A stretch of DNA of 64,000 nt from positions 930,001 through 994,000 of the forward strand of contig NC_017506.1 in assembly GCF_000166295.1 (NCBI RefSeq), read 5' to 3'. Positions 1 through 64,000 of this stretch are shown here, in pieces. The notes below the pieces were generated by a model. It had not been told where the DNA came from and made no database searches. It saw nothing but the letters and a program-made list of their open reading frames with translations. Numbering within the stretch: the first letter of the stretch is position 1; each line of letters begins with the position of its first letter. The stretch comes from Marinobacter adhaerens HP15 (GTDB lineage: Bacteria; Pseudomonadota; Gammaproteobacteria; Pseudomonadales; Oleiphilaceae). The position numbers and the translations under genes were made by a program.

Positions 1-522
1 TTGAGCGACTCCTCGAATCAGCGATTACCTGCTTTCGGTCTGGTCGCTCTCATGGCGTCTTTTCCGATTGTGGTTAGTCCGCTTTTATGGGCCGATCCAC
101 AACCCGATGGGCTGAAAGAGGCTAATTGGGGAGTCTATCACCCGGACTATGAGGTGGAAGAGGGTGAGGAGTTCGTAGCACACTACCAAGAGCATGGGCG
201 GCGCTTTAACAAACAGGCGAGGCTCATCATATCGAAAACGACCATGTTTATGGCTAACCTACTCGGGCAACCTCTCTCCAATACCTTCAATTTTTGTGAT
301 TATAACGACAACTATGCGCTGTTCATGAGCTCCTTTGGTGATGGGTGTGCCAGCCAAAAATCGAATAACAGAGGGGCTTTGCTCGAAATTGAGTTTTACG
401 AACCTGGCAAGTTGCGTTGTATGAATTGCCGAAAATTCGGTAAGCCGAAGCACTGGGTTGTGGTTCAGAGCTTGCGGCAATGGTATTCCTCGATGGAGCC
501 ACCAATACCCTATCCTGAATGA
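1..522 (+). CDS. Hypothetical protein with N-terminal hydrophobic segment, possibly 5'-partial
   Basis: An open frame runs from the first base of the window (a TTG codon) to a TGA. The product of 173 residues has a hydrophobic stretch at about residues 11-30, which could be a signal peptide or a membrane anchor, followed by a polar domain with a CMNC cysteine pair near residues 140-143. I recognise no family. The true start may lie before the window. A hairpin with a short T-rich tail follows at about 566-593. The gene sits at the edge of a degraded stretch and could be part of the same accessory DNA. Confidence 0.5.
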   Translation: MSDSSNQRLPAFGLVALMASFPIVVSPLLWADPQPDGLKEANWGVYHPDYEVEEGEEFVAHYQEHGRRFNKQARLIISKTTMFMANLLGQPLSNTFNFCDYNDNYALFMSSFGDGCASQKSNNRGALLEIEFYEPGKLRCMNCRKFGKPKHWVVVQSLRQWYSSMEPPIPYPE

Positions 523-565
523 CGGTTGCTTTCTTGAAGGAACCCGACCACCAATAAAGAATGGG

Positions 566-593
566 GGTCTGGATTTACCAGACCATTTCATTT
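566..593 (+). terminator. Possible hairpin terminator
   Basis: GGTCTGG and CCAGACC form a 7-bp stem around a five-base loop, followed by ATTTCATTT. It sits 44 bases after the first gene. The same place relative to the intact AI-2E gene (3521-3550) also has a hairpin, so this may have been copied together with the gene fragment that follows. Confidence 0.45.
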
Positions 594-599
594 CCAAGG

Positions 600-852
600 T
601 GCGCAGGGTTCATCATGGAAGAGCAATTAAAAATTGTGAGTCGGCAGGTGAGAGCAAGCGCCCGCTGATTTCATCGGATCTTGCCACGCCGATATACGGC
701 TTGTTCGGCTTTGGGACCCTGTACACCCAGTACGTGGCTAATCAGATTGTTCTGCGCATCATTCTCGCGGTAATGACCAGCCCGCCATGCTCGCCTCTGG
801 TCAAGAAGGCATACGTTAAGTGGCGGATTCCCCGGATGATCAGTTCTCTTCC
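600..852 (+). pseudogene. Partial duplicate of the AI-2E family transporter gene
   Basis: About 250 bp closely match the 5' end of the intact AI-2E transporter gene at 3571. Both copies share the TTCATCATGGAAGA start context, and the translation reads LISSDLATPIYGLFG and then LVKKAYVKW as in the intact protein. The copy is broken: an indel near 630-650 puts its ATG (615) out of frame with the conserved part, several residues in the first membrane segment are changed, and similarity stops abruptly near 850, after the RMISSL codons. It therefore encodes at most the first 80 or so residues. It probably arose by a local duplication or recombination that left this end behind. Confidence 0.8.
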
Positions 853-1255
853 GGGTTGGAGGCTAGGATGGGGTGCGCAAGATTGCGTCACTCGGTCATT
901 TTCAGGCTGTGTTTAGTGCCTCGCTTTCGGGTTTCGCCGGTGCTTCGGCTCTCATTGCCGGAAATGTTCACTTGTCCACAGCCGATGGCCCTCCCACCCT
1001 GAAGGGAATTGCCTCGAGGAAGAACGGGCAAAAAGCGGGGGTGAATTAGGCGTACTCGCACGCATTCGTGGTGGATGTGTGCTGGAAGGTGAGCTGCGCT
1101 TGCAAGACGTACTGAGCGATAAGCTCGAGTGGGATAGGCTTTGTCAAGTGGGGATGAAGGTCGAGGCAGCGTTGGGCGTTAGGGCTGAAGCTGAGCCCAA
1201 ACTTTTATTCAGTCCGTAGACTAGAAAATTCTACGTAAACGCTCACGCGGGGCTT
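853..1255. other. Gene-free degraded stretch with short open remnants
   Basis: No convincing gene. One frame is open without a start codon from about 867 to 1049 on the + strand (its peptide includes SLSGFAGASALIAGN). A second short frame is open from about 1051 to 1219. Neither has a ribosome binding site or a family I recognise. They look like pieces of decayed genes between the AI-2E fragment and the FGE fragment. Confidence 0.4.
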
Positions 1256-1612
1256 GTGCTAGGCGTGGGACCATCCCGAAGCTCTCTCTTCGTCCACTCA
1301 TCGTTAGAAACAGAATGGCGACCGCTAGGCTCTTATCCTCCGAATCCACTCGGTATACACGATATGGTAGGTAACGTCTCGGAGTGGACCCGGGATCGAT
1401 ACTATTCCGGATTTGGTCACCTGGGTACCGTTAATTCCGTTGCAGCTGAGCCGAACGAGTCCGAAGCGGATAAGAAAACTGTCCGCGATCTCGCCGGTTA
1501 CGGCGATCACTCGGGCGGTTTGGCAACGGTCTACGGTCGAAGGGCTGTGAGTATTGACTCTCCAAACCAAGGCTTCCGCTGTGTCGTCAATCATCCAGAA
1601 CCGATAAATTGA
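1256..1612 (+). pseudogene. C-terminal fragment of an FGE/SUMF1-type protein
   Basis: The translation contains the hallmark C-terminal part of the formylglycine-generating-enzyme (sulfatase-modifying factor) fold: GSYPPNPLGIHDMVGNVSEW followed later by NQGFRCV. The N-terminal two thirds of such a domain are absent; complete members have roughly 250-300 residues, here at most 118. The listed GTG start has no good ribosome binding site, so this is likely a remnant. It converges on the complete FGE-type gene at 1668-2519, whose corresponding motif (GSYPPNLLGLYDMSGNAAEW) is related but clearly diverged, so they are not recent copies. Confidence 0.7.
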
Positions 1613-1667
1613 GCGCCCTACAAATGTGGGGAACATTTGAAAAGGCAAGTGTCATGGGTTCCGGTAG

Positions 1668-2519
1668 TTAAATTTTTAAGAGGGAGCACCGAAAACCGGT
1701 GGATTCATTTGTTGCCCGTTCTATCGCTTTGCGTCTTGTGACTGTTGTGTTCCCTGAGAAGTCTCTAAAATCGCCGCCTCGGAGGACCCGGAAGGGTTCG
1801 TTGCTCCAGCTTTCTATGATTGGGCTCTCGGGTCCCTTAGGGTTATTTACGGGGGAGCGCTCATAATAATCGGCGTGATAATAATCTCTCACCCATTCCG
1901 CAGCATTCCCTGACATGTCGTACAGGCCAAGCAGGTTTGGAGGGTAGCTCCCTGGCGGCTGCGGAAGTGATTTATTCTGTCGTCTGTACTGTGATGGGCG
2001 TGCTGCCATTGTTACACCTTCTTTCGCGTCTCCGTTCTCAGTAGCATAGCGAAACGGTTTGCCACCGCTTCGGGCTGCATATTCCCACTGTGCTTCCGTC
2101 GGGAGTTCAACGGCTTTGCCAGTCTGAGATCCAAGCCATTCGCAAAAATCCGACGCATCTTTCCATGACACTACTGCCGGGAAGCTTGATTGAAAGCGAT
2201 CCGGAGAATGATCTCTAAGGCTTTCGTAGGAACTGTTCGAGTGTTCATACCCCGTCACCGCCATAAACAGCTCAAAGTCCCCCTGAGTGACCTCATACTT
2301 CTGAATATAGAAATCGTCCAGAACTACTTTATGCGGCGGCCAGCTGTCGTTGCTTCCATCCCACCCCCCAGGATTCCCCATCATAAACTCCCCACCTTCC
2401 ACAAAAACCATGGCGTCCATCTGACGCTGAATCATGTCTTTTGCCTGGGACTCGTAATAAAGGCTACAACCGGAAAGGGCAGAAGTGACAACAAGAGAAG
2501 AAAAAACGAGGTAACGCAT
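1668..2519 (-). CDS. FGE/SUMF1-domain lipoprotein
   Basis: A 283-residue protein of the formylglycine-generating-enzyme-like family. The chosen start (MRYLVFSS) has GGAG five bases upstream and gives a short lipoprotein signal ending in a LSGC lipobox, so the protein is probably anchored in the cell envelope. The SUMF1 fold follows: FVEGGEFMMGNPGG, VTQGDFELFM, LPTEAQWEYAARSGG, LYDMSGNAAEWVRD and a C-terminal VLRGGDF...STGFRCSL. Members of this family often lack true sulfatase-activating function and act as binding or structural modules; no sulfatase gene is nearby. The gene converges on an FGE fragment at 1256-1612. Confidence 0.85.
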   Translation of the reverse strand: MRYLVFSSLVVTSALSGCSLYYESQAKDMIQRQMDAMVFVEGGEFMMGNPGGWDGSNDSWPPHKVVLDDFYIQKYEVTQGDFELFMAVTGYEHSNSSYESLRDHSPDRFQSSFPAVVSWKDASDFCEWLGSQTGKAVELPTEAQWEYAARSGGKPFRYATENGDAKEGVTMAARPSQYRRQNKSLPQPPGSYPPNLLGLYDMSGNAAEWVRDYYHADYYERSPVNNPKGPESPIIESWSNEPFRVLRGGDFRDFSGNTTVTRRKAIERATNESTGFRCSLLKI

Positions 2520-2730
2520 GCTTGCTCCGTGCAATGGGGTTAACACTCCATGTGTTGGGAATATTCTATCAACTTGCTTGGAGCAACAGAATTACCATAG
2601 AGATAGTTTGTATGGATTGGAGGAACCGCGTCTCATCTTGTGACTTTCAAGCCTTGTTGAATCGAGTATAATTCTGAGTTCCGAAAACAGGGTGTTTTCG
2701 GGCAAGGAAGCAATCTTCAAGGGAACTGAT

Positions 2731-3429
2731 ATGAAAACCTTCAATACGCTGCGGGTGATTTTTTCACTCGTGGGTGTCGGCATGCTTGTCGGCGCCTTTT
2801 TCTCTTTCCAGAGCACTTCAACCTTTCTTGAAACCGCGACAGCCAAGCCGGGCGTTGTAACCGACCTGATTCGATCACGATCCAGTGATTCCAATGCCTA
2901 CTATCCTCTCGTCCGTTTTGAAGACGAAAAAGGCAGGCTCACAGAGTTCCTCTCATCCAGCGGCAGCAACCCTCCGAGTTACAGTCGCGGAGAGACGGTT
3001 CGTGTGTTGTTCATGCCCGGCAATGCTGAGTCTGCAAGAATCGATGGATTCTTTTCGCTGTGGGGAGTCACCCTGATCGTAGGCGGTTTGGGCGGTGTTT
3101 TCTTTATGGTTGGAGCCGGTATGTTTGTTGTGCCCGCTGTCAGGAACAGTGGGGCTGCCAAACTTCGCAAAACCGGGCAACGGGTTCAGGGTATGTTTCA
3201 GGGTGTCGAAAAGAACCAGATGATCGTCATGAACGGTAAGAGCCCCTATCAGATCGTTTGCCAGTGGCAGAATCCGGTCACCTCCGATATCCATGTCTTC
3301 AGGAGCGGCAACCTCTGGTTTGATCCTTCGGACCATATCCAGAGCGAGTCCATTCCCGTTTACATCAATCCCACAAACCCCAAGCGGTATTGGGTGGACA
3401 CCTCCTTTTTGCCAAAGATGGCGAGCTGA
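2731..3429 (+). CDS. DUF3592 domain membrane protein
   Basis: A 232-residue protein with two membrane segments, at about residues 7-27 and 112-137, enclosing an extracytoplasmic domain with the DUF3592 pattern (VVTDLIRSRSSDSNAYYPLV, then VRVLFMPGNAESARIDGF). DUF3592 proteins are common inner-membrane proteins of unknown role. ATG at 2731 has AAGGGA six bases upstream; an earlier in-frame start at 2692 lacks one. A hairpin terminator follows at 3521-3550, so it is probably transcribed alone. Confidence 0.8.
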   Translation: MKTFNTLRVIFSLVGVGMLVGAFFSFQSTSTFLETATAKPGVVTDLIRSRSSDSNAYYPLVRFEDEKGRLTEFLSSSGSNPPSYSRGETVRVLFMPGNAESARIDGFFSLWGVTLIVGGLGGVFFMVGAGMFVVPAVRNSGAAKLRKTGQRVQGMFQGVEKNQMIVMNGKSPYQIVCQWQNPVTSDIHVFRSGNLWFDPSDHIQSESIPVYINPTNPKRYWVDTSFLPKMAS

Positions 3430-3520
3430 TCGGGCGCTGAATACGACTCAAGTGAACCCCGCGTAACCCTCTCCCGGGTGCGCTCGCGCCATGGTGAAGG
3501 TAGACTGACCGTTTTTAACA

Positions 3521-3550
3521 CTGGCCTGGAGTTTCCGGGCCAGCTTTTTT
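3521..3550 (+). terminator. Rho-independent terminator after the DUF3592 gene
   Basis: CTGGCC and GGCCAG form a stem with further pairing inside, followed directly by CTTTTTT. It ends the upstream gene and lies 20 bases before the AI-2E start codon. Confidence 0.7.
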
Positions 3551-3570
3551 CACGGTACACAGGCTTCATC

Positions 3571-4674
3571 ATGGAAGACCAATCCACAAATAAGGAACCG
3601 ACGGGTGAGAACAAGCGCCTGCTGATCTCATCGGATCTTGCCACGCCGATATACGGTTTGTTCGGCCTGGGAATCCTGTACACCCTGTACGTGGCTCATC
3701 AGATTGTCCTGCCCATCATTCTTGCGGTAATGACGAGCCTGCTGCTCTCGCCCCTGGTCAAGAAGGCATACGTTAAGTGGCGGGTTCCCCGGATGATCAG
3801 CTCCCTGGTGTTTGTGCTCCTGGTGCTCGCCGGCATCGTCGGCATTACACTGGCCGTCGCGACGCCTGCCCTCAAGTGGGTTGAGGAAGTGCCCCAGGGG
3901 ATATCGAGGCTGCTGGTGGGCGAGAGCGAAATCAGTCGCCAGATCGCCAGAGTCTCCGAGTCTGCGGAACAGGTTGAAAAGTCCGTTGAGGAGCTCTCGG
4001 AGTCAGAAAGGCAACAGCCAACGACGGTTGTTCTGCAGACGGATTCCTGGCGCAACCAGTTGATGACCAAAGCCCGGAACGGCATCGCTGGCCTGGCTTT
4101 GGCATTGGCATTGACCTATTTCCTGTTGGTGAGCGGTGATCGTCTGATCAAGAACTTTGTCCGTCAGTTGCCCATTGATCAGCGGAAAACCGTGCTTCGG
4201 ATTACCCACGATTCTCAGCATCAGATTGCCCAGTACCTGGGCGTTCTCGGCCTGAGTAATCTGGCCGTCGGCACCACAACGGGCCTGATCTGCTGGGCCG
4301 TCGGGCTGCCGGATCCGGCTGTGTGGGGGCTGGTCGCCGGGCTTGCCCGGTTCATTCCCTACCTCGGGGTTATTCTCTCTATCTCCATGCTGACGATTGT
4401 CTCGGCCATTAGCCTTGATGAGTTCTGGATGATGGCCATTGCGCCACTGGGCTTCCTCGGTTTGACCACGCTGGTCGGGTTCTTTATCGAACCCTGGATT
4501 CACGGCTTTCGGATGGCGATCAATCCGGTGATCATCTTCGTCTCGATCTTCTTCTGGGGCTGGCTCTGGGGGCCGGTGGGCGTGCTCCTGGCGGTGCCGC
4601 TGATGACGGTCATCCAGGTGGTACTCAAGCAGATTCCCAAGCTGCGTCCTGTCTATAAAGTGATTGCCCGGTAG
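3571..4674 (+). CDS. AI-2E family transporter (PerM-like)
   Basis: A 367-residue integral membrane protein of the AI-2E (autoinducer-2 exporter-like, formerly PerM/UPF0118) family. Hydrophobic segments near the N-terminus (IYGLFGLGILYTLYVAHQIV and the following two) precede a soluble stretch rich in Glu and Ser (EISRQIARVSESAEQVEKS), and the rest is a block of membrane helices with the family-typical LARFIPYLGVILS and GPVGVLLAVPLM. Family members transport diverse small molecules or ions and the substrate here is unknown. ATG 3571 was chosen because a broken copy at 615 starts in the same context; the ribosome binding site is weak. The 5' end of this gene is duplicated at 600-852. Confidence 0.85.
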   Translation: MEDQSTNKEPTGENKRLLISSDLATPIYGLFGLGILYTLYVAHQIVLPIILAVMTSLLLSPLVKKAYVKWRVPRMISSLVFVLLVLAGIVGITLAVATPALKWVEEVPQGISRLLVGESEISRQIARVSESAEQVEKSVEELSESERQQPTTVVLQTDSWRNQLMTKARNGIAGLALALALTYFLLVSGDRLIKNFVRQLPIDQRKTVLRITHDSQHQIAQYLGVLGLSNLAVGTTTGLICWAVGLPDPAVWGLVAGLARFIPYLGVILSISMLTIVSAISLDEFWMMAIAPLGFLGLTTLVGFFIEPWIHGFRMAINPVIIFVSIFFWGWLWGPVGVLLAVPLMTVIQVVLKQIPKLRPVYKVIAR

Positions 4675-4774
4675 TCTGATAATGGATACCCGCAACACGC
4701 ACTGACACGCCCGGTAAACTCACCTATCCTCTTTGAATACCCGAAATTCAGCAAACAGGGAGGATCGTCAGCCC

Positions 4775-5918
4775 ATGATCCCGAACACCATGAAAGCCAT
4801 GGTTCTTACCGGTCACGGTGATGTCGATAAACTGGAGTACCAGGACGTGCCTGTTCCTGCGCCCGGAGCCGGTCAGGTGCTTGTTCAGGTTACGGCAACG
4901 GCGAAGAACAACACCGACCGCAAGGCACGGGAAGGGCTGTATCCCACCAAAAAAAGGCGAAATGACATCCTTCCAGATGGGCGGCAAGCCCACGCTGGTT
5001 TTTCCGCGGATCCAGGGGGCAGACATCGCCGGGCGCGTTGTGGCTGTTGGTGACGGTGTGGATGAGTCCCGCATTGGAGAACGGGGCCTTCTGGATTTCA
5101 ACATCTACGCCAATGACCGCCGAGACATCAATCTCACGCCCGATTACTACGGCCACGGTGCCGACGGCGGTTACGCGGAATACGTAGCGCTGCCGGCTGA
5201 CCAGTTCCATCACATACCCAATGCCGAACTGGCGGATGCCGAAGTGGCGTCCATGGGCATGTGTTCCTACCAGACCGCCATGCACATGCTTACCTCGGCC
5301 AACATCAAGGCCGGAGAGCGGGTCCTGGTGACCGGCGCGAGCGGGGGCGTTGGCACGGCCCTGATCCAGCTTTGCCGAATTATGGGGGCTATTCCCTATG
5401 CTCTCAGTAAACAGGACAAAGCGGCAGCGCTGTTGGAACTGGGCGCCGAGGCGGTGCTGGATCGCTCCGATATGGACAGCTTTGTAGATCGGGTGAAAGC
5501 GGAAACCGGAGGCAAGCCCATTGATGCGGTGATGGACCTGGTGGGCGGAGAGATGACCGATGTGTTCATCGACACCATGATCTTCGACATGAACGCCCGC
5601 AGCACCTACCCGCGCCTGAGTATTGCCGGGGCCAGTGGCGGCAACATAAGCGAAATCCTGTGGACCCGGATCTACCTCTATCAGGTACAGATTTTCGGGG
5701 TGTCTCATGGCACCCGCGAAGAGGCGGAACAACTAATGGCCTGGATCCGGGGAGGGCAACTGAAACCGGTTCTGCACGGTGCGTTTCGGCTCTCTGATCT
5801 GCACCGGGCAGAAGAATATTTTGTGAACCGGGGTAGTAATTATCTCGGCAAGATCGTGATCGTTCCCGACTCACAATGGGAAGAACACGGCCAACCCTGG
5901 TCACTGGAGAGCGCTTGA
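4775..5918 (+). pseudogene. Zinc-type alcohol dehydrogenase/quinone oxidoreductase, frameshifted
   Basis: The reading frame starts at ATG 4775 after a GGGAGG and encodes the MDR-family N-terminus (MKAMVLTGHGDVDKLEYQDV), then breaks at a run of seven A at 4949-4955. Reading six A instead restores a continuous protein: TKKGEMTSFQMGGKP, then GADIAGRVVAVGDGV, then the Rossmann motif GERVLVTGASGGVGTALIQL. The whole would have about 380 residues, normal for medium-chain dehydrogenase/reductases. The missing catalytic-zinc cysteine pattern favours a quinone-oxidoreductase-like NADPH enzyme. Its TGA overlaps the ATG of the next gene, so the two are translationally coupled. A homopolymer sequencing error is as likely as a true lesion. 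Confidence 0.8.
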
Positions 5919-6979
5919 TGAAACCGGAACTTACCATTCAGTTGATGGATACCCATGCCGGCGGTGATGTCAGCCGGATCGTGACCGGTGGCATTGATCT
6001 GTTGCCCGGCGATACCGTGCGAGCGCAGATGGAGTACCTGCGGGATGACGCCGACGGTCTACGCCGGCTTTTGCTGGAAGAGCCCTACGGGATACCGGAA
6101 ATGTCTGTGGATCTGTTGGTGCCGCCCACGGATCCGCGAGCTGCCGCCGGTTACATCATCATGGAAGTCATGGGCTACCCTATCTACTCGGGCTCCAACA
6201 CCATCTGCACGGCTACGGCGGTGCTGGAAGCGGGCATTGTGCCCAAACAGGAAGGCCAGCAGAGTTTTATACTGGAGTCGCCCGCCGGACTGGTCCAGAT
6301 TGAGGCGACGGTGCACGACGGAGTGGTAGAAGCCATCACCTGTGAAGGTCTGCCCAGCTATATCCACACCTACAAGGCCACCATCGACGTGCCTTCGCTG
6401 GGCGAGATTACCTACAGCGTTGCATACAGCGGCGGCTTTTATGCCCTGGTTGATGCAGCCAGCATGGGCTTCGATCTGACCCTGGACGAAGAACGCAAAC
6501 TCGCTGAAACCGCCCACGCCATTGTCGAGGCGATTCAGGCAGAGCGGGGCTTTTCCCATTATACGCTTGGCGACGTAGGGCCACTGCCGTTCCTGCACTT
6601 CATGGGCCCTGTGGAACATGTGGCAGAGGGCTATTACCGGTCCCGCTCGGCAACCTATGTGCATCCCGGTGTGATCTGTCGGAGCACAACGGGCACCGGC
6701 ACTTCCGCCCGTCTGGCGTTGATGAACTACGAAGGCAGCATCAAGCCGGGCGACAAGCTGGAAACCGTTTCCCTCAGAGAGACGGGCTTTATCGGTGAAT
6801 TCACTTCGGTTGAGGAAGAGGGTGAGTACCAGGTGATCAAAAACAGCATCACCGGCAAGGGCTATGTCATTGCCCGCTCCGACATCGTGGTTAATTGCGA
6901 TGATCCCATGGTGGAGTGCGGCTCCCTGCACCACATACTTTCAAGCCGCCATCCCGGAAAGATCACACCGAAATCCTGA
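5918..6979 (+). CDS. Proline racemase superfamily protein with Ser/Thr at the catalytic positions
   Basis: A 353-residue protein of the proline racemase / hydroxyproline epimerase / trans-3-hydroxyproline dehydratase superfamily. It begins with MDTHAGGDVSR, matching the family's THTGGE-like substrate loop. The first catalytic site reads PIYSGSN (Ser91 where racemases have Cys), and the second reads STTGTGTSAR (Thr258 at the second Cys position). Proline racemases and 4-hydroxyproline epimerases use Cys/Cys and dehydratases Cys/Thr, so neither is predicted with confidence; a dehydratase-like lyase on a hydroxy-amino or hydroxy acid is a guess. It overlaps the stop of the oxidoreductase gene and is followed by a strong terminator. 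Confidence 0.8.
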   Translation: MKPELTIQLMDTHAGGDVSRIVTGGIDLLPGDTVRAQMEYLRDDADGLRRLLLEEPYGIPEMSVDLLVPPTDPRAAAGYIIMEVMGYPIYSGSNTICTATAVLEAGIVPKQEGQQSFILESPAGLVQIEATVHDGVVEAITCEGLPSYIHTYKATIDVPSLGEITYSVAYSGGFYALVDAASMGFDLTLDEERKLAETAHAIVEAIQAERGFSHYTLGDVGPLPFLHFMGPVEHVAEGYYRSRSATYVHPGVICRSTTGTGTSARLALMNYEGSIKPGDKLETVSLRETGFIGEFTSVEEEGEYQVIKNSITGKGYVIARSDIVVNCDDPMVECGSLHHILSSRHPGKITPKS

Positions 6980-7002
6980 TTTTTGTGTTTGATCCCTTCT
7001 AA

Positions 7003-7032
7003 GGGTGCGGCAGGCCTGTCGCACCCGCTTTT
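7003..7032 (+). terminator. Strong hairpin terminator
   Basis: A 24-base near-perfect inverted repeat (GGGTGCG...CGCACCC around CAGGCCTG) is followed by GCTTTT. It closes the two-gene unit 4775-6979. Confidence 0.75.
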
Positions 7033-7076
7033 CCTGCTCATAAAGCCCCGCAGATTTCTTCCTTTTTGGTCTAAAG

Positions 7077-7097
7077 TTTACCTTTACGTAAAGTGAA
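7077..7097. promoter_or_regulatory. Palindromic operator upstream of the acyl-CoA ligase gene
   Basis: CTTTACGTAAAG at 7082-7093 is a perfect palindrome with partly matching flanks (TTTAC / GTGAA), 56 bases before the ligase start. Its core TTTACGTAAA resembles the operator at 10026-10047 before the ABC importer. Such TTTACGTAAA-type sites are typical of MerR-family regulators of branched-chain amino-acid or acyl-CoA catabolism (LiuR-like). The regulator itself is not in the window, so the assignment is inference. Confidence 0.5.
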
Positions 7098-7152
7098 GCC
7101 TGTGCTAAACCTTGACCCGTGCTTTCAATGATAAAAACAACAGGAGTTGAGA

Positions 7153-8802
7153 ATGAGCCTTCCGGAATATACCGACGTTTACAACAACTTCGATCCTGCT
7201 GCTCTGGAAGCGGACATCCTGGATGGACGTCTGGATAGCGGGCTCAACGTATGTCACGAAATCTGCGACAAATGGGCAGATGACCCGAGTCGGGTTGCGC
7301 TTTACTACGAAACCGAAGATGGCGGTGACGGCACTCTGACTTTCGCCGAGCTGAAAGAGGCCTCTGCGCGTTTTGCCAATTATCTGAAATCCCAGGGCAT
7401 CGGAAAGGGCGACCGGGTGGCTGCACTCCTGCCGCGCACTCCGGAGCTGCTGATCGTTATCGCCGGAACCCTGCGTGCTGGTGCCGTGTATCAGCCGCTG
7501 TTCACGGCCTTTGGTTCCGGGGCCATCGAGTACCGGTTCGAGCGAGCCAGCACCAAGCTGGTGGTTACCAACCCGGAGAACTATCCCAAGCTGAACGATG
7601 TCAAAGTCTGCCCGCCGGTTGTGGGTGTAAATGCCAGTGAGATTGGCGCGGACATCCCTGACTTCGAAGAGACCCTGGCGGCCCAGTCGAGCGATTTCGA
7701 GCCTGTCATGATCAAGGGCGACGATCCGTTCCTGCAGATGTTCACTTCTGGCACCGTGGGTAAGTCCAAGGGGGTTGCGGTACCGGCCAAAGCGCTGCTG
7801 GCGTTCTACGTTTACATGAAATACGCCATTGATCTGCAGGATGGTGACAGGTTCTGGAACGTGGCCGATCCCGGTTGGGCCTACGGTCTTTACTATGCCG
7901 TGGTTGGGCCGCTGCTGATGGGCCACGCCACGCACTTCAACCCGGGTGGTTTTACCCCGGAATCCACCTACGACATGATCCGCAAGTACAAGATCACCAA
8001 CCTGGCTGCGGCGCCTACGGCTTACCGTTTGCTCAAGGCAAACGATCACGTGCTGCCGGAAGGCGAGAACCTGGGCCTTCGGGTTGCCAGCAGTGCCGGC
8101 GAGCCTCTGAACCCGGAAGTGGTGAACTGGATTCGCAACCGTCACTACTGCCCGGTTAAAGATCATTACGGCCAGACCGAGACTGGCATGACCTGCTGCA
8201 ACTTCCACGGTCTGGCGCATCCGGTCCGTGAAGGCTCCATGGGCTATGCCTCTCCTGGCCACAAGGTGGTCGCGCTGAACGAGAAAAACGAGGTTGTAGG
8301 CGAGGGTGAAGTTGGTCAACTGGCGGTTGACGTAAAAGCGTCCCCGCTTTTCCACTTCGACGGTTACACCTGGGGTGAAAAGGACCCGTTCGTTAACGGC
8401 TACTACCTCACCGGTGACATGGTCATCAACCACGGCAATGGCAACTTCTCCTTCAGTGGCCGGGATGATGACATCATCACCACGGCCGGCTACCGGGTGG
8501 GACCGGCAGACGTCGAGAGCACACTGCTCGAGCACGCCGCTGTGGCGGAGTCCGGCGTTGTCGGCAAGCCGGACGAAAAGCGCGGTTCCATCATCAAGGC
8601 TTATGTGGTGATCAAGGGCGATTACGCTCTTGGAGACGAACAGGCCCTGAAAGACGAACTGCAGGAGTTGGTGCGTCGCAGGCTCTCGACCCACGCCTTC
8701 CCCCGGGAGATTGAGTTTGTCGATGAGCTGCCGAAGACTCCCAGCGGCAAGATCCAGCGGTTTGTCCTGCGTAATCAGGCCAAGGAAGAAATCGGCGCAT
8801 GA
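7153..8802 (+). CDS. AMP-dependent acyl-CoA synthetase
   Basis: A 549-residue adenylate-forming ligase that would activate a carboxylic acid to its acyl-CoA thioester with ATP. The phosphate-binding loop (FTSGTVGKSKGV, residues about 196-207), the DHYGQTETG motif, YYLTGD, the hinge FSFSGRDDDIITTAGYRVGP and the C-terminal lysine motif KTPSGKIQRF are all intact, and the layout matches acetyl/medium-chain acyl-CoA synthetases. ATG 7153 has AGGAG six bases upstream; an in-frame TTG at 7147 falls within that spacer. The gene overlaps the thioesterase gene by ATGA. The substrate is not evident; the neighbouring importer and thioesterase suggest uptake and activation of one organic acid. Confidence 0.9.
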   Translation: MSLPEYTDVYNNFDPAALEADILDGRLDSGLNVCHEICDKWADDPSRVALYYETEDGGDGTLTFAELKEASARFANYLKSQGIGKGDRVAALLPRTPELLIVIAGTLRAGAVYQPLFTAFGSGAIEYRFERASTKLVVTNPENYPKLNDVKVCPPVVGVNASEIGADIPDFEETLAAQSSDFEPVMIKGDDPFLQMFTSGTVGKSKGVAVPAKALLAFYVYMKYAIDLQDGDRFWNVADPGWAYGLYYAVVGPLLMGHATHFNPGGFTPESTYDMIRKYKITNLAAAPTAYRLLKANDHVLPEGENLGLRVASSAGEPLNPEVVNWIRNRHYCPVKDHYGQTETGMTCCNFHGLAHPVREGSMGYASPGHKVVALNEKNEVVGEGEVGQLAVDVKASPLFHFDGYTWGEKDPFVNGYYLTGDMVINHGNGNFSFSGRDDDIITTAGYRVGPADVESTLLEHAAVAESGVVGKPDEKRGSIIKAYVVIKGDYALGDEQALKDELQELVRRRLSTHAFPREIEFVDELPKTPSGKIQRFVLRNQAKEEIGA

Positions 8803-9215
8803 TCATTACGTTCGAAGAGCTGCAGGCCTTCCTTGACGAGCAGTTTCCGCAGGGGGAGGCCTACGGCACCCTGCAGAAGCTCGGGGATGGCTGGGCAGAA
8901 ATGAAACTGGAAGTGGATGAGGCGCATCTCAGGCCCGGGGGCACCGTCTCCGGGCCGGCCATGATGGGGCTGGCGGATGTCACCCTTTATGCGGCGCTGT
9001 TGAGCAAGATTGGCCTGGTTCCCCTGGCGGTGACCACCAATCTGAACATTAATTTTCTGCGCAAGCCGGTGGCGCATCAGCCTATCTGGGCCCGTGCCAC
9101 CATGCTGAAAGTCGGCCGTACCATGGGCGTGGGCGAAGTGTTCGTGTACTCGGAAGGTGCCGAAGAGCCGGTTGCCCACTCCACCATGACCTATTCAATT
9201 CCGCCAAACCGGTAA
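8799..9215 (+). CDS. PaaI-like hotdog-fold thioesterase
   Basis: A 138-residue single hotdog-domain protein of the PaaI/4HBT-like acyl-CoA thioesterase type. The central pattern is LRPGGTVSGPAMMGLADVTL, with the Asp of GLAD at the position that in many family members carries the catalytic acidic residue, followed by NLNINFLRKP. It would hydrolyse acyl-CoA, perhaps releasing CoA from dead-end products of the ligase encoded just upstream. Its start codon overlaps the ligase stop (ATGA), showing translational coupling. Confidence 0.85.
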   Translation: MIITFEELQAFLDEQFPQGEAYGTLQKLGDGWAEMKLEVDEAHLRPGGTVSGPAMMGLADVTLYAALLSKIGLVPLAVTTNLNINFLRKPVAHQPIWARATMLKVGRTMGVGEVFVYSEGAEEPVAHSTMTYSIPPNR

Positions 9216-9219
9216 TGCC

Positions 9220-10022
9220 ATGCAGATTCGTGACATGATGGTGCCGATAGGCGACGGTATTGAGCTGGAAGTCAGGCGAATCCAGCACGCGGAACCGAAA
9301 GGGCCGGTGCTGGTTTTCTCCACGAGTCCCTGGGCAGCATCGCCTTGTGGCGTAAGTTTCCGGAAAAGCTCGCGAAAGCAACCGGCTGCGACGCGCTGAT
9401 CTACAATCGTCAGGGCTATGGCCATTCTCCCGATGAAGAGCTCCCGCGCCCACACGATTACCTTGAGACAGCTGGCGAACAGTGGTTGCCCCGTCTCCTG
9501 GACAAGCTCGAAATCAGGGATGTGGTGCTGATAGGGCACAGCGACGGTGGTTCCATTGCCCTCGTGACTGCCGGCACCATGGGGGGCCGTGTAAAGGCGC
9601 TGGCGACCATGGCGGCGCACATCTATGCCGATCACCTGACCCTCGCTGGTATCGAGGAAATGGCCGTGCGTTACCGGGAGACGGATATCCGGGATCGGTT
9701 GGCGCGCTATCACGGCAACCGGACTGACGATCTTTTCAACGCCTGGCAGACAGTCTGGCGTGACGAAGGGTTTCAGGCGGCGATGGATTTCAGTCGCTGG
9801 CTGGCGGCAATTGAATGTCCGGCTATTATCATTCAGGGAGAAAACGACGAATACGGAGTGCCGGAGCAGGTCACGGATATCGTTGCCGGCATCGGACCAA
9901 AGGCCCGCGGCGTTCTTCTCGAGGATGCGGGGCACTCGCCACACCTGGAAAAGCAGGACCAGGTAGTAGAACTCCTATACGACTTTTTGCGTAGCGAGAG
10001 TGTACTTAAAAACTGCAATTAA
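9220..10022 (+). pseudogene. Alpha/beta hydrolase, frameshifted near its start
   Basis: Starting at ATG 9220, five bases after the thioesterase stop, the frame encodes MQIRDMMVPIGDGIELEVRR and then runs out of phase at about 9316-9320. Adding one base there gives the expected VLVFLHESLGSIALWRKFP, that is the HE..G oxyanion region, and continues with YNRQGYGHS, the nucleophile elbow VLIGHSDGGS, the acid in IQGENDEYGVPEQ and the His in DAGHSPHLEK. So all catalytic elements of a small (about 267-residue) alpha/beta hydrolase are present. The lesion lies in a TTTTC run. It ends the ligase-thioesterase unit; a role in releasing an acyl or ester intermediate is inference. Confidence 0.8.
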
Positions 10023-10025
10023 GTG

Positions 10026-10053
10026 TTGACGTTTACGTATACGTCAATCTAAT
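10026..10053. promoter_or_regulatory. Promoter with palindromic operator for the ABC importer operon
   Basis: TTGACGTTTACGTATACGTC plus AA (10026-10047) is a 22-base palindrome with a single mismatched pair. TTGACG fits a -35 box and TCTAAT at 10048-10053 a -10 box with 16-base spacing, so the operator sits between them. This is the arrangement of MerR-family controlled promoters, and the sequence resembles LiuR-type sites. The first importer gene starts 48 bases downstream. Confidence 0.6.
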
Positions 10054-10100
10054 CTGGTAGTCAGATAAAACGCACAACAATAACAAAGGTAGATTGGCTC

Positions 10101-10904
10101 ATGAGTGAACAGTACGTTCTGGAGACCCGTAACCTTGTCAAAGAATTCAAGGGCTTTGTTGCGGTCGACGACGTGAACCTGAAGGTCCAGAAAGGCCACA
10201 TTCACGCCCTGATCGGCCCCAATGGTGCCGGCAAGACCACGGTCTTCAATCTGCTCACCAAATTCCTGATCCCGACCCGGGGCCAGATCCTGTTCAAGGA
10301 TCAGGACATCACCACCATGAAGTCCGCCGCCATTGCCCGCCAGGGCATTGTTCGCTCGTTTCAGATCTCAGCCGTATTCCCACACATGACCGCGCTGGAG
10401 AACATCCGGGTAGCCTTGCAGACGTTCGAGGGCACCTCCTTCAGTTTCTGGAAATCCGGTAACTCCCTGCACAAGCTCAACCAGCGTTGCATGGAGCTCC
10501 TGGACGCCGTGGGCCTGGCTGAATTCGCCAACACCACCACCGTTGAGTTGGCGTACGGGCGCAAACGGGCGTTGGAACTGGCCACCACGCTTGCCATGGA
10601 GCCCCAACTTTTGTTGCTGGACGAGCCAACCCAGGGCATGGGTTCGGAAGACGTTGATCGCGTTGTGGAACTGGTACGCAAGGCTGCCGAGGGACGAACT
10701 GTCCTGATGGTTGAGCACAACCTCAGCGTAGTCAGCAAACTGTGTGATCGCATCACTGTACTGGCTCAGGGCGCTGTTCTGACCGAAGGCGATTACGCGA
10801 CGGTTTCCGGCGATCCACGGGTTCGCGAGGTGTATATGGGCAGTGATGGTAGCGGCGAGCGCGGCACCACCGCCGACAATGATCAGGCGGAGGCGGCGCA
10901 ATGA
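10101..10904 (+). CDS. ABC importer ATPase, LivG type
   Basis: A 267-residue cytoplasmic ATP-binding subunit of a branched-chain-amino-acid type (HAAT) importer. Walker A is GPNGAGKTT (about residues 40-48), the LivG-like insertion with QISAVFPHMTALENIRVAL follows, the signature region is degenerate (VELAYGRKRALELATTLA) and Walker B is LLLLDEPTQGMG, with the switch His in MVEHNL. It is the first gene of the operon and its stop overlaps the ATG of the second ATPase (ATGA). The C-terminal tail of about 20 residues beyond the family core is rich in Gly, Asp and Ala. Confidence 0.9.
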   Translation: MSEQYVLETRNLVKEFKGFVAVDDVNLKVQKGHIHALIGPNGAGKTTVFNLLTKFLIPTRGQILFKDQDITTMKSAAIARQGIVRSFQISAVFPHMTALENIRVALQTFEGTSFSFWKSGNSLHKLNQRCMELLDAVGLAEFANTTTVELAYGRKRALELATTLAMEPQLLLLDEPTQGMGSEDVDRVVELVRKAAEGRTVLMVEHNLSVVSKLCDRITVLAQGAVLTEGDYATVSGDPRVREVYMGSDGSGERGTTADNDQAEAAQ

Positions 10905-11623
10905 CCACGAAATCCGACCGCGAGTACGAACAGCTGCGACTGTCCGGATTGCACGCCTTTTACGGCGAATCTCACATCCTCCACGGCATCGACATGGTGG
11001 TGAACCGCGGGGAACTGGTGACTTTATTGGGTCGCAATGGCGCGGGCCGTAGCACAACGCTCAAAGCCATCATGAATATGGTTGGCCGGCGCACCGGCTC
11101 CATTATGATCAATGGTGAGGAGACAATGTCCTGTGCACCTCATCATATTGCCAGGTTGGGTGTCGGGTATTGCCCCGAACATCGGGGCATTTTTTCCTCA
11201 CTCAGTGTCCAGGAAAACCTGACACTACCGCCAGTTGTGCGTAGCGGCGGCATGAGCCTGGAAGAAATCTACAACATGTTCCCCAACCTTTATGAACGTC
11301 GCTTCAGCCAGGGCACCAAGCTGTCCGGCGGCGAACAGCAGATGCTGGCCATGGCGCGTATTCTGCGCACCGGCGCCAACATGCTGTTGCTGGACGAGAT
11401 CACAGAGGGCCTGGCCCCGGTTATTGTAGAAAAGCTGGGAGAGGTCCTGATTGCCCTGAAAAACAAGGGCTTGACCATTGTCCTGGTTGAACAGAATTTC
11501 CACTTCGCAGCACCGTTAGCCGACCGTCATTACGTTGTTGAGCACGGTCAGATTGTGGAAGAAGTCAGCGCCAACGAACTGAGTGCAAAACAGTCGGTGC
11601 TGGATGGCTATTTGGGGGTCTGA
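10901..11623 (+). CDS. ABC importer ATPase, LivF type
   Basis: A 240-residue second ATPase of the importer. The Walker A loop reads GRNGAGRSTT, with Arg where most ABC ATPases have the phosphate-binding Lys; this substitution is seen in a subset of LivF-like proteins. The signature LSGGEQQMLAMAR and Walker B NMLLLDEITEGLAP are normal, with His in VLVEQNFHFA one turn later than usual. It probably forms a heterodimer with the LivG-type subunit, where the Arg-containing site could be the weaker one. Confidence 0.9.
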   Translation: MTTKSDREYEQLRLSGLHAFYGESHILHGIDMVVNRGELVTLLGRNGAGRSTTLKAIMNMVGRRTGSIMINGEETMSCAPHHIARLGVGYCPEHRGIFSSLSVQENLTLPPVVRSGGMSLEEIYNMFPNLYERRFSQGTKLSGGEQQMLAMARILRTGANMLLLDEITEGLAPVIVEKLGEVLIALKNKGLTIVLVEQNFHFAAPLADRHYVVEHGQIVEEVSANELSAKQSVLDGYLGV

Positions 11624-11695
11624 TCCCGGATAGGACGAGAGCAAGAAAAGTAACAACAACCCGAACCAACGCAAGACAGTAGCGGAGATACAACA

Positions 11696-12907
11696 ATGAC
11701 AATGATGAAAAAGCTTCTGACATCAGCCGTTGCATCAGCCATGATGGTAGGCGGAGCCCAGGCGGCCATTTCCAACGACACGGTCAAGATCGGTTATCTG
11801 GCGGACATGTCCGGCACTTACCGTGATCTGGCAGGCCCCAACGGGCTGAAAGCCCTGGAAATGGCGATTGCCGATTTTGGTGGCCAGGTAAATGGCGCCA
11901 AGATTGAAGTGGTGAGCGCCGATGACCGTAACAGCCCGGATACCTCATCCAGCACCGTACGTCGCTGGGTTGAGAACGAGGATGTCGATCTCGTAGCCGG
12001 TATGGTGGCTTCCTCTGTTTCCATCGCCGTGAGCAAGATTCTGGAAGAGCACGATCGCCTCGGTATCATTTCCGGTTCAGCGGCTTCCAGCATCACCAAC
12101 GAGCACTGTACCCCGAACCACATCCACTACGTTTACGACACCTATCCGCTGGCCAACGGCACCGCCAGTGCGGTCGTTAAAGAAGGTGGCAAAACCTGGT
12201 ACATGCTGACTGCCGATTACGCTTTCGGTCATGCTTTGGAAGGCGACGTGACTCGCGTGGTCGAAGCCAACGGTGGTGAAATCATCGGTTCAGTGCGTCA
12301 TCCGTTCCCCACTCAGGACTTCTCATCGTTCATCCTGCAGGCTCAGGCATCCGGTGCTGATGTTATCGGTCTGGCAAACGCCGGCGCCGACACAACCAAC
12401 GCCATCACCACCGCCAGTGAGTTCGGCGTAACCCAGTCCGGCCAGACTCTGGCGGCACTGCTGCTGTTCCTGACTGACGTACATGCGCTTGGCGCTCAGA
12501 CGGCCCAGGGTATCCAGCTCACCACCGGTTGGTACTGGGACATGAACGATGAAACCCGTGAGTGGTCTGATCGCTTCATGGAAGAAACCGGCGTGCGTCC
12601 GACCATGGTTCACGCTGGCATCTACTCCAGCGCCATGCAGTACCTGAAAGCCGTAGAGGCCACCGGTTCTGACGATGCCCAGACTGTGCGCAAGCAGATG
12701 ATGGACACTCCGATCAACGACATGTTTGCCAAGAACGGCAAGATCCGCGTTGACGGCCGCATGGTGCACGATATGTACCTGGCGGAAGTGAAGACCCCGG
12801 CCGAGTCCAAGAACGAGTGGGATCTGTACAAGATTCTGCGGACCATCCCGGCCGAAGAGTCCTACCGTCCGCTCTCCGAGAGCAAGTGCAAGCTGGTCAA
12901 TAACTAA
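11696..12907 (+). CDS. Periplasmic substrate-binding protein, LivK type
   Basis: A 403-residue type I periplasmic binding protein of the Leu/Ile/Val/amide family. Residues 1-23 form a signal peptide (MTMMKKLLTSAVASAMMVGG, cut after GAQA). The mature protein begins with VKIGYLADMSGTYRDLAGPN, the usual ligand-lobe start. The mature length of about 380 is normal. The sequence IISGSAASSITNEHC in the hinge half differs from the typical Leu/Val binder, so the ligand may be another amino or organic acid. GGAGA lies seven bases before the ATG. A strong hairpin follows the stop codon and may keep this gene's transcript more abundant than the permease part. Confidence 0.9.
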   Translation: MTMMKKLLTSAVASAMMVGGAQAAISNDTVKIGYLADMSGTYRDLAGPNGLKALEMAIADFGGQVNGAKIEVVSADDRNSPDTSSSTVRRWVENEDVDLVAGMVASSVSIAVSKILEEHDRLGIISGSAASSITNEHCTPNHIHYVYDTYPLANGTASAVVKEGGKTWYMLTADYAFGHALEGDVTRVVEANGGEIIGSVRHPFPTQDFSSFILQAQASGADVIGLANAGADTTNAITTASEFGVTQSGQTLAALLLFLTDVHALGAQTAQGIQLTTGWYWDMNDETREWSDRFMEETGVRPTMVHAGIYSSAMQYLKAVEATGSDDAQTVRKQMMDTPINDMFAKNGKIRVDGRMVHDMYLAEVKTPAESKNEWDLYKILRTIPAEESYRPLSESKCKLVNN

Positions 12908-12918
12908 AAGCGACCGTT

Positions 12919-12954
12919 ATGGGTTCGTCCTGCAACAGGGCAGGGCGAACCCAT
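12919..12954 (+). promoter_or_regulatory. Intercistronic hairpin between binding protein and permease genes
   Basis: ATGGGTTCG and CGAACCCAT pair, with a second CCTGC/GCAGG stem inside, giving a hairpin of about 36 bases. No T run follows, so it is unlikely to be a simple terminator. It may stabilise the 3' end of the binding-protein message or act as an attenuator. Confidence 0.55.
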
Positions 12955-13012
12955 GAAAACGGAAAAGAATAAAGCCAAAAACAATCCCTGTGCTGCTTCT
13001 GGAGTTAGCCCA

Positions 13013-13900
13013 ATGTCCATGATTTTCGGCGTCCCTTTAGCTGTGCTATCCGGCCAGCTCCTGATCGGGATAATCAACGGCGCCTTTTACGCCCTTCTGA
13101 GCCTTGGGCTCGCGGTCATCTTCGGTCTGCTGAAGATCATCAATTTTGCCCATGGCGCCATGTATATGCTCGGCGCCATGACCACCGTCCTGATGTTCGA
13201 CTATCTGGGCGTGAATTACTGGGTCGCCTTATTGCTGGCGCCACTTCTGGTTGGTGCCTTCGGTGTCGCCATTGAATATTTTCTGCTGCGTCGCATTGCG
13301 GGGCAGGACCATATCTACAGTCTGCTGCTGACGTTCGGCGTCGCGCTGATCATCTCGGGTGTTCTGGTGAACTGGTTCGGGGTTTCCGGGCTACGCTATA
13401 CCATGCCGGACATGTTCAAGGGTGGCGTAAACCTCGGCTTCATGTTCATGCCGTACTACCGGGCCTGGGTCATCGTAGCGGCACTGGTCGTCTGCTTTGC
13501 AACCTGGTTCGTGATTGAGAAAACCAAGCTGGGCGCCTACCTGCGTGCCGGCACGGAAGACTCTCAATTGATGCAGGGTTTTGGCATTAACGTGCCGCTT
13601 CTGATTAGCCTCACCTACGGGTTTGGTGTTGCGCTGGCAGCCTTTGCAGGTGTTCTGGCCGCGCCCATCTACTCGGTGACACCGGTCATGGGGTCGGCCA
13701 CACTGATTACGGTCTTCGCCGTGGTGGTTATCGGCGGTATGGGCTCCATCGGCGGCGCCATCATCACCGGTATTCTGATGGGCGTGATTGAAGGGCTCAC
13801 CAAAACCTTCTACCCGCCGGCATCCTCGGCGATCATCTTCCTTGTCATGGTTCTGGTTCTTATGTTCCGGCCCAGTGGCTTGTTCGGTAAGGAGGCATAA
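13013..13900 (+). CDS. ABC importer permease, LivH type
   Basis: A 295-residue inner-membrane permease. After LLIGIINGAFYALLSLGLAV it carries the family-typical INFAHGAMYMLGA and, near the C-terminus, VVIGGMGSIGGA, the cytoplasmic loop that contacts the ATPases. About eight membrane helices are visible. ATG 13013 is preferred to 12953 because GGAG lies eight bases before it and the upstream codons overlap the intercistronic hairpin. The gene is followed after two bases by the second permease. Confidence 0.9.
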   Translation: MSMIFGVPLAVLSGQLLIGIINGAFYALLSLGLAVIFGLLKIINFAHGAMYMLGAMTTVLMFDYLGVNYWVALLLAPLLVGAFGVAIEYFLLRRIAGQDHIYSLLLTFGVALIISGVLVNWFGVSGLRYTMPDMFKGGVNLGFMFMPYYRAWVIVAALVVCFATWFVIEKTKLGAYLRAGTEDSQLMQGFGINVPLLISLTYGFGVALAAFAGVLAAPIYSVTPVMGSATLITVFAVVVIGGMGSIGGAIITGILMGVIEGLTKTFYPPASSAIIFLVMVLVLMFRPSGLFGKEA

Positions 13901-13902
13901 CC

Positions 13903-14898
13903 ATGAATCAGCCAGTCAATTCCGCCGACATTCACAAGGCTATCGTTCAGGAACAGGCCGCTCAGGATCGCAAAAAGATGATGCTGAACGGTGTCCTGCT
14001 GCTCCTCCTGCTAGCGGCACCGTTCATGATCTATCCGGTCTTCCTCATGAAGATCCTGTGCTTCGCGCTGTTTGCGGTGGCGTTCAACCTTCTGTTCGGC
14101 TTCACCGGCCTGTTGTCATTTGGCCACGCAGCCTTCCTGGCCACAGGGGGCTACACCACCGGTTATCTGCTCAGTAATTACAGCGGGCTAAGCACCGAGA
14201 TGGGCATCATCGCCGGTACGCTGGCGGCCACAGTGCTTGGTACTGGCTTTGCGTTGCTGTCGATTCGTCGCCAGGGTATCTATTTCGCGATGGTAACTCT
14301 GGCGCTTGCCCAGCTTGTGTTCTTCTTCTTCGTCCAGTCTGAATTCACGGGTGGTGAAGACGGTATGCACGGCATTCCCCGTGGCGAGTTGTTGGGCTTC
14401 ATCAATCTTGAAGACAACCTGAACATGTATTACTTCGTCCTGGCGGTGTTCATCGCCTGCTACCTGTTGGTACAGCGTATCGTCGGTAGTCCGTTCGGCC
14501 AGGTGCTGAAGGCGATCAAGCAGAACGAACCCCGTGCCGTCTCCCTGGGCTACAACGTGGATCGCTACAAAGTGCTCGCGTTCGTCATCTCGGCGGCCCT
14601 GGCCGGTCTGGCCGGTTCCATGAAGTCTGTGGTGTTCCAGCTTGCCTCCCTCAACGATGCGCACTGGCATATGTCGGGCGAGGTCATCCTGATGACTCTT
14701 GTTGGTGGTATGGGAACACTGTTGGGCCCGGTGGTTGGTGCCACCTTCGTGGTGAACATCGAGTACCAGTTGTCCCAGGGTGCCCTGCGTGACTGGGTGG
14801 ACCCAATCCTCGGCGGGATCTTCGTCCTGACGGTACTGGCATTCCGTAGCGGTATCGTGGGAGAGATCCAGAAGTTCGTGAAAAAGAACCTGGGCTGA
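13903..14898 (+). CDS. ABC importer permease, LivM type
   Basis: A 331-residue permease partner of the LivH-type protein. It shows the LivM features FNLLFGFTGLLSFGHAAFLA, then the AIKQNEPRAVSLGYNVDRYK coupling stretch and MTLVGGMGTLLGPVVGA. A strong AAGGAGG precedes the ATG, inside the end of the preceding gene. A terminator at 14921-14953 closes the five-gene importer operon. Confidence 0.9.
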   Translation: MNQPVNSADIHKAIVQEQAAQDRKKMMLNGVLLLLLLAAPFMIYPVFLMKILCFALFAVAFNLLFGFTGLLSFGHAAFLATGGYTTGYLLSNYSGLSTEMGIIAGTLAATVLGTGFALLSIRRQGIYFAMVTLALAQLVFFFFVQSEFTGGEDGMHGIPRGELLGFINLEDNLNMYYFVLAVFIACYLLVQRIVGSPFGQVLKAIKQNEPRAVSLGYNVDRYKVLAFVISAALAGLAGSMKSVVFQLASLNDAHWHMSGEVILMTLVGGMGTLLGPVVGATFVVNIEYQLSQGALRDWVDPILGGIFVLTVLAFRSGIVGEIQKFVKKNLG

Positions 14899-14920
14899 CG
14901 CCTGCTTTAGCCAGGAAAAC

Positions 14921-14953
14921 AAAAAGGGCCACCTCTGGGGGTGGCCCTTTTTG
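14921..14953 (+). terminator. Rho-independent terminator of the importer operon
   Basis: AAAAAGGGCCACC pairs with GGTGGCCCTTTTT around a short TCTGGG loop. The A-rich left arm makes it bidirectional, serving also the lipoprotein gene that converges from 15507. Confidence 0.9.
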
Positions 14954-14979
14954 TTGTTCAACTGGCAGGGTTTCTCGGG

Positions 14980-15507
14980 TTAGAACTCCGCCAAACGACT
15001 GGGTGTACCCACATACACATAAACCGCTGAATCGCCGCGGAAGGCCACCTTGTGAACCGATACATTCGGTTTCCCAGCCTCAGCCGCGCTGAACCGGGTG
15101 ACCATTCCTGCATTCATCCCATCCCTCGTTCTTTCCCCTTCCGTGCTTGACCAGCTATCACCCAGGCACTGCCCCATCCAGTTTACAGCCGTGTCGTACC
15201 TGGTGGTCGCCACCTCGTCGTTGGGAGTATTGCCGGAGCAGACGTAGGCGCTGTCGTTATTGGCCCAGCTCCAGACTTCGCAGTGTCCGCGGATTATCTG
15301 TTCTTTGGCATTGTAGACAGTTACCGAGCTGAAACTATTGGAGCTGCCACGGTAAGCCTCAAAACCAGAGGGGTAATCAGCAACGATGCCTTTCAGTGAG
15401 GCGCAGGGATCGTCAACGCCCAGTGACAGCGTGTTCTGAATTGAGCATCCCGCCAGGGAAAGCCCGATGATGACGGAGGTAAATTTTACGGTTTTGGGGA
15501 TTTTCAT
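14980..15507 (-). CDS. Hypothetical lipoprotein
   Basis: A 175-residue protein starting at MKIPKTVKF with a lipoprotein signal ending in LAGC (Cys about residue 20). Longer upstream starts would bury this signal. The mature part has several cysteines and no family I recognise (VDDPCASLKGIVADYPSGFE, then GHCEVWSWANNDSAYVCSG). It is probably an envelope-anchored protein. It is divergent from the efflux operon at 15621. Confidence 0.7.
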   Translation of the reverse strand: MKIPKTVKFTSVIIGLSLAGCSIQNTLSLGVDDPCASLKGIVADYPSGFEAYRGSSNSFSSVTVYNAKEQIIRGHCEVWSWANNDSAYVCSGNTPNDEVATTRYDTAVNWMGQCLGDSWSSTEGERTRDGMNAGMVTRFSAAEAGKPNVSVHKVAFRGDSAVYVYVGTPSRLAEF

Positions 15508-15620
15508 TGAGTGGATCTCTGAAACGAACGATTCAGGGAAATATAGCAAAGATTCGACTAATCTTATTTTCGACTTGATTGAACCCCGCCAAGAGACTGC
15601 CATTTCAGGGAAGACAGACG

Positions 15621-16790
15621 ATGGAAGGCTATAAAAATTTCCGCATTGCCGTAGTTTCAGTGTGTGCAGGTTTGTTGTTGGCAGGCTGTTCCGAGCCTCA
15701 GGAGCCAAAGCAAACCAGTCCCGTTGCCGTTTCCGTGGTGGTACTTGAGGCCAGTGAAATCCGGCCTTCCCGGGAGTTTGTTGCCAGAACGGCCGCTTCT
15801 GCCAAAGCGGATATCACGCCGCGCATAGAAGCGGAAATCCGGGAAATTCTTTTTACCGAGGGCGCGAAAGTCAGCCAGGGCGAGCTCCTGATCCGGCTTG
15901 AGGACACTCGCGCAAGCGCTGATCTCCAACAAGCTGATGCTGAACTGGCTGCGGCCCGCGCCGAAGTGGATTCTGCGAGCCGAAATCTGAAACGAGGGGA
16001 AGAAGTGTCGGAGAAAGGCTTCCTGTCGGCTGCGGACCTGGACAAACTCAAAGACCGCTTCAGCGCAGCTGAAAGCCGCCTCCAGGCTGCCCAGGCGGCC
16101 GTTCAGAAGGCCGGAAGTAACCTCGAGTACGCTGAAATACGCGCACCCTTTGATGGCTGGATCGGCCGCCTGAACTATGACGTAGGAGCCGTGGTCAGTC
16201 CCTCTTCTGGAGCAATAACCTCTATCCAGGTGACCGACCCTGTCTACGTCGAATTCCAGATCAATGAGGCTGACTTTATCAACTTCCGCCGCAGGGGAGC
16301 GGAATCTGCTCAAGCGCTATCCAGATCCCTGGGGCTCTATCTTACCCTGCCAGACGGCGAACGCTATGAGCAGGCTGGTGTGCTGGACTTCGCCGACGTG
16401 CAGACGGACGCCAGCACCGGCACCGTTGCGATGCGAGCGGTCTTTCCCAATCCCGACGCGGTGCTCGTGCCAGGCCTCTACGTAACGCTCCGGGTTGAGG
16501 GGCAGTCCGGAGAACCGCAGGTGCTCGTTCCTCAAGTGGCGGTTCAGGAAACCATTGAAGGCAAGTTTGTTCTGGTGGTTGATGACCAGAACCAGGTTGC
16601 CCAGCATTTTATTCAGACCGGCTCTCGGGAAGGCGCGCTGCTGGTCGTCAATTCAGGGCTCGAAGCCGGTGACCGGGTGATTGTCGAGGGTCTGCAGAAA
16701 GTGCGGCCCGGGGTTACGGTCAGCCCCGTTGAAAAACAGATTGACCAGCAAACCGGAGCGCTCATCCAGATGGGTGGGGCTGGCCAATGA
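15621..16790 (+). CDS. RND efflux periplasmic adaptor (AcrA/MexA-like lipoprotein)
   Basis: A 389-residue membrane-fusion protein. The start MEGYKNFRIAV gives a lipoprotein signal with LLAGC. The barrel-sandwich hybrid halves are visible (ADITPRIEAEIREILFTEGA, and SNLEYAEIRAPFDGWIGRL), separated by an alpha-helical hairpin rich in Ala, Glu and Lys; the beta-barrel and membrane-proximal parts follow. It links the RND pump to an outer-membrane channel. The stop overlaps the pump ATG (ATGA). No TolC-type gene is adjacent, so a distant channel must be used. Confidence 0.9.
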   Translation: MEGYKNFRIAVVSVCAGLLLAGCSEPQEPKQTSPVAVSVVVLEASEIRPSREFVARTAASAKADITPRIEAEIREILFTEGAKVSQGELLIRLEDTRASADLQQADAELAAARAEVDSASRNLKRGEEVSEKGFLSAADLDKLKDRFSAAESRLQAAQAAVQKAGSNLEYAEIRAPFDGWIGRLNYDVGAVVSPSSGAITSIQVTDPVYVEFQINEADFINFRRRGAESAQALSRSLGLYLTLPDGERYEQAGVLDFADVQTDASTGTVAMRAVFPNPDAVLVPGLYVTLRVEGQSGEPQVLVPQVAVQETIEGKFVLVVDDQNQVAQHFIQTGSREGALLVVNSGLEAGDRVIVEGLQKVRPGVTVSPVEKQIDQQTGALIQMGGAGQ

Positions 16791-19700
16791 TCAGCCGGGT
16801 TTTTATTCATCGACCGAAGTTTGCGTTTGTTATTTCCATCCTGATCACCCTGGCCGGGTTGCTGGCGTTACGCATTCTGCCGGTCAACATGTATCCGGAC
16901 ATGGCCCCGCCCCAGATCCAAGTGAACGCCTCGCTTCCCGGCGCCAGTTCCCAAGTGGTGGAGGAGGCGGTTATCCGGCCGGTAGAGCAGCAGCTGAACG
17001 GCGTGGAGGGCATGATCTATATCGAATCCACCGCGTCCAGCGATGGCACGGCCAAGATCACCCTTACCTTCGAGAGCGGCACCGATACAGACATTGCCCA
17101 GGTAAACGTCCAGAACCGCGTTGCCCTGGCGGAACCGTTTTTGCCCGATGAAGTCCGTCGACAGGGCGTGGTGGTCAGCAAGCAGGCTGGCAACATGCTG
17201 ATGGGTATAAACCTGACCTCCGAGCGACCGGATCTCGACGGCGTCTTCCTCAGCAACTACGCCTCCAATAACCTTGTCGAAGCCCTTGGTCGGGTGCCAG
17301 GGGTAGGGTCGGCGGAAGTGATGGGCGCGAAAGACTACAGCATGCGAGTCTGGCTGGATCCCCGCCGGATGGCTTCGCTGGATGTGACCGTTGCGGAGGT
17401 TGCCGCTGCGCTCCGGGAGCAGAATCAGATTGTCGCGGCGGGTAAACTCGGCCAGCCGCCCGTGCCTGCGGGCCAGCAGTTTGTCTACAGTATCCAGACC
17501 CGGGAACGCCTGTCAGATCCCGACGAGTTCGCTCAGACCATTCTCCGCTCCAGGCCCGATGGCGGATTTGTGCGCCTGAGGGATGTGGGGCGTATCGAGC
17601 TGGGTTCCCGTTCCTATACCTCCACCGCGAAACTGAACAATCAGGACACCGCATTCCTGGTGATATACCAACTGCCCGATGCCAATGCGCTGGAGGTCGC
17701 GGAGCGGGTAAAGGCCCTGGTTGAAGAGGCCTCAGTCAGTTTTCCGGCAGGCGTGAATTACACTGTTCTGTACGACACCACCGAATTCATCAGCCGCTCC
17801 ATCAGTGAAGTCATCGTTACCCTGTTCCAGGCCGTCGGCCTGGTGATCCTGGTGGTGTTCCTGTTCCTGCAGAACTGGCGTGCCACGCTGATTCCGAGTA
17901 TTGCCATCCCGGTTTCCCTGATCGGCACCTTTGCGGTTATGTCAGTGCTTGGCTATTCCATCAACACCATCACGCTGTTCGGGCTGGTGCTGGCGATCGG
18001 CATCGTGGTGGATGACGCCATTGTGGTTATCGAGAATGTGGAACGCATCCTTGCGGAAGAAAAGCTGCCCATCCGCGAGGCGGTCACCAAGGCGATGGCG
18101 GAAGTCACAGGGCCGGTAATTGCCACCACGCTGGTATTGCTGGCGGTGTTCGTGCCTGTTGCGTTCATGCCCGGAATAACCGGCAAGCTTTACCAGCAGT
18201 TTTCGGTCACCATTTCGGTGGCCGTGATCATTTCCTCAATCAATGCGCTCACACTGAGCCCGGCCCTTTGTGTTGCGCTGCTTGGCAGGAGCGGGGACAA
18301 GGCCATTGGCTGGCTCCGGCCTTTCGAAGTGGCGATCACGCGAACCACCAGTGGCTATTCAAAGCTGGTTGTGCAGCTCCTGCGCAAAGGGGCGCTCGTG
18401 GGCGTTGCCCTGGCGGTGATTCTGGTTGCCGGTGCCGGCCTGTTCAAATCAGTGCCTTCGGCGTTCGTCCCGCCGGAAGATCAGGGCTTCCTGTTCGTGG
18501 ATGTGCAGTTGCCCGATGCTGCTTCCCTGGAGCGCACGGAAGCCGTGCTAACCAAAGTAACGGACATGGTTCTGGAAGACCCGGCAGTAACGGACTTCAT
18601 TACGGTATCCGGCTTCTCGCTGCTGGGTGGCGCATCCTCAAACAATGGCCTTGGCATTGTGATGCTGAAAGACTGGGAAGAGAGGGAAGATGCCAGTCTG
18701 GGTCTGGGGGCGGTCATTCCCAGACTGTATTCCAGGCTCTGGACAATCCCCGAGGCACAGGTGATGGTCTTCAATCCGCCTCCGATCCCCGGGCTGGGAA
18801 CCTCATCCGGCTTCGACTTCCGCCTTCAGGATAATCAGGGCAGGGACGTCTCGGAGCTGGCGCAGGTTATGAATGGACTCATCTACGAGGCCAACCAGAG
18901 TGAAGCGCTTTCCCGGGTATACAGCACCTACCGCGCGAACATTCCGCAGTACCTGCTGGAAGTCGAGAGGAACAAGGCCAAGGCTCTGGGTATAGAGCTC
19001 TCCGATATCTTCTCTACCCTGCAGACCCAGCTTGGCTCGCTTTACGTGAACGACTTTACCCGTTTCGGCAAGAACTACCGTGTGCTTCTGCAGGCGGAAG
19101 GCGAGTTCCGACAGCGCCCCGAAGACCTGTCCCATTACTTTGTCCGCAACCGGGATGGCGACATGGTGCCGCTGACCACGCTGGCCTCGCTCAAACCCGT
19201 GCTCGGGCCCTCAAGCATCCAGCATTTTAACCTGAAGCGCTCGGTAACCATCTCCGGGGAGGCGGCGCCGGGCTTTGCCAGTGGCGACGCCATTGCGACC
19301 ATGGAAGAGCTGTCACAGAGCCTGCCTCAGGGGTATGAGTTCAGTTGGGCCGGCCAGAGCCTGCAAGAGATTCAGGCGGGTAACCTGGCGGGGGTTATCT
19401 TCCTGCTGGCCCTGGTGTTTGTGTACCTGTTCCTGGTGGCGCAATACGAAAGCTGGACCCTCCCGGTGGCGGTGCTTGGTGCGGTGCCACTGGCCCTTGC
19501 CGGCGCCATGGCGGGACTCTGGCTGGTGGGGCTGGCGAACAACATCTACGCCCAGGTGGGCCTGGTGCTGCTGATCGGACTCTCCACCAAAACCGCGATT
19601 CTCATTGTGGAATTCGCCATGCAGTTGCGCCAATCGGGCATGTCCACCGCGGAGGCAGCCCAGAAAGCCGCTGTCCTTCGCTTCCGGGCGGTATTGATGA

Positions 19701-19891
19701 CAGCCCTGTCTTTCGTGCTTGGCGTGCTGCCGCTGGTCTTTGCCAGCGGCGCTGGTGCGGCAAGCCGGGTTAGCCTCGGTATCACGGTTCTCAGTGGCAT
19801 GGTTGCCGCCACCGTTCTGGGTACATTGCTGGTGCCGGTGTTTTACAAATGGATCCAGTCTGTCCGGGATCGCCGCCAACCGGCGGCATAG
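16787..19891 (+). CDS. RND multidrug efflux permease (AcrB-like, HAE-1)
   Basis: A 1034-residue inner-membrane proton-driven pump, full length for the HAE-1 family. It starts with the canonical FIHRPKFAFVISILI helix and DMAPPQIQVNASLPGAS. The proton-relay helix reads GIVVDDAIVVIENVER with both Asp residues, and the partner Lys lies in LIGLSTKTAILIVEFA. Two large periplasmic loops are present. With the adaptor just upstream it should export hydrophobic compounds across both membranes. No local repressor gene is adjacent. Confidence 0.95.
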   Translation: MISRVFIHRPKFAFVISILITLAGLLALRILPVNMYPDMAPPQIQVNASLPGASSQVVEEAVIRPVEQQLNGVEGMIYIESTASSDGTAKITLTFESGTDTDIAQVNVQNRVALAEPFLPDEVRRQGVVVSKQAGNMLMGINLTSERPDLDGVFLSNYASNNLVEALGRVPGVGSAEVMGAKDYSMRVWLDPRRMASLDVTVAEVAAALREQNQIVAAGKLGQPPVPAGQQFVYSIQTRERLSDPDEFAQTILRSRPDGGFVRLRDVGRIELGSRSYTSTAKLNNQDTAFLVIYQLPDANALEVAERVKALVEEASVSFPAGVNYTVLYDTTEFISRSISEVIVTLFQAVGLVILVVFLFLQNWRATLIPSIAIPVSLIGTFAVMSVLGYSINTITLFGLVLAIGIVVDDAIVVIENVERILAEEKLPIREAVTKAMAEVTGPVIATTLVLLAVFVPVAFMPGITGKLYQQFSVTISVAVIISSINALTLSPALCVALLGRSGDKAIGWLRPFEVAITRTTSGYSKLVVQLLRKGALVGVALAVILVAGAGLFKSVPSAFVPPEDQGFLFVDVQLPDAASLERTEAVLTKVTDMVLEDPAVTDFITVSGFSLLGGASSNNGLGIVMLKDWEEREDASLGLGAVIPRLYSRLWTIPEAQVMVFNPPPIPGLGTSSGFDFRLQDNQGRDVSELAQVMNGLIYEANQSEALSRVYSTYRANIPQYLLEVERNKAKALGIELSDIFSTLQTQLGSLYVNDFTRFGKNYRVLLQAEGEFRQRPEDLSHYFVRNRDGDMVPLTTLASLKPVLGPSSIQHFNLKRSVTISGEAAPGFASGDAIATMEELSQSLPQGYEFSWAGQSLQEIQAGNLAGVIFLLALVFVYLFLVAQYESWTLPVAVLGAVPLALAGAMAGLWLVGLANNIYAQVGLVLLIGLSTKTAILIVEFAMQLRQSGMSTAEAAQKAAVLRFRAVLMTALSFVLGVLPLVFASGAGAASRVSLGITVLSGMVAATVLGTLLVPVFYKWIQSVRDRRQPAA

Positions 19892-19903
19892 TCCGCTGAT
19901 AGT

Positions 19904-20677
19904 TCAGGCCGAATGCCGGAAAACAAAGGCATCCATGGCCAGCACACCGTGTTCGATCCCGCCATCAATCAGCACGCCGGGTTGCTGCTCCCCGGCTGCA
20001 CCGGCAGCCACCAGCAAAGGCAGAAAATGCTCGGTGGTCGGGTGCGCCCGCGTGGCATGGGGAGCCTCCTCCAACGCTGATATCAGTTGCTGATGGTCGC
20101 CGTCCTGCACTTTGGCACGGACCCAATCCGTGAATTCCCTCGCATACCCGGATGCGTTCGGGTCACCCCAGCGAACGTCGTACAGATTGTGGGTAAGGCT
20201 GCCTGATCCGACAATAAGCACACCCTCATGCTCGAGCGGCTGCAGGATCTGACCCAACCGCCAGGCAGACGCAGGCCCAAGATCCGTTGGCATCGAAACC
20301 TGGAATACCGGCACCGAGCAATCGGGGAAAAGGTGCATCATTGGCACCCAGGCCCCGTGATCCAGCCCCCGGGTCTCGTCAGCCCGGGCGCTCCAGCCCA
20401 CTGCCTCCAGCAACGCCAGGGCGGTGCGCGCCAGTTCCGGGTGGCCGGCTGCCGGATACTCAAGATCATAGAGTTCGGCTGGAAAGCCGCGAAAATCGTG
20501 AATCGTCTCGGGTGTTCCGGAAACGCCTACCCGGATTTCCGGCGTCATCCAATGCGGTGAAACCACCAGCACCGCTTCGGGCCTGGTAAGGCGTTTGCCC
20601 AGCTCCGTCAGGGCCGGGCCAGCCAGGCCCGGCTCCAATGCGAAGGTGGGAGCGCCGTGGGAAACAAACAGACTCAT
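19904..20677 (-). CDS. Class III extradiol dioxygenase (DODA/YgiD-like)
   Basis: A 257-residue member of the LigB-like extradiol ring-cleavage family, related to 4,5-DOPA dioxygenase. It begins SLFVSHGAPTFALEPG, with the metal-binding His of SHG; further His ligands lie in VVSPHWMTP and GLDHGAWVPMMHLFPD, and VGSGSLTHNL follows. Family members use Fe or Zn to open catechol rings. The ribosome binding site GGAGG lies just before the ATG. The gene follows doxX-like 20702-21142 with 24 bases between, so both probably form one unit, divergent from the LysR regulator at 21248. Confidence 0.88.
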   Translation of the reverse strand: MSLFVSHGAPTFALEPGLAGPALTELGKRLTRPEAVLVVSPHWMTPEIRVGVSGTPETIHDFRGFPAELYDLEYPAAGHPELARTALALLEAVGWSARADETRGLDHGAWVPMMHLFPDCSVPVFQVSMPTDLGPASAWRLGQILQPLEHEGVLIVGSGSLTHNLYDVRWGDPNASGYAREFTDWVRAKVQDGDHQQLISALEEAPHATRAHPTTEHFLPLLVAAGAAGEQQPGVLIDGGIEHGVLAMDAFVFRHSA

Positions 20678-20701
20678 GATTGCTCCTCCGGTGGGTCCCA
20701 G

Positions 20702-21142
20702 TTATCGGGCGGCAATCGCGCGATCAATGGACGCGCGGCCTGCGCCGCTGAATACCAGGGATACGGATACGGCGAGCAAAGCCAGGCCAAACTCGTACCC
20801 ATTGTTGCTCATGAACAGGCCGTTGCCGATATGAACGCTGAAAATAGCGATCAGCATGGCGAATGCCAGTACCGCGCTGGCAGGGCGAACCAGCAGGCCG
20901 ATGATCAGAGCCAGGCCACCAAAGAATTCCGCACCACCAGCCAACAGCGCCATCAGGTAGCCGGGGCTGAGCCCGATGGAATCCATCCACTGACCGGTAC
21001 CCTCCAGCCCGTAGCCGCCAAACCAGCCGAACAGTTTCTGGGCACCATGGGCGGCAAAAATGATACCGACAGGGATCCGGAGGGCCAAAGCGCCCCAGCC
21101 TGCGTCAGTGGCGATCAGTTTGTTCAGAAATGCGTTGTTCAT
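20702..21142 (-). CDS. DoxX family membrane protein
   Basis: A 146-residue protein with four membrane helices and the family start ALRIPVGIIFAAHGAQKLFGWFGG. DoxX proteins are inner-membrane proteins linked to redox or thiosulfate metabolism in some species, often encoded beside dioxygenase or LysR genes. AAGGAG precedes the ATG. The gene is read away from the LysR gene at 21248 and toward the dioxygenase gene. Confidence 0.88.
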   Translation of the reverse strand: MNNAFLNKLIATDAGWGALALRIPVGIIFAAHGAQKLFGWFGGYGLEGTGQWMDSIGLSPGYLMALLAGGAEFFGGLALIIGLLVRPASAVLAFAMLIAIFSVHIGNGLFMSNNGYEFGLALLAVSVSLVFSGAGRASIDRAIAAR

Positions 21143-21247
21143 GATGAATCTCCTTGGAGTGTGTTTTGAGCATGGGAATACTTTACAAATATCAATAAAC
21201 GGGATAAACGTAGCTTTAATGAATTAACTGTTCCGGAATTTGAAACA

Positions 21248-22138
21248 ATGGATCGATTGCTGGAGATGCAGACGTTCTGCAACGTGGTTGAGGCTGGAAG
21301 CTTTGTGGCTGCGTCGGAGAGTCTGGGGATGTCCAAGGCCGCTGTCTCGCGTTATGTCAGCGAACTGGAAAGTCGTCTCGGGGTTAGGCTGCTGCAACGG
21401 ACCACCCGCCGCCTGTCGCTGACGGGGGAGGGCGAAGTGTTCTATGTCCGGTGCCGGGAGTTACTGGCTGGCGTTGAGGAGGCAGAAGCGGAAATTACCT
21501 CCCGCAATGATGTCGCGCGGGGCACGCTCAGGGTGAACGCGCCGGTCAGCTTCGGAATAAGCCACCTGGCGCCTTTGTGGGGAGAATTCCACGCCCGCTA
21601 TCCGGACGTGGAGCTGTCGATTGATCTATCAGACCGGCTGGTAGACATTGTTGAAGAAGGCTTTGATATGGCCATCCGCATTGCCACACTGCAAAGCTCC
21701 ACGCTGGTCAGCCGACGGATCACCTCCACCCGGCTCATTGCCTGCGCCTCTCCGGATTACATCGCCACCCATGGCTCCCCAGCCAAACCGGAAGATCTGG
21801 CCAGCCACCGGATCATCGGTTATAGCAACTTCACTACCGGCAATGACTGGCCCTTTGAAGGCCCGGAAGGCGCCACCAGCGTGCGGGTGCGGCCGTGGAT
21901 GTACGCCAACAACGGTGAAACCTGCTGCGGTGCTGCCCTGGCCGGCCAGGGCATTGTTCTCCAGCCCGGCTTTCTGGTGCATAAAGATCTCGAAGCCGGG
22001 CGGCTGGTGGAGCTGATGCCGGCGTACCGTTCCACTGAGCTTGGCGTATACGCCGTCTATCCCACCCGCAAGTTCGTCACACCCAAAGTCCGTGCTCTGG
22101 TTGACTACCTAGTCTCTGCTTTTCCCGATTCCCTGTGA
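21248..22138 (+). CDS. LysR family transcriptional regulator
   Basis: A 296-residue regulator. The N-terminal winged helix-turn-helix is clear (MQTFCNVVEAGSFVAASESL, then KAAVSRYVSELESRLGVRLL, residues about 6-50) and the rest is the LysR effector domain (APVSFGISHLAPLWGEF). It lies back to back with the doxX-dioxygenase pair, 105 bases apart, so it likely controls that pair. The effector is unknown. Confidence 0.9.
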   Translation: MDRLLEMQTFCNVVEAGSFVAASESLGMSKAAVSRYVSELESRLGVRLLQRTTRRLSLTGEGEVFYVRCRELLAGVEEAEAEITSRNDVARGTLRVNAPVSFGISHLAPLWGEFHARYPDVELSIDLSDRLVDIVEEGFDMAIRIATLQSSTLVSRRITSTRLIACASPDYIATHGSPAKPEDLASHRIIGYSNFTTGNDWPFEGPEGATSVRVRPWMYANNGETCCGAALAGQGIVLQPGFLVHKDLEAGRLVELMPAYRSTELGVYAVYPTRKFVTPKVRALVDYLVSAFPDSL

Positions 22139-22162
22139 AGGCAAGGGCCAGCCCCCCGGACG

Positions 22163-22990
22163 CTAGGCGTCCGGTGTCTGAAGCCGCTTATGCTCCGCCC
22201 GGCGCATCAGGTACCAGGCAATAAACGCGATCAGCGATACCGCCACGATAATCAGCGTAGCCAGTGCGTTGATCTTCGGCGAAACCCCCATCCGTACGGA
22301 GGAAAACACCACCATCGGCAGCGTGGTTGCACCCGGGCCGGACACGAAGCTGGCAATCACCAGGTCATCCAGCGACAGGGTGAAAGCCAGCAGCCAGCCG
22401 GACACCAGTGCCGGCGCAATGACTGGCAGCGTGATCACGAAAAAGGTTTTCAGGGGCGTGCAGCCCAGGTCCATGGCCGCCTCCTCGATAGAGCGATCCA
22501 CCTCCTGTAAACGGGCTGATACCACTACCGCCACATAGGCACTGCAGAAGGTGGTGTGGGCAATCCAGATGGTCGCCATGCCACGATCCACTGGCCAGCC
22601 GATGGTCTGGGCCATCTGGACAAACAGCAGCAACAGTGACAAACCGGTGATCACCTCCGGCATAACCAGCGGTGCGGTAATCATGCTGGATAGCAGTGTG
22701 CGCCCTCGCATCTTCTTGAAGCGGGTGATCACGAACGCACACAGCGTACCCAGGCACACCGCCATGCTGGCGGAGTAGAAGGCAATTCGCAGGCTCATCC
22801 ACACAGCAGAGAGGATCTGTTCATCTCGGAACAGCTCGCCGTACCAGTGGGTGGAAAATCCGGCCCAAACCGACACCAGCCGGGACGCGTTGAACGAATA
22901 CACGATCAGCACAAACATGGGCAGATACAGGAACAGCAGGCCGAGAACCAGCATCACTTTCGAGAAACTGAACGAACGTGATTTAACCAT
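22163..22990 (-). CDS. potI: Putrescine ABC importer permease PotI
   Basis: A 275-residue inner-membrane permease of the spermidine/putrescine type. Six helices are visible and the EAA-loop reads DRSIEEAAMDLGCTPLKTFF. The start overlaps the potH stop by eight bases, so translation is coupled. It is the last gene of the potFGHI unit, which runs on the - strand. Confidence 0.93.
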   Translation of the reverse strand: MVKSRSFSFSKVMLVLGLLFLYLPMFVLIVYSFNASRLVSVWAGFSTHWYGELFRDEQILSAVWMSLRIAFYSASMAVCLGTLCAFVITRFKKMRGRTLLSSMITAPLVMPEVITGLSLLLLFVQMAQTIGWPVDRGMATIWIAHTTFCSAYVAVVVSARLQEVDRSIEEAAMDLGCTPLKTFFVITLPVIAPALVSGWLLAFTLSLDDLVIASFVSGPGATTLPMVVFSSVRMGVSPKINALATLIIVAVSLIAFIAWYLMRRAEHKRLQTPDA

Positions 22991-23912
22991 GCTTTTCCAT
23001 CTCCCGGGCCTGGAACCGATGGAACAGCACGATCGGCACCAGCAGTAACAACAGCATCACGATCGCGAGGGCAGACGCCACCGGCCAGTCGCGGTTGTTG
23101 AAGAACTCCTCCCACAACACCTTGCCGATCATCAGCGTATCCGGCCCGCCCAGCAGTTCCGGGATCACGAACTCGCCCACCGCGGGAATAAACACCAGCA
23201 TCGAACCGGCCAGAATGCCGGCCTTCGACAGGGGCAGGGTAATGGCCCAGAAGGTGGTCAGGCTGCGGCAGCCAAGGTCTGATGCCGCCTCCAGCAGGCG
23301 CACATCCAGCTTCACCAGGTTGGTGTAGATGGGCAGCACCATGAATGGCAGATAGGCGTAGACAATGCCCAGCACCACCGCGAAGTTGGTGTTCAGCATC
23401 TTGAGCGGCTGATCGATAAAACCCAGCCACATCAGAAAACTGTTCAGAAGCCCCTGATTGCCGAGGATACCCATCCACGCATAAACCCGGATCAGGAACG
23501 AGGTCCAGGAGGGCAGCATTACCATCAAAAGCAACACCAGTTGCCAGTGTTTTGGAGTCCGGGCCATGGCGTAGGCCATGGGGTAGCCAATGAGCAGGCA
23601 CATCACCGTTGCCAGGAATGCTGTCTTCACCGACCCCCAATAGGCGGCGAAATACAGGCTGTCTGAAAGCAGGAACAGGTAATTGCCAATGTTCACCACC
23701 ACCGACAGGGTGTTGTCCACCCACCGGAATACGGGCTCGTAAGGGGGGATGGCCATGACCGCCGAGGTCAGGCTGATCTTCAGCACCAGCGCAAAAGGCA
23801 GGAGGAAGAACAGCAGCAGCCACAGGAACGGGATACCGAACACCACCCGGCGATTAAACAGCACTGCACGCACCCGCTCGGTAAGAGGGGTGGGTAAAAG
23901 TTTCCGTCTCAT
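22983..23912 (-). CDS. potH: Putrescine ABC importer permease PotH
   Basis: A 309-residue permease partner of PotI. The start MRRKLLPTPL lies four bases after the end of potG. It has an N-terminal membrane helix (GIPFLWLLLFFLLPFALVLK) and a second set of helices with the EAA-loop LLEAASDLGCRSLTTFWAIT. PotH and PotI form the membrane channel energised by PotG. Confidence 0.93.
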   Translation of the reverse strand: MRRKLLPTPLTERVRAVLFNRRVVFGIPFLWLLLFFLLPFALVLKISLTSAVMAIPPYEPVFRWVDNTLSVVVNIGNYLFLLSDSLYFAAYWGSVKTAFLATVMCLLIGYPMAYAMARTPKHWQLVLLLMVMLPSWTSFLIRVYAWMGILGNQGLLNSFLMWLGFIDQPLKMLNTNFAVVLGIVYAYLPFMVLPIYTNLVKLDVRLLEAASDLGCRSLTTFWAITLPLSKAGILAGSMLVFIPAVGEFVIPELLGGPDTLMIGKVLWEEFFNNRDWPVASALAIVMLLLLLVPIVLFHRFQAREMEKHG

Positions 23913-23916
23913 TGGC

Positions 23917-25035
23917 TCAGTTCCAGAGCAGGATGGGGCTGGAGGCTTCCCAGGATACGAATACCCTGTCGCCCCAGGTTGGCCGCTCGCCACGGCGTTC
24001 CACGTTCGCCATGGTCGCCTGAACGCGTTTGCCGCTGGCCAGCTTTACGTAGTAGGACGTGATGTCGCCCAGATAGGCGATGTTGTCCACCGTTCCGCAG
24101 CTCCAGTTGTTCTCGCCGTCCGGTTTGTCCGGGGTCAGGTAGATCTTCTCTGGGCGCAGGGCCACCAGTGTTGCGGTACTTTCCGCCGGCGTGGTCACGC
24201 CGCGATCAATAAAAACCGGGGCGTCCAGCAGGTCGCTGGTCAAAGTAACGCTGTCGGCCTCGTCTTCCCGGATGTGGGCCTCGAAAATGTTCACCGAGCC
24301 AATAAACTCTGCCGTCATGCGGCTGTTCGGGCTCTCATAGATGTCGATGGGCGAGCCGATCTGGGCAATCCGGCCCTGCGCCATGATGGCGATGCGGCTG
24401 GCCATGGTCATGGCCTCTTCCTGGTCGTGGGTCACCATCAGGCAGGTGGCACCCACATTTTCAAGAATTTCCACCAGTTCCAGCTGCATTTCGGTACGCA
24501 GCTTTTTGTCCAGGGCGCCCATGGGCTCGTCCAGCAACAGCAGCTTGGGACGTTTGGCCAGTGAGCGGGCCAGGGCAACGCGTTGCTGCTGACCACCGGA
24601 AAGCTGCTGGGGTTTGCGCCGGGCATAGGGTTCCATCTTGACCAGCTTCAGCATGGCGGCCACCCGGTCGCGAATTTCGCTTTTCGGCAGCTTGTCCTGT
24701 TTCAGGCCCATGGCAATGTTCTGCTCCACCGTCATATGGGGGAACAGAGCATAGGACTGGAACATCATGTTGGTCGGGCGCAGGAACGGTGGCAGAGCTG
24801 TAACGTCCTGGCCGTCGAGCATGATGGAGCCGGCGTTGGGCGTTTCAAAACCTGCGAGCATGCGCAGCAGGGTGGACTTGCCGGAACCGGAACCACCCAG
24901 AAGGGCAAAGATCTCGCCTTTGTGGATGTCCAGGTTCACATTGTCCACGGCCAGCGTGCCATCAAAGCTTTTGGAGATGCCCCGAATGCTGAGTAACACC
25001 TCCGCTTGCGCGGAGGTGTTGTTGCCGTTTTCCAC
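23917..25035 (-). CDS. potG: Putrescine ABC importer ATPase PotG
   Basis: A 372-residue ATPase. Walker A is GGSGSGKSTLLRMLAG, the signature LSGGQQQRVALARSL and Walker B LLLLDEPMGALD; a C-terminal TOBE-like regulatory domain follows (VALRPEKIYLTPDK). The start is a GTG four bases after the potF stop, with no clear ribosome binding site of its own, so expression probably depends on potF translation. Confidence 0.93.
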   Translation of the reverse strand: MENGNNTSAQAEVLLSIRGISKSFDGTLAVDNVNLDIHKGEIFALLGGSGSGKSTLLRMLAGFETPNAGSIMLDGQDVTALPPFLRPTNMMFQSYALFPHMTVEQNIAMGLKQDKLPKSEIRDRVAAMLKLVKMEPYARRKPQQLSGGQQQRVALARSLAKRPKLLLLDEPMGALDKKLRTEMQLELVEILENVGATCLMVTHDQEEAMTMASRIAIMAQGRIAQIGSPIDIYESPNSRMTAEFIGSVNIFEAHIREDEADSVTLTSDLLDAPVFIDRGVTTPAESTATLVALRPEKIYLTPDKPDGENNWSCGTVDNIAYLGDITSYYVKLASGKRVQATMANVERRGERPTWGDRVFVSWEASSPILLWN

Positions 25036-25038
25036 CGC

Positions 25039-26145
25039 TTAACGACCAGACTTCACGTTGGTCCAGGTGCGGGTCATCAGACGCTGGGCGTCCTGAGGCC
25101 GGCCTTCCATGATGTACAGCTTCTTCATCACCTCATCGGTGGGGTAGATGCTGGTATCGCTCAGAATCTCCGGATCAACGAATTCGTTGGCCGGCTTGTT
25201 CGGGTTGGCGTACCACACATAGTTGGTCACGTCCGCGATGATTTCCGGACGCATCAGGAAGTTCATCAACTTGTGGGCGTTCTCAACGTTTGGTGCGCCG
25301 GCCGGGATGGTCATCATGTCGAACCACAGCACTGCACCTTCTTTGGGAATGGTGTAGCGGATCACGTTGCCGTTCTCGGCTTCCTCGGCGCGTGCGGCGG
25401 CCTGCAGGATGTCGCCGGAGTAACCGGCAGCCACACACAGGTCACCGTTGGCCAGGTCACCAATGTAACGCGACGAATGGAAGTAGGTGATGTTCGGGCG
25501 AATGGCCTTGATCACCTCACCGCCTTTTTTGATGTCGTCGGCGTTGTTGCTGTTCGGGTCCAGGCCAATGTAGGCCATGGCAGCACGAACCATTTCCTCG
25601 CCGGAATCCAGCATGGCAATACCGCAGCCGCCGGTGGCAAGCTTGCCGGTGACTTCAGGATCGAATACCAGGGCCCAGGAATCGGTGGGAGCGCTGTCAC
25701 CCAGGATTTCCTGGATACGGCCTTCGTTATAGCCATAGCCGTTGGTGCCCCAGAGATAAGGCAGAGCAAACTGGCTACCCGGGTCAACCTTTTCCAGATC
25801 GTCCATCAGATCCGGGTTGAGGTTGCTCATGTTCGGCAGCTTGCTGTGGTCCAGCGCTACGAAGGCGTTGGCAGAAATCTGCTTGGCCACATAGTGGTTG
25901 GACGGCACAACAAGATCGTAGCCGGAACGACCGGAAAGCAGGGCGGCTTCGAGGATCTCGTTACTGTCGTAAACGTCGTAGATCACCTTGATGCCGGTTT
26001 CTTCCGTGAACTTCGCCAGGGTGTCCTCGGCGATGTAATCGGACCAGTTGTAGACACGCACTTCCTCGGCGGCAAACGCGGAAGAGGCACACAGAGACAA
26101 CGCAACAGAGGCGGCCAGCGCCTGTGGCTTACACAACTTCAACAT
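25039..26145 (-). CDS. potF: Putrescine-binding periplasmic protein PotF
   Basis: A 368-residue periplasmic polyamine-binding protein. Residues 1-26 are a signal peptide (ALAASVALSLCASSAFAAEE) and the mature start EVRVYNWSDYIAEDTLAKF is diagnostic for PotD/PotF proteins. ATG 26145 was chosen because GAGGGA lies nine bases upstream and the signal peptide then has normal length. It is the first gene of potFGHI. Putrescine delivered here feeds the PuuA, PuuB and PuuC enzymes encoded a few kb away. Confidence 0.93.
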   Translation of the reverse strand: MLKLCKPQALAASVALSLCASSAFAAEEVRVYNWSDYIAEDTLAKFTEETGIKVIYDVYDSNEILEAALLSGRSGYDLVVPSNHYVAKQISANAFVALDHSKLPNMSNLNPDLMDDLEKVDPGSQFALPYLWGTNGYGYNEGRIQEILGDSAPTDSWALVFDPEVTGKLATGGCGIAMLDSGEEMVRAAMAYIGLDPNSNNADDIKKGGEVIKAIRPNITYFHSSRYIGDLANGDLCVAAGYSGDILQAAARAEEAENGNVIRYTIPKEGAVLWFDMMTIPAGAPNVENAHKLMNFLMRPEIIADVTNYVWYANPNKPANEFVDPEILSDTSIYPTDEVMKKLYIMEGRPQDAQRLMTRTWTNVKSGR

Positions 26146-26447
26146 TGGATGATGTCCCTCACTCAAAAGGGATAAATACAAAACGTGCAGGACGCACGCG
26201 GTGTTGTGCAGGTCTGCTGAGGGTGGCCGCAGGTGGCTGTTGTCCCGGGAAGAACCGGTCGCCGCCTTTTGACTCCTTTAAGGCTTGTCCTGGAAACGGC
26301 GGTGGGGAACCTGCCGAATTCTCGCGATATTTATCATGAGATCGCGGAATGCGCTACGGAAATTTTTGCTGACCGATTCGGAGTTATGCGTATGCGGCGC
26401 GCGCTTTGCTTCAGAACAAAGGCGCTTTCCGGGTATTCCTATTCAAA
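26146..26447. other. Gene-free interval upstream of potF
   Basis: About 300 bp contain only short, unsupported ORFs. The promoter of potF must lie here. I see no clear terminator or operator. It also holds the 3' flank of the small secreted protein gene at 26448. Confidence 0.4.
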
Positions 26448-26774
26448 TCAGTCTTGTATGCAGACTTCCTGGCTCCGTGCAGACAGGCTCCGCCATTTCT
26501 CTGTGTCGCTGTCGCGCACCCGCTCCAGGTAACGAATAACATCCAGGAAATGCTTCCGGGTCGCACCCATGGCCTGGGCTTCTTTACGGTGCATGCCGGA
26601 GAGATAACGTAATGCCTGGTATTCCTCAGAGCCTTTGTCCGCAGACTCGCTGATAACAGCCAGGTGGGAAGAGCAGAAAATGTGGGCGTTGCGTTTATTA
26701 AAGTCGACCGGCTCAGCCCAACTGCCGGTGCTGAAGGTGGCTAGAATCAGGGTCAGGCCTGCGAGAGTTTTCAT
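26448..26774 (-). CDS. Small secreted hypothetical protein
   Basis: A 108-residue protein with a signal peptide (MKTLAGLTLILATFSTGSWA, cleavage after WAE region) and a helical mature part containing two cysteines (HIFCSSHL and QEVCIQD) that may form a disulfide. AAGGGAG precedes the ATG. No family recognised. It is upstream of potF on the same strand and divergent from puuA. Confidence 0.7.
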   Translation of the reverse strand: MKTLAGLTLILATFSTGSWAEPVDFNKRNAHIFCSSHLAVISESADKGSEEYQALRYLSGMHRKEAQAMGATRKHFLDVIRYLERVRDSDTEKWRSLSARSQEVCIQD

Positions 26775-27017
26775 GGAACGTGGCTCCCTTGCGTGGCGTT
26801 AAGTGGCTGCGCTGCTCGGTATGCAACCTCTGCATGCTATCACATCGGGAAAGGACGGTTTCCCCGGGACCGGCTTTGGGCAGCTGTCGTCTTAATTGCC
26901 CGGAATCCGGGCAAAATACGGTATGTGCGTATCTTGCCAAATGCTCAGGAAACCGGGATAAAGGAGTGTTGAAACCCCTGCGCCGGCTCCTCGGCACCAG
27001 GCCTGTTTGCGTTGTGG

Positions 27018-28394
27018 ATGGCTTCCCTTATGGCTTCTGGTTCTTCGAGTGCCGACTCGTTCCTTCAGGCACACCCCGAACTGCAGTTTGTTGATCTGCT
27101 GATCCCGGATATGAATGGCATTGTTCGCGGCAAGCGGGTAGACCCGTCTGCGCTGGCGAAGGTGTTTGAGCGCGGTGTGGCTATGCCGGCGTCCATCTTT
27201 GCCCTTAACATTCAGGGCACTACGGTGGAAGAAACCGGCCTCGGCCTGGATATTGGCGAGGCAGACCGTGTCTGTCTGCCCATTGAAAATACCCTCACTA
27301 TGGAACCGTGGCAGAAGCGGCCCACTGCGCAACTTCTGTTGACCATGTATGAGCTGGATCGCGAGACACCGTTTTTCGCAGATCCGCGGGTGGTCTTGCA
27401 GAACATTATCAAGCGCTTCGAGGATTTGGGGCTGACTCCCGTGGCGGCCTTTGAGCTGGAGTTTTACCTGATTGACCAGGAAAACCTCGCCGGTCGGCCT
27501 CAGCCACCCAAATCACCCCTCTCTGGCAAGCGCCCGGCGGGCACGCAGGCCTATTCCATTGATGATCTGGACGAATATGCAGAATTCCTGGCGGACGTGC
27601 TGGATGCCGCCCATGAGCAGGAATTGCCGGCGGATGCGCTGGTAGCCGAGTCCGCGCCCGGGCAGTTTGAGGTCAACCTGCACTACGTGGATGACGCCGT
27701 GCAGGCGTGCGACCACGCCACTCTGCTGAAGCGTCTGATCAAGAACATGGCCTACGACCATGAAATGGACACCACGTTCATGGCCAAGCCCTATCACAAC
27801 CAGGCCGGCAGTGGCATGCACCTGCACGTGAGCCTGGTGGATGGCGAAGGCCGAAACGTGTTTGCCGGCGACGCCGAGCAGCCAAACGACATGCTGCGCT
27901 GGGCCGTGGGTGGATTGGTCGCCACCATGAACGACGCCATGGCCTTGTTCTGCCCCAATATCAATTCCTACCGCCGGTTCAGTCCGGAGTACTACGTGCC
28001 CAGTGCTGCCACCTGGGGCGTGGACAACCGCACTGCATCGCTGCGTCTGCCGGGCGGTGATCCGGAGGCCCTGCGGATTGAGCATCGGGTCGCCGGTGCC
28101 GATGCCAACCCGTATCTGCTGATGGCTGCGGTGCTGGCGGGTATTCACTACGGCATCTCCAACAGGATAGAGCCACCACCGGTCACCGTGGGTAATGCCC
28201 ATGAACAGCACGAAGCCTCACTGGTGAATAACCTGCGGGATGCCTTGCGGGAGCTGGGGCAATCGAAAGTGATGGCCGATTATCTCGGCAGCCAGTTTCT
28301 GGATGTGTTCGTCGCCTGCAAGGAGCATGAACTGAACGAATTCGAGATGACCATCTCCGATCTCGAATATCTCTGGTACCTGCACACGGTCTGA
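27018..28394 (+). CDS. puuA: Gamma-glutamylputrescine synthetase PuuA (glutamine synthetase family)
   Basis: About 458 residues, of the glutamine-synthetase-like family. It joins glutamate to putrescine using ATP, the first step of the Puu pathway. Family motifs present: FVDLLIPDMNGIVRGKRV, FELEFYLID (metal-binding Glu), APGQFEVNLHY, GSGMHLHVSL and NSYRRFSPEYYVP. The first good start is unclear; ATG 27018 or 27030 are possible and neither has a strong ribosome binding site. The potFGHI importer, puuC and puuB flank it, which supports putrescine as substrate over a plain glutamine synthetase. Confidence 0.88.
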   Translation: MASLMASGSSSADSFLQAHPELQFVDLLIPDMNGIVRGKRVDPSALAKVFERGVAMPASIFALNIQGTTVEETGLGLDIGEADRVCLPIENTLTMEPWQKRPTAQLLLTMYELDRETPFFADPRVVLQNIIKRFEDLGLTPVAAFELEFYLIDQENLAGRPQPPKSPLSGKRPAGTQAYSIDDLDEYAEFLADVLDAAHEQELPADALVAESAPGQFEVNLHYVDDAVQACDHATLLKRLIKNMAYDHEMDTTFMAKPYHNQAGSGMHLHVSLVDGEGRNVFAGDAEQPNDMLRWAVGGLVATMNDAMALFCPNINSYRRFSPEYYVPSAATWGVDNRTASLRLPGGDPEALRIEHRVAGADANPYLLMAAVLAGIHYGISNRIEPPPVTVGNAHEQHEASLVNNLRDALRELGQSKVMADYLGSQFLDVFVACKEHELNEFEMTISDLEYLWYLHTV

Positions 28395-28407
28395 TCAATT
28401 CCGGGAT

Positions 28408-28438
28408 AAAAAAACGGCGCCTTGAAGGCGCCGTTTTT
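28408..28438. terminator. Bidirectional terminator between puuA and puuC
   Basis: AAAAAAACGGCGCC pairs with GGCGCCGTTTTT around TTGAA. It serves both converging genes. Confidence 0.9.
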
Positions 28439-28469
28439 CGTTTGCGGGACTGCGACTAACTATTCCGAA

Positions 28470-29987
28470 CTACTCCAGCACCAGCCAGGTGGCTTTCAGT
28501 TCCGTGTACTTGTCGAAGGCATGCACAGATTTGTCGCGCCCGTTGCCGGACTGCTTGAAGCCACCGAAGGGTGCGGTCATATCGCCGCCGTCATAGTGGT
28601 TAATCCACACGCTGCCGGCTCGCAGGGCCTTGGCTACCTTATGGGCGGTATTGATATTGGAGGTCCACACCGCCGCAGCCAGGCCGTAGATAGAATCGTT
28701 GGCAATGGCAACGGCTTCGTCTGCGGTATCGAACCCGATGACAGAAAGCACCGGCCCGAAGATTTCCTCCGAGGCAATGCGCATCTGGTTATTCACCCCG
28801 TCAAACACCGTGGGCTGAACAAACAGGCCGCCCGTGTTTTCCAGAATCCGCTGCCCACCTTCCACCAGGCGTGCGCCCTCAGATTGCCCGATGCCGATGT
28901 AGTCTATGATCCGATCAAGCTGGGCCTGATCCACGATCGCGCCACAGGTAGTCGCCGGGTCCAGCGGATGGCCGGGACGCCAGGTTTTCAGGGCCTCGCA
29001 TATCAGCCTTACAAACTCGGCACGAATGCTGTTCTCGACCAGCAGGCGACTGCCGGCAGTGCACACTTCGCCCTGATTGAAGGCAATGGCACTGGCCGCC
29101 TCGGCAGCGGCCTTTTTCAGGTCTGGCGCATCGGCGAAGACAATGTTGGGGCTCTTGCCACCGGCCTCCAGCCATACCCGTTTCATGTTGGATTGGCCGG
29201 CGTAGATCATCAGTTGCTTGGCCACATTCGTGGACCCGGTAAACACCAGGCAGTCCACGTCCATGTGCAGCGCCAGGGCCTTGCCCACGGTGTGACCATA
29301 GCCTGGAAGCACATTGAAAACGCCGGCGGGAACGCCCGCTTCCCCGGCCAGGGCGGCCAGGCGAATGGCGCTCAGGGGCGATTTCTCGGAGGGTTTCAGT
29401 ATGACGGAATTACCAGTAGCCAGGGCCGGGGCAATTTTCCAGGCCGCCATAATCATCGGAAAGTTCCAGGGCACGATGGCCGCCACCACACCCATCGGCT
29501 CACGGGAAATCATGCCGATCTGGTTGTGAGGCGTGGGGGCAAGTTCGCCGTAGACCTTGTCGATGGCCTCTGCGGTCCAGCGGATTGCCCGGGCGGTGGC
29601 CGGCACATCCACGTTGCTGGCGTGGTTGATGGGTTTGCCCATGTCCAGGGTTTCCAGCAGGGCAAGCTCGTCGCCGTGGGCTTCGATAAGCTCAGCGAAC
29701 CGGAGCAGCACCGCCTTGCGTTTTGCCGGTGCCAGCTGGCTCCAGATGCCTGCCTCAAAGGCGGCCCTTGCAGCCATAACGGCCTGGTCGGCATCGCTCT
29801 GATCGCAACTGGCAATAGAGGCCAGTTCGCGCCCGTCAATCGGGCTGACCGAGGTAAACGCCTCGCCGTTGGCCGCCCATTGATAGGTGCCGTTCAGATA
29901 GGCGCGGCCCTCCAGAGTGAGGTTTGTGGCCAGGGCCTGCCATTCGGCCTGGCTGGTCGGTGTGGAAGAGCTGACGGGTTGATTCAT
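28470..29987 (-). CDS. puuC: Gamma-glutamyl-gamma-aminobutyraldehyde dehydrogenase PuuC
   Basis: A 505-residue NAD(P)-dependent aldehyde dehydrogenase. Catalytic Glu lies in VWLEAGGKSPNIVF and catalytic Cys in FNQGEVCTAGSRLLVE; the cofactor motif PWNFPMIMAAWKIAPAL is present. The best start is MNQPVSS, with GAGG just upstream. In the Puu route it oxidises gamma-glutamyl-gamma-aminobutyraldehyde. It converges on puuA and is divergent from puuB, so the three genes are controlled from at least two promoters. Confidence 0.9.
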   Translation of the reverse strand: MNQPVSSSTPTSQAEWQALATNLTLEGRAYLNGTYQWAANGEAFTSVSPIDGRELASIASCDQSDADQAVMAARAAFEAGIWSQLAPAKRKAVLLRFAELIEAHGDELALLETLDMGKPINHASNVDVPATARAIRWTAEAIDKVYGELAPTPHNQIGMISREPMGVVAAIVPWNFPMIMAAWKIAPALATGNSVILKPSEKSPLSAIRLAALAGEAGVPAGVFNVLPGYGHTVGKALALHMDVDCLVFTGSTNVAKQLMIYAGQSNMKRVWLEAGGKSPNIVFADAPDLKKAAAEAASAIAFNQGEVCTAGSRLLVENSIRAEFVRLICEALKTWRPGHPLDPATTCGAIVDQAQLDRIIDYIGIGQSEGARLVEGGQRILENTGGLFVQPTVFDGVNNQMRIASEEIFGPVLSVIGFDTADEAVAIANDSIYGLAAAVWTSNINTAHKVAKALRAGSVWINHYDGGDMTAPFGGFKQSGNGRDKSVHAFDKYTELKATWLVLE

Positions 29988-30168
29988 GGGCGCCTCGCAG
30001 GCTGTAGAGTTGAGCAATCATAGCAGCACTTTTATCCCCAGGCGCCGCCCGCGATATAGGTATAAGAACGTGTCTTTCCGAACGCGCGGCGCTGGCATAG
30101 ACTTCCTGCGGCGCGCATCGTTGCAGCCTGATCCTGAACGTCTCTATCACCTTTTCTGGCGTCACATA

Positions 30169-31452
30169 ATGATCGAGTATCCCCCGGTTCCCTCGTATTA
30201 CGCAGCTTCCGCCAATTCGGCCCCTGTGCGCCCGGCGCTGCGAGGGTCTTGCGAGGCCGATGTTTGCGTCGTCGGTGCCGGTTACACCGGCCTTTCGACA
30301 GCACTGTTCCTGGCGGAAGCCGGTTTCCGGGTGGTGGTTCTGGAGGCAGCGACGGTCGGCTGGGGTGCTTCGGGGCGCAATGGCGGCCAGATCGTTAACA
30401 GCTTCAGCCGGGATCTGGACAGTATCGAACGACAGACCTCTCAAGACCACCTGAAACTGCTGTCCGAGATGGCCTTTGAGGGCAGCCAGATCATTCGCCA
30501 GCGGGTGAAGAGTTACGGCATTCGGTGCGACCTGAAAGAAGGCGGTATTTTCGCAGCGCTCAATCCAAAGCAGCTCAGGCACCTGGAGTCTCAGCAAGCG
30601 CTTTGGCGCCGGTTCGGTTATGACCAACTGGAACTGTTGGATAGGAATGCCATCCGTTCCCGGGTTGGCACGGAACGGTATGTCGGCGGCGCCATTGATC
30701 ACACCGGCGGCCATATTCATCCGCTCAATCTGGCTCTCGGCGAAGCCGCGGCCCTCGAGTCGCGTGGCGGCGTGATTCACGAGCACTCCACAGTAACGAG
30801 CATCGCCCCCGGTAAAACCGTAACCGTTAGAACCGACATGGGCGAGGTGAGAGCGCAAACGGTTGTCCTGGCGGGCAACGCCTATCTTGGCGGCCTGGTG
30901 CCGGAGCTGGGGGCCAAATCCATGCCCTGCGGCTCGCAGATTATTGCTACCGAGCCGTTGGAGGAGGCCGTTGCCAGGCAATTGCTGCCGAACGACAACT
31001 GCGTCGAAGACTGCAACTACCTCCTGGACTACTTCCGGCTGTCGGGTGACAACCGCCTGATCTACGGCGGTGGCGTGGTCTACGGCGCCCGCGACCCGGC
31101 TAACATCGAACGGCTGATTCGCCCGAATATGCTGAAAACCTTCCCGCAACTGGCGAATGTGAAGATCGATTACGCCTGGACCGGCAATTTCCTGCTGACC
31201 CTGTCGCGCCTGCCACAGCTCGGGCGCTTGCACGAGAATGTGTTTTACTCCCAGGGTTGCTCCGGCCATGGGGTTACCTTCACACATGTGGCAGGCAAGG
31301 CATTGGGACTGGCAATCCAGGACCAGGCGGAACGGTTTGATGCGTTCGCCAGCCTGCCGCATTACCCGTTCCCGGGTGGGCGCGCCTTCCGGGTGCCGTT
31401 GACGGCGATGGGAGCCTGGTACTATGCGCTGCGGGACAGGTTGGGCGTTTGA
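30169..31452 (+). CDS. puuB: Gamma-glutamylputrescine oxidase PuuB (FAD oxidoreductase)
   Basis: A 427-residue DadA/glycine-oxidase-like flavoenzyme. The FAD-binding Rossmann motif VCVVGAGYTGLSTALFLAEAG lies at residues about 31-51, GWGASGRNGGQIVNSF follows, and the C-terminal YSQGCSGHGVTFTHVAGK closes the FAD site. It would oxidise gamma-glutamylputrescine to the aldehyde used by PuuC. It starts 182 bases from puuC, divergently. Upstream in-frame codons are open but lack a good start signal. Confidence 0.88.
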   Translation: MIEYPPVPSYYAASANSAPVRPALRGSCEADVCVVGAGYTGLSTALFLAEAGFRVVVLEAATVGWGASGRNGGQIVNSFSRDLDSIERQTSQDHLKLLSEMAFEGSQIIRQRVKSYGIRCDLKEGGIFAALNPKQLRHLESQQALWRRFGYDQLELLDRNAIRSRVGTERYVGGAIDHTGGHIHPLNLALGEAAALESRGGVIHEHSTVTSIAPGKTVTVRTDMGEVRAQTVVLAGNAYLGGLVPELGAKSMPCGSQIIATEPLEEAVARQLLPNDNCVEDCNYLLDYFRLSGDNRLIYGGGVVYGARDPANIERLIRPNMLKTFPQLANVKIDYAWTGNFLLTLSRLPQLGRLHENVFYSQGCSGHGVTFTHVAGKALGLAIQDQAERFDAFASLPHYPFPGGRAFRVPLTAMGAWYYALRDRLGV

Positions 31453-31755
31453 GTCCCCGGAAAACTGTGAAACGGTACCCATTTCATCAACGTTTAAATT
31501 TGTAATCAGTCGGCCCGCTATTCGCTCCCGGTCCACAGCCGGGATTTAAGCGAATTGTGAAAAGCGGATCTAAAACAATGCCTTATGTTCGGAAGTCCGG
31601 GCTCCATGCTGTAACCTTCCATCACAACGTGTATCCCTCCGTAAACGCCAATTTTCTGACGTAATCCCGCCGAAAAATCCGGAACTGCGCCGCATATAAC
31701 CGAAAACTGCCGCTGTAATATTCGCTCAAATTCGTCAAATAAATGGTGTGAATCA
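31453..31755. other. Gene-free interval between puuB and the FN3-like lipoprotein gene
   Basis: About 300 bp, AT-richer than its neighbours. No ORF, clear terminator or operator is seen; the promoter of the lipoprotein gene presumably lies here. Confidence 0.4.
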
Positions 31756-33255
31756 ATGTCAAATTGCGGCAAGAAATTAACGAAGCAAGGACTGCTGATG
31801 TTACCTGCGGTCGTTTTGCTTTCGGGCTGCGGTCTGGACATTACGAGTGAAGAGAGCACCACGGCGGCGCAGGCTGCTCCCGCGACGCCTGAGCCCACAG
31901 TCCAGATCGCCGGCGCGGCCGTTAAAGGAATCATTCAACAAGGCCTGGTGGTTGCAAATCGGCTTATTGCCGACAAAGACGGCTACTACGCCCCGCAGCG
32001 TCAGGCAGCCAAACCGGTATTAACCGCAGACGATGGCAGCTATACCTGGCAGCTTCGCGGTAAGGCCGAAGGCTGGGCGCTGGTTGAGCTTTCTGCGGAC
32101 GGCGGCACTCGCATGGTCTGTGACGTTCTGCCCCAATGCGATCAGGCCGGTGCCGAGCCAGTGCCGTTTGGGCAGGTAATGCCGCTGGATAGCAACTTCA
32201 GTCTGTTGGGTGCTGGCGATTTGCGGAACGAAACGGTAAACCTTACGCCGCTCACCCACCTGGCTGTAAAACTGGCTGAGCGCAGTTCAGAAGGTCTCTC
32301 ACCGACAGCGATTTCCAGCGCTTACACCACCGTTGAAAACTGGTTCGCCCTTCCGGCCGGTGCGTTGCGCCTGACTCCCCCCGACCTGACCAATCTGGAC
32401 GGAATGACCGGCGTAACCGCCGATGCCATTCAGGTGGCGATTGCCAATGCGTCATTCCTGGCGCTGGTCAATGACAACGCCCAGTGGGATTCGATTTCAG
32501 CTGTCCTGGATGACGTTACTTCACAGGTCAGTGCCACCGGCCAGATCAGCGTTATGGGCGATGGTACCAACGTGGCACTGGCAGATCTTGTCAGCGCGGC
32601 GGCCTTGCAGTCTTCTGAACTGCAGAACGTGGTGAATTCAAGCGTCATTAGCCAGAAGCTGGTGGTGGTCGAATACCGCAATGTACAGCGCTTCAAAACC
32701 ATTGCCGATGTTAACGAAGAAAGTAATACCGACGTCGCCGATTCCGGTGATACCACCGACGGAACCACTGGCGGCGATGAAACCGCTGGAACTGATTCCG
32801 GCAGCACCACTGACGCCTCAACCGATACCAGCACCGATACCTCGACCGATACCTCAACAGGTTCAACCGACGAGCAGGTTGCCGGTACAACTGAGCCCGA
32901 TACAACCACCGACGAAACCGTAGCGGACACAGGAACAGAGACTGAAACCAGCGAGCCCGTCACCGAGACGACGCCTGAGGGAACCGCTCCTGCAAACACA
33001 GCACTGCTGAGCTGGACCGCGCCGCTGACCCGCGAAAATGGCGACAGCCTGGCCATGGGCGAAATCGCAGGCTTCGAGGTGGTCTATGGCACCAGCGCTG
33101 AAAACCTCGACCAGAGCCTTGCCATTGGTGACGCCTCCGTCGACGAACTGCTGGTTGATGAGCTGACTGAAGGCACCTGGTACTTCGCTATCCGTACCCT
33201 GGACACCGATGGTAATCGCAGCCGGTTGTCTGAAGTGGTCTACAAGCAGATCTGA
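31756..33255 (+). CDS. Lipoprotein with Thr/Asp-rich repeat linker and FN3-like C-terminal domain
   Basis: A 499-residue secreted lipoprotein with lipobox LLSGC (Cys about residue 25). Three parts are visible: a globular N-terminal region of about 290 residues (PTVQIAGAAVKGIIQQGLVV, typical of a carboxypeptidase-regulatory-like fold), a low-complexity acidic Thr/Ser/Asp/Glu linker from about 320 to 410 with repeated STDT units, and a C-terminal beta domain of about 90 residues ending NRSRLSEVVYKQI, which resembles fibronectin type III. The linker is encoded by near 12-base repeats at about 32821-32856. The protein is probably displayed on the surface. Confidence 0.75.
   Translation: MSNCGKKLTKQGLLMLPAVVLLSGCGLDITSEESTTAAQAAPATPEPTVQIAGAAVKGIIQQGLVVANRLIADKDGYYAPQRQAAKPVLTADDGSYTWQLRGKAEGWALVELSADGGTRMVCDVLPQCDQAGAEPVPFGQVMPLDSNFSLLGAGDLRNETVNLTPLTHLAVKLAERSSEGLSPTAISSAYTTVENWFALPAGALRLTPPDLTNLDGMTGVTADAIQVAIANASFLALVNDNAQWDSISAVLDDVTSQVSATGQISVMGDGTNVALADLVSAAALQSSELQNVVNSSVISQKLVVVEYRNVQRFKTIADVNEESNTDVADSGDTTDGTTGGDETAGTDSGSTTDASTDTSTDTSTDTSTGSTDEQVAGTTEPDTTTDETVADTGTETETSEPVTETTPEGTAPANTALLSWTAPLTRENGDSLAMGEIAGFEVVYGTSAENLDQSLAIGDASVDELLVDELTEGTWYFAIRTLDTDGNRSRLSEVVYKQI
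32821..32856 (+). repeat. Short in-frame tandem repeat coding STDT units
   Basis: Three near-identical 12-base units (ACCGATACC plus variable TCx) encode TDTS repeats of the linker. Such repeats can change copy number by slippage without breaking the frame. Confidence 0.7.
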
Positions 33256-33268
33256 TTTGGCGGTAAAA

Positions 33269-33299
33269 GGCAGCGACCCCCTCTGGGGGCTTCGCTGCC
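33269..33299 (+). terminator. Hairpin after the FN3-like lipoprotein gene
   Basis: GGCAGCGA pairs with TCGCTGCC, with an inner CCCC/GGGG stem. No T run follows, so it may only be a 3'-end stabiliser. Confidence 0.5.
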
Positions 33300-33344
33300 A
33301 GCCTGCTACTATGTGCTGGTCCATTGCTCCATACCAGGTACATC

Positions 33345-33581
33345 ATGGCCGGTTCAGACTACTCCCGCACTCTCCTTGAAGTGATCCCTGACGCCAGAGA
33401 CGGCCTTACCCGCACTGAAAGAATCATTCTTTACGTCCTGCATGAAACTCAGAAAGAGCTGAAGGGCCGCAATGTCCCGACCGCCATGCTGTATGGCAGG
33501 GTGCTGGAATATGTGGACATGAGCGAGGCGGATCTTCATCTCTATCTGGACCGCCTGGGCGTAAAGGGAGACGGGATGTGA
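33345..33581 (+). CDS. Small hypothetical protein in front of a diguanylate cyclase
   Basis: A 78-residue, mostly helical protein (RIILYVLHETQKELKGR, then LEYVDMSEADLHLYLDRLG). No family recognised. Its stop overlaps the GTG start of the PAS-GAF-GGDEF gene (ATGTGA), so the two proteins are made together and may act together. AGGT precedes the ATG. Confidence 0.65.
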   Translation: MAGSDYSRTLLEVIPDARDGLTRTERIILYVLHETQKELKGRNVPTAMLYGRVLEYVDMSEADLHLYLDRLGVKGDGM

Positions 33582-34903
33582 CCATCGATTTCAGTCCTCT
33601 CTATCCCAAGCTGGTCAATCTCATACTCGACACGATCTTCGTGGTGGACGAGTCTAGCCAGATCGTTTTCGTCAGCGAAGCGTGCCAGCGGTTGCTCGGT
33701 TACTCGCCTTCGGAAATGATCGGAACGCCACTGCTGAACTACATTCACCCGGAAGACCAGGAGCGCACGCTGGCTGCTGCCCGCAGGGTCATGAGTGGGC
33801 ACACCCACACGGATTTCGAGAATCGCTACCTGCACAGGGATGGTCATGCCGTGCATATCCTCTGGTCGGCTCGCTGGTCTGAGGAAGACCGTCTCCGGAT
33901 TGCGGTGGCCCGGGATGTCACCGCATTGCGACGGGGCGACCAGACCCGCAACGCGCTCTACCAGATCTCCGAAGCAGCTCACGAGGCAGAGACGCTCCGC
34001 GATTTGTGCGATGGTGTTCATTCAATTATCGGTGAGCTTTTCCCCGAGTCCGACCTCTACCTCGGCTTCAATCAGTCGCACTCCGGTCGGCTCAGCTTGC
34101 CCGACTGGCGCACGAAGAGCGGTTGGATCGACTGGCAGGTGGCCCCGGGATCGGCTCTTGAAGACGTCATCCACACCCGAAAATTGTCTATGGCAGTGCG
34201 GGATCCGGCGCATCCGGGATTGGGGGTGCACCCTAAAACCGGCTCTGAGGTTGCCAACTGGCTGGGGGTGCCTCTGGTTTTTCACGAGTCCACCATGGGC
34301 GTCCTGGTTATTGAGCGTGGTACGGCGGCCGTGTCTTTTGATGAGGCCGACAAGTCGCTTCTGGAGTTCGTGGCAACCCAGGTTGCGACGGTTGTAGAGC
34401 GCAAGCGTTCGGAAGAAAACCTCCGATTCCTGGCGCACCACGACGGGCTCACCGGGTTAACCAATCGTTCCCTGTTCTACGATCGCCTGGAAACCGCGCT
34501 GCGATCAGCCAGCCGGAACGAGGGGCGGCTGGCGCTGCTGTACCTCGATGTGAATGACTTCAAGCAGATTAACGATACGCTGGGTCATGAAGCCGGCGAT
34601 GAACTGTTGATCGAGATGGCCCAGAGGCTCAGGGACTGCACCCGTGGGACAGATACCGTCGCACGGATGGGCGGTGATGAGTTTACTATTCTGCTCACCG
34701 ATGTTCATGGGCGTGAGTCAGTTGAGAATGCCATAGCCAAGATTCGCGAAATTTTGAGCTTGCCGGTTGCCATCGCTGGCAAAACGGTTCGCGTTTGCTG
34801 CAGTATCGGTTCGGCCGTGTATCCGGAGGATGGTGAAACCGCCCGGCTGTTGTTCAGCAAGGCCGACGCGGCCATGTACGCGAGCAAGCGCCAATCAGAG
34901 TAG
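33578..34903 (+). CDS. PAS-GAF-GGDEF diguanylate cyclase
   Basis: A 441-residue signalling enzyme. Order: PAS domain at about 10-120 (IFVVDESSQIVFVSEACQRL), GAF-like domain at about 130-275, GGDEF domain at about 285-440. The active site RMGGDEFTILL is intact and an RGTD product-inhibition site lies five residues before it, so active, feedback-controlled synthesis of cyclic di-GMP is expected. The start is a GTG overlapping the previous gene, with AAGGGAG upstream. No membrane segment is seen, so sensing is cytoplasmic; the ligand is unknown. Confidence 0.93.
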   Translation: MTIDFSPLYPKLVNLILDTIFVVDESSQIVFVSEACQRLLGYSPSEMIGTPLLNYIHPEDQERTLAAARRVMSGHTHTDFENRYLHRDGHAVHILWSARWSEEDRLRIAVARDVTALRRGDQTRNALYQISEAAHEAETLRDLCDGVHSIIGELFPESDLYLGFNQSHSGRLSLPDWRTKSGWIDWQVAPGSALEDVIHTRKLSMAVRDPAHPGLGVHPKTGSEVANWLGVPLVFHESTMGVLVIERGTAAVSFDEADKSLLEFVATQVATVVERKRSEENLRFLAHHDGLTGLTNRSLFYDRLETALRSASRNEGRLALLYLDVNDFKQINDTLGHEAGDELLIEMAQRLRDCTRGTDTVARMGGDEFTILLTDVHGRESVENAIAKIREILSLPVAIAGKTVRVCCSIGSAVYPEDGETARLLFSKADAAMYASKRQSE

Positions 34904-34949
34904 CGCTGGCTGCATGCGCCAGATGTGCAGGCAGCCAGACCGTGGGCGA

Positions 34950-35378
34950 TTATTTCGCGGTAATAGTCGACATCACCAGCTTGCCGTCCTTTTTGATCGG
35001 GCCGTCTTCCTTGGCGCCCAGGGTGTATTCAAAAATACCCGTTTTCATCCCGCCGTCTTCGCTGTGAACCATCAGCATCAGCATGTCACCGGATTGCACT
35101 TCCTCGGTCAGGATGGCGGCGACGTCCATGTTCATACCTTTGCGCAACGGCGCGTGGGCGACAACAGGGCCCGGCTTCATGGATTCGTCGGTGCGGTGAA
35201 CCACCAGCCACCCATTCTGTTCGGCAACCACCTTTTTGGCGGATACAACGCCGTTGGCAACAGACTGATCGTTGGTCCAGACACCGGCCTTGTGTTCAGC
35301 GGCTAACGCTGAACCGGTTGCGAAAGCGCCGGAAACGAGGGCGGCCAGAAGTGCGGAAGTTTTTGCGTGCTTGATCAT
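34950..35378 (-). CDS. Secreted protein of the DUF7282-like type
   Basis: A 142-residue protein with a signal peptide (TSALLAALVSGAFATGSALA) and a mature beta-rich domain (DQSVANGVVSAKKVVAEQNG, VVHRTDESMKPGPVVAH). It resembles small secreted proteins found beside ECF sigma factors. AGGAG precedes the ATG. It sits directly downstream of the sigma/anti-sigma pair at 35499-36832 on the same strand, so it may belong to their regulon. Confidence 0.7.
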   Translation of the reverse strand: MIKHAKTSALLAALVSGAFATGSALAAEHKAGVWTNDQSVANGVVSAKKVVAEQNGWLVVHRTDESMKPGPVVAHAPLRKGMNMDVAAILTEEVQSGDMLMLMVHSEDGGMKTGIFEYTLGAKEDGPIKKDGKLVMSTITAK

Positions 35379-35405
35379 TGCGTTCTCCTGAGTGTCAGTG
35401 TTTCC

Positions 35406-35434
35406 CGCCCGTCGGGTTGTTTTTGGGCGGGTTA
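35406..35434 (-). terminator. Possible hairpin terminator after the anti-sigma gene
   Basis: CCCGCCC and GGGCGGG pair with a long loop, 65 bases after the end of the anti-sigma gene. Weak evidence, since the following T run is short. Confidence 0.35.
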
Positions 35435-35498
35435 ACTGCAGCTACGTGAGCCGATGCGCAAAGTTTCAGGCACGGAAGATTTTTTTGGCACCTGCCTA

Positions 35499-36227
35499 TT
35501 AATTGTTTCCGTCGGTGGGGTAGAGGTAACCGTGAATCGCCGGTCCCGTGGGCTGTCCGGTGGGTGAGCCGCCTTCGGGCTCGACGCTGATGCCGAACGT
35601 GGCCTCCTTGAGCAGGGCAGGGTCGTAATTGCTCAACGCCCCTTCATCCAGCGCGAAATCGTTGCCCAGAACGCCCACGGAGCGGGGGTTTGGACCCAGC
35701 TCGTCGGCCTTGATCCACAACTGATAGGATTTTCCGGGTCTTGGCTCGGCAGTTACCGGCCGGATGTTGAGCCGTTGCTCCTTCAGGTCCACCGTCAGCA
35801 GGAAGGCCGGCTGCTCATCGTTGTTCTGGAAAACCGCAACAAACGACTGGGCTTGAGGCTCGGGCTGCGGCTGGAACGCCAGAATGGCCACGAGAACCAG
35901 GGCGGCCGCCGAGGCAATCGCTGTGCTCCAGCGCCAGCGGTTCAGCTGGCTGCGCAGCGCAACCACGTTGGACGTTTCGGCAGCCTCTCGAGGCGTCGAT
36001 TCCACCCGGTCCAGAGCCTTCTCGATTTTTGCGAACAGCGCCGGTGAGGGCTGAACGGGCTCGGTTTCCTCGGCCAGCTTACCCAGGCGCTCTTCCCATT
36101 GCAGAATCAGCGCATTTACCTCCGGGTCCTCATTGCGCCGGCTTTCAAGATAGGCCCGCTCCGAGGCTGGCAATGTGCCCAGAACGAACTCTGCAACCAG
36201 CATGTCCAGGTCGTCGCGTTCAGTCAT
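35499..36227 (-). CDS. Anti-sigma factor, RskA type
   Basis: A 242-residue membrane protein. The N-terminal cytoplasmic part (residues 1-90, starting MTERDDLDMLVAEFVLGTL) is the sigma-binding domain; a membrane helix follows (AIASAAALVLVAILAF, about 100-116) and then an extracytoplasmic RskA domain with GKSYQLWIKADELGPNPRSV. Its ATG overlaps the sigma gene stop (ATGA). It should hold the neighbouring ECF sigma factor inactive until a signal arrives. Confidence 0.9.
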   Translation of the reverse strand: MTERDDLDMLVAEFVLGTLPASERAYLESRRNEDPEVNALILQWEERLGKLAEETEPVQPSPALFAKIEKALDRVESTPREAAETSNVVALRSQLNRWRWSTAIASAAALVLVAILAFQPQPEPQAQSFVAVFQNNDEQPAFLLTVDLKEQRLNIRPVTAEPRPGKSYQLWIKADELGPNPRSVGVLGNDFALDEGALSNYDPALLKEATFGISVEPEGGSPTGQPTGPAIHGYLYPTDGNN

Positions 36228-36832
36228 GATTCGAGGCACCTTTTGAGCTGTTTCAGGGCGCGGTGAAGCCAGGTCTTTACCGTGTTGACCGGCTGTTCAA
36301 ACTGGCTTGCCAGGTCCTCCCGGGACCATCCGTTAAGGTAGGCCAGGCGCACCATGTCCTGTCGGTCTTTTTCCAGTTGATCGATGCAGTGATTCAGTTG
36401 AGTTGCCGCCCGCTGGTCTTCCAGCTGTTCCTGAGCTGATGTCTGCCACCCTGGCATCTCATCCAGCTCGTCGCTGTTCGTGGTGCGTCCGGCGGGGTGT
36501 TTGCGCAGCTCATCAATGGCACCGTTACGGGCAATCGACACCAGCCAGGTAATCGGCGAGGATTTGCCGTCCTGAAACTGCTCGGCTTTTTGCCAGATTT
36601 TGAGATAACTGTCCTGGATAACATCGTCTGCCCACCCTTTGTCTCTGAGGATACGCAACACGGTGCCCAGAAGTTTCGGGGCAGTTGCCTGGTAGAGGAG
36701 GGCGAAAGCCTGGCGGTCTTTCTGAGCCACGCGGTGAATCAGCTCAGCAATACGCTCCGGGGTGTCTGGGGGCGCCTGAAAACTCTGTGCATCATTGGCA
36801 TTGTCTGGGAGCTGATCGGGGTCAGGCTTCAT
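36224..36832 (-). CDS. ECF RNA polymerase sigma factor
   Basis: A 202-residue sigma-70 family factor of the ECF type. Region 2 is visible at about residues 40-100 (FALLYQATAPKLLGTVLRIL, DVIQDSYLKIWQKAEQF) and region 4 at about 140-200 (DRQDMVRLAYLNGWSREDLA, then VKTWLHRALKQLKRCL). GAGG precedes the ATG. It heads a two-gene unit with its anti-sigma factor; target promoters are not known, but the secreted protein gene 34950-35378 is a candidate. Confidence 0.93.
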   Translation of the reverse strand: MKPDPDQLPDNANDAQSFQAPPDTPERIAELIHRVAQKDRQAFALLYQATAPKLLGTVLRILRDKGWADDVIQDSYLKIWQKAEQFQDGKSSPITWLVSIARNGAIDELRKHPAGRTTNSDELDEMPGWQTSAQEQLEDQRAATQLNHCIDQLEKDRQDMVRLAYLNGWSREDLASQFEQPVNTVKTWLHRALKQLKRCLES

Positions 36833-36939
36833 GGGGCCTCAGGCTCTAATGTCTGATCAGCAGGTTACTGCTTGGACTGCTAATGCTCAACATGAAATTA
36901 CGCTGGCGGTGTTACCCTGCATGTCAGTTTGGGCCCCAG

Positions 36940-37950
36940 TCAGCCCGAATACCGCTGCTTGCGCCACCGCACCGGTGGCATGCCGGTCCAGCGCCGGAAT
37001 GCCCTGTAAAACGTGCTGACCTCGGCAAACCCCAGCGCTTCGGCGATTTCAGGTAGGGAGGCGCTGGAATCGGCGACCGCCTGTAGGGCTTTTTCACGGC
37101 GTACGTCGTCAACCAGCCCATCAAAGGTCTGGCCCTGTTCCCGGAGCCGCCGGGCCAGGCTGCGTTCGCTGATGCCCAGGGCTTCGGCTGCGTCTGCCCG
37201 GCGGGGCAGAACCGGTCCTATCCGGGCGTTCAGCCATCTGCGTATTTCTGGCACTGAGGCACTGTTGATGGAGAGGGCGGCAAGGCGGGCATTGGTGTAG
37301 CGCTCGTGCACCTGGGCAAGCTGGGGGTCCGCCTGGGGCAGGGGCTGGTCCAGAACGGCGTTGTCGATCTGTACACCGCTGAACGCCTGCTCAAACTCCA
37401 CCGGGCAATTGAATACGGTCTGGTAACCGGCCAACGGCCCCAACCGGGGTTGGCTGAACTGCACCCGGGATGGTTGCATCCGGGTGCCGGTAACCCAGCT
37501 TCCGAACCCCACCACTGAGGCCAGCACCGCTTCGATCTGGTGCGGGCTGAAGGCCAGTCGCCCCTGCCTGGGGTGGTAGACCAGCCAGGTGGCTGTGTTG
37601 CCGGCAACAATCTGGAACCGCCCGCCATCGGAGATCAGCCGCTGAAAGCGCTGCACCATCACGATGGCCTCTCGCAGGGTTGCGGCAGATTGCAGTGCAA
37701 ACCCCACGCCACTGATGCTCATCGGGGAGAACTCCGCTCCCACCTTCAAACCAAAGCCCGGGTCGCCGGTGCAGCGTTCGGCGGCGTGCCAGAGCCGGGT
37801 AATATCGTCGATCGGCCAGCGCTCCAGTTCGCAGGCGGCTTCCGGAATGCCGGCTTCAGCCAGCAGTTGGTTTGCGCTTAAAGACAGCCTCTCGGCAGCA
37901 CTGATGACGGTGTTAACCCAGCCAATGGAAACCGTGGCCTCTAATGTCAA
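36940..37950 (-). CDS. AraC family transcriptional regulator
   Basis: A 336-residue regulator with an N-terminal ligand-binding domain of the AraC type (residues 1-210) and a C-terminal pair of helix-turn-helix motifs (EALGISERSLARRLREQG and EIAEALGFAEVSTFYRAFRR). No ATG is available; a TTG at 37950 with AGAGG upstream is the most likely start. It is divergent from the flavoprotein and TPP-enzyme genes at 38039 and 39711 and probably activates them. Confidence 0.88.
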   Translation of the reverse strand: MTLEATVSIGWVNTVISAAERLSLSANQLLAEAGIPEAACELERWPIDDITRLWHAAERCTGDPGFGLKVGAEFSPMSISGVGFALQSAATLREAIVMVQRFQRLISDGGRFQIVAGNTATWLVYHPRQGRLAFSPHQIEAVLASVVGFGSWVTGTRMQPSRVQFSQPRLGPLAGYQTVFNCPVEFEQAFSGVQIDNAVLDQPLPQADPQLAQVHERYTNARLAALSINSASVPEIRRWLNARIGPVLPRRADAAEALGISERSLARRLREQGQTFDGLVDDVRREKALQAVADSSASLPEIAEALGFAEVSTFYRAFRRWTGMPPVRWRKQRYSG

Positions 37951-38038
37951 TTTTGTTGGCCTCTGAAGTCAATTTTAAAGCCATGGTACCGGTATATCTT
38001 TAAACCTGACAACTCATTGCAATCGGGTCGGATGCGAT

Positions 38039-39652
38039 ATGGCCAAGGTGATTTCCTCAGACATTCTGGTGGTCGGCGGCGGGCTGGCCGGTATTGTCGC
38101 GGCTCTGGAAGGATTGCGCGCCGGCAAGTCCGTAACCCTGGCAGACCGGGACGCGGAAGAACGGATGGGTGGCCTGGCGCTGTGGGCCTTTGGTGGCATG
38201 ATGCTGGTGGGTACGCCGCTGCAGAAGCGCATGAAAATTGCCGACACACCGGAGATTGCCCTGGAAGACTGGCTGAGCTTTGGCGAGCTGGCCCCCGACG
38301 ATGAATTGCCCCTGCAATGGGCCCGTTACTACGTTGAGCATTCACGCTCCGAGGTCTACGACTGGCTCAGCAACGAAGGCATCAAGTTCCTGCCTGCCGT
38401 GAACTGGGTTGAGCGCGGCCGTTTCGGCGATGGTAATCGGTTGCCCCGTTACCATGTGGTGTGGGGCACCGCCCGGGAACTGGTCCGCTGCCTGATGACG
38501 GCGCTGCACCGGGAGAACACCAGCGGCAAGCTCACTTTGCTGCACCAGCATCGCATTACCGAACTGGACCACCAGGCGGGAAAAGTCAGCGGCGCCCTGG
38601 CTATCAACGAGGCCACGGGTGAGGAGGTTCGCTTCGCCGCGTCTGCCGTGGTGCTGGCCACTGGCGGCATCAACGGCAGCCACAGGGAATGCCGCGCGAA
38701 CTGGCCGGTGGATCGCCCGCAACCCACCCGCATGCTGAATGGTGCCCACCCCTATGCCGATGGCCGCATGCATCACTGGGTGGCCGACACCCTCGGAGGC
38801 CGGATTACCCACGCTGGCGAAATGTGGAATTACGCGGCCGGCTTCCCGCATCCGTACCCTCATTTTCCGGGCCACGGCCTGTCCACCATTCCCTGCAAAT
38901 CCGCCCTGTGGCTGAACCATCGCGGTGAGCGTATTGGCCCGGAACCCCTGGTGACCGGCTTTGATACCCACTGGTTGTGCCAGCGCGTGGCCGAACAGGA
39001 AAAGCCCTGGACCTGGCACCTGCTCAACTGGCGGATCGCTGCCAAGGAATTTGCCATCTCGGGCGCCGAGCACAACGCCCGCATCCGGGATAAACAGTTC
39101 CCCCAGTTTGTGAAAGAGCTGTTGCTGGGCAACCACGCCCTGATTCGGCAGATGCAGCATGAAAGCCGGGATTTCCTGGTGGCCGACAGCCTGACGGATC
39201 TGGCCGGCAAGATGAACGCGCTGACCTGCTCCAACGACATCAACCCGGCAACACTCAAGGCCACCGCGGATGCCTTTGATGCCAACTTCGCGGCAGGTAC
39301 CAGCCTCCACGACGACCCCCAGATCCGGATGATCCAGCATGCCCGGGAATGGAAGCCGGACCGCCTGCGCACCTGCAAGCCGGCCCCGCTGCAGAAATCC
39401 GGCGCATGCCCCTTTATCGCCATTCGCATGCAGCTGATTACCCGCAAGAGCCTGGGTGGGCTGCAAACCGACCTGCAGAGCCGAGTGCTGGGCGCCCACG
39501 GGCAGCCGGTTGAAGGCCTTTATTGTGTCGGCGAGGCGGCAGGCTTTGGCGGCGGCGGTGCGAACGGAAAACGTTCCCTGGAAGGCACCTTCCTGCCGGG
39601 CTGCATCATGACAGCCCGGGCGGCGGTGCGGGCCATCGTGGCCGGAGGCTGA
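38039..39652 (+). CDS. FAD-binding dehydrogenase, KstD-like
   Basis: A 537-residue flavoprotein of the succinate-dehydrogenase/3-ketosteroid-Delta1-dehydrogenase family. The N-terminal dinucleotide motif DILVVGGGLAGIVAALEGL is present, followed by the substrate-region GGLALWAFGGMMLVG and a second FAD motif near the C-terminus (LYCVGEAAGFGGGGANGKRS). KstD enzymes dehydrogenate steroid rings but many homologs act on other substrates; no other steroid-degradation genes are here. It forms a pair with the TPP enzyme 58 bases downstream. Confidence 0.87.
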   Translation: MAKVISSDILVVGGGLAGIVAALEGLRAGKSVTLADRDAEERMGGLALWAFGGMMLVGTPLQKRMKIADTPEIALEDWLSFGELAPDDELPLQWARYYVEHSRSEVYDWLSNEGIKFLPAVNWVERGRFGDGNRLPRYHVVWGTARELVRCLMTALHRENTSGKLTLLHQHRITELDHQAGKVSGALAINEATGEEVRFAASAVVLATGGINGSHRECRANWPVDRPQPTRMLNGAHPYADGRMHHWVADTLGGRITHAGEMWNYAAGFPHPYPHFPGHGLSTIPCKSALWLNHRGERIGPEPLVTGFDTHWLCQRVAEQEKPWTWHLLNWRIAAKEFAISGAEHNARIRDKQFPQFVKELLLGNHALIRQMQHESRDFLVADSLTDLAGKMNALTCSNDINPATLKATADAFDANFAAGTSLHDDPQIRMIQHAREWKPDRLRTCKPAPLQKSGACPFIAIRMQLITRKSLGGLQTDLQSRVLGAHGQPVEGLYCVGEAAGFGGGGANGKRSLEGTFLPGCIMTARAAVRAIVAGG

Positions 39653-39710
39653 ATCCTGTGGGCAAAACACATAACCAAAACCCCGAACCCGGAAAGCTTG
39701 GAGAACAACA

Positions 39711-41369
39711 ATGACAAACGGCGCTCAAGCCCTGATGAAAACCCTGGTGGATGCCGGCGTTGAGGTCTGCTTCAGCAACCCCGGCACCAGCGAGATGCAT
39801 TTTGTGGCCGCCCTGGATGACGAGCCCAAAATGCGGGCGGTGCTTGCCCTGTTCGAAGGGGTCGCCACCGGTGCCGCCGACGGCTATGCCCGCATGGCCG
39901 ACAAACCTGCCGCCACCCTGTTGCACCTGGGCTGCGGGCTGGGCAACGGCCTGGCCAACCTGCACAACGCCCGCAAGGGCAAGGTGCCGGTGCTGAACAT
40001 TGTGGGCGACCACGCCACCTACCACGTGAAATACGATGCCCAGTTGCAGTCGGATATCGAGACCGTAGCCCGCAACGTATCCCCGGGGTTTGTGCGCACC
40101 GCCAAGAGCACGGAAACCCTCTGCCAGGATGCCGCCGAAGCCATTGCCGCTGCCCGTACGGCGCCGGGGCAGGTCGCCACACTGATACTGCCTGCGGATG
40201 TGTCCTGGGGCGAGGGCGGTGTGCCCAGCGCGCCCCTGGCGCCGCCGACACCGGAGCCTGCAGACGATGCCACGGTGGAAGCCATTGCCAAGGCCATCCG
40301 CTCCGGTAAGAAAACCGCCCTGTTGATGGGCGGCCATTCCCTGCGGGAACCCAGCATGCTGGCGGCCGCCAAACTGGCCGCCCACAGTGGCGTTACCCTG
40401 CTGGCGGAAACCTTCCCCACCCGCATGGAGCGGGGTGCCGGCCTGCCTTACATCGAACGAATCGCCTACCTGGCGGAACTGGCCACGGTGCAGTTGACCG
40501 ATATAGAACAGCTGATCCTGGTGGATTCGAAAGCGCCGGTTTCCTTCTTCGCCTATCCCGGCAAGAAGAGCTACCTGGTGCCGGATACCTGCCAGGTACA
40601 CACCCTGGCCGCCCCGGACCAGGATATTCTGGCCAGCCTCAACAAACTCAATGACGCCGTTGGCGCCAGCCAGGCACAGCCGAAGCTCCAGCCAGAGAAA
40701 CGACCGGGCCGGCCACGGGGCAAGCTGACTGCCGAGAAAGTCTGCAAAGCGGTAGGCGAGTTGATGCCCGAGAACGCCATCATCGTGGATGAAGGCATTA
40801 CTTCCAGCCTGATGCTTTCGGTGATGACTGCCGGCGCGCCGCGGCACGACATGATCACCCTCACCGGTGGCGCCATCGGCCAGGGCCTGCCCAATGCCGT
40901 GGGCGCGGCCGTGGCCTGCCCGGACCGGCCGGTTATCGCCCTGATCGGCGATGGCACCGCCATGTACACCATTCAGGCCCTGTGGACTATGGCCCGGGAA
41001 CAGCTGAACGTAACCTCCATCATCTTCAACAACGCCTCCTACTCGGTGCTCAACATCGAGCTGGAACGGGTAGGCGCCGAAGAAGCCGGTGAGAAAGCCA
41101 AATCCCAGCTGGACTTGCGGGGCCCGGTGATCAACTTCGCGGAAATGGCTAACGGTATGGGCGTTCACGGCGTGCGGGTACACACCGCTGAGGAAATGGC
41201 AAAAGCCCTGGAATACGCCCAGAGAATGCCGGGGCCGCACGTGATAGAGGCCATGATTCCCGAGTCACTCAGCGGCGTGAAACGCCGAGTACTGCCCTGG
41301 ATGCTGCGGGCACTGCCGAGCCTTCCGGTATCAGTTTCCCGGGCGCTGAAGCGCAAGCTTGCGCCTTAA
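39711..41369 (+). CDS. Acetolactate synthase large-subunit-like TPP enzyme
   Basis: A 552-residue thiamine-diphosphate-dependent decarboxylase/carboligase. The activating Glu lies in LALFEGVATGAADGYARM (about residue 50), the TPP/Mg motif is GDGTAMYTIQALWTMAREQL ending in FNN. No small regulatory subunit gene follows and no ilv genes are near, so biosynthetic acetolactate synthase is unlikely; a benzoylformate- or oxalyl-CoA-decarboxylase-like role is possible. GGAG precedes the ATG by seven bases. Confidence 0.85.
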   Translation: MTNGAQALMKTLVDAGVEVCFSNPGTSEMHFVAALDDEPKMRAVLALFEGVATGAADGYARMADKPAATLLHLGCGLGNGLANLHNARKGKVPVLNIVGDHATYHVKYDAQLQSDIETVARNVSPGFVRTAKSTETLCQDAAEAIAAARTAPGQVATLILPADVSWGEGGVPSAPLAPPTPEPADDATVEAIAKAIRSGKKTALLMGGHSLREPSMLAAAKLAAHSGVTLLAETFPTRMERGAGLPYIERIAYLAELATVQLTDIEQLILVDSKAPVSFFAYPGKKSYLVPDTCQVHTLAAPDQDILASLNKLNDAVGASQAQPKLQPEKRPGRPRGKLTAEKVCKAVGELMPENAIIVDEGITSSLMLSVMTAGAPRHDMITLTGGAIGQGLPNAVGAAVACPDRPVIALIGDGTAMYTIQALWTMAREQLNVTSIIFNNASYSVLNIELERVGAEEAGEKAKSQLDLRGPVINFAEMANGMGVHGVRVHTAEEMAKALEYAQRMPGPHVIEAMIPESLSGVKRRVLPWMLRALPSLPVSVSRALKRKLAP

Positions 41370-41410
41370 CAGGATTGGCGAACGCCTACATTAAATCGGG
41401 TGAAGAAATC

Positions 41411-41444
41411 GGGCCTGTCTACTGCGGAGGAGACAGGCCCTTTG
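41411..41444 (+). terminator. Terminator after the TPP-enzyme gene
   Basis: GGGCCTGTCT pairs with AGACAGGCCC around a ten-base loop and is followed by TTTG. Confidence 0.8.
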
Positions 41445-41481
41445 CTTACTGGGGCTCAACGGTCCCGCTCAGCCGGGTGTA

Positions 41482-41727
41482 TCAGAGCTTGGCGAGCTCC
41501 GCATCGAATGCTTTGGCACCCGCATCGGTAAACTCATAAGCTCCACGAATATACTTCAGCGTTGCCATTTCTGTATCTGTAACGCCTTGTCCATCCTTGG
41601 CGGACTTGAACAGGTCTTTTGCTTCGTCCACTGAGATTTTGCCCTCGCCCCGACCCGTAGTGTGTTTTACGGCGAGATCAATGAGCTCTTTCTCATATTT
41701 GTTGCCATCAATTGTCACATAAGCCAT
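41482..41727 (-). CDS. Small conserved-looking hypothetical protein
   Basis: An 81-residue acidic soluble protein (MAYVTIDGNKYEKELIDLA, DEAKDLFKSAKDGQGVTDTE, KYIRGAYEFTDAGAKAFD). The pattern of helices around short acidic loops is vaguely EF-hand-like, but the loops do not match a calcium site. AAGGAT precedes the ATG. No family recognised; it stands alone between the TPP-enzyme and the AtoE-like gene. Confidence 0.65.
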   Translation of the reverse strand: MAYVTIDGNKYEKELIDLAVKHTTGRGEGKISVDEAKDLFKSAKDGQGVTDTEMATLKYIRGAYEFTDAGAKAFDAELAKL

Positions 41728-41904
41728 AAGAATATCCTTCCGTGAGGTATTGGATCGTTCTTTCCGGAACGTTAATGCTTATGCCGGAGAATGTGCCGAG
41801 GGTGGCACATTCCTTAATTTAGCCCCTTGTTCAAAGAATGAACAGATTTTAGTGGTGAGATCCGGGGAGCTCTCAAGCCCCCGGATTCAGTGGTTGGGCA
41901 GGCG

Positions 41905-43211
41905 TTACAGCCAGGTCAGGCCAGCGCTGATGATGATGCCGGTGATGATCAGCAGCATCAGGCAGTAACCCATGATGTCCTTGGCCTTCAGCCCGGCAAT
42001 GGCCAGCACCGGCAGGGCCCAGAACGGCTGGAGCAGGTTGGTCCAGGCATCACCCCAGGCAACGGCCATGGCCACCCTGGGAATATCCGCACCCAGCTCC
42101 TGCGCCGCAGGCAGCATAACCGGAGCCTGCACCGCCCACTGACCGCCACCTGAGGGAACGAAGATGTTTACCAGGCCGGCACTGATGAAACTCCAGAAGG
42201 GTAGGCTCTCGGCACTGGCAATGGAAACAAACCCACTGGAAATGCTGGCCGCCAGACCAGAGGCCGTCATCACGCTCATAATGCCCGCATAGAACGGGAA
42301 CTGGATCACGATACCTGCACCGCCCTTGACCCCTTCGTTGAGGCTGGCCAGCAGGCGCTTGGGGGTCTGGTGCAGGATGATGGCAATGAACAGGAACATG
42401 AAGTTCACGATGTTCAGGTTCAGGCCGCCCCCGTCCATGAAATACTGGAAGATAAACGCGATCCCACTGAAGCCGATCAGCCAGGCTAGGGTGCGGCTGT
42501 TCTCCAGGTAGTCGGCAGGGCGATTGATTACCACAGAAGTGTCTGGCTCGTCGTCCAGGATCTTCGGGTCGGCATAAATGCTGTCCCTTTCCTCAGGCAG
42601 CATCAGCCGGTTGACCAGCGGCACAATGATGAACAGGGCCGCCACAATGGCCAGGTTAAAGAACGCAAAGATGGTTTCCCCGGTTCCGATAATGCCGATG
42701 GTGTCCTGGGTGAAGTGCCCCTCGGTAGCAATGGTCAGAGGAATAGAGCCTGCGAGGCCTCCGTGCCAGACAATAAAGCCAGAGTAAGCGCTGGCAATCA
42801 GAAGGGGGTAGTGGACGCGGATCTGGCGAGCCAGCGCCTTGGCGAACAGGGCGCCCACAACAAGGCCAAACCCCAGTTAATCCAGCTTGCAATCAAAGCA
42901 ATGAAGGTCACTAGCACAATTGCCTGGCCAGGCGTTCTGGCGAGCATCGCTATACGGTTCAGGATGCCTCGCACCAGCGGTGTGCTGGCCATCATGAAGC
43001 CGGTGACCAGCACCAGCAGCATTTGCATGGAGAAGGTGAGCAGGTTCCAGAAGCCGTTACCCCACATCTCAACCACGGCCATTGGGCTGTGGCCCTGAAA
43101 AACCATGGCAGCGATAAAGGCGACCAGGGTAAGAATGATGACAAACAGGTACGGGTCTGGCAGATATTTATCCACCAGGCTGACCATCGGTTTGGACGCT
43201 CTGTCTAGCAT
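41905..43211 (-). pseudogene. atoE: Short-chain fatty acid transporter, AtoE type, frameshifted
   Basis: Two frames on the - strand together encode the AtoE family: 42798-43211 gives the N-terminal part (VDKYLPDPYLFVIILTLVAF) and 41905-42858 the rest (FAKALARQIRVHYPLLIASA, then FVPSGGGQWAVQAPVMLPAA). They overlap, and adding one base near 42868-42874 (beside AAACCCC) restores NWGFGLVVGALFAKAL. The joined protein of about 435 residues matches the family length and has many membrane helices. It would take up short-chain fatty acids. An assembly error is as likely as a real lesion. Confidence 0.85.
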
Positions 43212-43317
43212 TTGTTACCTCGTTGTTTTGTTTAGACTCTGTGCGAGTGTAGCAAGCTAAACGTAAAGCGCTTCCTTAACCCATTATTCTTTCGGAGCAT
43301 TGTGTTTAAGAGGGGAC

Positions 43318-44031
43318 TCAGGATGCCTGGATACTCGAGGCAATGGCATCAGCAATAAATGCGTAGCCTTTTGGGCTGGGGTGGTAGCCATCGCTGGCGA
43401 GAAGATCCGGATCGGTCACAGTCGGGTAGTTAAGGTGCCCAAAATCTGCAGCGGCGTCCCTGGCCAGCTGTTGGTAGATCTTGTCCAGCTGCATTGCGCG
43501 CCACCCCATTACGTAACGAAGCGGCGAGGGCAGCGCCGTAAACCGATGCATCGGCGGCACGCTCAGAAGCAGAATAGGCCCTGAATATCGTGGCGCCAGC
43601 AACTGACGCAATGCCCGCAACTGCCGGCGGAAACGAAACCGGGGCGTGAAGCCCGTGGTGTCGTTCACCCCCATGCTCAGCAGCACCACATCCGCCTCCG
43701 GCAGTTCGGTGGTTTCCAGCTTGCGAACCAACGCCCCAAGCCGGATGCCGTTGACCCCGAAGGTATGCCAGGCAATGGTCTGGCCCGTGCGCCCGTGGAT
43801 TTCCCTTGCCAATTGGCTGGCCAGGCCCTGATCGTGGGTTTCAACACCTACGCCGGCCGCCGTGGATTCGCCAATCACCAGCACTCGCCTGGCGGGAGCA
43901 CCTTCGCCATATTGACCGCACGGAGCGCCCCCGGCCTCCGGCAACCTGGGCGTTGTACGGCGCGCCCGCTTGCCCTGGTAAAGCAGTACCGGAAAGAGCA
44001 GGGCGGTGGTCAGCCAGAAAGGGAGGTGCAT
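43318..44031 (-). CDS. SGNH/GDSL-family hydrolase
   Basis: A 237-residue lipase/esterase-like protein. After a short N-terminal membrane anchor (residues 5-18) it shows VLVIGESTAAGVG with the nucleophile Ser of the GES motif, then LLSMGVNDTTGF with the Asn of GxND and DGYHPSPKGYAFIADAI with the DxxH acid-base pair. It probably acts on esters in the periplasm or at the membrane. The substrate is not evident. The SMR pump gene lies 26 bases upstream on the same strand. Confidence 0.87.
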   Translation of the reverse strand: MHLPFWLTTALLFPVLLYQGKRARRTTPRLPEAGGAPCGQYGEGAPARRVLVIGESTAAGVGVETHDQGLASQLAREIHGRTGQTIAWHTFGVNGIRLGALVRKLETTELPEADVVLLSMGVNDTTGFTPRFRFRRQLRALRQLLAPRYSGPILLLSVPPMHRFTALPSPLRYVMGWRAMQLDKIYQQLARDAAADFGHLNYPTVTDPDLLASDGYHPSPKGYAFIADAIASSIQAS

Positions 44032-44057
44032 CGTGAGGCTCCGGTTTTACCGTCGGG

Positions 44058-44390
44058 TTAGTGAGCGACTGACTTGGAAAACAGATTGATCACTGCAACC
44101 CCGGTGATGATCAGCGCCATACCAATCACAGTGGCGGCATCCAGAGCCTGCCCGTAAATCAGCCAGCCGATAAGTGCCACCAGCACAACGCCCATCCCCG
44201 CCCAGATGGCATAGGCTACGCCCACGGGAATTTCCTTCAGGGTCAGCGAGAGGAAGTAAAAGGCAATTGTATATCCGGCAATCACCAGCAAGCTGGGCCA
44301 GAGTCTGGTAAACCCTTCACTGGCTTTCAGGCCGGTGGTGGCAATCACTTCCGCTACGATGGCAACGCCCAGAAAAATCCAGCTCTTCAC
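44058..44390 (-). CDS. SMR family multidrug efflux protein
   Basis: A 110-residue small multidrug resistance protein with four membrane helices. The essential Glu lies in [19 protein letters not shown] and the second helix has the [18 protein letters not shown] pattern of EmrE-type pumps. It exchanges protons for quaternary amines as a dimer. The start is a GTG without a strong ribosome binding site. Confidence 0.9.
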
Positions 44391-44487
44391 AACTTACAGC
44401 CCTCATTGGTGAACAACCGCCCGTCAAGATCGAACGACACTCTGTGGCTGCGGAGTCTATCAAAAACCAGGCCGATAACGCGCGGGC

Positions 44488-45513
44488 TTATCCCGGCCAG
44501 AGCGGTGGCCACTGGCCGTGGATCTTGTTGTACCGCTCAATCGGTTCGCTGCGGTAGCCGCCGGCATAGCGCTCTTTCACGCTCGGATGCACCCAGGTGC
44601 GATTGGTCTCGGGTGCCGGTATCTCGCGCACCAGCTTGCCCAGCAGCTTGTACTTGCCCTTGTACTCATTGTGCTGATCGGCGTTGGCGTGGGTTACGGC
44701 GGGCAGGGAATCATTGAACACAAGGGCGTGTTTTTGCGCTTCCCCTTTCAACCACAGCAGGGGGATATCCGCCAGGGTGCGACCCTGCTTGTCTGGCTCG
44801 TAACCTCCGCCGACGTCCGAGTGCACCCCGGCAAACCAGACCTGGGCCAGATCGGTGCCGTCTCGCGGGTCCCAGAGCGTGGGCTCGAAATCCTCTCGCT
44901 GCTCGTCCAGCGAAAGCGCGTGGCGGGCGACGCGAATGTTGCTGCCGATCTTACAATCGTAGAACAGGTCCCGATCCTTGATCAGGCCGAAAAAAGTAAA
45001 CGGCAGGCCCAGGGCACCCACGGTATCCCACACCCCGACAAACCGAATGGGCGTGCGCTGCTCCAGTGAATATTTCGCCTTCCAGGCCATGGAGTGGTCG
45101 CCGTTGGCTTTGTGCTTCTTGGTTTTGTAAAGCTTGAAGGCCTCCTCGATCCGGCTGCCGTGTTCTTTTCGCAGAATGCTGCAGTTATTGATCATCCCGC
45201 ACAGGCTGCGGGCCGTGTAGGCACCGCGGCTGAACCCGAACAGGAAAATCTCGTCGCCGGGCTCGTAGTTGTGCACCAGAAACCGGTAGCCGTCCATCAC
45301 GTTCTTCTCCAGCCCGTAACCGGTGGCGCCGGCCCGAAGTGAATCGTGGTAGGAGCCAATGCCCCAGTCGTAGAACACCACCTGCTCCACCCCGTTGCCG
45401 TCGGTAGGCCGAATGGCGCGGGCAAATTGCAGCACGTTGGTTGGAAAGTCCTCACCCAGGATTTCCTCCGGGCGATTCCAGGTGCCATCAAAGCAGACGG
45501 CGATGCGTTTCAT
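44488..45513 (-). CDS. DUF2235 alpha/beta hydrolase
   Basis: A 341-residue protein of the DUF2235 family, which includes T6SS phospholipase effectors as well as stand-alone hydrolases. It starts MKRIAVCFDGTWNRPEEILG; the nucleophile Ser lies in FLFGFSRGAYTARSLCGMI and VWFAGVHSDVGGGYEPDK supplies further active-site residues. AGGAGG precedes the ATG, eight bases upstream. It has no signal peptide and no neighbouring T6SS genes, so its role is open. It lies next to the left end of the cassette array, divergent from it. Confidence 0.85.
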   Translation of the reverse strand: MKRIAVCFDGTWNRPEEILGEDFPTNVLQFARAIRPTDGNGVEQVVFYDWGIGSYHDSLRAGATGYGLEKNVMDGYRFLVHNYEPGDEIFLFGFSRGAYTARSLCGMINNCSILRKEHGSRIEEAFKLYKTKKHKANGDHSMAWKAKYSLEQRTPIRFVGVWDTVGALGLPFTFFGLIKDRDLFYDCKIGSNIRVARHALSLDEQREDFEPTLWDPRDGTDLAQVWFAGVHSDVGGGYEPDKQGRTLADIPLLWLKGEAQKHALVFNDSLPAVTHANADQHNEYKGKYKLLGKLVREIPAPETNRTWVHPSVKERYAGGYRSEPIERYNKIHGQWPPLWPG

Positions 45514-45672
45514 GGGAGTGACCTCCTGTCGTGTTGTTTCCCTGTGCCCCGCCTGTCGAATGGGGAGCAAGCTTGCCCACCCTCCGGCGCATGGAGACGA
45601 CCGGTACATCCTGTTCGGTGGGTATAGATGAGTATCTCAGGTATGTGAGTGGGAGGGTAGTGCCGAGGCGCC

Positions 45673-45702
45673 GGAGTTTTACGCACGCATTCGCAAAACT
45701 CC
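45673..45702. repeat. Inverted repeat GGAGTTTTACG / CGCAAAACTCC
   Basis: An 11-base arm and its near-perfect complement, with an 8-base loop. It shares its arm sequence with the larger hairpin at 45766-45821 and with a single copy at 45898-45908. Confidence 0.7.
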
Positions 45703-45765
45703 AGATGTCACATGAGAAATACCGGTAACTATCTGATAGGGTTGGAAAGATGGAGGAGGATGGGT

Positions 45766-45821
45766 GGAGTTATACGCCCTCGGTAGGAGCTGGAGTGGCT
45801 CAAAAGAGGGCGTATAACTCC
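45766..45821. repeat. Inverted repeat with 16-base arms
   Basis: GGAGTTATACGCCCTC at 45766-45781 and its perfect reverse complement at 45806-45821 flank a 24-base loop. It would form a very stable hairpin in RNA or single-stranded DNA. It sits between the DUF2235 gene and the first cassette. Confidence 0.8.
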
Positions 45822-45917
45822 GGCGGTAGCCGTAGTGATTGGCGCTCAAGATGCTGTTTTACGGGAGAAATCCGCCTTTTCTTGAGCGCGCTTGAATGGA
45901 GTTTTACGAACGGGTGA

Positions 45918-45937
45918 TATACGAACGCGTTCGTATA
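45918..45937. promoter_or_regulatory. Perfect 20-base palindrome upstream of the first cassette gene
   Basis: TATACGAACGCGTTCGTATA reads the same on both strands. It lies 35 bases before the ATG at 45973 and overlaps a possible -10 box (TATAAA, 45934-45939). This placement suits a repressor operator. Confidence 0.55.
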
Positions 45938-45972
45938 AATAGCTGTTATTTGCAAGGAAAGCTCGCAGAATC

Positions 45973-46455
45973 ATGAAAGCTTTAAAGGTTACCGGAGCAA
46001 TTGTCGTTGCTCTAATCGGAGCTTGGTACCTACTCGAGGATTACTGGTATAGAAAAGCTATTCCGGAAAATATTGGTCTCAGTTACCGCATATCTATTAC
46101 CTCGGATTCTGGGCTTAGGGAAGGTTGTGGTACGGCCGTCTACAAATTGGGCGGTAAAACAGCAGAAGCCATCAAAGAGCAAGGTGTTAAGTTTTTCGAG
46201 GAATCAGGCCAGGCTCGAGGTCATTCTGACCGGTACTATACATATGGCGAGTGGATGGAAACTCCCAGAGATGACTGGACTAGGTCGGAAAATTGGTCAT
46301 ATGAACTGCTTTGCGGCGGGAGTATCGGTGGCTCTTTGTATGACGACATAGTTGAGAGCGGACGAACCGGTGGTTCGTACTATTCGTTCAAGGATGAGGC
46401 CGTCCTGATGGTGATACCCGACAAAAAACTGGTGGTTTTCAGTCACAATGGTTAA
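45973..46455 (+). CDS. Cassette 1: membrane-anchored hypothetical protein
   Basis: A 160-residue protein with one N-terminal membrane helix (VTGAIVVALIGAWYLLEDYWY) and a soluble domain containing two cysteines (REGCGTAVYKLGG and YELLCGGSIGGS). No family recognised. It is the first gene of the array; its stop lies a few bases before attC1. A palindrome that could be an operator lies just upstream, so it may have its own promoter. Confidence 0.75.
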   Translation: MKALKVTGAIVVALIGAWYLLEDYWYRKAIPENIGLSYRISITSDSGLREGCGTAVYKLGGKTAEAIKEQGVKFFEESGQARGHSDRYYTYGEWMETPRDDWTRSENWSYELLCGGSIGGSLYDDIVESGRTGGSYYSFKDEAVLMVIPDKKLVVFSHNG

Positions 46456-46458
46456 AGC

Positions 46459-46542
46459 ACATAACCAGTGCAGGCACGGCGACGCCCACTACATTGCGCC
46501 TTCGGCTCCATTCCGTGCGCGCGCATGCTGCAAGCGTTAAAG
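46459..46542 (+). other. attC1 recombination site
   Basis: Left box ACATAAC at 46459-46465, right box GTTAAAG at 46536-46542. The interior is almost identical to that of attC17 (55805-55889), including ACGGCGACGCCC and GCGCCTTCGGC. Confidence 0.85.
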
Positions 46543-46798
46543 GCCTTTACTCCGGTGCTCTTCGGTTGGGTGTTCGGCCGCTAGCTCATCGGTCGCCGTC
46601 AGGTCGAACACAGCCTTTCGTCAGGCAACGGTGCTGATCGGCATTAATTTGTTCTGTTCTCCGGGCAATCCGGCGCGCCCGCGGGGCAGTTTCCGCCAAT
46701 TCAGTGTTCGGGTTCTTGGCGCCATGGGTCATGCTGGTCCAAAGTATCGGGAGTAGGCATTCGGGTTGGGTGCCGGAATGAATTGCCGGGTAACCGGC
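46543..46798 (+). other. Cassette 2: no convincing ORF
   Basis: 256 bp between attC1 and attC2 hold no good + strand ORF. On the - strand a very short frame starts ATGCCTACTCCCGAT at about 46757 and runs for 19 codons, too short to support a gene. It may be a non-coding cassette carrying a promoter or small RNA, or a decayed gene. Confidence 0.55.
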
Positions 46799-46876
46799 AT
46801 TTAACCAGTCGCATCAGGACGCGGCCTGTGGCCGCTGGACGCCCTTGACAGGGCGCCCCTGTGCTCAGCGTTAGGC
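46799..46876 (+). other. attC2 recombination site
   Basis: Left box ATTTAAC at 46799-46805, right box GTTAGGC at 46870-46876. Internal stem GCGGCC / GGCCGC and GGCGCC-type repeats. It resembles attC4 and attC16. Confidence 0.88.
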
Positions 46877-46907
46877 GCTACTGCCCACCTTTATATTTGG
46901 ACTTCGC

Positions 46908-47597
46908 ATGAAGCATGCTGAACGGCACAGAACAAAACGGATCGGCTGGCTGCGTGCTGCAGTTCTTGGTGCAAACGACGGGATTGTATCTACTGCAAGC
47001 CTGGTCCTGGGTGTGGCGGCGGCAGGGGCGGACTCCAAGGCTGTGTTGGTTGCAGGCGTTGCTGGTCTAGTTGCTGGCGCTATGTCTATGGCAGCAGGTG
47101 AGTACGTGTCAGTCAGCTCTCAAGCCGACACCGAGGGGGCCGATCTTGCTAGAGAGAAGGCCGAGCTGGCTGATGCGCCCGAACAAGAGCATGCGGAGCT
47201 TGCCGAGATTTACGTCAGGCGCGGGTTAGACCGGGCGCTCGCAGACACAGTAGCAAGTCAACTGATGAAACAGGATGCACTGGGCGCGCATGCCCGCGAT
47301 GAACTTGGCATTTCAGAAGTCTCTACTGCCCGTCCAATCCAGGCTGCGTTTGCATCGGCAGGCACATTCTCGGTAGGTGCGGCCCTTCCCCTATGCGTCG
47401 TCCTGTTGTTTCCAGCGTCGTTGCTTATGTGGGCCGTCCCCGGCAGTTCACTGCTTTTCCTTGCCTTGCTAGGCTCATTGTCAGCGAAAGTCGGCGGCGC
47501 TCCTGTTTTTAAGGCTGCCTCTCGGGTTACGTTTTGGGGGGCGTTGGCAATGGCTTTGACGGCTGGGGTCGGTGCGCTTTTCGGGGTGGCCGTATGA
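46908..47597 (+). CDS. Cassette 3: VIT-family (VIT1/CCC1-like) membrane protein
   Basis: A 229-residue protein of the VIT1/CCC1 vacuolar-iron-transporter-like family. The N-terminal helix carries LGANDGIVSTASLVLGVAAAG and the second AGAMSMAAGEYVSVSSQADTE, both family hallmarks with conserved Asp, Glu and Met; a cytoplasmic helical hairpin follows, then three more membrane helices. Family members move Fe or Mn. As a cassette it could help with metal excess. ATG 46908 follows attC2 after 31 bases. Confidence 0.9.
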   Translation: MKHAERHRTKRIGWLRAAVLGANDGIVSTASLVLGVAAAGADSKAVLVAGVAGLVAGAMSMAAGEYVSVSSQADTEGADLAREKAELADAPEQEHAELAEIYVRRGLDRALADTVASQLMKQDALGAHARDELGISEVSTARPIQAAFASAGTFSVGAALPLCVVLLFPASLLMWAVPGSSLLFLALLGSLSAKVGGAPVFKAASRVTFWGALAMALTAGVGALFGVAV

Positions 47598-47619
47598 TGT
47601 GCTGGCGGTGCATTTTCTC

Positions 47620-47672
47620 GCCTAACAAGGCGCTGCTGTCGGACAAATTTGCCGTAGAGCGCGGCGTTAAAT
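47620..47672 (+). other. attC3 recombination site (short form)
   Basis: Left box GCCTAAC at 47620-47626, right box GTTAAAT at 47666-47672; only 53 bases in total. The start codon of the next cassette gene overlaps the right box. Confidence 0.82.
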
Positions 47673-48132
47673 GTCTATGATCGATCACGATAAATTTCGG
47701 GCTTTGGTCAAGCAGCTCTACGCCACGGTCAACGAATTGGAGGCCATGTTCCCAGGTAGGCACTTCACCCCGGATGGCCATATGGTTGGTAGTTTGGGTG
47801 AATGCCTCGTGGCCGACGCATACAATTTGGAGCTGAAGACAGCGTCCAACAAAGGCTATGACGCGGTAACCGAAATTGGCTTGGAAGTTGAGATCAAGGC
47901 CACGCAATCCAACTCTGTTGCGTTTCGGAGTCAGCCGCAGCATACGATCATCATCAAGATCCTGCGTGATGGTACATTCGAGGAAATCTATAACGGGCCG
48001 GGAGCCCTTGTTTGGGAGCAATTCAAAGGTAAGCGGCTACCGAGTAATGGCCAGTTCCAAGTCTCTCTAAACAAGCTCCGGCAACTCAATCAAACAGTGG
48101 CTCAAGCGGACCGTGTGCCCAGGGCCATTTAA
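47671..48132 (+). CDS. Cassette 4: DUF6998 domain protein
   Basis: A 153-residue (or 151, from the second ATG at 47677) soluble protein. LGECLVADAYNLELKTASNKGYDAV and VEIKATQSNSVAFRS match the DUF6998 family, whose fold suggests a nuclease-like core (Glu..Lys in VEIKAT as in PD-(D/E)xK proteins). Its stop TAA is part of the left box of attC4. Such proteins are recurrent in integron cassettes; function unknown. Confidence 0.8.
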   Translation: MSMIDHDKFRALVKQLYATVNELEAMFPGRHFTPDGHMVGSLGECLVADAYNLELKTASNKGYDAVTEIGLEVEIKATQSNSVAFRSQPQHTIIIKILRDGTFEEIYNGPGALVWEQFKGKRLPSNGQFQVSLNKLRQLNQTVAQADRVPRAI

Positions 48133-48201
48133 CAAGGCGCAGCAGGTCGCGGCCGATGGCCGCCGGACGGCTTTCAGCCGCCGCTGTGCTTGGCGTTATG
48201 T
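48127..48201 (+). other. attC4 recombination site
   Basis: Left box ATTTAAC at 48127-48133 (contains the stop of cassette 4), right box GTTATGT at 48195-48201. Stem GGCCG / CGGCC and GGCGGCTGAAAG-type inner repeat. Confidence 0.9.
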
Positions 48202-48211
48202 GTAGGAAGTC

Positions 48212-48550
48212 ATGACCGAGAACTTGGTTGTCGTTAATGGAAAAAAGTTGATTGATTGGGGCTCCTTCCATCGAGAGTTCGCAGCAGCTTTTGGCTTCCC
48301 AGACTTTTATGGCAACAACATGAATGCATGGATCGACTGCATGTCGTCACTTGCAGACCCTGATGAAGGCATGACCAAGATTCACTGTGCAAAAGGGCGG
48401 GTGGTGACGCTCCAGATTGATCATGCAGCTGATATGAAAGCTGAGCATCCAGAGCTGTTTTCCGCACTTTTAGAGAGTGTGGCGTTCGTTAACTGGCGGC
48501 TTGTTCAGGTGGGTGAGCCTCCCGTGCTGGCATTGGCTCTTGATGTCTAA
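48212..48550 (+). CDS. Cassette 5: barstar family protein
   Basis: A 112-residue protein matching the barstar (ribonuclease-inhibitor) fold: KLIDWGSFHREFAAAFGFPD followed by FYGNNMNAWIDCMSSLADPD, the family's conserved helix-loop. Barstar inhibits barnase-type RNases. No barnase-like gene is in the array, so it may protect against RNases delivered by other cells or be part of a system whose toxin is elsewhere. ATG 48212. Confidence 0.85.
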   Translation: MTENLVVVNGKKLIDWGSFHREFAAAFGFPDFYGNNMNAWIDCMSSLADPDEGMTKIHCAKGRVVTLQIDHAADMKAEHPELFSALLESVAFVNWRLVQVGEPPVLALALDV

Positions 48551-48556
48551 ACTCCC

Positions 48557-48627
48557 ACATAACAAGGTGGTCAACGGGACGCCAACTACGCGTTGCTCCG
48601 TTGGCGCCCATTACCACGGCGTTAGGG
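48557..48627 (+). other. attC5 recombination site
   Basis: Left box ACATAAC at 48557-48563, right box GTTAGGG at 48621-48627 (last base is not the usual pyrimidine). Inner CCAAC / GTTGG-type stem. Confidence 0.83.
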
Positions 48628-48633
48628 AAAGGC

Positions 48634-49386
48634 ATGAAAATAACTTACAGCTCAGTCAGAGAGCCGCGATGGGCTAACCACGAAAAGACGGCGATAGACT
48701 GCTTAGTGTATTTTGAACACCTGAAGTCTGAAGTGCCTTTCATAGCCTCTGAAACTGACGTTGAACCGCACGGTCGAGAAATATTCGGCCGTTGTATGCA
48801 GGGCGAGTTTGGAGAAATTGCTCCACCGATAGCCAGGACTGAGTCCCCTGAAAACTTTGAGGCTCCGCAGCTCCCTGCTGCATGGCATGACATTAACCAA
48901 TTTCTTGATGAAGCGAATCGAGAGAATGCAAGTGGGACCGAACGGGGTCTCGTTCTTGTGTGGGCTGCAATGCTCGACGAGATGCTATGCAGGTTGTTAG
49001 AGCGTTTTTTGGTCGAGGACAAAGTGACTCAAGGAGTTTTGCGTGGTGGGCCTGGTGATCCACTGACGTCGTTATCGTCTCGGACCAAGGTTGCTTTTTC
49101 GTTGGGGTTGATCGCGAAAGATGAGCTGCAGGCAATTGATAAAGTGCGAACCATAAGAAATGACTTCGCGCACAGAGTGGGGATTTCGCTCGAGCATCAA
49201 AGCTTTCGAAGCAAGTGCGAGGATCTCTATAATAGGACGGTTGGTGATGGTGCTACGTTTGAGGCACGACATTTTTATTCAGCGGGCTGCGCACGTTTAT
49301 TGATGGTCCTAAGCAACCGTATTGCTGAAATTGAAGGCGAGCGTTGTCAAAAGAGGAATGAATCAAAGCCTTTACAGCAACGATAG
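48634..49386 (+). CDS. Cassette 6: MltR-like protein
   Basis: A 250-residue protein. The C-terminal half (from about residue 100) fits the mannitol-repressor MltR family: ERGLVLVWAAMLDEMLCRLL, SSRTKVAFSLGLIAKDELQA, IRNDFAHRVGISL. The N-terminal half (FEHLKSEVPFIASETD) has no family I recognise. No mannitol genes are near; family members are also found as orphan cassettes, and the RNDFAH motif recalls HEPN-type helical proteins. ATG 48634 is preferred to the in-frame start at 48601, which lies inside attC5. Confidence 0.72.
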   Translation: MKITYSSVREPRWANHEKTAIDCLVYFEHLKSEVPFIASETDVEPHGREIFGRCMQGEFGEIAPPIARTESPENFEAPQLPAAWHDINQFLDEANRENASGTERGLVLVWAAMLDEMLCRLLERFLVEDKVTQGVLRGGPGDPLTSLSSRTKVAFSLGLIAKDELQAIDKVRTIRNDFAHRVGISLEHQSFRSKCEDLYNRTVGDGATFEARHFYSAGCARLLMVLSNRIAEIEGERCQKRNESKPLQQR

Positions 49387-49403
49387 CGTGTGGGGACAGA
49401 AAT

Positions 49404-49475
49404 CCCTAACAAATGGCTGTTGCCGGACGCACCTACGCTAGCGCTCCGGTGCGCAGCAAAACCAGGGCGTTAGGC
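49404..49475 (+). other. attC6 recombination site
   Basis: Left box CCCTAAC at 49404-49410, right box GTTAGGC at 49469-49475. CCGGACGC / GCGCTCCGG arms; close to attC10 in type. Confidence 0.87.
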
Positions 49476-49488
49476 ATCAGGGAGAGGT

Positions 49489-49923
49489 ATGCCACGACTA
49501 GATACTAGGCTTGAAGCTGAAGGCGCCGAATTCTTGGTGTTGGGCCAGCTCCTATTGCACAAGATAGCGTCTTACAAGACTTACACGAATATGCCTGGCT
49601 ATGACTTGGTAGCGACCAATCCCGAATCCAATAAATCAGCAATGGTTCAGGTGAAGAGCCGGTGGCGCACTGGTGCAGCGGCTTTTCCAATAAAAAACTT
49701 TGGCTGTGATTTCGTTGTCGTTGTCTTGCTGAATCGTGGCTCCAAAGACGGGAAAAAAGAGGTGCTACCTCCTCGATACTATATATTTCCCGTCGAAATA
49801 ATTCGCTGCGCACCACGTAGCAAAGACTGGGGAAAGGTGAATCTAAAAGACATTCCGAACTTCCAAGAGTACGAGGAGAAATGGCATTTGATTTCTGATT
49901 TCCTCGGTGATCAGAATGCCTAA
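49489..49923 (+). CDS. Cassette 7: PD-(D/E)xK-like protein
   Basis: A 144-residue soluble protein. GYDLVATNPESNKSAMVQVKSRW fits a PD-(D/E)xK nuclease core (Asp in GYDLV, Gln/Lys in VQVKSR), followed by FGCDFVVVVLLNRG and PPRYYIFPVEIIR. Helix-rich N-terminus (AEGAEFLVLGQLLLHKIASY). This resembles the restriction-endonuclease-like folds of group-I-intron-type or cassette-borne proteins; whether it cuts DNA is not shown. The stop is part of attC7. Confidence 0.65.
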   Translation: MPRLDTRLEAEGAEFLVLGQLLLHKIASYKTYTNMPGYDLVATNPESNKSAMVQVKSRWRTGAAAFPIKNFGCDFVVVVLLNRGSKDGKKEVLPPRYYIFPVEIIRCAPRSKDWGKVNLKDIPNFQEYEEKWHLISDFLGDQNA

Positions 49924-49976
49924 CCAGTCACGGAAGGCGGACGCGTGAGACGCGCCGCTTCGTTTTCGCGTTACGT
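49918..49976 (+). other. attC7 recombination site (short form)
   Basis: Left box GCCTAAC at 49918-49924, right box GTTACGT at 49970-49976. Central stem GGCGGACGCGT / ACGCGCCGC. Confidence 0.85.
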
Positions 49977-49989
49977 ATAAGGGCAATTA

Positions 49990-50654
49990 ATGAGTAATAT
50001 TATCGAAAACCTCTCTTATGTTCTGCCAGTATTCATTACTGCAGTTATGGTTATCTTTCTATGGTTTAGGAGAAAAACCGAAGTTGAATTCAGGGAAATA
50101 TCCAGAAGTATTAGCTACCTAGATGACGAAAAAGATAATAAAAATAGTAATATAGAGAAACTAGTGACTCGAGGGGATGTAGAGCTTCGCGTGCTAGAGG
50201 AAATTACAGACGCAAGTTCGAGACATTATTTTTTGGTAGAGGGAAATCGCCAAGAGAAATTAAGCTTGAGCGTGTCCAAAATGATTTGAGAGAAATTTTA
50301 CGCGATTCTATTGAGGCAGAAAATTTTACTGAAATTAAGGAGCGTATCCTAAAGCTCTTGGACGAAATCGCCGCTGACCTTCACGAAATTCGGCAGCGGG
50401 TTCCATTTGAGGGCCTTGAAGACCCTGAGCGTTCTCTGCTTATCGACCTAATAGAAGAGATTGAGCCGTCCAAGGAAATACCACGACAGAAAGCTCAACA
50501 GCTCGCAGACATCATCAAGTTGAAACACCAAGATATAAAGAAGTTGCAGCTTGAAAACTCAAAAGCTGCTGGATGGACCAGGTGGGGTACAGTAGGCACG
50601 GTTTCTTTCGGGCTTTTATCGTTAGCTTTGTCTATTTATACAATATCTACGTAA
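49990..50654 (+). CDS. Cassette 8: membrane-anchored coiled-coil protein, split by a frameshift
   Basis: Two overlapping frames (49990-50289 and a frame continuing to 50654) read as one protein if a base is added near 50257-50259, in the AAA of GAGAAATT. The joined product of about 220 residues would have an N-terminal membrane helix (LPVFITAVMVIFLWF), a long helical stretch that would then run through KLERVQNDLREILRDSI, and a C-terminal membrane helix (TVGTVSFGLLSLALSIY). Alternatively the two are separate, translationally coupled proteins (TGA overlapping a TTG). The DNA is AT-rich compared with its neighbours. No family recognised. The stop is part of attC8. Confidence 0.55.
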
Positions 50655-50733
50655 CAAGGCAATCAAATTCGTTCCGGCCTCTGGCCTCCACCGGACGCCC
50701 TTGTCAGGGCGCCGTTTATTGCTGGCGTTAGGT
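50649..50733 (+). other. attC8 recombination site
   Basis: Left box ACGTAAC at 50649-50655, right box GTTAGGT at 50727-50733. Inner CTCCACCGGACGCCCTTGTC block shared with attC9 and attC12. Confidence 0.92.
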
Positions 50734-50737
50734 GAAA

Positions 50738-51184
50738 ATGAGACGTCTACCATTATCAATTTTGTTGAGCTTTCTTGTTCTAGGATGTACTGAAAGTTTC
50801 TCTAAAACAAAGGCTTGCTATTACCCCGAAGGTGCAATAGAGCAGTTTGAGAACGAACTGAACAGACAGGGTTACACCTATGAAAGCTCTGATGATCCTC
50901 ACTGTGTGTTAGTGATTGGACTGTCGGATGAAGATCATAAAAGAATTAGAGAAAGTTTGTTTGGTGTGTCTCCACCAGAGAACCTCAGCGTTGGGTGGCC
51001 TATCACAACTTATATGATCTACGATGGTAAAAAATACGCGAAAAATAATAGTAAGCTTTACCTGAAACGGCTTGAAGATCAGGGTGTTAAGGTGCGTTTT
51101 ATGACCTATTTCGGCAAAAGGTTTCTTGTTTGGCAAGAGAAGGATGATGCTACGGTTCGTAAAATATTGCTCCTATCCAACTAA
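50738..51184 (+). CDS. Cassette 9: hypothetical lipoprotein
   Basis: A 148-residue protein with a lipoprotein signal (LSILLSFLVLGC). Mature part: CYYPEGAIEQFENELNRQGY and LYLKRLEDQGVKVRFMTYFG, no family recognised. The start could be GTG 50732, inside attC8, or ATG 50738; the latter is used here. Confidence 0.72.
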   Translation: MRRLPLSILLSFLVLGCTESFSKTKACYYPEGAIEQFENELNRQGYTYESSDDPHCVLVIGLSDEDHKRIRESLFGVSPPENLSVGWPITTYMIYDGKKYAKNNSKLYLKRLEDQGVKVRFMTYFGKRFLVWQEKDDATVRKILLLSN

Positions 51185-51194
51185 TGATTCAAAT

Positions 51195-51281
51195 ACCTAA
51201 CAAAGCCATTAAGTCTGTTCCGGGCCGATGGCCCTCCACCGGACGCCCTTGTCAGGGCGCCGCTTATGGCTGGCGTTAAAT
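51195..51281 (+). other. attC9 recombination site
   Basis: Left box ACCTAAC at 51195-51201, right box GTTAAAT at 51275-51281. Interior nearly identical to that of attC12. Confidence 0.92.
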
Positions 51282-51300
51282 AGTGCCAAGGGATCGTGGT

Positions 51301-51921
51301 ATGAGTCAGAAAAAGTTCGAGTGGGGGAAAGAGGTTCTTCAGGCTGGAAATGATGTGGCGGGCCTCGCGAAAGACGTTGGTATACCCGGCATTGGTCTTC
51401 TCGCTCGATTTGCGCAAGAATTCTACGATACACATCTCCAGAGACGATTCGAACGGTTTGTTTCAGATGCTGAGATCGACGAGGAGTTCATCGAAAGTAT
51501 CTTAGATAACGAAACGTACTCAAACTGCTTCTACGCTGTGCTGGAAGCTACGCGTCAAACTCATTCACGAATTGGGCTTACAGCATTGGCTCTCATTTAT
51601 CGCGATCACTGGAAAGATGAGGACTACTTGATTGCCGCAGTGCAGGCGTTCTCCCAGATAAGCGATAAGACAATTCTGGCATTCATTGAGCTTTATGAGT
51701 CCATACCATCCGATGAAAATTGGCTGAGTTTGAAGATGAAAAAGGATGAAGAGGAACAATTTCACGATTTATACAATGAAGCGGTCGAACTGATACGAAG
51801 AAACTTCTTTGTTATGAGCACGTACGGATCGATGCACGCCAATGCGCCTGTACAAGGGATGAAGTGGCACCACACGGATTCGTATTACAGCTACTGCGTC
51901 AAAGCAAAAGAGTTGATTTAA
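51301..51921 (+). CDS. Cassette 10: hypothetical helical protein
   Basis: A 206-residue soluble, mainly helical protein (KFEWGKEVLQAGNDVAGLAK, FAQEFYDTHLQRRFERFVSD). No family recognised. ATG 51301 has AAGGGA upstream; a GTG at 51283 would begin right at attC9. The stop TAA is part of attC10. Confidence 0.7.
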   Translation: MSQKKFEWGKEVLQAGNDVAGLAKDVGIPGIGLLARFAQEFYDTHLQRRFERFVSDAEIDEEFIESILDNETYSNCFYAVLEATRQTHSRIGLTALALIYRDHWKDEDYLIAAVQAFSQISDKTILAFIELYESIPSDENWLSLKMKKDEEEQFHDLYNEAVELIRRNFFVMSTYGSMHANAPVQGMKWHHTDSYYSYCVKAKELI

Positions 51922-51985
51922 CCAGTGGCTGTTGGCGGACGCACATACGCTGCGCTCCGGCACGCCGCAAAGCCAGGCGTTAAAA
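51916..51985 (+). other. attC10 recombination site
   Basis: Left box ATTTAAC at 51916-51922 with the stop of cassette 10, right box GTTAAAA at 51979-51985. Interior like attC6. Confidence 0.87.
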
Positions 51986-52004
51986 CGAATACACAGGAGG
52001 TCAC

Positions 52005-52481
52005 ATGCAACGGATCGCATCGAAAATTACTCTGCTTTTTCTATCTTTGATCCCCAGTATTGCTCTTGCCGAAAACCCGGTTCCTGGGGACTATCTCGCT
52101 AATAAACCGCTGGTATTGGAGGTTCGGTACTGTGAGTGCCTGGCCACCAAAACCGATGGCGCACCCTCCGACCTGCTGCCAAGTTTTCTCAGGGAGTCCA
52201 GTCTCTTAAAGTTTAGTGTGTCGAGCGAGGATAAAGGCTTTGCTTCTTCGGGTGATTTGTCCATCGGTTATGAACTTAAGCCAGTCGCAGGCTCGCCCGG
52301 CCAATTTCAGTTCAACTATTCTGGAAGCTACACAACGAGTTATGGGCGCAGTGCAGGCAACGGGGAGTTACTGCTCGTTCAGGGACAATGGGTCAATCTT
52401 TTCGGTTCGCGGCATAAGAACGAATCTGGAGTGCAACACAGCAATGTTGAGGTGCGACTGGCTGAGTCCGGTGGTTCCTGA
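52005..52481 (+). CDS. Cassette 11: secreted hypothetical protein
   Basis: A 158-residue protein with a clear signal peptide (ITLLFLSLIPSIALA, cut before ENPVPG) and a beta-rich mature part (FSVSSEDKGFASSGDLSIGY, FNYSGSYTTSYGRSAGNG) with a CEC pair near its start. A strong AGGAGG precedes the ATG. No family recognised. Confidence 0.75.
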   Translation: MQRIASKITLLFLSLIPSIALAENPVPGDYLANKPLVLEVRYCECLATKTDGAPSDLLPSFLRESSLLKFSVSSEDKGFASSGDLSIGYELKPVAGSPGQFQFNYSGSYTTSYGRSAGNGELLLVQGQWVNLFGSRHKNESGVQHSNVEVRLAESGGS

Positions 52482-52488
52482 TGGCCGG

Positions 52489-52545
52489 TTTTAACAAGTC
52501 AGGTCAGCGGACATGTTACACACGCCGCTGCCTTTAGCGTTACAT
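52489..52545 (+). other. attC11 recombination site (short form)
   Basis: Left box TTTTAAC at 52489-52495, right box GTTACAT at 52539-52545. Arms around CAGCGGACATG. Confidence 0.78.
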
Positions 52546-52548
52546 GCC

Positions 52549-53028
52549 ATGAAAGTGTCTGAATTGCAGAACATGTTTATCGAAGAATTGAAGTACCTTT
52601 TGGCGGACTGGAAGTTCGTTAAGAGCAAACGTCAGTTCCAATTAACTGAGAACGATCTTGTCTGGTTTCTCCATATAGGTTGCATTAACCATGTAGAAGA
52701 TTTCGATGCAGTTGCCGACATTGCTGTAGAGTTTAGAGCGGGTAGGGAGAGAGTTTGTATCGTCGGAGCAGAGCTAGGAAATATTCAAGGCGCTGGGCAG
52801 CATCGATTTCCTGTGTCCAATACAGAGGAAACTAAATCATCGGCGATTGAACTTTATAAGTACTTTCAGGAGCATGGTGTGCCTTTTCTACGCAAATACA
52901 GCGATCCAGCAACTGTTCTGAATACTCTATCTAATGGTGGCAAAGATGCATTGTTAATAAGCCCCTTCCTGAACCAACACCAAAACCAAATTGACCGTTT
53001 GAGAGCTCAATATGGCATTGGCATGTAA
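52549..53028 (+). CDS. Cassette 12: hypothetical protein
   Basis: A 159-residue soluble protein starting MKVSELQNMFIEELKYLLAD, with FVKSKRQFQLTENDLVWFLH and LNQHQNQIDRLRAQYGIGM at the end. The pattern is loosely like DUF4304 proteins, not enough to assign. ATG 52549 follows attC11 after three bases. The stop is part of attC12. Confidence 0.72.
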   Translation: MKVSELQNMFIEELKYLLADWKFVKSKRQFQLTENDLVWFLHIGCINHVEDFDAVADIAVEFRAGRERVCIVGAELGNIQGAGQHRFPVSNTEETKSSAIELYKYFQEHGVPFLRKYSDPATVLNTLSNGGKDALLISPFLNQHQNQIDRLRAQYGIGM

Positions 53029-53109
53029 CAAGGCCATGAAGGTTGTTCCGGGCCGATGGCCCTCCACCGGACGCCCTTGTCAGGGCGCCGCTTATGGCTG
53101 GCCTTACAA
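53023..53109 (+). other. attC12 recombination site with altered right box
   Basis: Left box ATGTAAC at 53023-53029; at the right end CTTACAA (53103-53109) stands where GTTRRRY is expected. Interior otherwise nearly the same as attC9. The G to C change is at the base next to the normal crossover. Confidence 0.85.
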
Positions 53110-53131
53110 GGCCAACTGAAAGGGAGTTCAA

Positions 53132-53437
53132 GTGTTTACCTGCTACCTAAAGTACGTTATAGATCCCTATAAAGCCGCCGAGTTCGAGCGCTATTGCAAG
53201 ATGTGGATACCCCTGGTCCAGAGGTTCGGCGGTCAGCACCATGGGTATTTCTTGCCTTCCGAGGGTGCCAACAATATCGCCATCGCACTTTTCACGTTCC
53301 AGTCTCTGGCAGCCTATGAAAAATACCGTGAGGCTTCGTTCCAAGACTCAGATTGCCAGACCGCATTCAAATACGCCGAAGAAACTCGTTGTGTACTAAG
53401 CTGTGAGCGCAGTTTTATGAGGCCGGTCTTTGAATGA
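53132..53437 (+). CDS. Cassette 13: NIPSNAP family protein
   Basis: A 101-residue alpha/beta dimeric-barrel protein. YLKYVIDPYKAAEFERYCKM and WIPLVQRFGGQHHGYFLPSE followed by FTFQSLAAYEKYREA fit the NIPSNAP pattern. Function of bacterial NIPSNAP proteins is not known. Starts at GTG 53132 with GGGAG upstream. Confidence 0.82.
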   Translation: MFTCYLKYVIDPYKAAEFERYCKMWIPLVQRFGGQHHGYFLPSEGANNIAIALFTFQSLAAYEKYREASFQDSDCQTAFKYAEETRCVLSCERSFMRPVFE

Positions 53438-53441
53438 GAGC

Positions 53442-53525
53442 TTGTAACCATTCATTCAAGTACGTTCCGGCCTTCGGCCTCCACCGGACGCCCTAGTCGG
53501 GCGCCGCTATACATTGGCGTTAAGT
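53442..53525 (+). other. attC13 recombination site
   Basis: Left box TTGTAAC at 53442-53448, right box GTTAAGT at 53519-53525. Interior of the CCACCGGACGCCC type, with TTCCGGCC / GGCC arms. Confidence 0.9.
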
Positions 53526-53535
53526 GTGAGGGAGT

Positions 53536-54114
53536 ATGAGCGAAGAATTTACTAGGCCTCGGTATCTCGAGGTTTCAAACCATTTCTTCCACGATGCCCG
53601 GGATTTTTACATCCGATATAAGCATTGTATGGAGAGCGATGGCCCTCTGTTTTATACGCCTCGTTCGATGCGAGCCAAATCCTTCATTGATTTGCGGATG
53701 GGTATGGAGTCAGTCCTGAAATCCTTGATCTGTTACTTTGAGAGCGAGGACAGGAAAGGCAGGAGACTCCTAAATTGGATACAGAAGTACGGTCATGACA
53801 TTGGGAAAATGATGAGGAAAGTTCGCCCTCATCTGCCAGAGAACATCGTTACCGAGTACGAAGGCGATATCCTCAAAATGGATGGCTTACCAGTTGGGCT
53901 ACGCTATAGATTGGATACTTGGGACTTCCGTGGAAATAAAGAAGAATATTACTACGATACGATAGGCAGTGATTACTGGTTAAACAGGAACCTAGAGGCA
54001 CTTTCAAAACTCATTGATTTCGCGAATGAAAACCTAAAGCCCCACAGTCGAGTAGTCGGGTCTTCTGAGTTATTGGCCGAAATGATGGAGTCAAGGTACG
54101 AGAAATACACTTAA
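53536..54114 (+). CDS. Cassette 14: hypothetical protein
   Basis: A 192-residue soluble protein, rich in aromatic and charged residues (FHDARDFYIRYKHCMESDGP, SFIDLRMGMESVLKSLICYF, NRNLEALSKLIDFANENLKP). A helical core recalls HEPN-like proteins but the RxxxxH motif is not clear. No family assigned. The stop is part of attC14. Confidence 0.72.
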   Translation: MSEEFTRPRYLEVSNHFFHDARDFYIRYKHCMESDGPLFYTPRSMRAKSFIDLRMGMESVLKSLICYFESEDRKGRRLLNWIQKYGHDIGKMMRKVRPHLPENIVTEYEGDILKMDGLPVGLRYRLDTWDFRGNKEEYYYDTIGSDYWLNRNLEALSKLIDFANENLKPHSRVVGSSELLAEMMESRYEKYT

Positions 54115-54213
54115 CCAATAGTTGCAGTTCGTTCCGGGCCTAATGGCCCACCACCGGGCAGCCTTGTCGCCCCTTCGCTCTGCCAAGGCTGCCGCTGAAC
54201 AACGGCGTTAAAT
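54109..54213 (+). other. attC14 recombination site (long form)
   Basis: Left box ACTTAAC at 54109-54115, right box GTTAAAT at 54207-54213, 105 bases in all. Inner stem CAGCCTTG / CAAGGCTG. Confidence 0.88.
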
Positions 54214-54216
54214 GCC

Positions 54217-54501
54217 ATGAAGAACAGAAAGTTTGTGCTCGTATCCAAGACCGGCTATCACCAGAAACATGACGGCCTTTTACGCTCCCTTCTAGATGAG
54301 GGGTATGAGTTGTTTTGCGTGGTGGGTGTGGATTGCGAGTTGTGGGAAGAAGTTATGGATGAGATAGCAGTGGGCGATGGCAGTGACCCACGGTATCTGA
54401 CGACGACGAGTCATCCAGGCGAAACTGAAAACGACGTGATTGAGTTTGCAAAAATGTTCAGCGTCTCAAACACCTCAGAAGTGGATGTTGTCCGCATTTA
54501 A
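54217..54501 (+). CDS. Cassette 15: small hypothetical protein
   Basis: A 94-residue soluble protein with alternating strands and helices (FVLVSKTGYHQKHDGLLRSL, YELFCVVGVDCELWEEVMDE, ENDVIEFAKMFSV). It looks like a small Rossmann-like domain; no family recognised with confidence. ATG 54217 follows attC14 after three bases; the stop is part of attC15. Confidence 0.72.
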   Translation: MKNRKFVLVSKTGYHQKHDGLLRSLLDEGYELFCVVGVDCELWEEVMDEIAVGDGSDPRYLTTTSHPGETENDVIEFAKMFSVSNTSEVDVVRI

Positions 54502-54583
54502 CCAGTCATTCCATTACGTTACGGCCCTAAAGGGCCTCCACCGGACGCCCTTTTCAGGGCGCCGCTGAATATTGGCGTTATAA
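54496..54583 (+). other. attC15 recombination site
   Basis: Left box ATTTAAC at 54496-54502, right box GTTATAA at 54577-54583. Interior CCACCGGACGCCC type. Confidence 0.88.
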
Positions 54584-54600
54584 GCATTAGGGAAATCGGC

Positions 54601-54933
54601 ATGATCAACAGGGCAGTTTTAATTCTTTTATTTTTATTATCAGGATCAGCTCTCGCTGAGGAAAAACCGCCTGAGCTTTGGTCATGGTTTAAAGATCTCA
54701 GCAAATCCAAAGAGGCTTGCGAAATACAAAGCTCATATGCCCTGCAAGTCCTGGGGCTAGAGAATCAGGTTGAGAATGAGTACGGAATATACGGGAACGT
54801 AAAGTCGAACCGTGTTGTAGTTAAATGCATAGAAATATCACCTAACCAAAGCAAACTCATGGTTGCGGTTGCCGGCTACGATAGGGATTCGGTTGAGCTT
54901 GTGAGAAATAAAATTATTGATTCAATTCAGTAG
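54601..54933 (+). CDS. Cassette 16: secreted hypothetical protein
   Basis: A 110-residue protein with a signal peptide (AVLILLFLLSGSALA) and a short mature domain with two Cys residues (SKEACEIQSSYALQVL, VVVKCIEISPNQSKLM) that may pair. No family recognised. ATG 54601 with TAGGGA upstream. Confidence 0.74.
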   Translation: MINRAVLILLFLLSGSALAEEKPPELWSWFKDLSKSKEACEIQSSYALQVLGLENQVENEYGIYGNVKSNRVVVKCIEISPNQSKLMVAVAGYDRDSVELVRNKIIDSIQ

Positions 54934-54941
54934 TATAGAGC

Positions 54942-55020
54942 TTATAACAAGGCGCAGCAGTTCGCGGCCAATGTCCGCCGGAAGCCACTGTCGTGGCGCC
55001 GCTGTGCTTCGGCGTTAGAG
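54942..55020 (+). other. attC16 recombination site
   Basis: Left box TTATAAC at 54942-54948, right box GTTAGAG at 55014-55020. Interior similar to attC4 (AAGGCGCAGCAG start). Confidence 0.88.
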
Positions 55021-55026
55021 GTGAAA

Positions 55027-55800
55027 ATGGCATTTACTCCAAGATTGGTAGAGAGGGTAAGGAAGCGGGCTCATTTCCAGTGCTGTTTATGCAAAGCAAT
55101 CGGAGTAGAAATACACCACATCGTGCCGCAAGCTGAGAGCGGTCCAGATACAGAAGAAAATGCGGCACCGCTATGTCCTTCCTGTCATGAGACATATGGC
55201 GCCAACCCGACGAAGCGTAAACTTATTCGCGAGGCGCGAGACCATTGGTACGAGGTTTGCGACAAACGTTACGCGCCTGATCAATCCGTAATGAAGGAAG
55301 TTCAGTCAGCCGTTTCAGCAACGGCCTCCAAGGAAGATTTGCAGTCATTAAAGAAAGACCTAATTGAAGGCCTTTCCATGGTAATAACTGCACCGAACCA
55401 AATCTCGGTCGGAACACCATCTGACTCGTGCCCCGGAGCGACGCATTTGCTGAGCACGAACGATTTGCTAATCACTCTTTTCGATCATAAATCTCAAAGA
55501 GACGATGCGCAGGCTAATCTTTTGTGTTTAGAGGGGCTTTGGCCAGAGAAAGGAGGCCTCAGGAGTATTAGAGATGACTTTGTTGTTCAGTTCGGAGAAT
55601 TTGCCCTGCGACGCCAAGCAATACGGGTTTTGGACGAGCTAAAGATAGAGAAACGACAAGGGCTATCCGAGGAAGAAGTAATTCAAGCCATGCACCTTTT
55701 GTCTATCCAAGTTGCACTTATGGTAATGCATTCAAAGGGCCAGGTTTTTGCAGGCCTCACGGAAGATCGAGAAATCCTTTGGCAGAACGGGAACAAATAG
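55027..55800 (+). CDS. Cassette 17: HNH endonuclease domain protein
   Basis: A 257-residue protein. The N-terminal HNH/zinc module is complete: FQCCLCKAIG, EIHHIVPQAESGPDTEENAA, LCPSCHETYG, with two Cys pairs for zinc and the catalytic His. The rest (residues 80-257) has an unknown helical domain. HNH cassettes may act as homing, restriction or phage-defence nucleases. ATG 55027 is preferred to the GTG at 55021. Confidence 0.85.
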   Translation: MAFTPRLVERVRKRAHFQCCLCKAIGVEIHHIVPQAESGPDTEENAAPLCPSCHETYGANPTKRKLIREARDHWYEVCDKRYAPDQSVMKEVQSAVSATASKEDLQSLKKDLIEGLSMVITAPNQISVGTPSDSCPGATHLLSTNDLLITLFDHKSQRDDAQANLLCLEGLWPEKGGLRSIRDDFVVQFGEFALRRQAIRVLDELKIEKRQGLSEEEVIQAMHLLSIQVALMVMHSKGQVFAGLTEDREILWQNGNK

Positions 55801-55804
55801 AATC

Positions 55805-55889
55805 CTCCAACAAGTGCAGGCACGGCGACGCCCACTACATTGCGCCTTCGGCTCCATTCCGTGGGCGCGCATGGCTGCAAGCGTTACAT
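55805..55889 (+). other. attC17 recombination site
   Basis: Left box CTCCAAC at 55805-55811, right box GTTACAT at 55883-55889. Interior nearly identical to attC1, 9.3 kb upstream. Confidence 0.85.
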
Positions 55890-55904
55890 GGTGAAGCTAG
55901 GACT

Positions 55905-56369
55905 ATGATTTCGGTGAAACTGAGGAATCTTTGTCACCAAGACAAAAAGGCTGTCATTGCCATGCTTGGAGATCCCAAGGTGATGAGGTTTCTTGGACCT
56001 CGTCGCGCCCTGGCAGAAGGCGAGGCAGGTTCATGGTTCGAGAATGCGGTCGCTAACCCGACCCGCTTCACTGTTGCCCACGCTGATACTGACGAGTTCA
56101 TCGGGTTCTGCGGCATTAAACAGATAGATGGTGTCCCGGATTTCGGCTATTTCATCAGATCGGAGCTTTGGGGAAATGGCATCGCTGCCAAGGCCTGCGA
56201 GTTGGCAGTTGAAAAGCTATCTTCAGAGATCGATTTATCGACCATTCAGGTTTTCATCGCGGATGACAATTTGGCTAGTCAGAAAGTAGCTCAAAAATTG
56301 GGTTGGCAGGCCACGCACAATGGCTCTAAGGATGGAGAGTATGGTCGTTATTACCGAATCACCATCTAG
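55905..56369 (+). CDS. Cassette 18: GNAT family N-acetyltransferase
   Basis: A 154-residue acetyltransferase of the GNAT fold: LRNLCHQDKKAVIAMLGDPK at the start, FIGFCGIKQIDGVPDFGYFI, the acetyl-CoA loop region RSELWGNGIAAKACELAVEK, and DNLASQKVAQKLGWQA near the end. The substrate is unknown; RimJ/RimL-like members acetylate ribosomal proteins, and others inactivate drugs. ATG 55905 lies 15 bases after attC17. Confidence 0.88.
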   Translation: MISVKLRNLCHQDKKAVIAMLGDPKVMRFLGPRRALAEGEAGSWFENAVANPTRFTVAHADTDEFIGFCGIKQIDGVPDFGYFIRSELWGNGIAAKACELAVEKLSSEIDLSTIQVFIADDNLASQKVAQKLGWQATHNGSKDGEYGRYYRITI

Positions 56370-56513
56370 CCAAGCGGTCAATTGGGCGCCAAAAGCGGTA
56401 ATCTCTAAATACAGGGATCAGTCAATTCATCAAGAAAATCTGAAACGTTTACGAGCAAACTGGTCCTCGGCTTTTTTCTCAGGTGACATTGAGCACCTTG
56501 CACGGCGTTAGCA
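56364..56513 (+). other. attC18, long and degenerate recombination site
   Basis: A clear right box GTTAGCA at 56507-56513 follows GCACGGC. The left partner is uncertain; ATCTAGC at 56364-56370 is the best candidate and would give a 150-base site. The interior pairs poorly, so this site is either degenerate or the space holds other DNA. Confidence 0.5.
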
Positions 56514-56531
56514 GCAATAAAGGAGTCAATT

Positions 56532-56903
56532 TTGAGAAAGGGAATCTTCGTCGTATTTATTCCTCTGCTGGTTGGATGTGCAACCTATGAACAACCCATG
56601 CCTGCAGAACCAAGCACGGGCGAAATCGTCGAGCCGTCTTTAGAACAAAAGGCCGTTGGCGAGGCCTCGCTCATGACGAATCAGGCGCTGAAGTCATATC
56701 GCGAGGGATATGTCCATGCCACCAAACACAAAGCTTTTGCTCAATCAGATGTGGGAGCCTGGTCTTGGAAGTCAAATAGAACCTCAATCAAGTACGCGAT
56801 AGAGAACTCGTTGATAGATTGTCAGAAAAATAACAAAAAACACGAGGCTGAATACCCGTGCAAGATTATTAATGTTGACGGGAAATGGGCCGGGGAGCGC
56901 TAG
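56532..56903 (+). CDS. Cassette 19: hypothetical lipoprotein
   Basis: A 123-residue protein with lipobox LLVGC (FVVFIPLLVGCATYEQPMPA). Conserved-looking C-terminal half: SLMTNQALKSYREGYVHATK, SWKSNRTSIKYAIENSLIDC. Starts at TTG 56532 with AAGGAG upstream. No family recognised. Confidence 0.74.
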   Translation: MRKGIFVVFIPLLVGCATYEQPMPAEPSTGEIVEPSLEQKAVGEASLMTNQALKSYREGYVHATKHKAFAQSDVGAWSWKSNRTSIKYAIENSLIDCQKNNKKHEAEYPCKIINVDGKWAGER

Positions 56904-56961
56904 ATCAGTTGTAATTCCTCATCACTGCACGACAAAGCCGCCCATGCTGGCGGCGTTATGA
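56899..56961 (+). other. attC19, short degenerate recombination site
   Basis: Right box GTTATGA at 56955-56961 after GGCGGC; inner stem GCCGCC / GGCGGC. The left box (around 56899-56905) is not the usual TAAC form. Confidence 0.6.
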
Positions 56962-56979
56962 ATCAGCAGGGAGAACTCT

Positions 56980-57228
56980 ATGCTCGAGTTAAGACCCAAT
57001 TGCGAGTGCTGCAACAAAGATTTGCCACCGGATTCCAGTGAGGCTGTCATCTGCACATTCGAGTGCACGTTCTGTCAATCGTGCGCATCGGGTGTTTTGG
57101 CTAACCAATGCCCCAACTGTGGTGGTAATTTTTCAACTCGTCCGATTCGCCCTGCGTCACTGCTTGGTAAGTATCCGGCGTCAACCAAACGTGTGCTTAA
57201 GGCCGGTGGTTGCAGTGCCAATTCATAA
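56980..57228 (+). CDS. Cassette 20: DUF1272 cysteine-rich protein
   Basis: An 82-residue zinc-ribbon-like protein. MLELRPNCECCNKDLPPDSS, CTFECTFCQSCASGVLANQC and CPNCGGNFSTRPIRPA show the four paired cysteine motifs of DUF1272, likely binding two zinc ions. Function unknown. It is the last gene of the array; its stop TAA falls in the left box of attC20. Confidence 0.88.
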   Translation: MLELRPNCECCNKDLPPDSSEAVICTFECTFCQSCASGVLANQCPNCGGNFSTRPIRPASLLGKYPASTKRVLKAGGCSANS

Positions 57229-57261
57229 CCAGTCGCAGTAGTACGCGGCCGTTTGCCGGCC
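57223..57261 (+). other. attC20, truncated recombination site
   Basis: Left box TCATAAC at 57223-57229 and an arm resembling attC2 (CAGTCGCA, GCGGCC) are present. The right half is missing: the sequence passes at once into the stop codon of the MFS gene at 57262. This marks the end of the array. Confidence 0.75.
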
Positions 57262-58461
57262 TTATCGCGCCTCTGCCCGTTCCCGCCGAATCAACAGTAC
57301 CAATGCCAGAGCCGCCAGTGATCCCATAACAGCGGCGAAACTGACCCCGGTTGTCGTCAGGCTGGTCACGGTTGCCATCACGCCCAGGCCGATTACCGGC
57401 ACAGAGATCGCGATATAGGCCATAACAAAGAAGGCGGATGTTACGGCGGCCTTCTCCGTAGCCGGGCTGGCTGAGGCGATGGCGCCCATGCCGGCCCGGA
57501 ATGAAATACCCTGGCCCATGCCGGCAATCATGGCCCCGGTTATGAAGAGTGCGAGGGATTGGGAGTAGATGCCCAGTGCTATTGGGATTACCCCAAGCAT
57601 CAGAGACACGCAGCCCAGGGGAAGGCGCAGCCTCAGCGGCAGGGCGCCTTGCAGGAACTGGCCCAGGGTTGAGGCGATGAAAATGCTGCCGGCCACAACA
57701 CCGATCAGCAACCGGTTGTCATAGCCCAGGACCTTACCCATCATCGCCGGCGCGATGGAGGTGAAGAAGCCGCACATGGCAAAGCCGGCAAAACCGGCAA
57801 TGGCGGCGGGAATGAATACACCTCGAACTTCCGGTGGCACGCTCAGGCGCTGTATGGTCAGTTTTGGGCGTGCGGGTTTCGAGACGGTCTCCGGCGCCGC
57901 CCAGATGCAGCACACGGCCAGCAGGGCCATGCCCGAGTGCACCAGAAAGGTCAGGTGCAGTGGCCAGGGAAGGTACTCGGAAAGGGCACCGGCAAGCATT
58001 GGGCCAAGGCCAAGCCCGCCCATGTTCGCCGCCGTGGCAAAGAAGGTTGCCTTGTCCCGCCAGTGGGGTGGTGCCAATTCAAGCACGGCCACCGTGGCCG
58101 TGCCGGTAAAGATCCCCGCAGACAGACCGGACAGCACCCGGCCGGTGAGTATCATTCCCAGCCCATTGGCCTGCCAGAACACCAGGTCGCTGATGATGGA
58201 ACAAGCCAGGCCCGCGAACAGCATTGGCCGGCGGCCTATCTGATCAGACCAGCGCCCCGTCATGACCAGTGCGGCGATCACACCAAAGGCATAGGCGGCA
58301 AAGATGATGGTGATCATCAGATCGGAAAAGCCGAACCTGTCCTGGTAGATGGGGTAGAGCGGTGTCGGCATGGTAGTGCCAATCATGGTCACGCTGAAGG
58401 TAAAGGCCGCGCCCAGGAAGATGAGTAGCGGAATCCATGGGTGCTGCTTGGAGGGGGCCAT
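57262..58461 (-). CDS. MFS transporter
   Basis: A 399-residue major facilitator with 12 membrane helices. The loop 2-3 motif reads GRWSDQIGRRPMLFAG, as in drug:H+ antiporter families, and the fourth helix region has GRVLSGLSAGIFTGTATVAV. Likely a drug or metabolite exporter; no substrate is evident. Its stop codon adjoins the truncated attC20, so the array ends against this gene. Confidence 0.9.
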   Translation of the reverse strand: MAPSKQHPWIPLLIFLGAAFTFSVTMIGTTMPTPLYPIYQDRFGFSDLMITIIFAAYAFGVIAALVMTGRWSDQIGRRPMLFAGLACSIISDLVFWQANGLGMILTGRVLSGLSAGIFTGTATVAVLELAPPHWRDKATFFATAANMGGLGLGPMLAGALSEYLPWPLHLTFLVHSGMALLAVCCIWAAPETVSKPARPKLTIQRLSVPPEVRGVFIPAAIAGFAGFAMCGFFTSIAPAMMGKVLGYDNRLLIGVVAGSIFIASTLGQFLQGALPLRLRLPLGCVSLMLGVIPIALGIYSQSLALFITGAMIAGMGQGISFRAGMGAIASASPATEKAAVTSAFFVMAYIAISVPVIGLGVMATVTSLTTTGVSFAAVMGSLAALALVLLIRRERAEAR

Positions 58462-58582
58462 GCCAGAGTTCCAATGAACGGTTACTGAAAGGTCGATTAC
58501 ACTATCAGATGCGTTGGGCGGAATCGAAGCATCCTGATATCAGAGACAATCGTTCAACCGCTCTTGTTGGGGGTCTCCAGAT

Positions 58583-59431
58583 TTAAACGAGGTAGATTTG
58601 ATCGCCTGCGTGGATGGCACCTTCGGCAAGGATATCGCCGTAAACTCCGAGATTCTGGTGGGCATCACGAACAATACTGCGCAGTATGCTTCTATCCTCG
58701 GAAAAGCCCTGTTGTTTCCTCACCACGGCTCCACAACGTGGTGCGGCTTCACCAAGCTTGACGGTGACGTCACCAATTACCAGCGAGCGCCCGAGCCATT
58801 CCTGTTCGGCCAATCCAGATATCTCCGGCAACGTTTCAATGATCAGGTTGGGCCGAAACCGTTCCACGTTCCAGTCGGGGCCGGGGTGGATTGATCGCAT
58901 ATGCTTGAGGCTGGCGGTGGTGATGATGTGAAACGGGGACACCAGGAAGAAAGTCCCGAGTAACGACACATAGGTTTGCATCTCGTCAGGCAGATTATCC
59001 AGGTCCGGCAGTGGCTCGCCGGGCTCTCTCGCGAAGGTTGCTTTCAATTCAGTCAGCCATGAATGATCATCCCGCTTGAAACGCTGATAGAACTTCGAGT
59101 CACTTTTGGGGCGTAATGATTGCAGCTTGCTCTTATGGCCTACCAGTTGGGATATTTTGTCATTCACATCGCGATCAGAGCTTAGTTTAACCTCGCCATC
59201 CGGAAAGAGAATTTCCACGGTTTCCGCGTTATCAACGGCCTTGCAACGGCACTGCAACAACTCCGGGCGGAACTTGCAGCTCTGAATCTCCTGGCGGGCA
59301 ACGTCCTGCACCGCAAGAATCCGATCTCCGGAAACCCCCATTGATCCGATATCTGCCCGTGTTAACGATTCGCCAGCCATTCCTTTTACAGGGTATCGCC
59401 ATATGGATGAGACGGTCCCAATCCTGATCAT
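58583..59431 (-). CDS. MOSC domain protein
   Basis: A 282-residue protein with an N-terminal MOSC beta-barrel domain (WRYPVKGMAGESL, GVSGDRILAVQD) and the C-terminal MOSC core (FRPNLIIETLPEIS, LGEAAPRCGAVVRKQQG, the Cys being the presumed sulfur or cofactor ligand). Such proteins bind the molybdenum cofactor and act in N-hydroxylated-compound reduction or sulfur transfer. AGGAGG precedes the chosen ATG at 59431. Confidence 0.88.
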   Translation of the reverse strand: MIRIGTVSSIWRYPVKGMAGESLTRADIGSMGVSGDRILAVQDVARQEIQSCKFRPELLQCRCKAVDNAETVEILFPDGEVKLSSDRDVNDKISQLVGHKSKLQSLRPKSDSKFYQRFKRDDHSWLTELKATFAREPGEPLPDLDNLPDEMQTYVSLLGTFFLVSPFHIITTASLKHMRSIHPGPDWNVERFRPNLIIETLPEISGLAEQEWLGRSLVIGDVTVKLGEAAPRCGAVVRKQQGFSEDRSILRSIVRDAHQNLGVYGDILAEGAIHAGDQIYLV

Positions 59432-59696
59432 CGCTTCCTCCTTATCCGCAATCAAAGTAAATCAGGGAGAAGCTATGGCCCATACGTCATTTACCCCATG
59501 CACCAAATTACTTCGAGGGGCGTGGCGTTGAGCTACCAGGCGCTAATGAGCTTAGCGTTACTGGAAGAGAGCGTTGCAACCAGGAGGCAAATGTCTAAGC
59601 TGCAGCTAAGAATCAACGGTTACAAATAAGCCCTCAATGGTCCATCAACTGCGTGCCGCACTGCTGTGTTCGGCTTCAAGCACGAAAGGAGAGAGC

Positions 59697-60163
59697 GTGC
59701 ATCAATCAGCCGCCGAGTGGATTGTGTCGCTACTGAGGGAAAGGAACATTCCCTTCCTCATTTGTGGCGGGCTCGCCGCAAGGGGATATGGCTCTCAACG
59801 CGATCTGCATGACATTGATCTCTTTGTCCCTGGGGAGCACTTTTTGTCTGTGGTCCAGGCAGGGCAGCCGTTTGTATCCAAAGCGGCTGCCCACCGCCAG
59901 GAAGAGGGCTGGGACCTACCTACGTCCAGTTCAAATATGAGGGTGTCAAAGTGGAAGTGGGTAACGCCGACGGTGCACAAATCTTTGATGCTGGCAACAA
60001 GACCTGGGTTCCGCTCAATATAGATTTTTCTCGCTATGCGACGGTGCAGTTGCTGGGTCTGAATCTCCCCCTTATGTTGAAGGACGACTTGGTCCAGTAT
60101 AAGACCTTGCTCTCACGTCCAGTGGATATCGAGGATATCCGTGCTATCCGAGCGAACGCATAA
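59697..60163 (+). pseudogene. Nucleotidyltransferase-like protein (AbiEii/MNT type), frameshifted
   Basis: Starting at GTG 59697 (AAGGAG upstream) the frame encodes a nucleotidyltransferase motif ICGGLAARGYGSQRDLHDID, with the GS/GG and DxD metal ligands, then goes out of phase at 59916-59918. Adding one base gives TYVQFKYEGVKVEVGNADG and continues to LKDDLVQYKTLLSRPVDIED. The joined product of about 155 residues is close to small MNT/DUF-type nucleotidyltransferases, which in toxin-antitoxin systems act as antitoxins. No HEPN toxin gene is adjacent. The frame break may be an assembly error. Confidence 0.7.
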
Positions 60164-60303
60164 CTTTGCCATGCACCTGCCCCCAATGAGAAACAGATCC
60201 CGCTCAATCAGTACTTTGAAGTGCTAGACTCCAAACGGTCTAAATGACAGCGCGTGGCTGCCGCCGCGGGCCCTGCTCAAAAAAACACTAAGAGTTTCAA
60301 CAT

Positions 60304-63279
60304 ATGAAAGGCCTGTCGATTCCAAGACCCGGCTCACCGGGCGGCATCCTCTTGTTTCTGGTTTTCTGGTTCCTGGTCTCCGGCAACGCTGTCTCCGAGT
60401 CGGCGACGATCAACAAACGGGCCCAGCCCGGTTGGGTCACCAATATGGAGATCCCACCGTCCGAAGCTTCCGGAGGAGTGGGATTAGGCGGAGTGGAGTA
60501 CCTGCTCTACGACCTTCAAACCGATCTGCGGGACGCAAAGATTCGTCAGTACTTTCGAATTGCCAGCCAGATCCGTAATGAAGAGGGCCTTCGGGAGCTG
60601 TCCTCGCTTTCCGTTGTGTTCGATCCCGACTATGAATCATTGTCCTTCCACAGCCTCAGGATTCACCGCGGTGACCTTGTCATCGATCGTCTGGATGAAG
60701 CCCAGTTTCAGATTCTCCAGCGTGAGTCCAACCTTGAGCGGCAGATATACGACGGCTCGCTAACGGCTCACCTGATACTGGAGGATCTCCGCGTCGGTGA
60801 CGTCGTGGAATACAGTTATAGCCTGGAGGGTAACAACCCCGTTTTTGATGGTCGTTTTTCTGGCCATTACTCGTTGCAATGGCAGGTACCGGTGCTTCGG
60901 CACCGACTACGTTTTCTGACCGACGAGGGCAGCCCGCTGCACATTCAGCCCTCGTCTCCGAATTTCCGATTCACCCGCACTGCTGAAACTGAAACCGTGG
61001 AATATGTCCTGCGTCAGGAAGCGACGGAGGCCCGGCCAGTCGAAGGTGGTACGCCCAGCTGGTATCGCCCGGTCGCCCATGTGAGTGTGAGTCAATTCCA
61101 GAGCTGGGAAGATGTGCAGCAATGGGCCGCTCCCTTGTATGCCGTGTCTACCCCGGTATCGGAGGAGGTCCGGGAAATCGCCGAGACCATCGCCCAACAG
61201 CATCAGGCACCAGAGCAACGCCTGCAGGCCGCCCTGGATTTTGTACAGCGGGAAATTCGTTACGTCGGCATAGAGATGGGCGCGCATTCCTATCAACCCC
61301 GCCCGCCTGAAAAAGTTCTGCAGCGCCGCTTTGGTGACTGCAAAGATAAAACGCTACTGCTCAATACTCTCCTTGGCCAAATGGGCATTACGGCCCACCC
61401 CGTTCTGGTTAATACCGACCTTCGGCACAAAGTTGCCGAGTCCGCTCCCTCGCCTTTCGCCTTTGACCATGTTATTACCCAGGCTCACATCGGTGATTCA
61501 CTCTATTGGGTGGATGGCACCAACACTCATCAAAGAGGTGCTCTGAATCGCCGGACCCTGGCCGACTTTGCCGCCGGCCTGGTTCTTGACGGGCAGAATA
61601 ACGGCATCACGTCCCATTACCCCGATTCGTCGACGCAGACGACACCCCGACTTGATATTGAACAAAAACTGTTTCTGGAAAAGGATCGCGATCAGCCTCT
61701 CGCGTTGCACATCAAAACGCAGATGAGTGGTGACGAAGCAACGACCATGCGTGGCCGCGTGGCGCAGGGCGGTGATGAGTTTCAGCAGGAATACATCCGT
61801 TATTACGAGTCGCTCTTTCCTGAATTGGAAGTCATCCAGAAGCCTGCCTATGTCGATCGGACCGGAAAAAACCAGATTGTCATCGATGAGCGTTATCGAG
61901 TGGCGGATTTATGGAGCACTGATGAGGGGGGCTTTACACAAACCCTTTGGCTGGAAGCAGATCAGATAGACGATTTTGCCGTGCCACCGAAGGATCAGAA
62001 TCGAAGCGATCCCTATCATCAATACCACCCCATCACCGTGCAACAGAAATGGGTCGTGGAGGGCCTCGATGAAAGCTGGTCTCTGCCCGCTGAACATGAG
62101 GTTGTGGACAACCCCTATTTCCGCTACGAGCGAGAGGTTTCCTTCAATAGCTATCGATTGGAAGTGACCCATCGATACCAGTCGAAGACTGACTTTGTGC
62201 CGGCGCAGGACATCACCCGCTACAACTCGGATATCGAAAAGCTGAAGACTCTGAGCTACTACGGACTGCAGGAACCGATGCCGCAGCTTGTAGCCGAGGA
62301 GGAAGATCATCGCATGATGATCATCAGCATTTTAGCCGGTGTGCTCTTTCTTCTGGTTTTGCTCATTATCATCGATTACATCATCGATCGGCGTCGTGAG
62401 AAAAAGCTCAATCTGGAAAGCCACTATTATCCAGTCTCATCCACCAAGTTCATTGCCCTCAGTGTAATTACGATCGGCCTTTATCAGGTCTTCTGGGGGT
62501 ACCGTAATTGGCGCTACATCAGCGAGCGTGATTCCCGAAGCCTGTGGAGCTGGGCACGTGGGCTGTTTATCACGATTACCTGCTACGGTTTGTTCGCCCA
62601 CGCGCGAAACAATGCTGTGGGCAGCTACCATTTGCCACTAGCCGCGCTATCGTGCGCATTATTAGCGATAGCGTTTTTCGTGCTTTCACTGATTCAGAGT
62701 GCAGACCAGACCCCGGCGCTCTTGATGCTGGTCACATTGATACTGGGGTCGCTCTGTCTGTTGCCTTTGCAGAACTATGTAAATCGACTTCCGGAGAACC
62801 GTGAGGCATTTGCATTCAACTCCCGTTGGCGCCTGCGGCATGCAGCCGCTGCACTCATTTTCTCGCTCATCATGGGCCTTATGGTGGCTGAAGAACTAAG
62901 CATCATTCCATCTGACCAAGTCGTTTCAGGCGAGGAACTCCCAGCTGACCTCAAACTGTTTTTATCCCGGCAATCGGTTATTGGTCCGCAAGAAGAAATC
63001 CTGAAGTTTTATTCCGACGCGCTTTGGGACTTCAGGCAGGATGGCAATGCGCTCACCAATGAGGGTGTTTTTTCGTATTGGCAGGACAACACTGGTGGAT
63101 TCCAGTTCGTCAAGGCAAGGTATGAGGATATTGCTGATTTGGAGGTTAAAAAAGGCGGTGCTCTGGAATCGACAATGCTCAAGGTCTTCCTGAAGGACGG
63201 CTCCTTTTTCTGGCTTGTACTTTCGGTCGACGGCGACGAATCTTTTGTTCAGAGTCTTGAGTCACGGCTGGCAACTTGA
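60304..63279 (+). CDS. Large DUF3857/transglutaminase-like membrane protein
   Basis: A 991-residue protein. Residues 1-33 form a signal peptide or membrane anchor; a DUF3857 domain (about 60-230) is followed by a transglutaminase-like core at about 300-420 with catalytic Cys in RFGDCKDKTLLLN, His in FDHVITQAHIGD and Asp in YWVDGTNTHQR. The C-terminal third has membrane helices (ISILAGVLFLLVLLIIIDYI and about five more between residues 710 and 870) and a soluble tail. This domain set is known in Gram-negative bacteria without clear function, often linked to envelope or polysaccharide processing. It starts 140 bases after the nucleotidyltransferase fragment. Confidence 0.87.
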   Translation: MKGLSIPRPGSPGGILLFLVFWFLVSGNAVSESATINKRAQPGWVTNMEIPPSEASGGVGLGGVEYLLYDLQTDLRDAKIRQYFRIASQIRNEEGLRELSSLSVVFDPDYESLSFHSLRIHRGDLVIDRLDEAQFQILQRESNLERQIYDGSLTAHLILEDLRVGDVVEYSYSLEGNNPVFDGRFSGHYSLQWQVPVLRHRLRFLTDEGSPLHIQPSSPNFRFTRTAETETVEYVLRQEATEARPVEGGTPSWYRPVAHVSVSQFQSWEDVQQWAAPLYAVSTPVSEEVREIAETIAQQHQAPEQRLQAALDFVQREIRYVGIEMGAHSYQPRPPEKVLQRRFGDCKDKTLLLNTLLGQMGITAHPVLVNTDLRHKVAESAPSPFAFDHVITQAHIGDSLYWVDGTNTHQRGALNRRTLADFAAGLVLDGQNNGITSHYPDSSTQTTPRLDIEQKLFLEKDRDQPLALHIKTQMSGDEATTMRGRVAQGGDEFQQEYIRYYESLFPELEVIQKPAYVDRTGKNQIVIDERYRVADLWSTDEGGFTQTLWLEADQIDDFAVPPKDQNRSDPYHQYHPITVQQKWVVEGLDESWSLPAEHEVVDNPYFRYEREVSFNSYRLEVTHRYQSKTDFVPAQDITRYNSDIEKLKTLSYYGLQEPMPQLVAEEEDHRMMIISILAGVLFLLVLLIIIDYIIDRRREKKLNLESHYYPVSSTKFIALSVITIGLYQVFWGYRNWRYISERDSRSLWSWARGLFITITCYGLFAHARNNAVGSYHLPLAALSCALLAIAFFVLSLIQSADQTPALLMLVTLILGSLCLLPLQNYVNRLPENREAFAFNSRWRLRHAAAALIFSLIMGLMVAEELSIIPSDQVVSGEELPADLKLFLSRQSVIGPQEEILKFYSDALWDFRQDGNALTNEGVFSYWQDNTGGFQFVKARYEDIADLEVKKGGALESTMLKVFLKDGSFFWLVLSVDGDESFVQSLESRLAT

Positions 63280-63470
63280 TGGAGGAAGCCGTGGAGAGAT
63301 TCAAAGTATTCTCGTATCGTTGAAGATTGCGAAATAGTTATCCTGCTTGGCGGTACGGCTGTCTGACAACCACGGTCTTGCTTTGGTTAGCCTCTGCGCC
63401 CAGTTTCACGATTGTTGAATCAGGAGGACTTTCCGCAGCGGAAAGCCCCCTAACTAAAACGCCTTGGCAC

Positions 63471-63974
63471 TTATTGGTATGCGCCCGCACTGTAAATCAA
63501 CTCGTAGCTGTGGCTGTAAATTTCCAGGATGTTGCCAAACGGGTCTTCCATGTAAATCATGCGGTAGGGCTTTTCGCCGGGGTAATAGTAGCGCGGTTTC
63601 TCCATGCGCTTTTTACCGCCCGCAGCCACAATCCTCTCAGCCAGTTCCTCTACGTTCGGGTCTTGCACACAGAAGTGAAAAACCCCGGTTTTCCAGTACT
63701 GGAAATTGTCTTCCGGGTTGGTCTGGTTCTTGAACTGAAAAAGCTCCACTCCGATTCGATCACCTGTTGATAGGTGAGCGATACGGAAGCTGCCCCAACC
63801 TGCGCCGAATACATCAGTGCACATCTCTCCGATGGCGCTGTCGTCCTCTTCGATCTCGGTTGGTTCCATAATCAGGTACCAACCCATCACCTCTGTGTAA
63901 AACTTTACGGCTTGCTCAAGGTCGGGCACGGATATGCCGATGTGTGAGAAATTTCTCGGGTAAACGTTGTTCAT
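63471..63974 (-). CDS. VOC (glyoxalase/dioxygenase superfamily) protein
   Basis: A 167-residue two-module VOC protein. Metal-ligand positions: His in FSHIGISVPDLEQ, Glu in GVELFQFKNQ, His in VFHFCVQD and Glu in NILEIYSHSY; this pattern fits glyoxalase I-like lyases, dioxygenases or fosfomycin-type proteins. No neighbouring pathway gene is present, so the substrate is unknown. AGGAGG precedes the ATG. Confidence 0.87.
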   Translation of the reverse strand: MNNVYPRNFSHIGISVPDLEQAVKFYTEVMGWYLIMEPTEIEEDDSAIGEMCTDVFGAGWGSFRIAHLSTGDRIGVELFQFKNQTNPEDNFQYWKTGVFHFCVQDPNVEELAERIVAAGGKKRMEKPRYYYPGEKPYRMIYMEDPFGNILEIYSHSYELIYSAGAYQ

Positions 63975-64000
63975 GTCCTGTCCTCCTCTGTTGGGACTGA

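Follow-up and report, generated by a model that had tools for sequence, protein, structure and literature searches.

A Marinobacter cassette array headed by an attI-type leader is probably one part of a distributed integron that lost its integrase

We analyzed 64,000 nucleotides (the window) from the 4.65-Mb genome of Marinobacter adhaerens HP15. The window carries an integron cassette array that is a real set of about 20 captured genes, and the integrase that would have captured them has been lost from the genome. The array is headed by a leader of about 280 bp that relatives carry beside an integrase gene (intI). Taken together, our comparisons make it probable that this array is one of four belonging to a distributed chromosomal integron whose integrase has been lost.

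Results

We located attC sites with a covariance model trained on 17 sites chosen by eye within the window. The model recovered exactly these 17 sites in the 64-kb window at E ≤ 10 (46459 to 55891, plus strand, 37-81 bits), a recovery that is circular because the model was made from those window sites. Independent support comes from at least ten further matches at E ≤ 1 elsewhere in the 4.65-Mb genome, all in three other clusters and none alone, among 150 scored of 1882 first-look candidates. Bottom-strand folding gave attC-like hairpins for most sites. Rfam 15 yielded no match in the window at gathering scores and none at E ≤ 1 in 45500-57400. The original prediction of an integron cassette array with all sites in one orientation agrees with these 17 plus-strand sites, and the covariance check that it proposed was thereby run with a model of our own. 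Its count of twenty sites holds for 17 clear attC; two others are degenerate with a GCGTTA right half, and one at the end is truncated. With filters off, the model scored 57223-57269 at 8.7 bits and 56927-56963 at 6.7 bits, and gave no match at 56366-56515. Two minus-strand window matches reached 8.9 and 6.8 bits, which places the weak end sites at the noise level of the model. The products had been called mostly unknown, and Pfam matches at E ≤ 0.01 were indeed found for only 8 of 20 ORFs. The element begins at 45669, about 300 bp before the start first assigned to it. Its features are as follows (+, plus strand; -, minus strand; signal-like and lipoprotein-like starts and the transporter were assigned by eye).

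44488..45609 (-): left flanking gene, alpha/beta-hydrolase-like, which we take to be DUF2235; flank in 35/124 genus genomes
45669..45948 (+): putative type I attI leader, about 280 bp, ending exactly at the G/TT cassette insertion point
45673-45702 (+): conserved left palindrome block of the leader (this and the next three from inverted-repeat analysis)
45766-45781/45806-45821 (+): middle inverted pair
45842-45851/45880-45889 (+): third inverted pair
45918-45937 (+): right block with palindrome TATACGAACGCGTTCGTATA
45934..45948 (+): -10-like TATAAA (TATAAT in the consensus of 62 leaders), then the G/TT cassette crossover between 45945 and 45946
45973..46455 (+): first cassette ORF, 160 aa, no family
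46459..46544 (+): attC 1, 40.8 bits
46545..46798 (+): cassette with no ORF reaching 60 aa; matches in loci L166, L136 and L143
46799..46878 (+): attC 2, 73.4 bits
46908..47597 (+): VIT1-family protein cassette (PF01988, E 2e-67)
47620..47674 (+): attC 3, 42.8 bits
47671..48132 (+): DUF6998 protein (PF22522, E 5e-59; weak PADLOC mREase_II, 2e-7)
48127..48203 (+): attC 4, 69.8 bits
48212..48550 (+): Barstar-family protein (PF01337, E 3e-15)
48557..48629 (+): attC 5, 49.4 bits
48634..49386 (+): 250-aa ORF, no family
49404..49477 (+): attC 6, 43 bits
49489..49923 (+): 144-aa ORF, no family
49918..49978 (+): attC 7, 43.8 bits
49990..50654 (+): two overlapping ORFs in different frames (99 and 122 aa) or a single frame-shifted gene, no family
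50649..50735 (+): attC 8, 80.7 bits
50732..51184 (+): 150-aa ORF, signal-like start, no family
51195..51283 (+): attC 9, 78.2 bits
51283..51921 (+): 212-aa ORF, no family
51916..51987 (+): attC 10, 41.8 bits
52005..52481 (+): 158-aa ORF, signal-like start, no family
52489..52547 (+): attC 11, 39.9 bits
52549..53028 (+): 159-aa ORF, no family
53023..53111 (+): attC 12, 72.5 bits; right core altered to CCTTACAA in the sequence
53132..53437 (+): NIPSNAP-family protein (PF07978, E 1e-17)
53442..53527 (+): attC 13, 62.9 bits
53536..54114 (+): 192-aa ORF, no family
54109..54215 (+): attC 14, 65.2 bits
54217..54501 (+): 94-aa ORF, weak DUF7684 match under the Pfam cut-off
54496..54585 (+): attC 15, 75.4 bits
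54601..54933 (+): 110-aa ORF, no family
54942..55022 (+): attC 16, 73.1 bits
55021..55800 (+): HNH endonuclease-like protein (PF01844, E 4e-10)
55805..55891 (+): attC 17, 37.2 bits
55905..56369 (+): GNAT acetyltransferase-like protein (PF13302, E 5e-25)
56366..56515 (+): degenerate attC-like stretch with GCGTTA at its end, from the sequence
56532..56903 (+): 123-aa lipoprotein-like ORF, no family
56927..56963 (+): degenerate attC, right half, at noise level
56980..57228 (+): DUF1272 protein (PF06906, E 4e-28)
57223..57262 (+): truncated last attC, left half, at noise level; seen in the sequence
57262..58461 (-): right flanking gene, MFS-like transporter

The genome holds four attC clusters, and an attI-type leader stands at the head of every one. 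Three leaders are of one type (type I) and share a block ending exactly at GTTA, each upstream of attC sites; homology of the window leader to the other two stops at GTTA 45948. The two complete type I leaders are 73.3% alike, and the third, at locus I, is cut at its left end and adjoins a C-terminal intI remnant. The attI leader of the fourth cluster is of a second type, matched at E 5e-15 over query positions 21-229, with a short match in another search. A motif search for leaders gave 11 matches, against 4 in a reversed control; the one at 521401 was a lone motif match and was rejected.

Matches to the leader, some of them partial, occur in 78 of 124 genus genomes. We compared 63 loci (60 fetched plus three of the host genome), mostly the best-scoring of more than 80 long matches. 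Nineteen have a full-length, divergent IntI gene that starts 66-73 bp left of the leader. The remaining loci comprise two with a broken intI, seven with a remnant, one that cannot be judged and 34 with no intI trace, and 34/63 is not a genus rate because the loci are a non-random, mostly best-scoring set. A LexA-like sequence, (C/A)TGTN8ACAG, lies at most 80 bp left of the leader in 19/19 full-length cases and in 0/37 unlinked ones. As relatives carry this leader about 70 bp away from an intI that is divergent and has a LexA-like box, we conclude from sequence that it is the putative attI region of the genus. The window leader has 6 mismatches in the 148 columns conserved among the 19 intI-linked leaders. 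The covariance model found 228 attC matches in 54 of the 62 other leader loci, all of them on the leader's strand and downstream of it, which is further support from outside the window for the attC calls.

We considered whether the leader has nothing to do with recombination and instead serves regulation or insulation, as a promoter, operator or RNA, heading arrays by chance. It has palindromes and inverted repeats, single-strand DNA folding of 45620-45970 gives z -6.4, and the consensus TATAAT adjoins the palindrome. The promoter reading of TATAAA/TATAAT was made by eye, a sigma-70 promoter scan found no promoter in the leader, and the consensus fold of 62 leaders was weak with no convincing structure. 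Against a chance association, the alignment reaches position 279 or 280 of 280, the G/TT crossover, in 62 of 63 leaders (one ends at 278), and the sequence beyond varies from locus to locus, as cassettes would. We regard the purely regulatory reading as improbable.

The original prediction saw no integrase gene in the window, and searching the whole genome extends this result: TIGR02249 gave no match over its cut-off (best 82.8 bits; cut-off 265). We rejected a split or hidden intI among the 11 matches of at most 82.8 bits. We read these as Xer-type or other tyrosine recombinase-like proteins from their scores and from control genomes, not by one-by-one identification; below-cut-off matches also occur in all 14 controls. 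The match at C1:3666177, a 105-aa ORF consisting of an N-terminal domain that stands alone, was also rejected. The sole intI trace in the genome is an 11-codon remnant near C1:1405225 that ends in FGVRSPVDEGF and a stop codon.

With at least two attC sites and no intI nearby, the window array falls under the definition of a CALIN, which ignores attI. Compared with a complete integron, it has its attC cassettes in one orientation (17 sites) and, by homology, an attI beside the array, since the leader is homologous to the intI-linked region and ends at G/TT. It lacks an intI gene with the IntI-specific domain (TIGR02249 over cut-off in 0/1 genome). It is a type I Marinobacter integron as defined in this analysis by the leader of about 280 bp with left and right palindrome blocks. 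An ordinary CALIN would have arisen when an integrase, since lost, placed cassettes at chromosomal sites other than attI (attG). The lack of an intI over cut-off in the genome fits such an origin, and the excerpted text of PMC12444791 describes CALINs at recurring loci in Xanthomonas; the 280-bp leader homologous to an intI-linked attI region contradicts it, and we consider it very improbable. The two origins first proposed, a CALIN or the distal part of a chromosomal integron, must be revised accordingly: the array has an attI-type leader at its head and represents a proximal end, not a distal part.

Unlinked leaders are not confined to genomes without integrase; relatives that have intI elsewhere also carry them (e.g. 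G107 and G014). Leaders linked to intI and unlinked ones occur together in 13 of 41 genomes, two of them (G022 and G093) with a broken intI, and counting L134 as linked leaves the number unchanged. L043, whose left end is missing, was left out of the trees, so that 62 rows entered. Two further loci, L159 and L175, were rejected as intI-linked, as the 28% match there is the recombinase of an IS91-type element (by eye) starting at the leader GTT. Several leaders scattered over one chromosome in relatives suggest one enzyme serving many arrays.

In 16 of 19 quartets, leaders sharing a genome resembled each other more than leaders sharing a locus in different genomes did. The quartets are not independent, G014 being in 8 of them; without G014 the count is 8 of 11. 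A strict mutual-nearest pair occurs in only 4 of the 18 genomes with at least two leaders (G014, G017, G035 and G107). Within-genome identity is 97.5% in G035 and 87.9-93.6% in G014. Mismatches in the 148 conserved columns had a median of 4 in unlinked leaders of intI-bearing genomes (n=14) and 7 in leaders from genomes that lack an intact type I intI (n=29), a difference that is not significant (p 0.27) and so speaks against the distributed reading. The intact-intI comparison gave medians of 85.1 and 76.4 (n=11 and 7, p 0.004), with groups typed by hand and the comparison conceived after the values had been seen.

One explanation is that a complete integron with an intI of its own once stood at every unlinked leader, intI having been deleted repeatedly and the leader kept only as a carrier of the cassette promoter. 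Consistent with this, intI remnants lie beside 7 of the 63 leaders: the C-terminal end at host locus I, N-terminal pieces in L050, L139 and L145, and weaker N-terminal pieces in L147, L149 and L151 (36-41% identity, E 4e-6 to 2e-7). L137 also seems, by eye, to retain part of the intI-side spacer. The seven loci that keep intI pieces indicate that some unlinked leaders stem simply from intI loss. As a general account, it is opposed by the 34 loci that have no intI trace by tblastn at E ≤ 0.005 within about 1.5 kb and that begin at a nearly identical leader edge. These loci fall into 10 flank groups, which were formed by single-linkage blastn clustering and need not be identical positions. At the gene-B locus, beside nrdB, 9 of 10 stop-placed junctions have four bases between the stop codon and CGGAG (by eye); the tenth has a changed motif, and one fully decayed case was not counted. 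Deletion of intI alone also leaves the quartet result unexplained. We hold this explanation to be possible but less likely than not.

Alternatively, the leader itself may be mobile, as a small element or an attI-bearing cassette that is copied to new sites and re-copied within genomes. Its left edge is nearly constant at many flanks, within-genome similarity is high in some genomes (e.g. G035 and G014), and in L059, L128 and L130 the leader stands directly 3' of an attC-like half (by eye). On the other side, a search of leader loci for a target-site duplication or clean empty site found none, the gene-B junctions at a single position speak for one old insertion, and the left edge may be merely the edge of conservation. 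An unsystematic look showed no second end of a larger transposon. No empty site was found at the window's own locus among 30 fetched left-flank loci: the leader is adjacent in five (host genome included) and about 835 bp off in L182, and similarity ends inside the flanking gene in the others. We judge a mobile leader unlikely.

Cassettes are shared between arrays. Across 79 fetched loci, window cassettes gave nine matches, each to a single cassette or part of one, that are 152-524 bp long and 76-90% identical. The cassette of the 110-aa ORF matches 460 bp at 90% in an intI-linked locus (L127 of G079), and the DUF1272 cassette matches 324 bp at 85% in another of the host's arrays (L044). The GNAT cassette (55881-56397) is 79.9% identical on five Providencia plasmids. 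The nine matches and the plasmid match support the mobility of the cassettes, which had been inferred from the layout. In G056 the intI-linked and unlinked leaders share their first cassette (432 bp at 100%) and diverge beyond it, and in G107 431 bp at 100% stand behind both kinds of leader. Both identical cassettes belong to one type that has no ORF and is present in multiple copies in arrays, which weakens them as evidence for exchange.

Two parts of the survey bear on its scope. The 20 second-type loci were picked partly because intI is absent beside them, and an order-level search, with two candidates scored per genome, led nowhere.

Discussion

We favor a distributed integron. Where relatives still have an intact IntI, it would serve several copies of attI in trans. 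These copies lie at a small number of recurring loci, and the enzyme would add new cassettes to each array at its proximal end and also transfer cassettes from one array to another. Either the right end of the leader or the first cassettes may hold the promoter for cassette expression. IntI is probably SOS-induced, given the LexA-like box at its gene. In the host genome intI would have been deleted, which would leave four arrays stranded unless IntI arrives from outside. More tentatively, we propose a broader model of Marinobacter integrons in which one SOS-controlled IntI serves several attI-headed arrays at recurring chromosomal loci and moves cassettes between them while attI copies that share a genome undergo concerted evolution, perhaps through IntI-dependent copying of attI; many CALINs elsewhere may be alike, their attI never having been looked for.

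If arrays with their own attI are fed in trans, a genome would have several places where a cassette can stand first and be expressed, and loss of intI would strand all of its arrays at once. To our knowledge, few attI sites other than those of class 1 have been well described. The leader offers a testable candidate attI region for a whole genus, and our approach could be used to search other CALINs for attI heads that have gone unnoticed.

The excerpted text of PMC9024848 gives the proposal that arrays without an integrase are integrons that have degraded. The window array resembles a CALIN, which IntegronFinder defines as an attC cluster without integrase, in having at least two attC sites and no intI nearby, and differs from it in its attI-type leader. 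In Xanthomonas, the CALINs found at conserved loci other than ilvD are likewise integrase-less arrays at recurring loci of one genus, although the available sections of PMC12444791 describe no attI at those arrays. Sites called attG likewise explain cassettes outside a main integron; in the parts of PMC12444791 and PMC12901181 consulted they are neither attC nor attI, unlike the leader described here. DeltaattI-type cassettes of class 1 and 2 integrons also place attI sequence away from its intI-proximal position. As portrayed in the excerpt of PMC12901181, these are mostly attI pieces of 14-18 nt that replace a cassette attC, whereas in Marinobacter a region of about 280 bp heads separate arrays. 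Sedentary chromosomal integrons, such as those of Vibrio, share with the Marinobacter system a chromosomal attI, a one-orientation attC array and the LexA-like box that Marinobacter relatives have at intI. Marinobacter differs from them in carrying several attI-headed arrays per genome and, in the host genome, no intI.

The cassette array and its attC sites

We located 17 attC sites at window 46459-55891, every one on the + strand, using a covariance model made from the same 17; the real test of this model is sequence outside the window. Across the whole genome, the model returned 27 matches at E ≤ 1, which fell into four clusters with none isolated. When it was run on fetched stretches alone, the three non-window clusters contained 2, 11 and 4 sites. 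The original prediction of about 20 sites was borne out by the 17 clear sites together with two right-half sites and one cut-off left half.

attC features of the genome and the window (cluster counts from the whole-genome search, E ≤ 1)
Window cluster: 17 matches
Near 1406 kb: 2 matches
Near 3834-3838 kb: 6 matches
Near 4390-4392 kb: 2 matches
Window 56366-56515: degenerate attC, clear right half only; model score at noise level or none
Window 56927-56963: degenerate attC, clear right half only; model score at noise level or none
Window 57223-57262: cut-off attC left half; model score at noise level or none

The leader as an attI region

The stretch ahead of the first cassette is rich in inverted repeats and contains the leader, a block of ~280 bp. 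A genome-wide search for the leader motif GGAGTTWTACG gave 11 matches, against 4 for a reversed control; 10 of the 11 lie ahead of attC clusters (three of the four) and 1 elsewhere. In the leader alignment, the shared block stops precisely where cassettes cross over, at GTTA. Of the 124 genomes of the genus, 78 contain a full or partial leader match. An order-wide sample of 293 genomes yielded the leader in 8, all from this genus (1 of 118 genera), and the 13 named sequences with the exact leader core are all Marinobacter.

We examined 63 leader loci, 60 from relatives and 3 from this genome. A full-length intI begins 66-73 bp left of the leader, divergent from it, at 19 loci. A broken intI lies beside the leader at 2, and remnants persist at 7 (L043, L050, L139, L145 and, more weakly, L147, L149, L151). 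No trace of intI was detected within ~1.5 kb of the leader at 34, and the last (L134) is at a contig edge. On the left side of the leader, within 80 bp, a LexA-like box is present at 19/19 full-length intI loci versus 0/37 unlinked loci, the latter excluding intI-linked loci, four first-found remnants and the contig-edge locus. attC sites were found at 54 of the 62 leader loci searched, and all 228 matches in these 62 loci are downstream of the leader and on its strand (positions checked by script). Some of the eight loci lacking attC reach a contig edge, and in two, L146 and L175, an insertion sequence sits at the leader. Judged by its sequence and neighbors, the leader is the predicted attI region of the genus.

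IS91-type elements, recognized by eye, start exactly at the attI crossover GTT (GTT|GAAC) in three genomes (L146, L159, L175). L159 and L175 also carry, at the leader's GTT, a tyrosine recombinase that shares 28% identity with IntI.

Absence of an integrase

The original prediction reported no integrase in the window. This holds for the rest of the genome: the integron integrase profile TIGR02249 gave no match over cut-off anywhere. Within the genus, 83 of 124 genomes have such a match. Near C1:1405225, the last 11 IntI codons are kept (FGVRSPVDEGF plus stop); a leader match without its first 16 positions begins ~30 bp to their right. This locus belongs to a flank group (loci linked by similar neighboring sequence) that has full-length intI in 16/22 loci. 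Thus, intI was deleted at this position in the present genome. A stand-alone 105-aa ORF at C1:3666135-3666452 (L009:9136-9453) resembles integron-type recombinases in their N-terminal domain only.

Several attI heads per genome

An intI-linked leader and an unlinked leader occur together in 13 of 41 genomes, with intI broken in two of the 13. The 37 unlinked loci form 11 flank groups, two of them large; the window locus belongs to one of these two. The genus has a second integrase clade, ~50% identical, with a different attI region of its own. We fetched 20 loci with this second-type leader, which were not a random choice: 11 lack intI, 6 have pieces only and 3 have full-length intI. A second-type leader (E 5e-15) precedes this genome's fourth array, so that all four attC clusters found here have a putative attI-type head. 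Second-clade integrases in L215, L216 and L224 adjoin a conserved gene near nrdB, and their attI region ends TTGCTGTTA.

Signs of recombination in trans

In genome G056, an identical first cassette (432 bp, 100%) follows both the intI-linked leader and one unlinked leader, after which the sequences differ. In G107, a 431-bp unit at 100% identity is common to the stretches behind its linked and unlinked leaders. Leader identity was higher within a genome than at the same locus between genomes in 16 of 19 such comparisons (quartets), or in 8 of 11 when G014 was removed; same-locus identity in the three exceptions was 87-97%. Strictly nearest leader pairs lay inside one genome in only 4 of 18 genomes. 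Median within-genome identity was 85.1% with intact type I intI (n=11) versus 76.4% without (n=7; p 0.004 in a post hoc comparison). A finding that counts against use in trans is that conservation was not significantly higher in the unlinked leaders of genomes with intI than in leaders from genomes lacking it (p 0.27). Recombination in trans is the best reading of the leader and array data.

The leader's left edge, almost constant across loci, may simply mark where conservation ends. At the gene-B locus, beside nrdB, the distance from junction to stop codon is equal in 9 of 10 carriers judged; this constancy favours one old insertion there, followed by homogenisation. Loss of intI also occurs at leader loci, because seven keep pieces of the gene. 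In L059, L128 and L130, a short attC-like half, seen by eye, lies directly upstream of the leader's left edge, as if the leader had once recombined at attC.

Cassette contents and movement

Pfam matches (E ≤ 0.01) were obtained for 8 of 20 ORFs, seven over cut-off: VIT1, DUF6998, Barstar, NIPSNAP, HNH, GNAT and DUF1272. Scans that each covered 10 of the 20 ORFs gave one extra, sub-threshold match with NCBIfam and weak matches for two proteins with PADLOC. The HNH protein (window 55021-55800) has a weak IscB-like match (31.6 bits versus a family cut-off of 175). At 49990-50654, two overlapping reading frames join near a TTTTTT run; the cassette may hold a single gene with a frameshift or two genes, or the frame change may stem from a sequencing error.

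Single window cassettes matched elsewhere among 79 fetched loci, and the GNAT cassette stretch (window 55881-56397) recurs at 79.9% identity on five Providencia plasmids, which are predicted conjugative elements. These matches show that cassette units travel. Comparison of the locus across relatives, proposed with the original prediction, revealed no common cassette content: no window cassette turned up in the stretches of up to 3.5 kb fetched behind the leader in L120, L123, L125 and L144, which share the flanking gene.

One cassette of ~429 bp, in which no long ORF was seen by eye, carries a LexA-box-like sequence, ACTGTATATGTAAACAGT. It is multi-copy in some arrays, takes first place in several and is also found in L123, L132, L138 and L122. 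It is possibly an SOS-controlled promoter cassette.

Copies of the ~429-bp cassette in L129 (positions downstream of the leader)
1-428
1802-2229
2229-2656

Relation to described integrons

Our literature searches found no paper on multiple attI in a chromosomal integron; most subscription papers were outside our reach, and an earlier description is possible. For attI and attC sites in Marinobacter the only paper listed was a carbonic anhydrase survey; none of the titles on Marinobacter gene cassettes concerned Marinobacter integrons themselves, and no superintegron paper on Marinobacter was found. Nothing relevant to orphan or duplicated attI was among the matches listed, and Marinobacter is not mentioned in the part of PMC3108266 available to us. 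We conclude that the array is real, integrase-less, attI-headed and one of several per genome, a variant of the integron that appears to be new.
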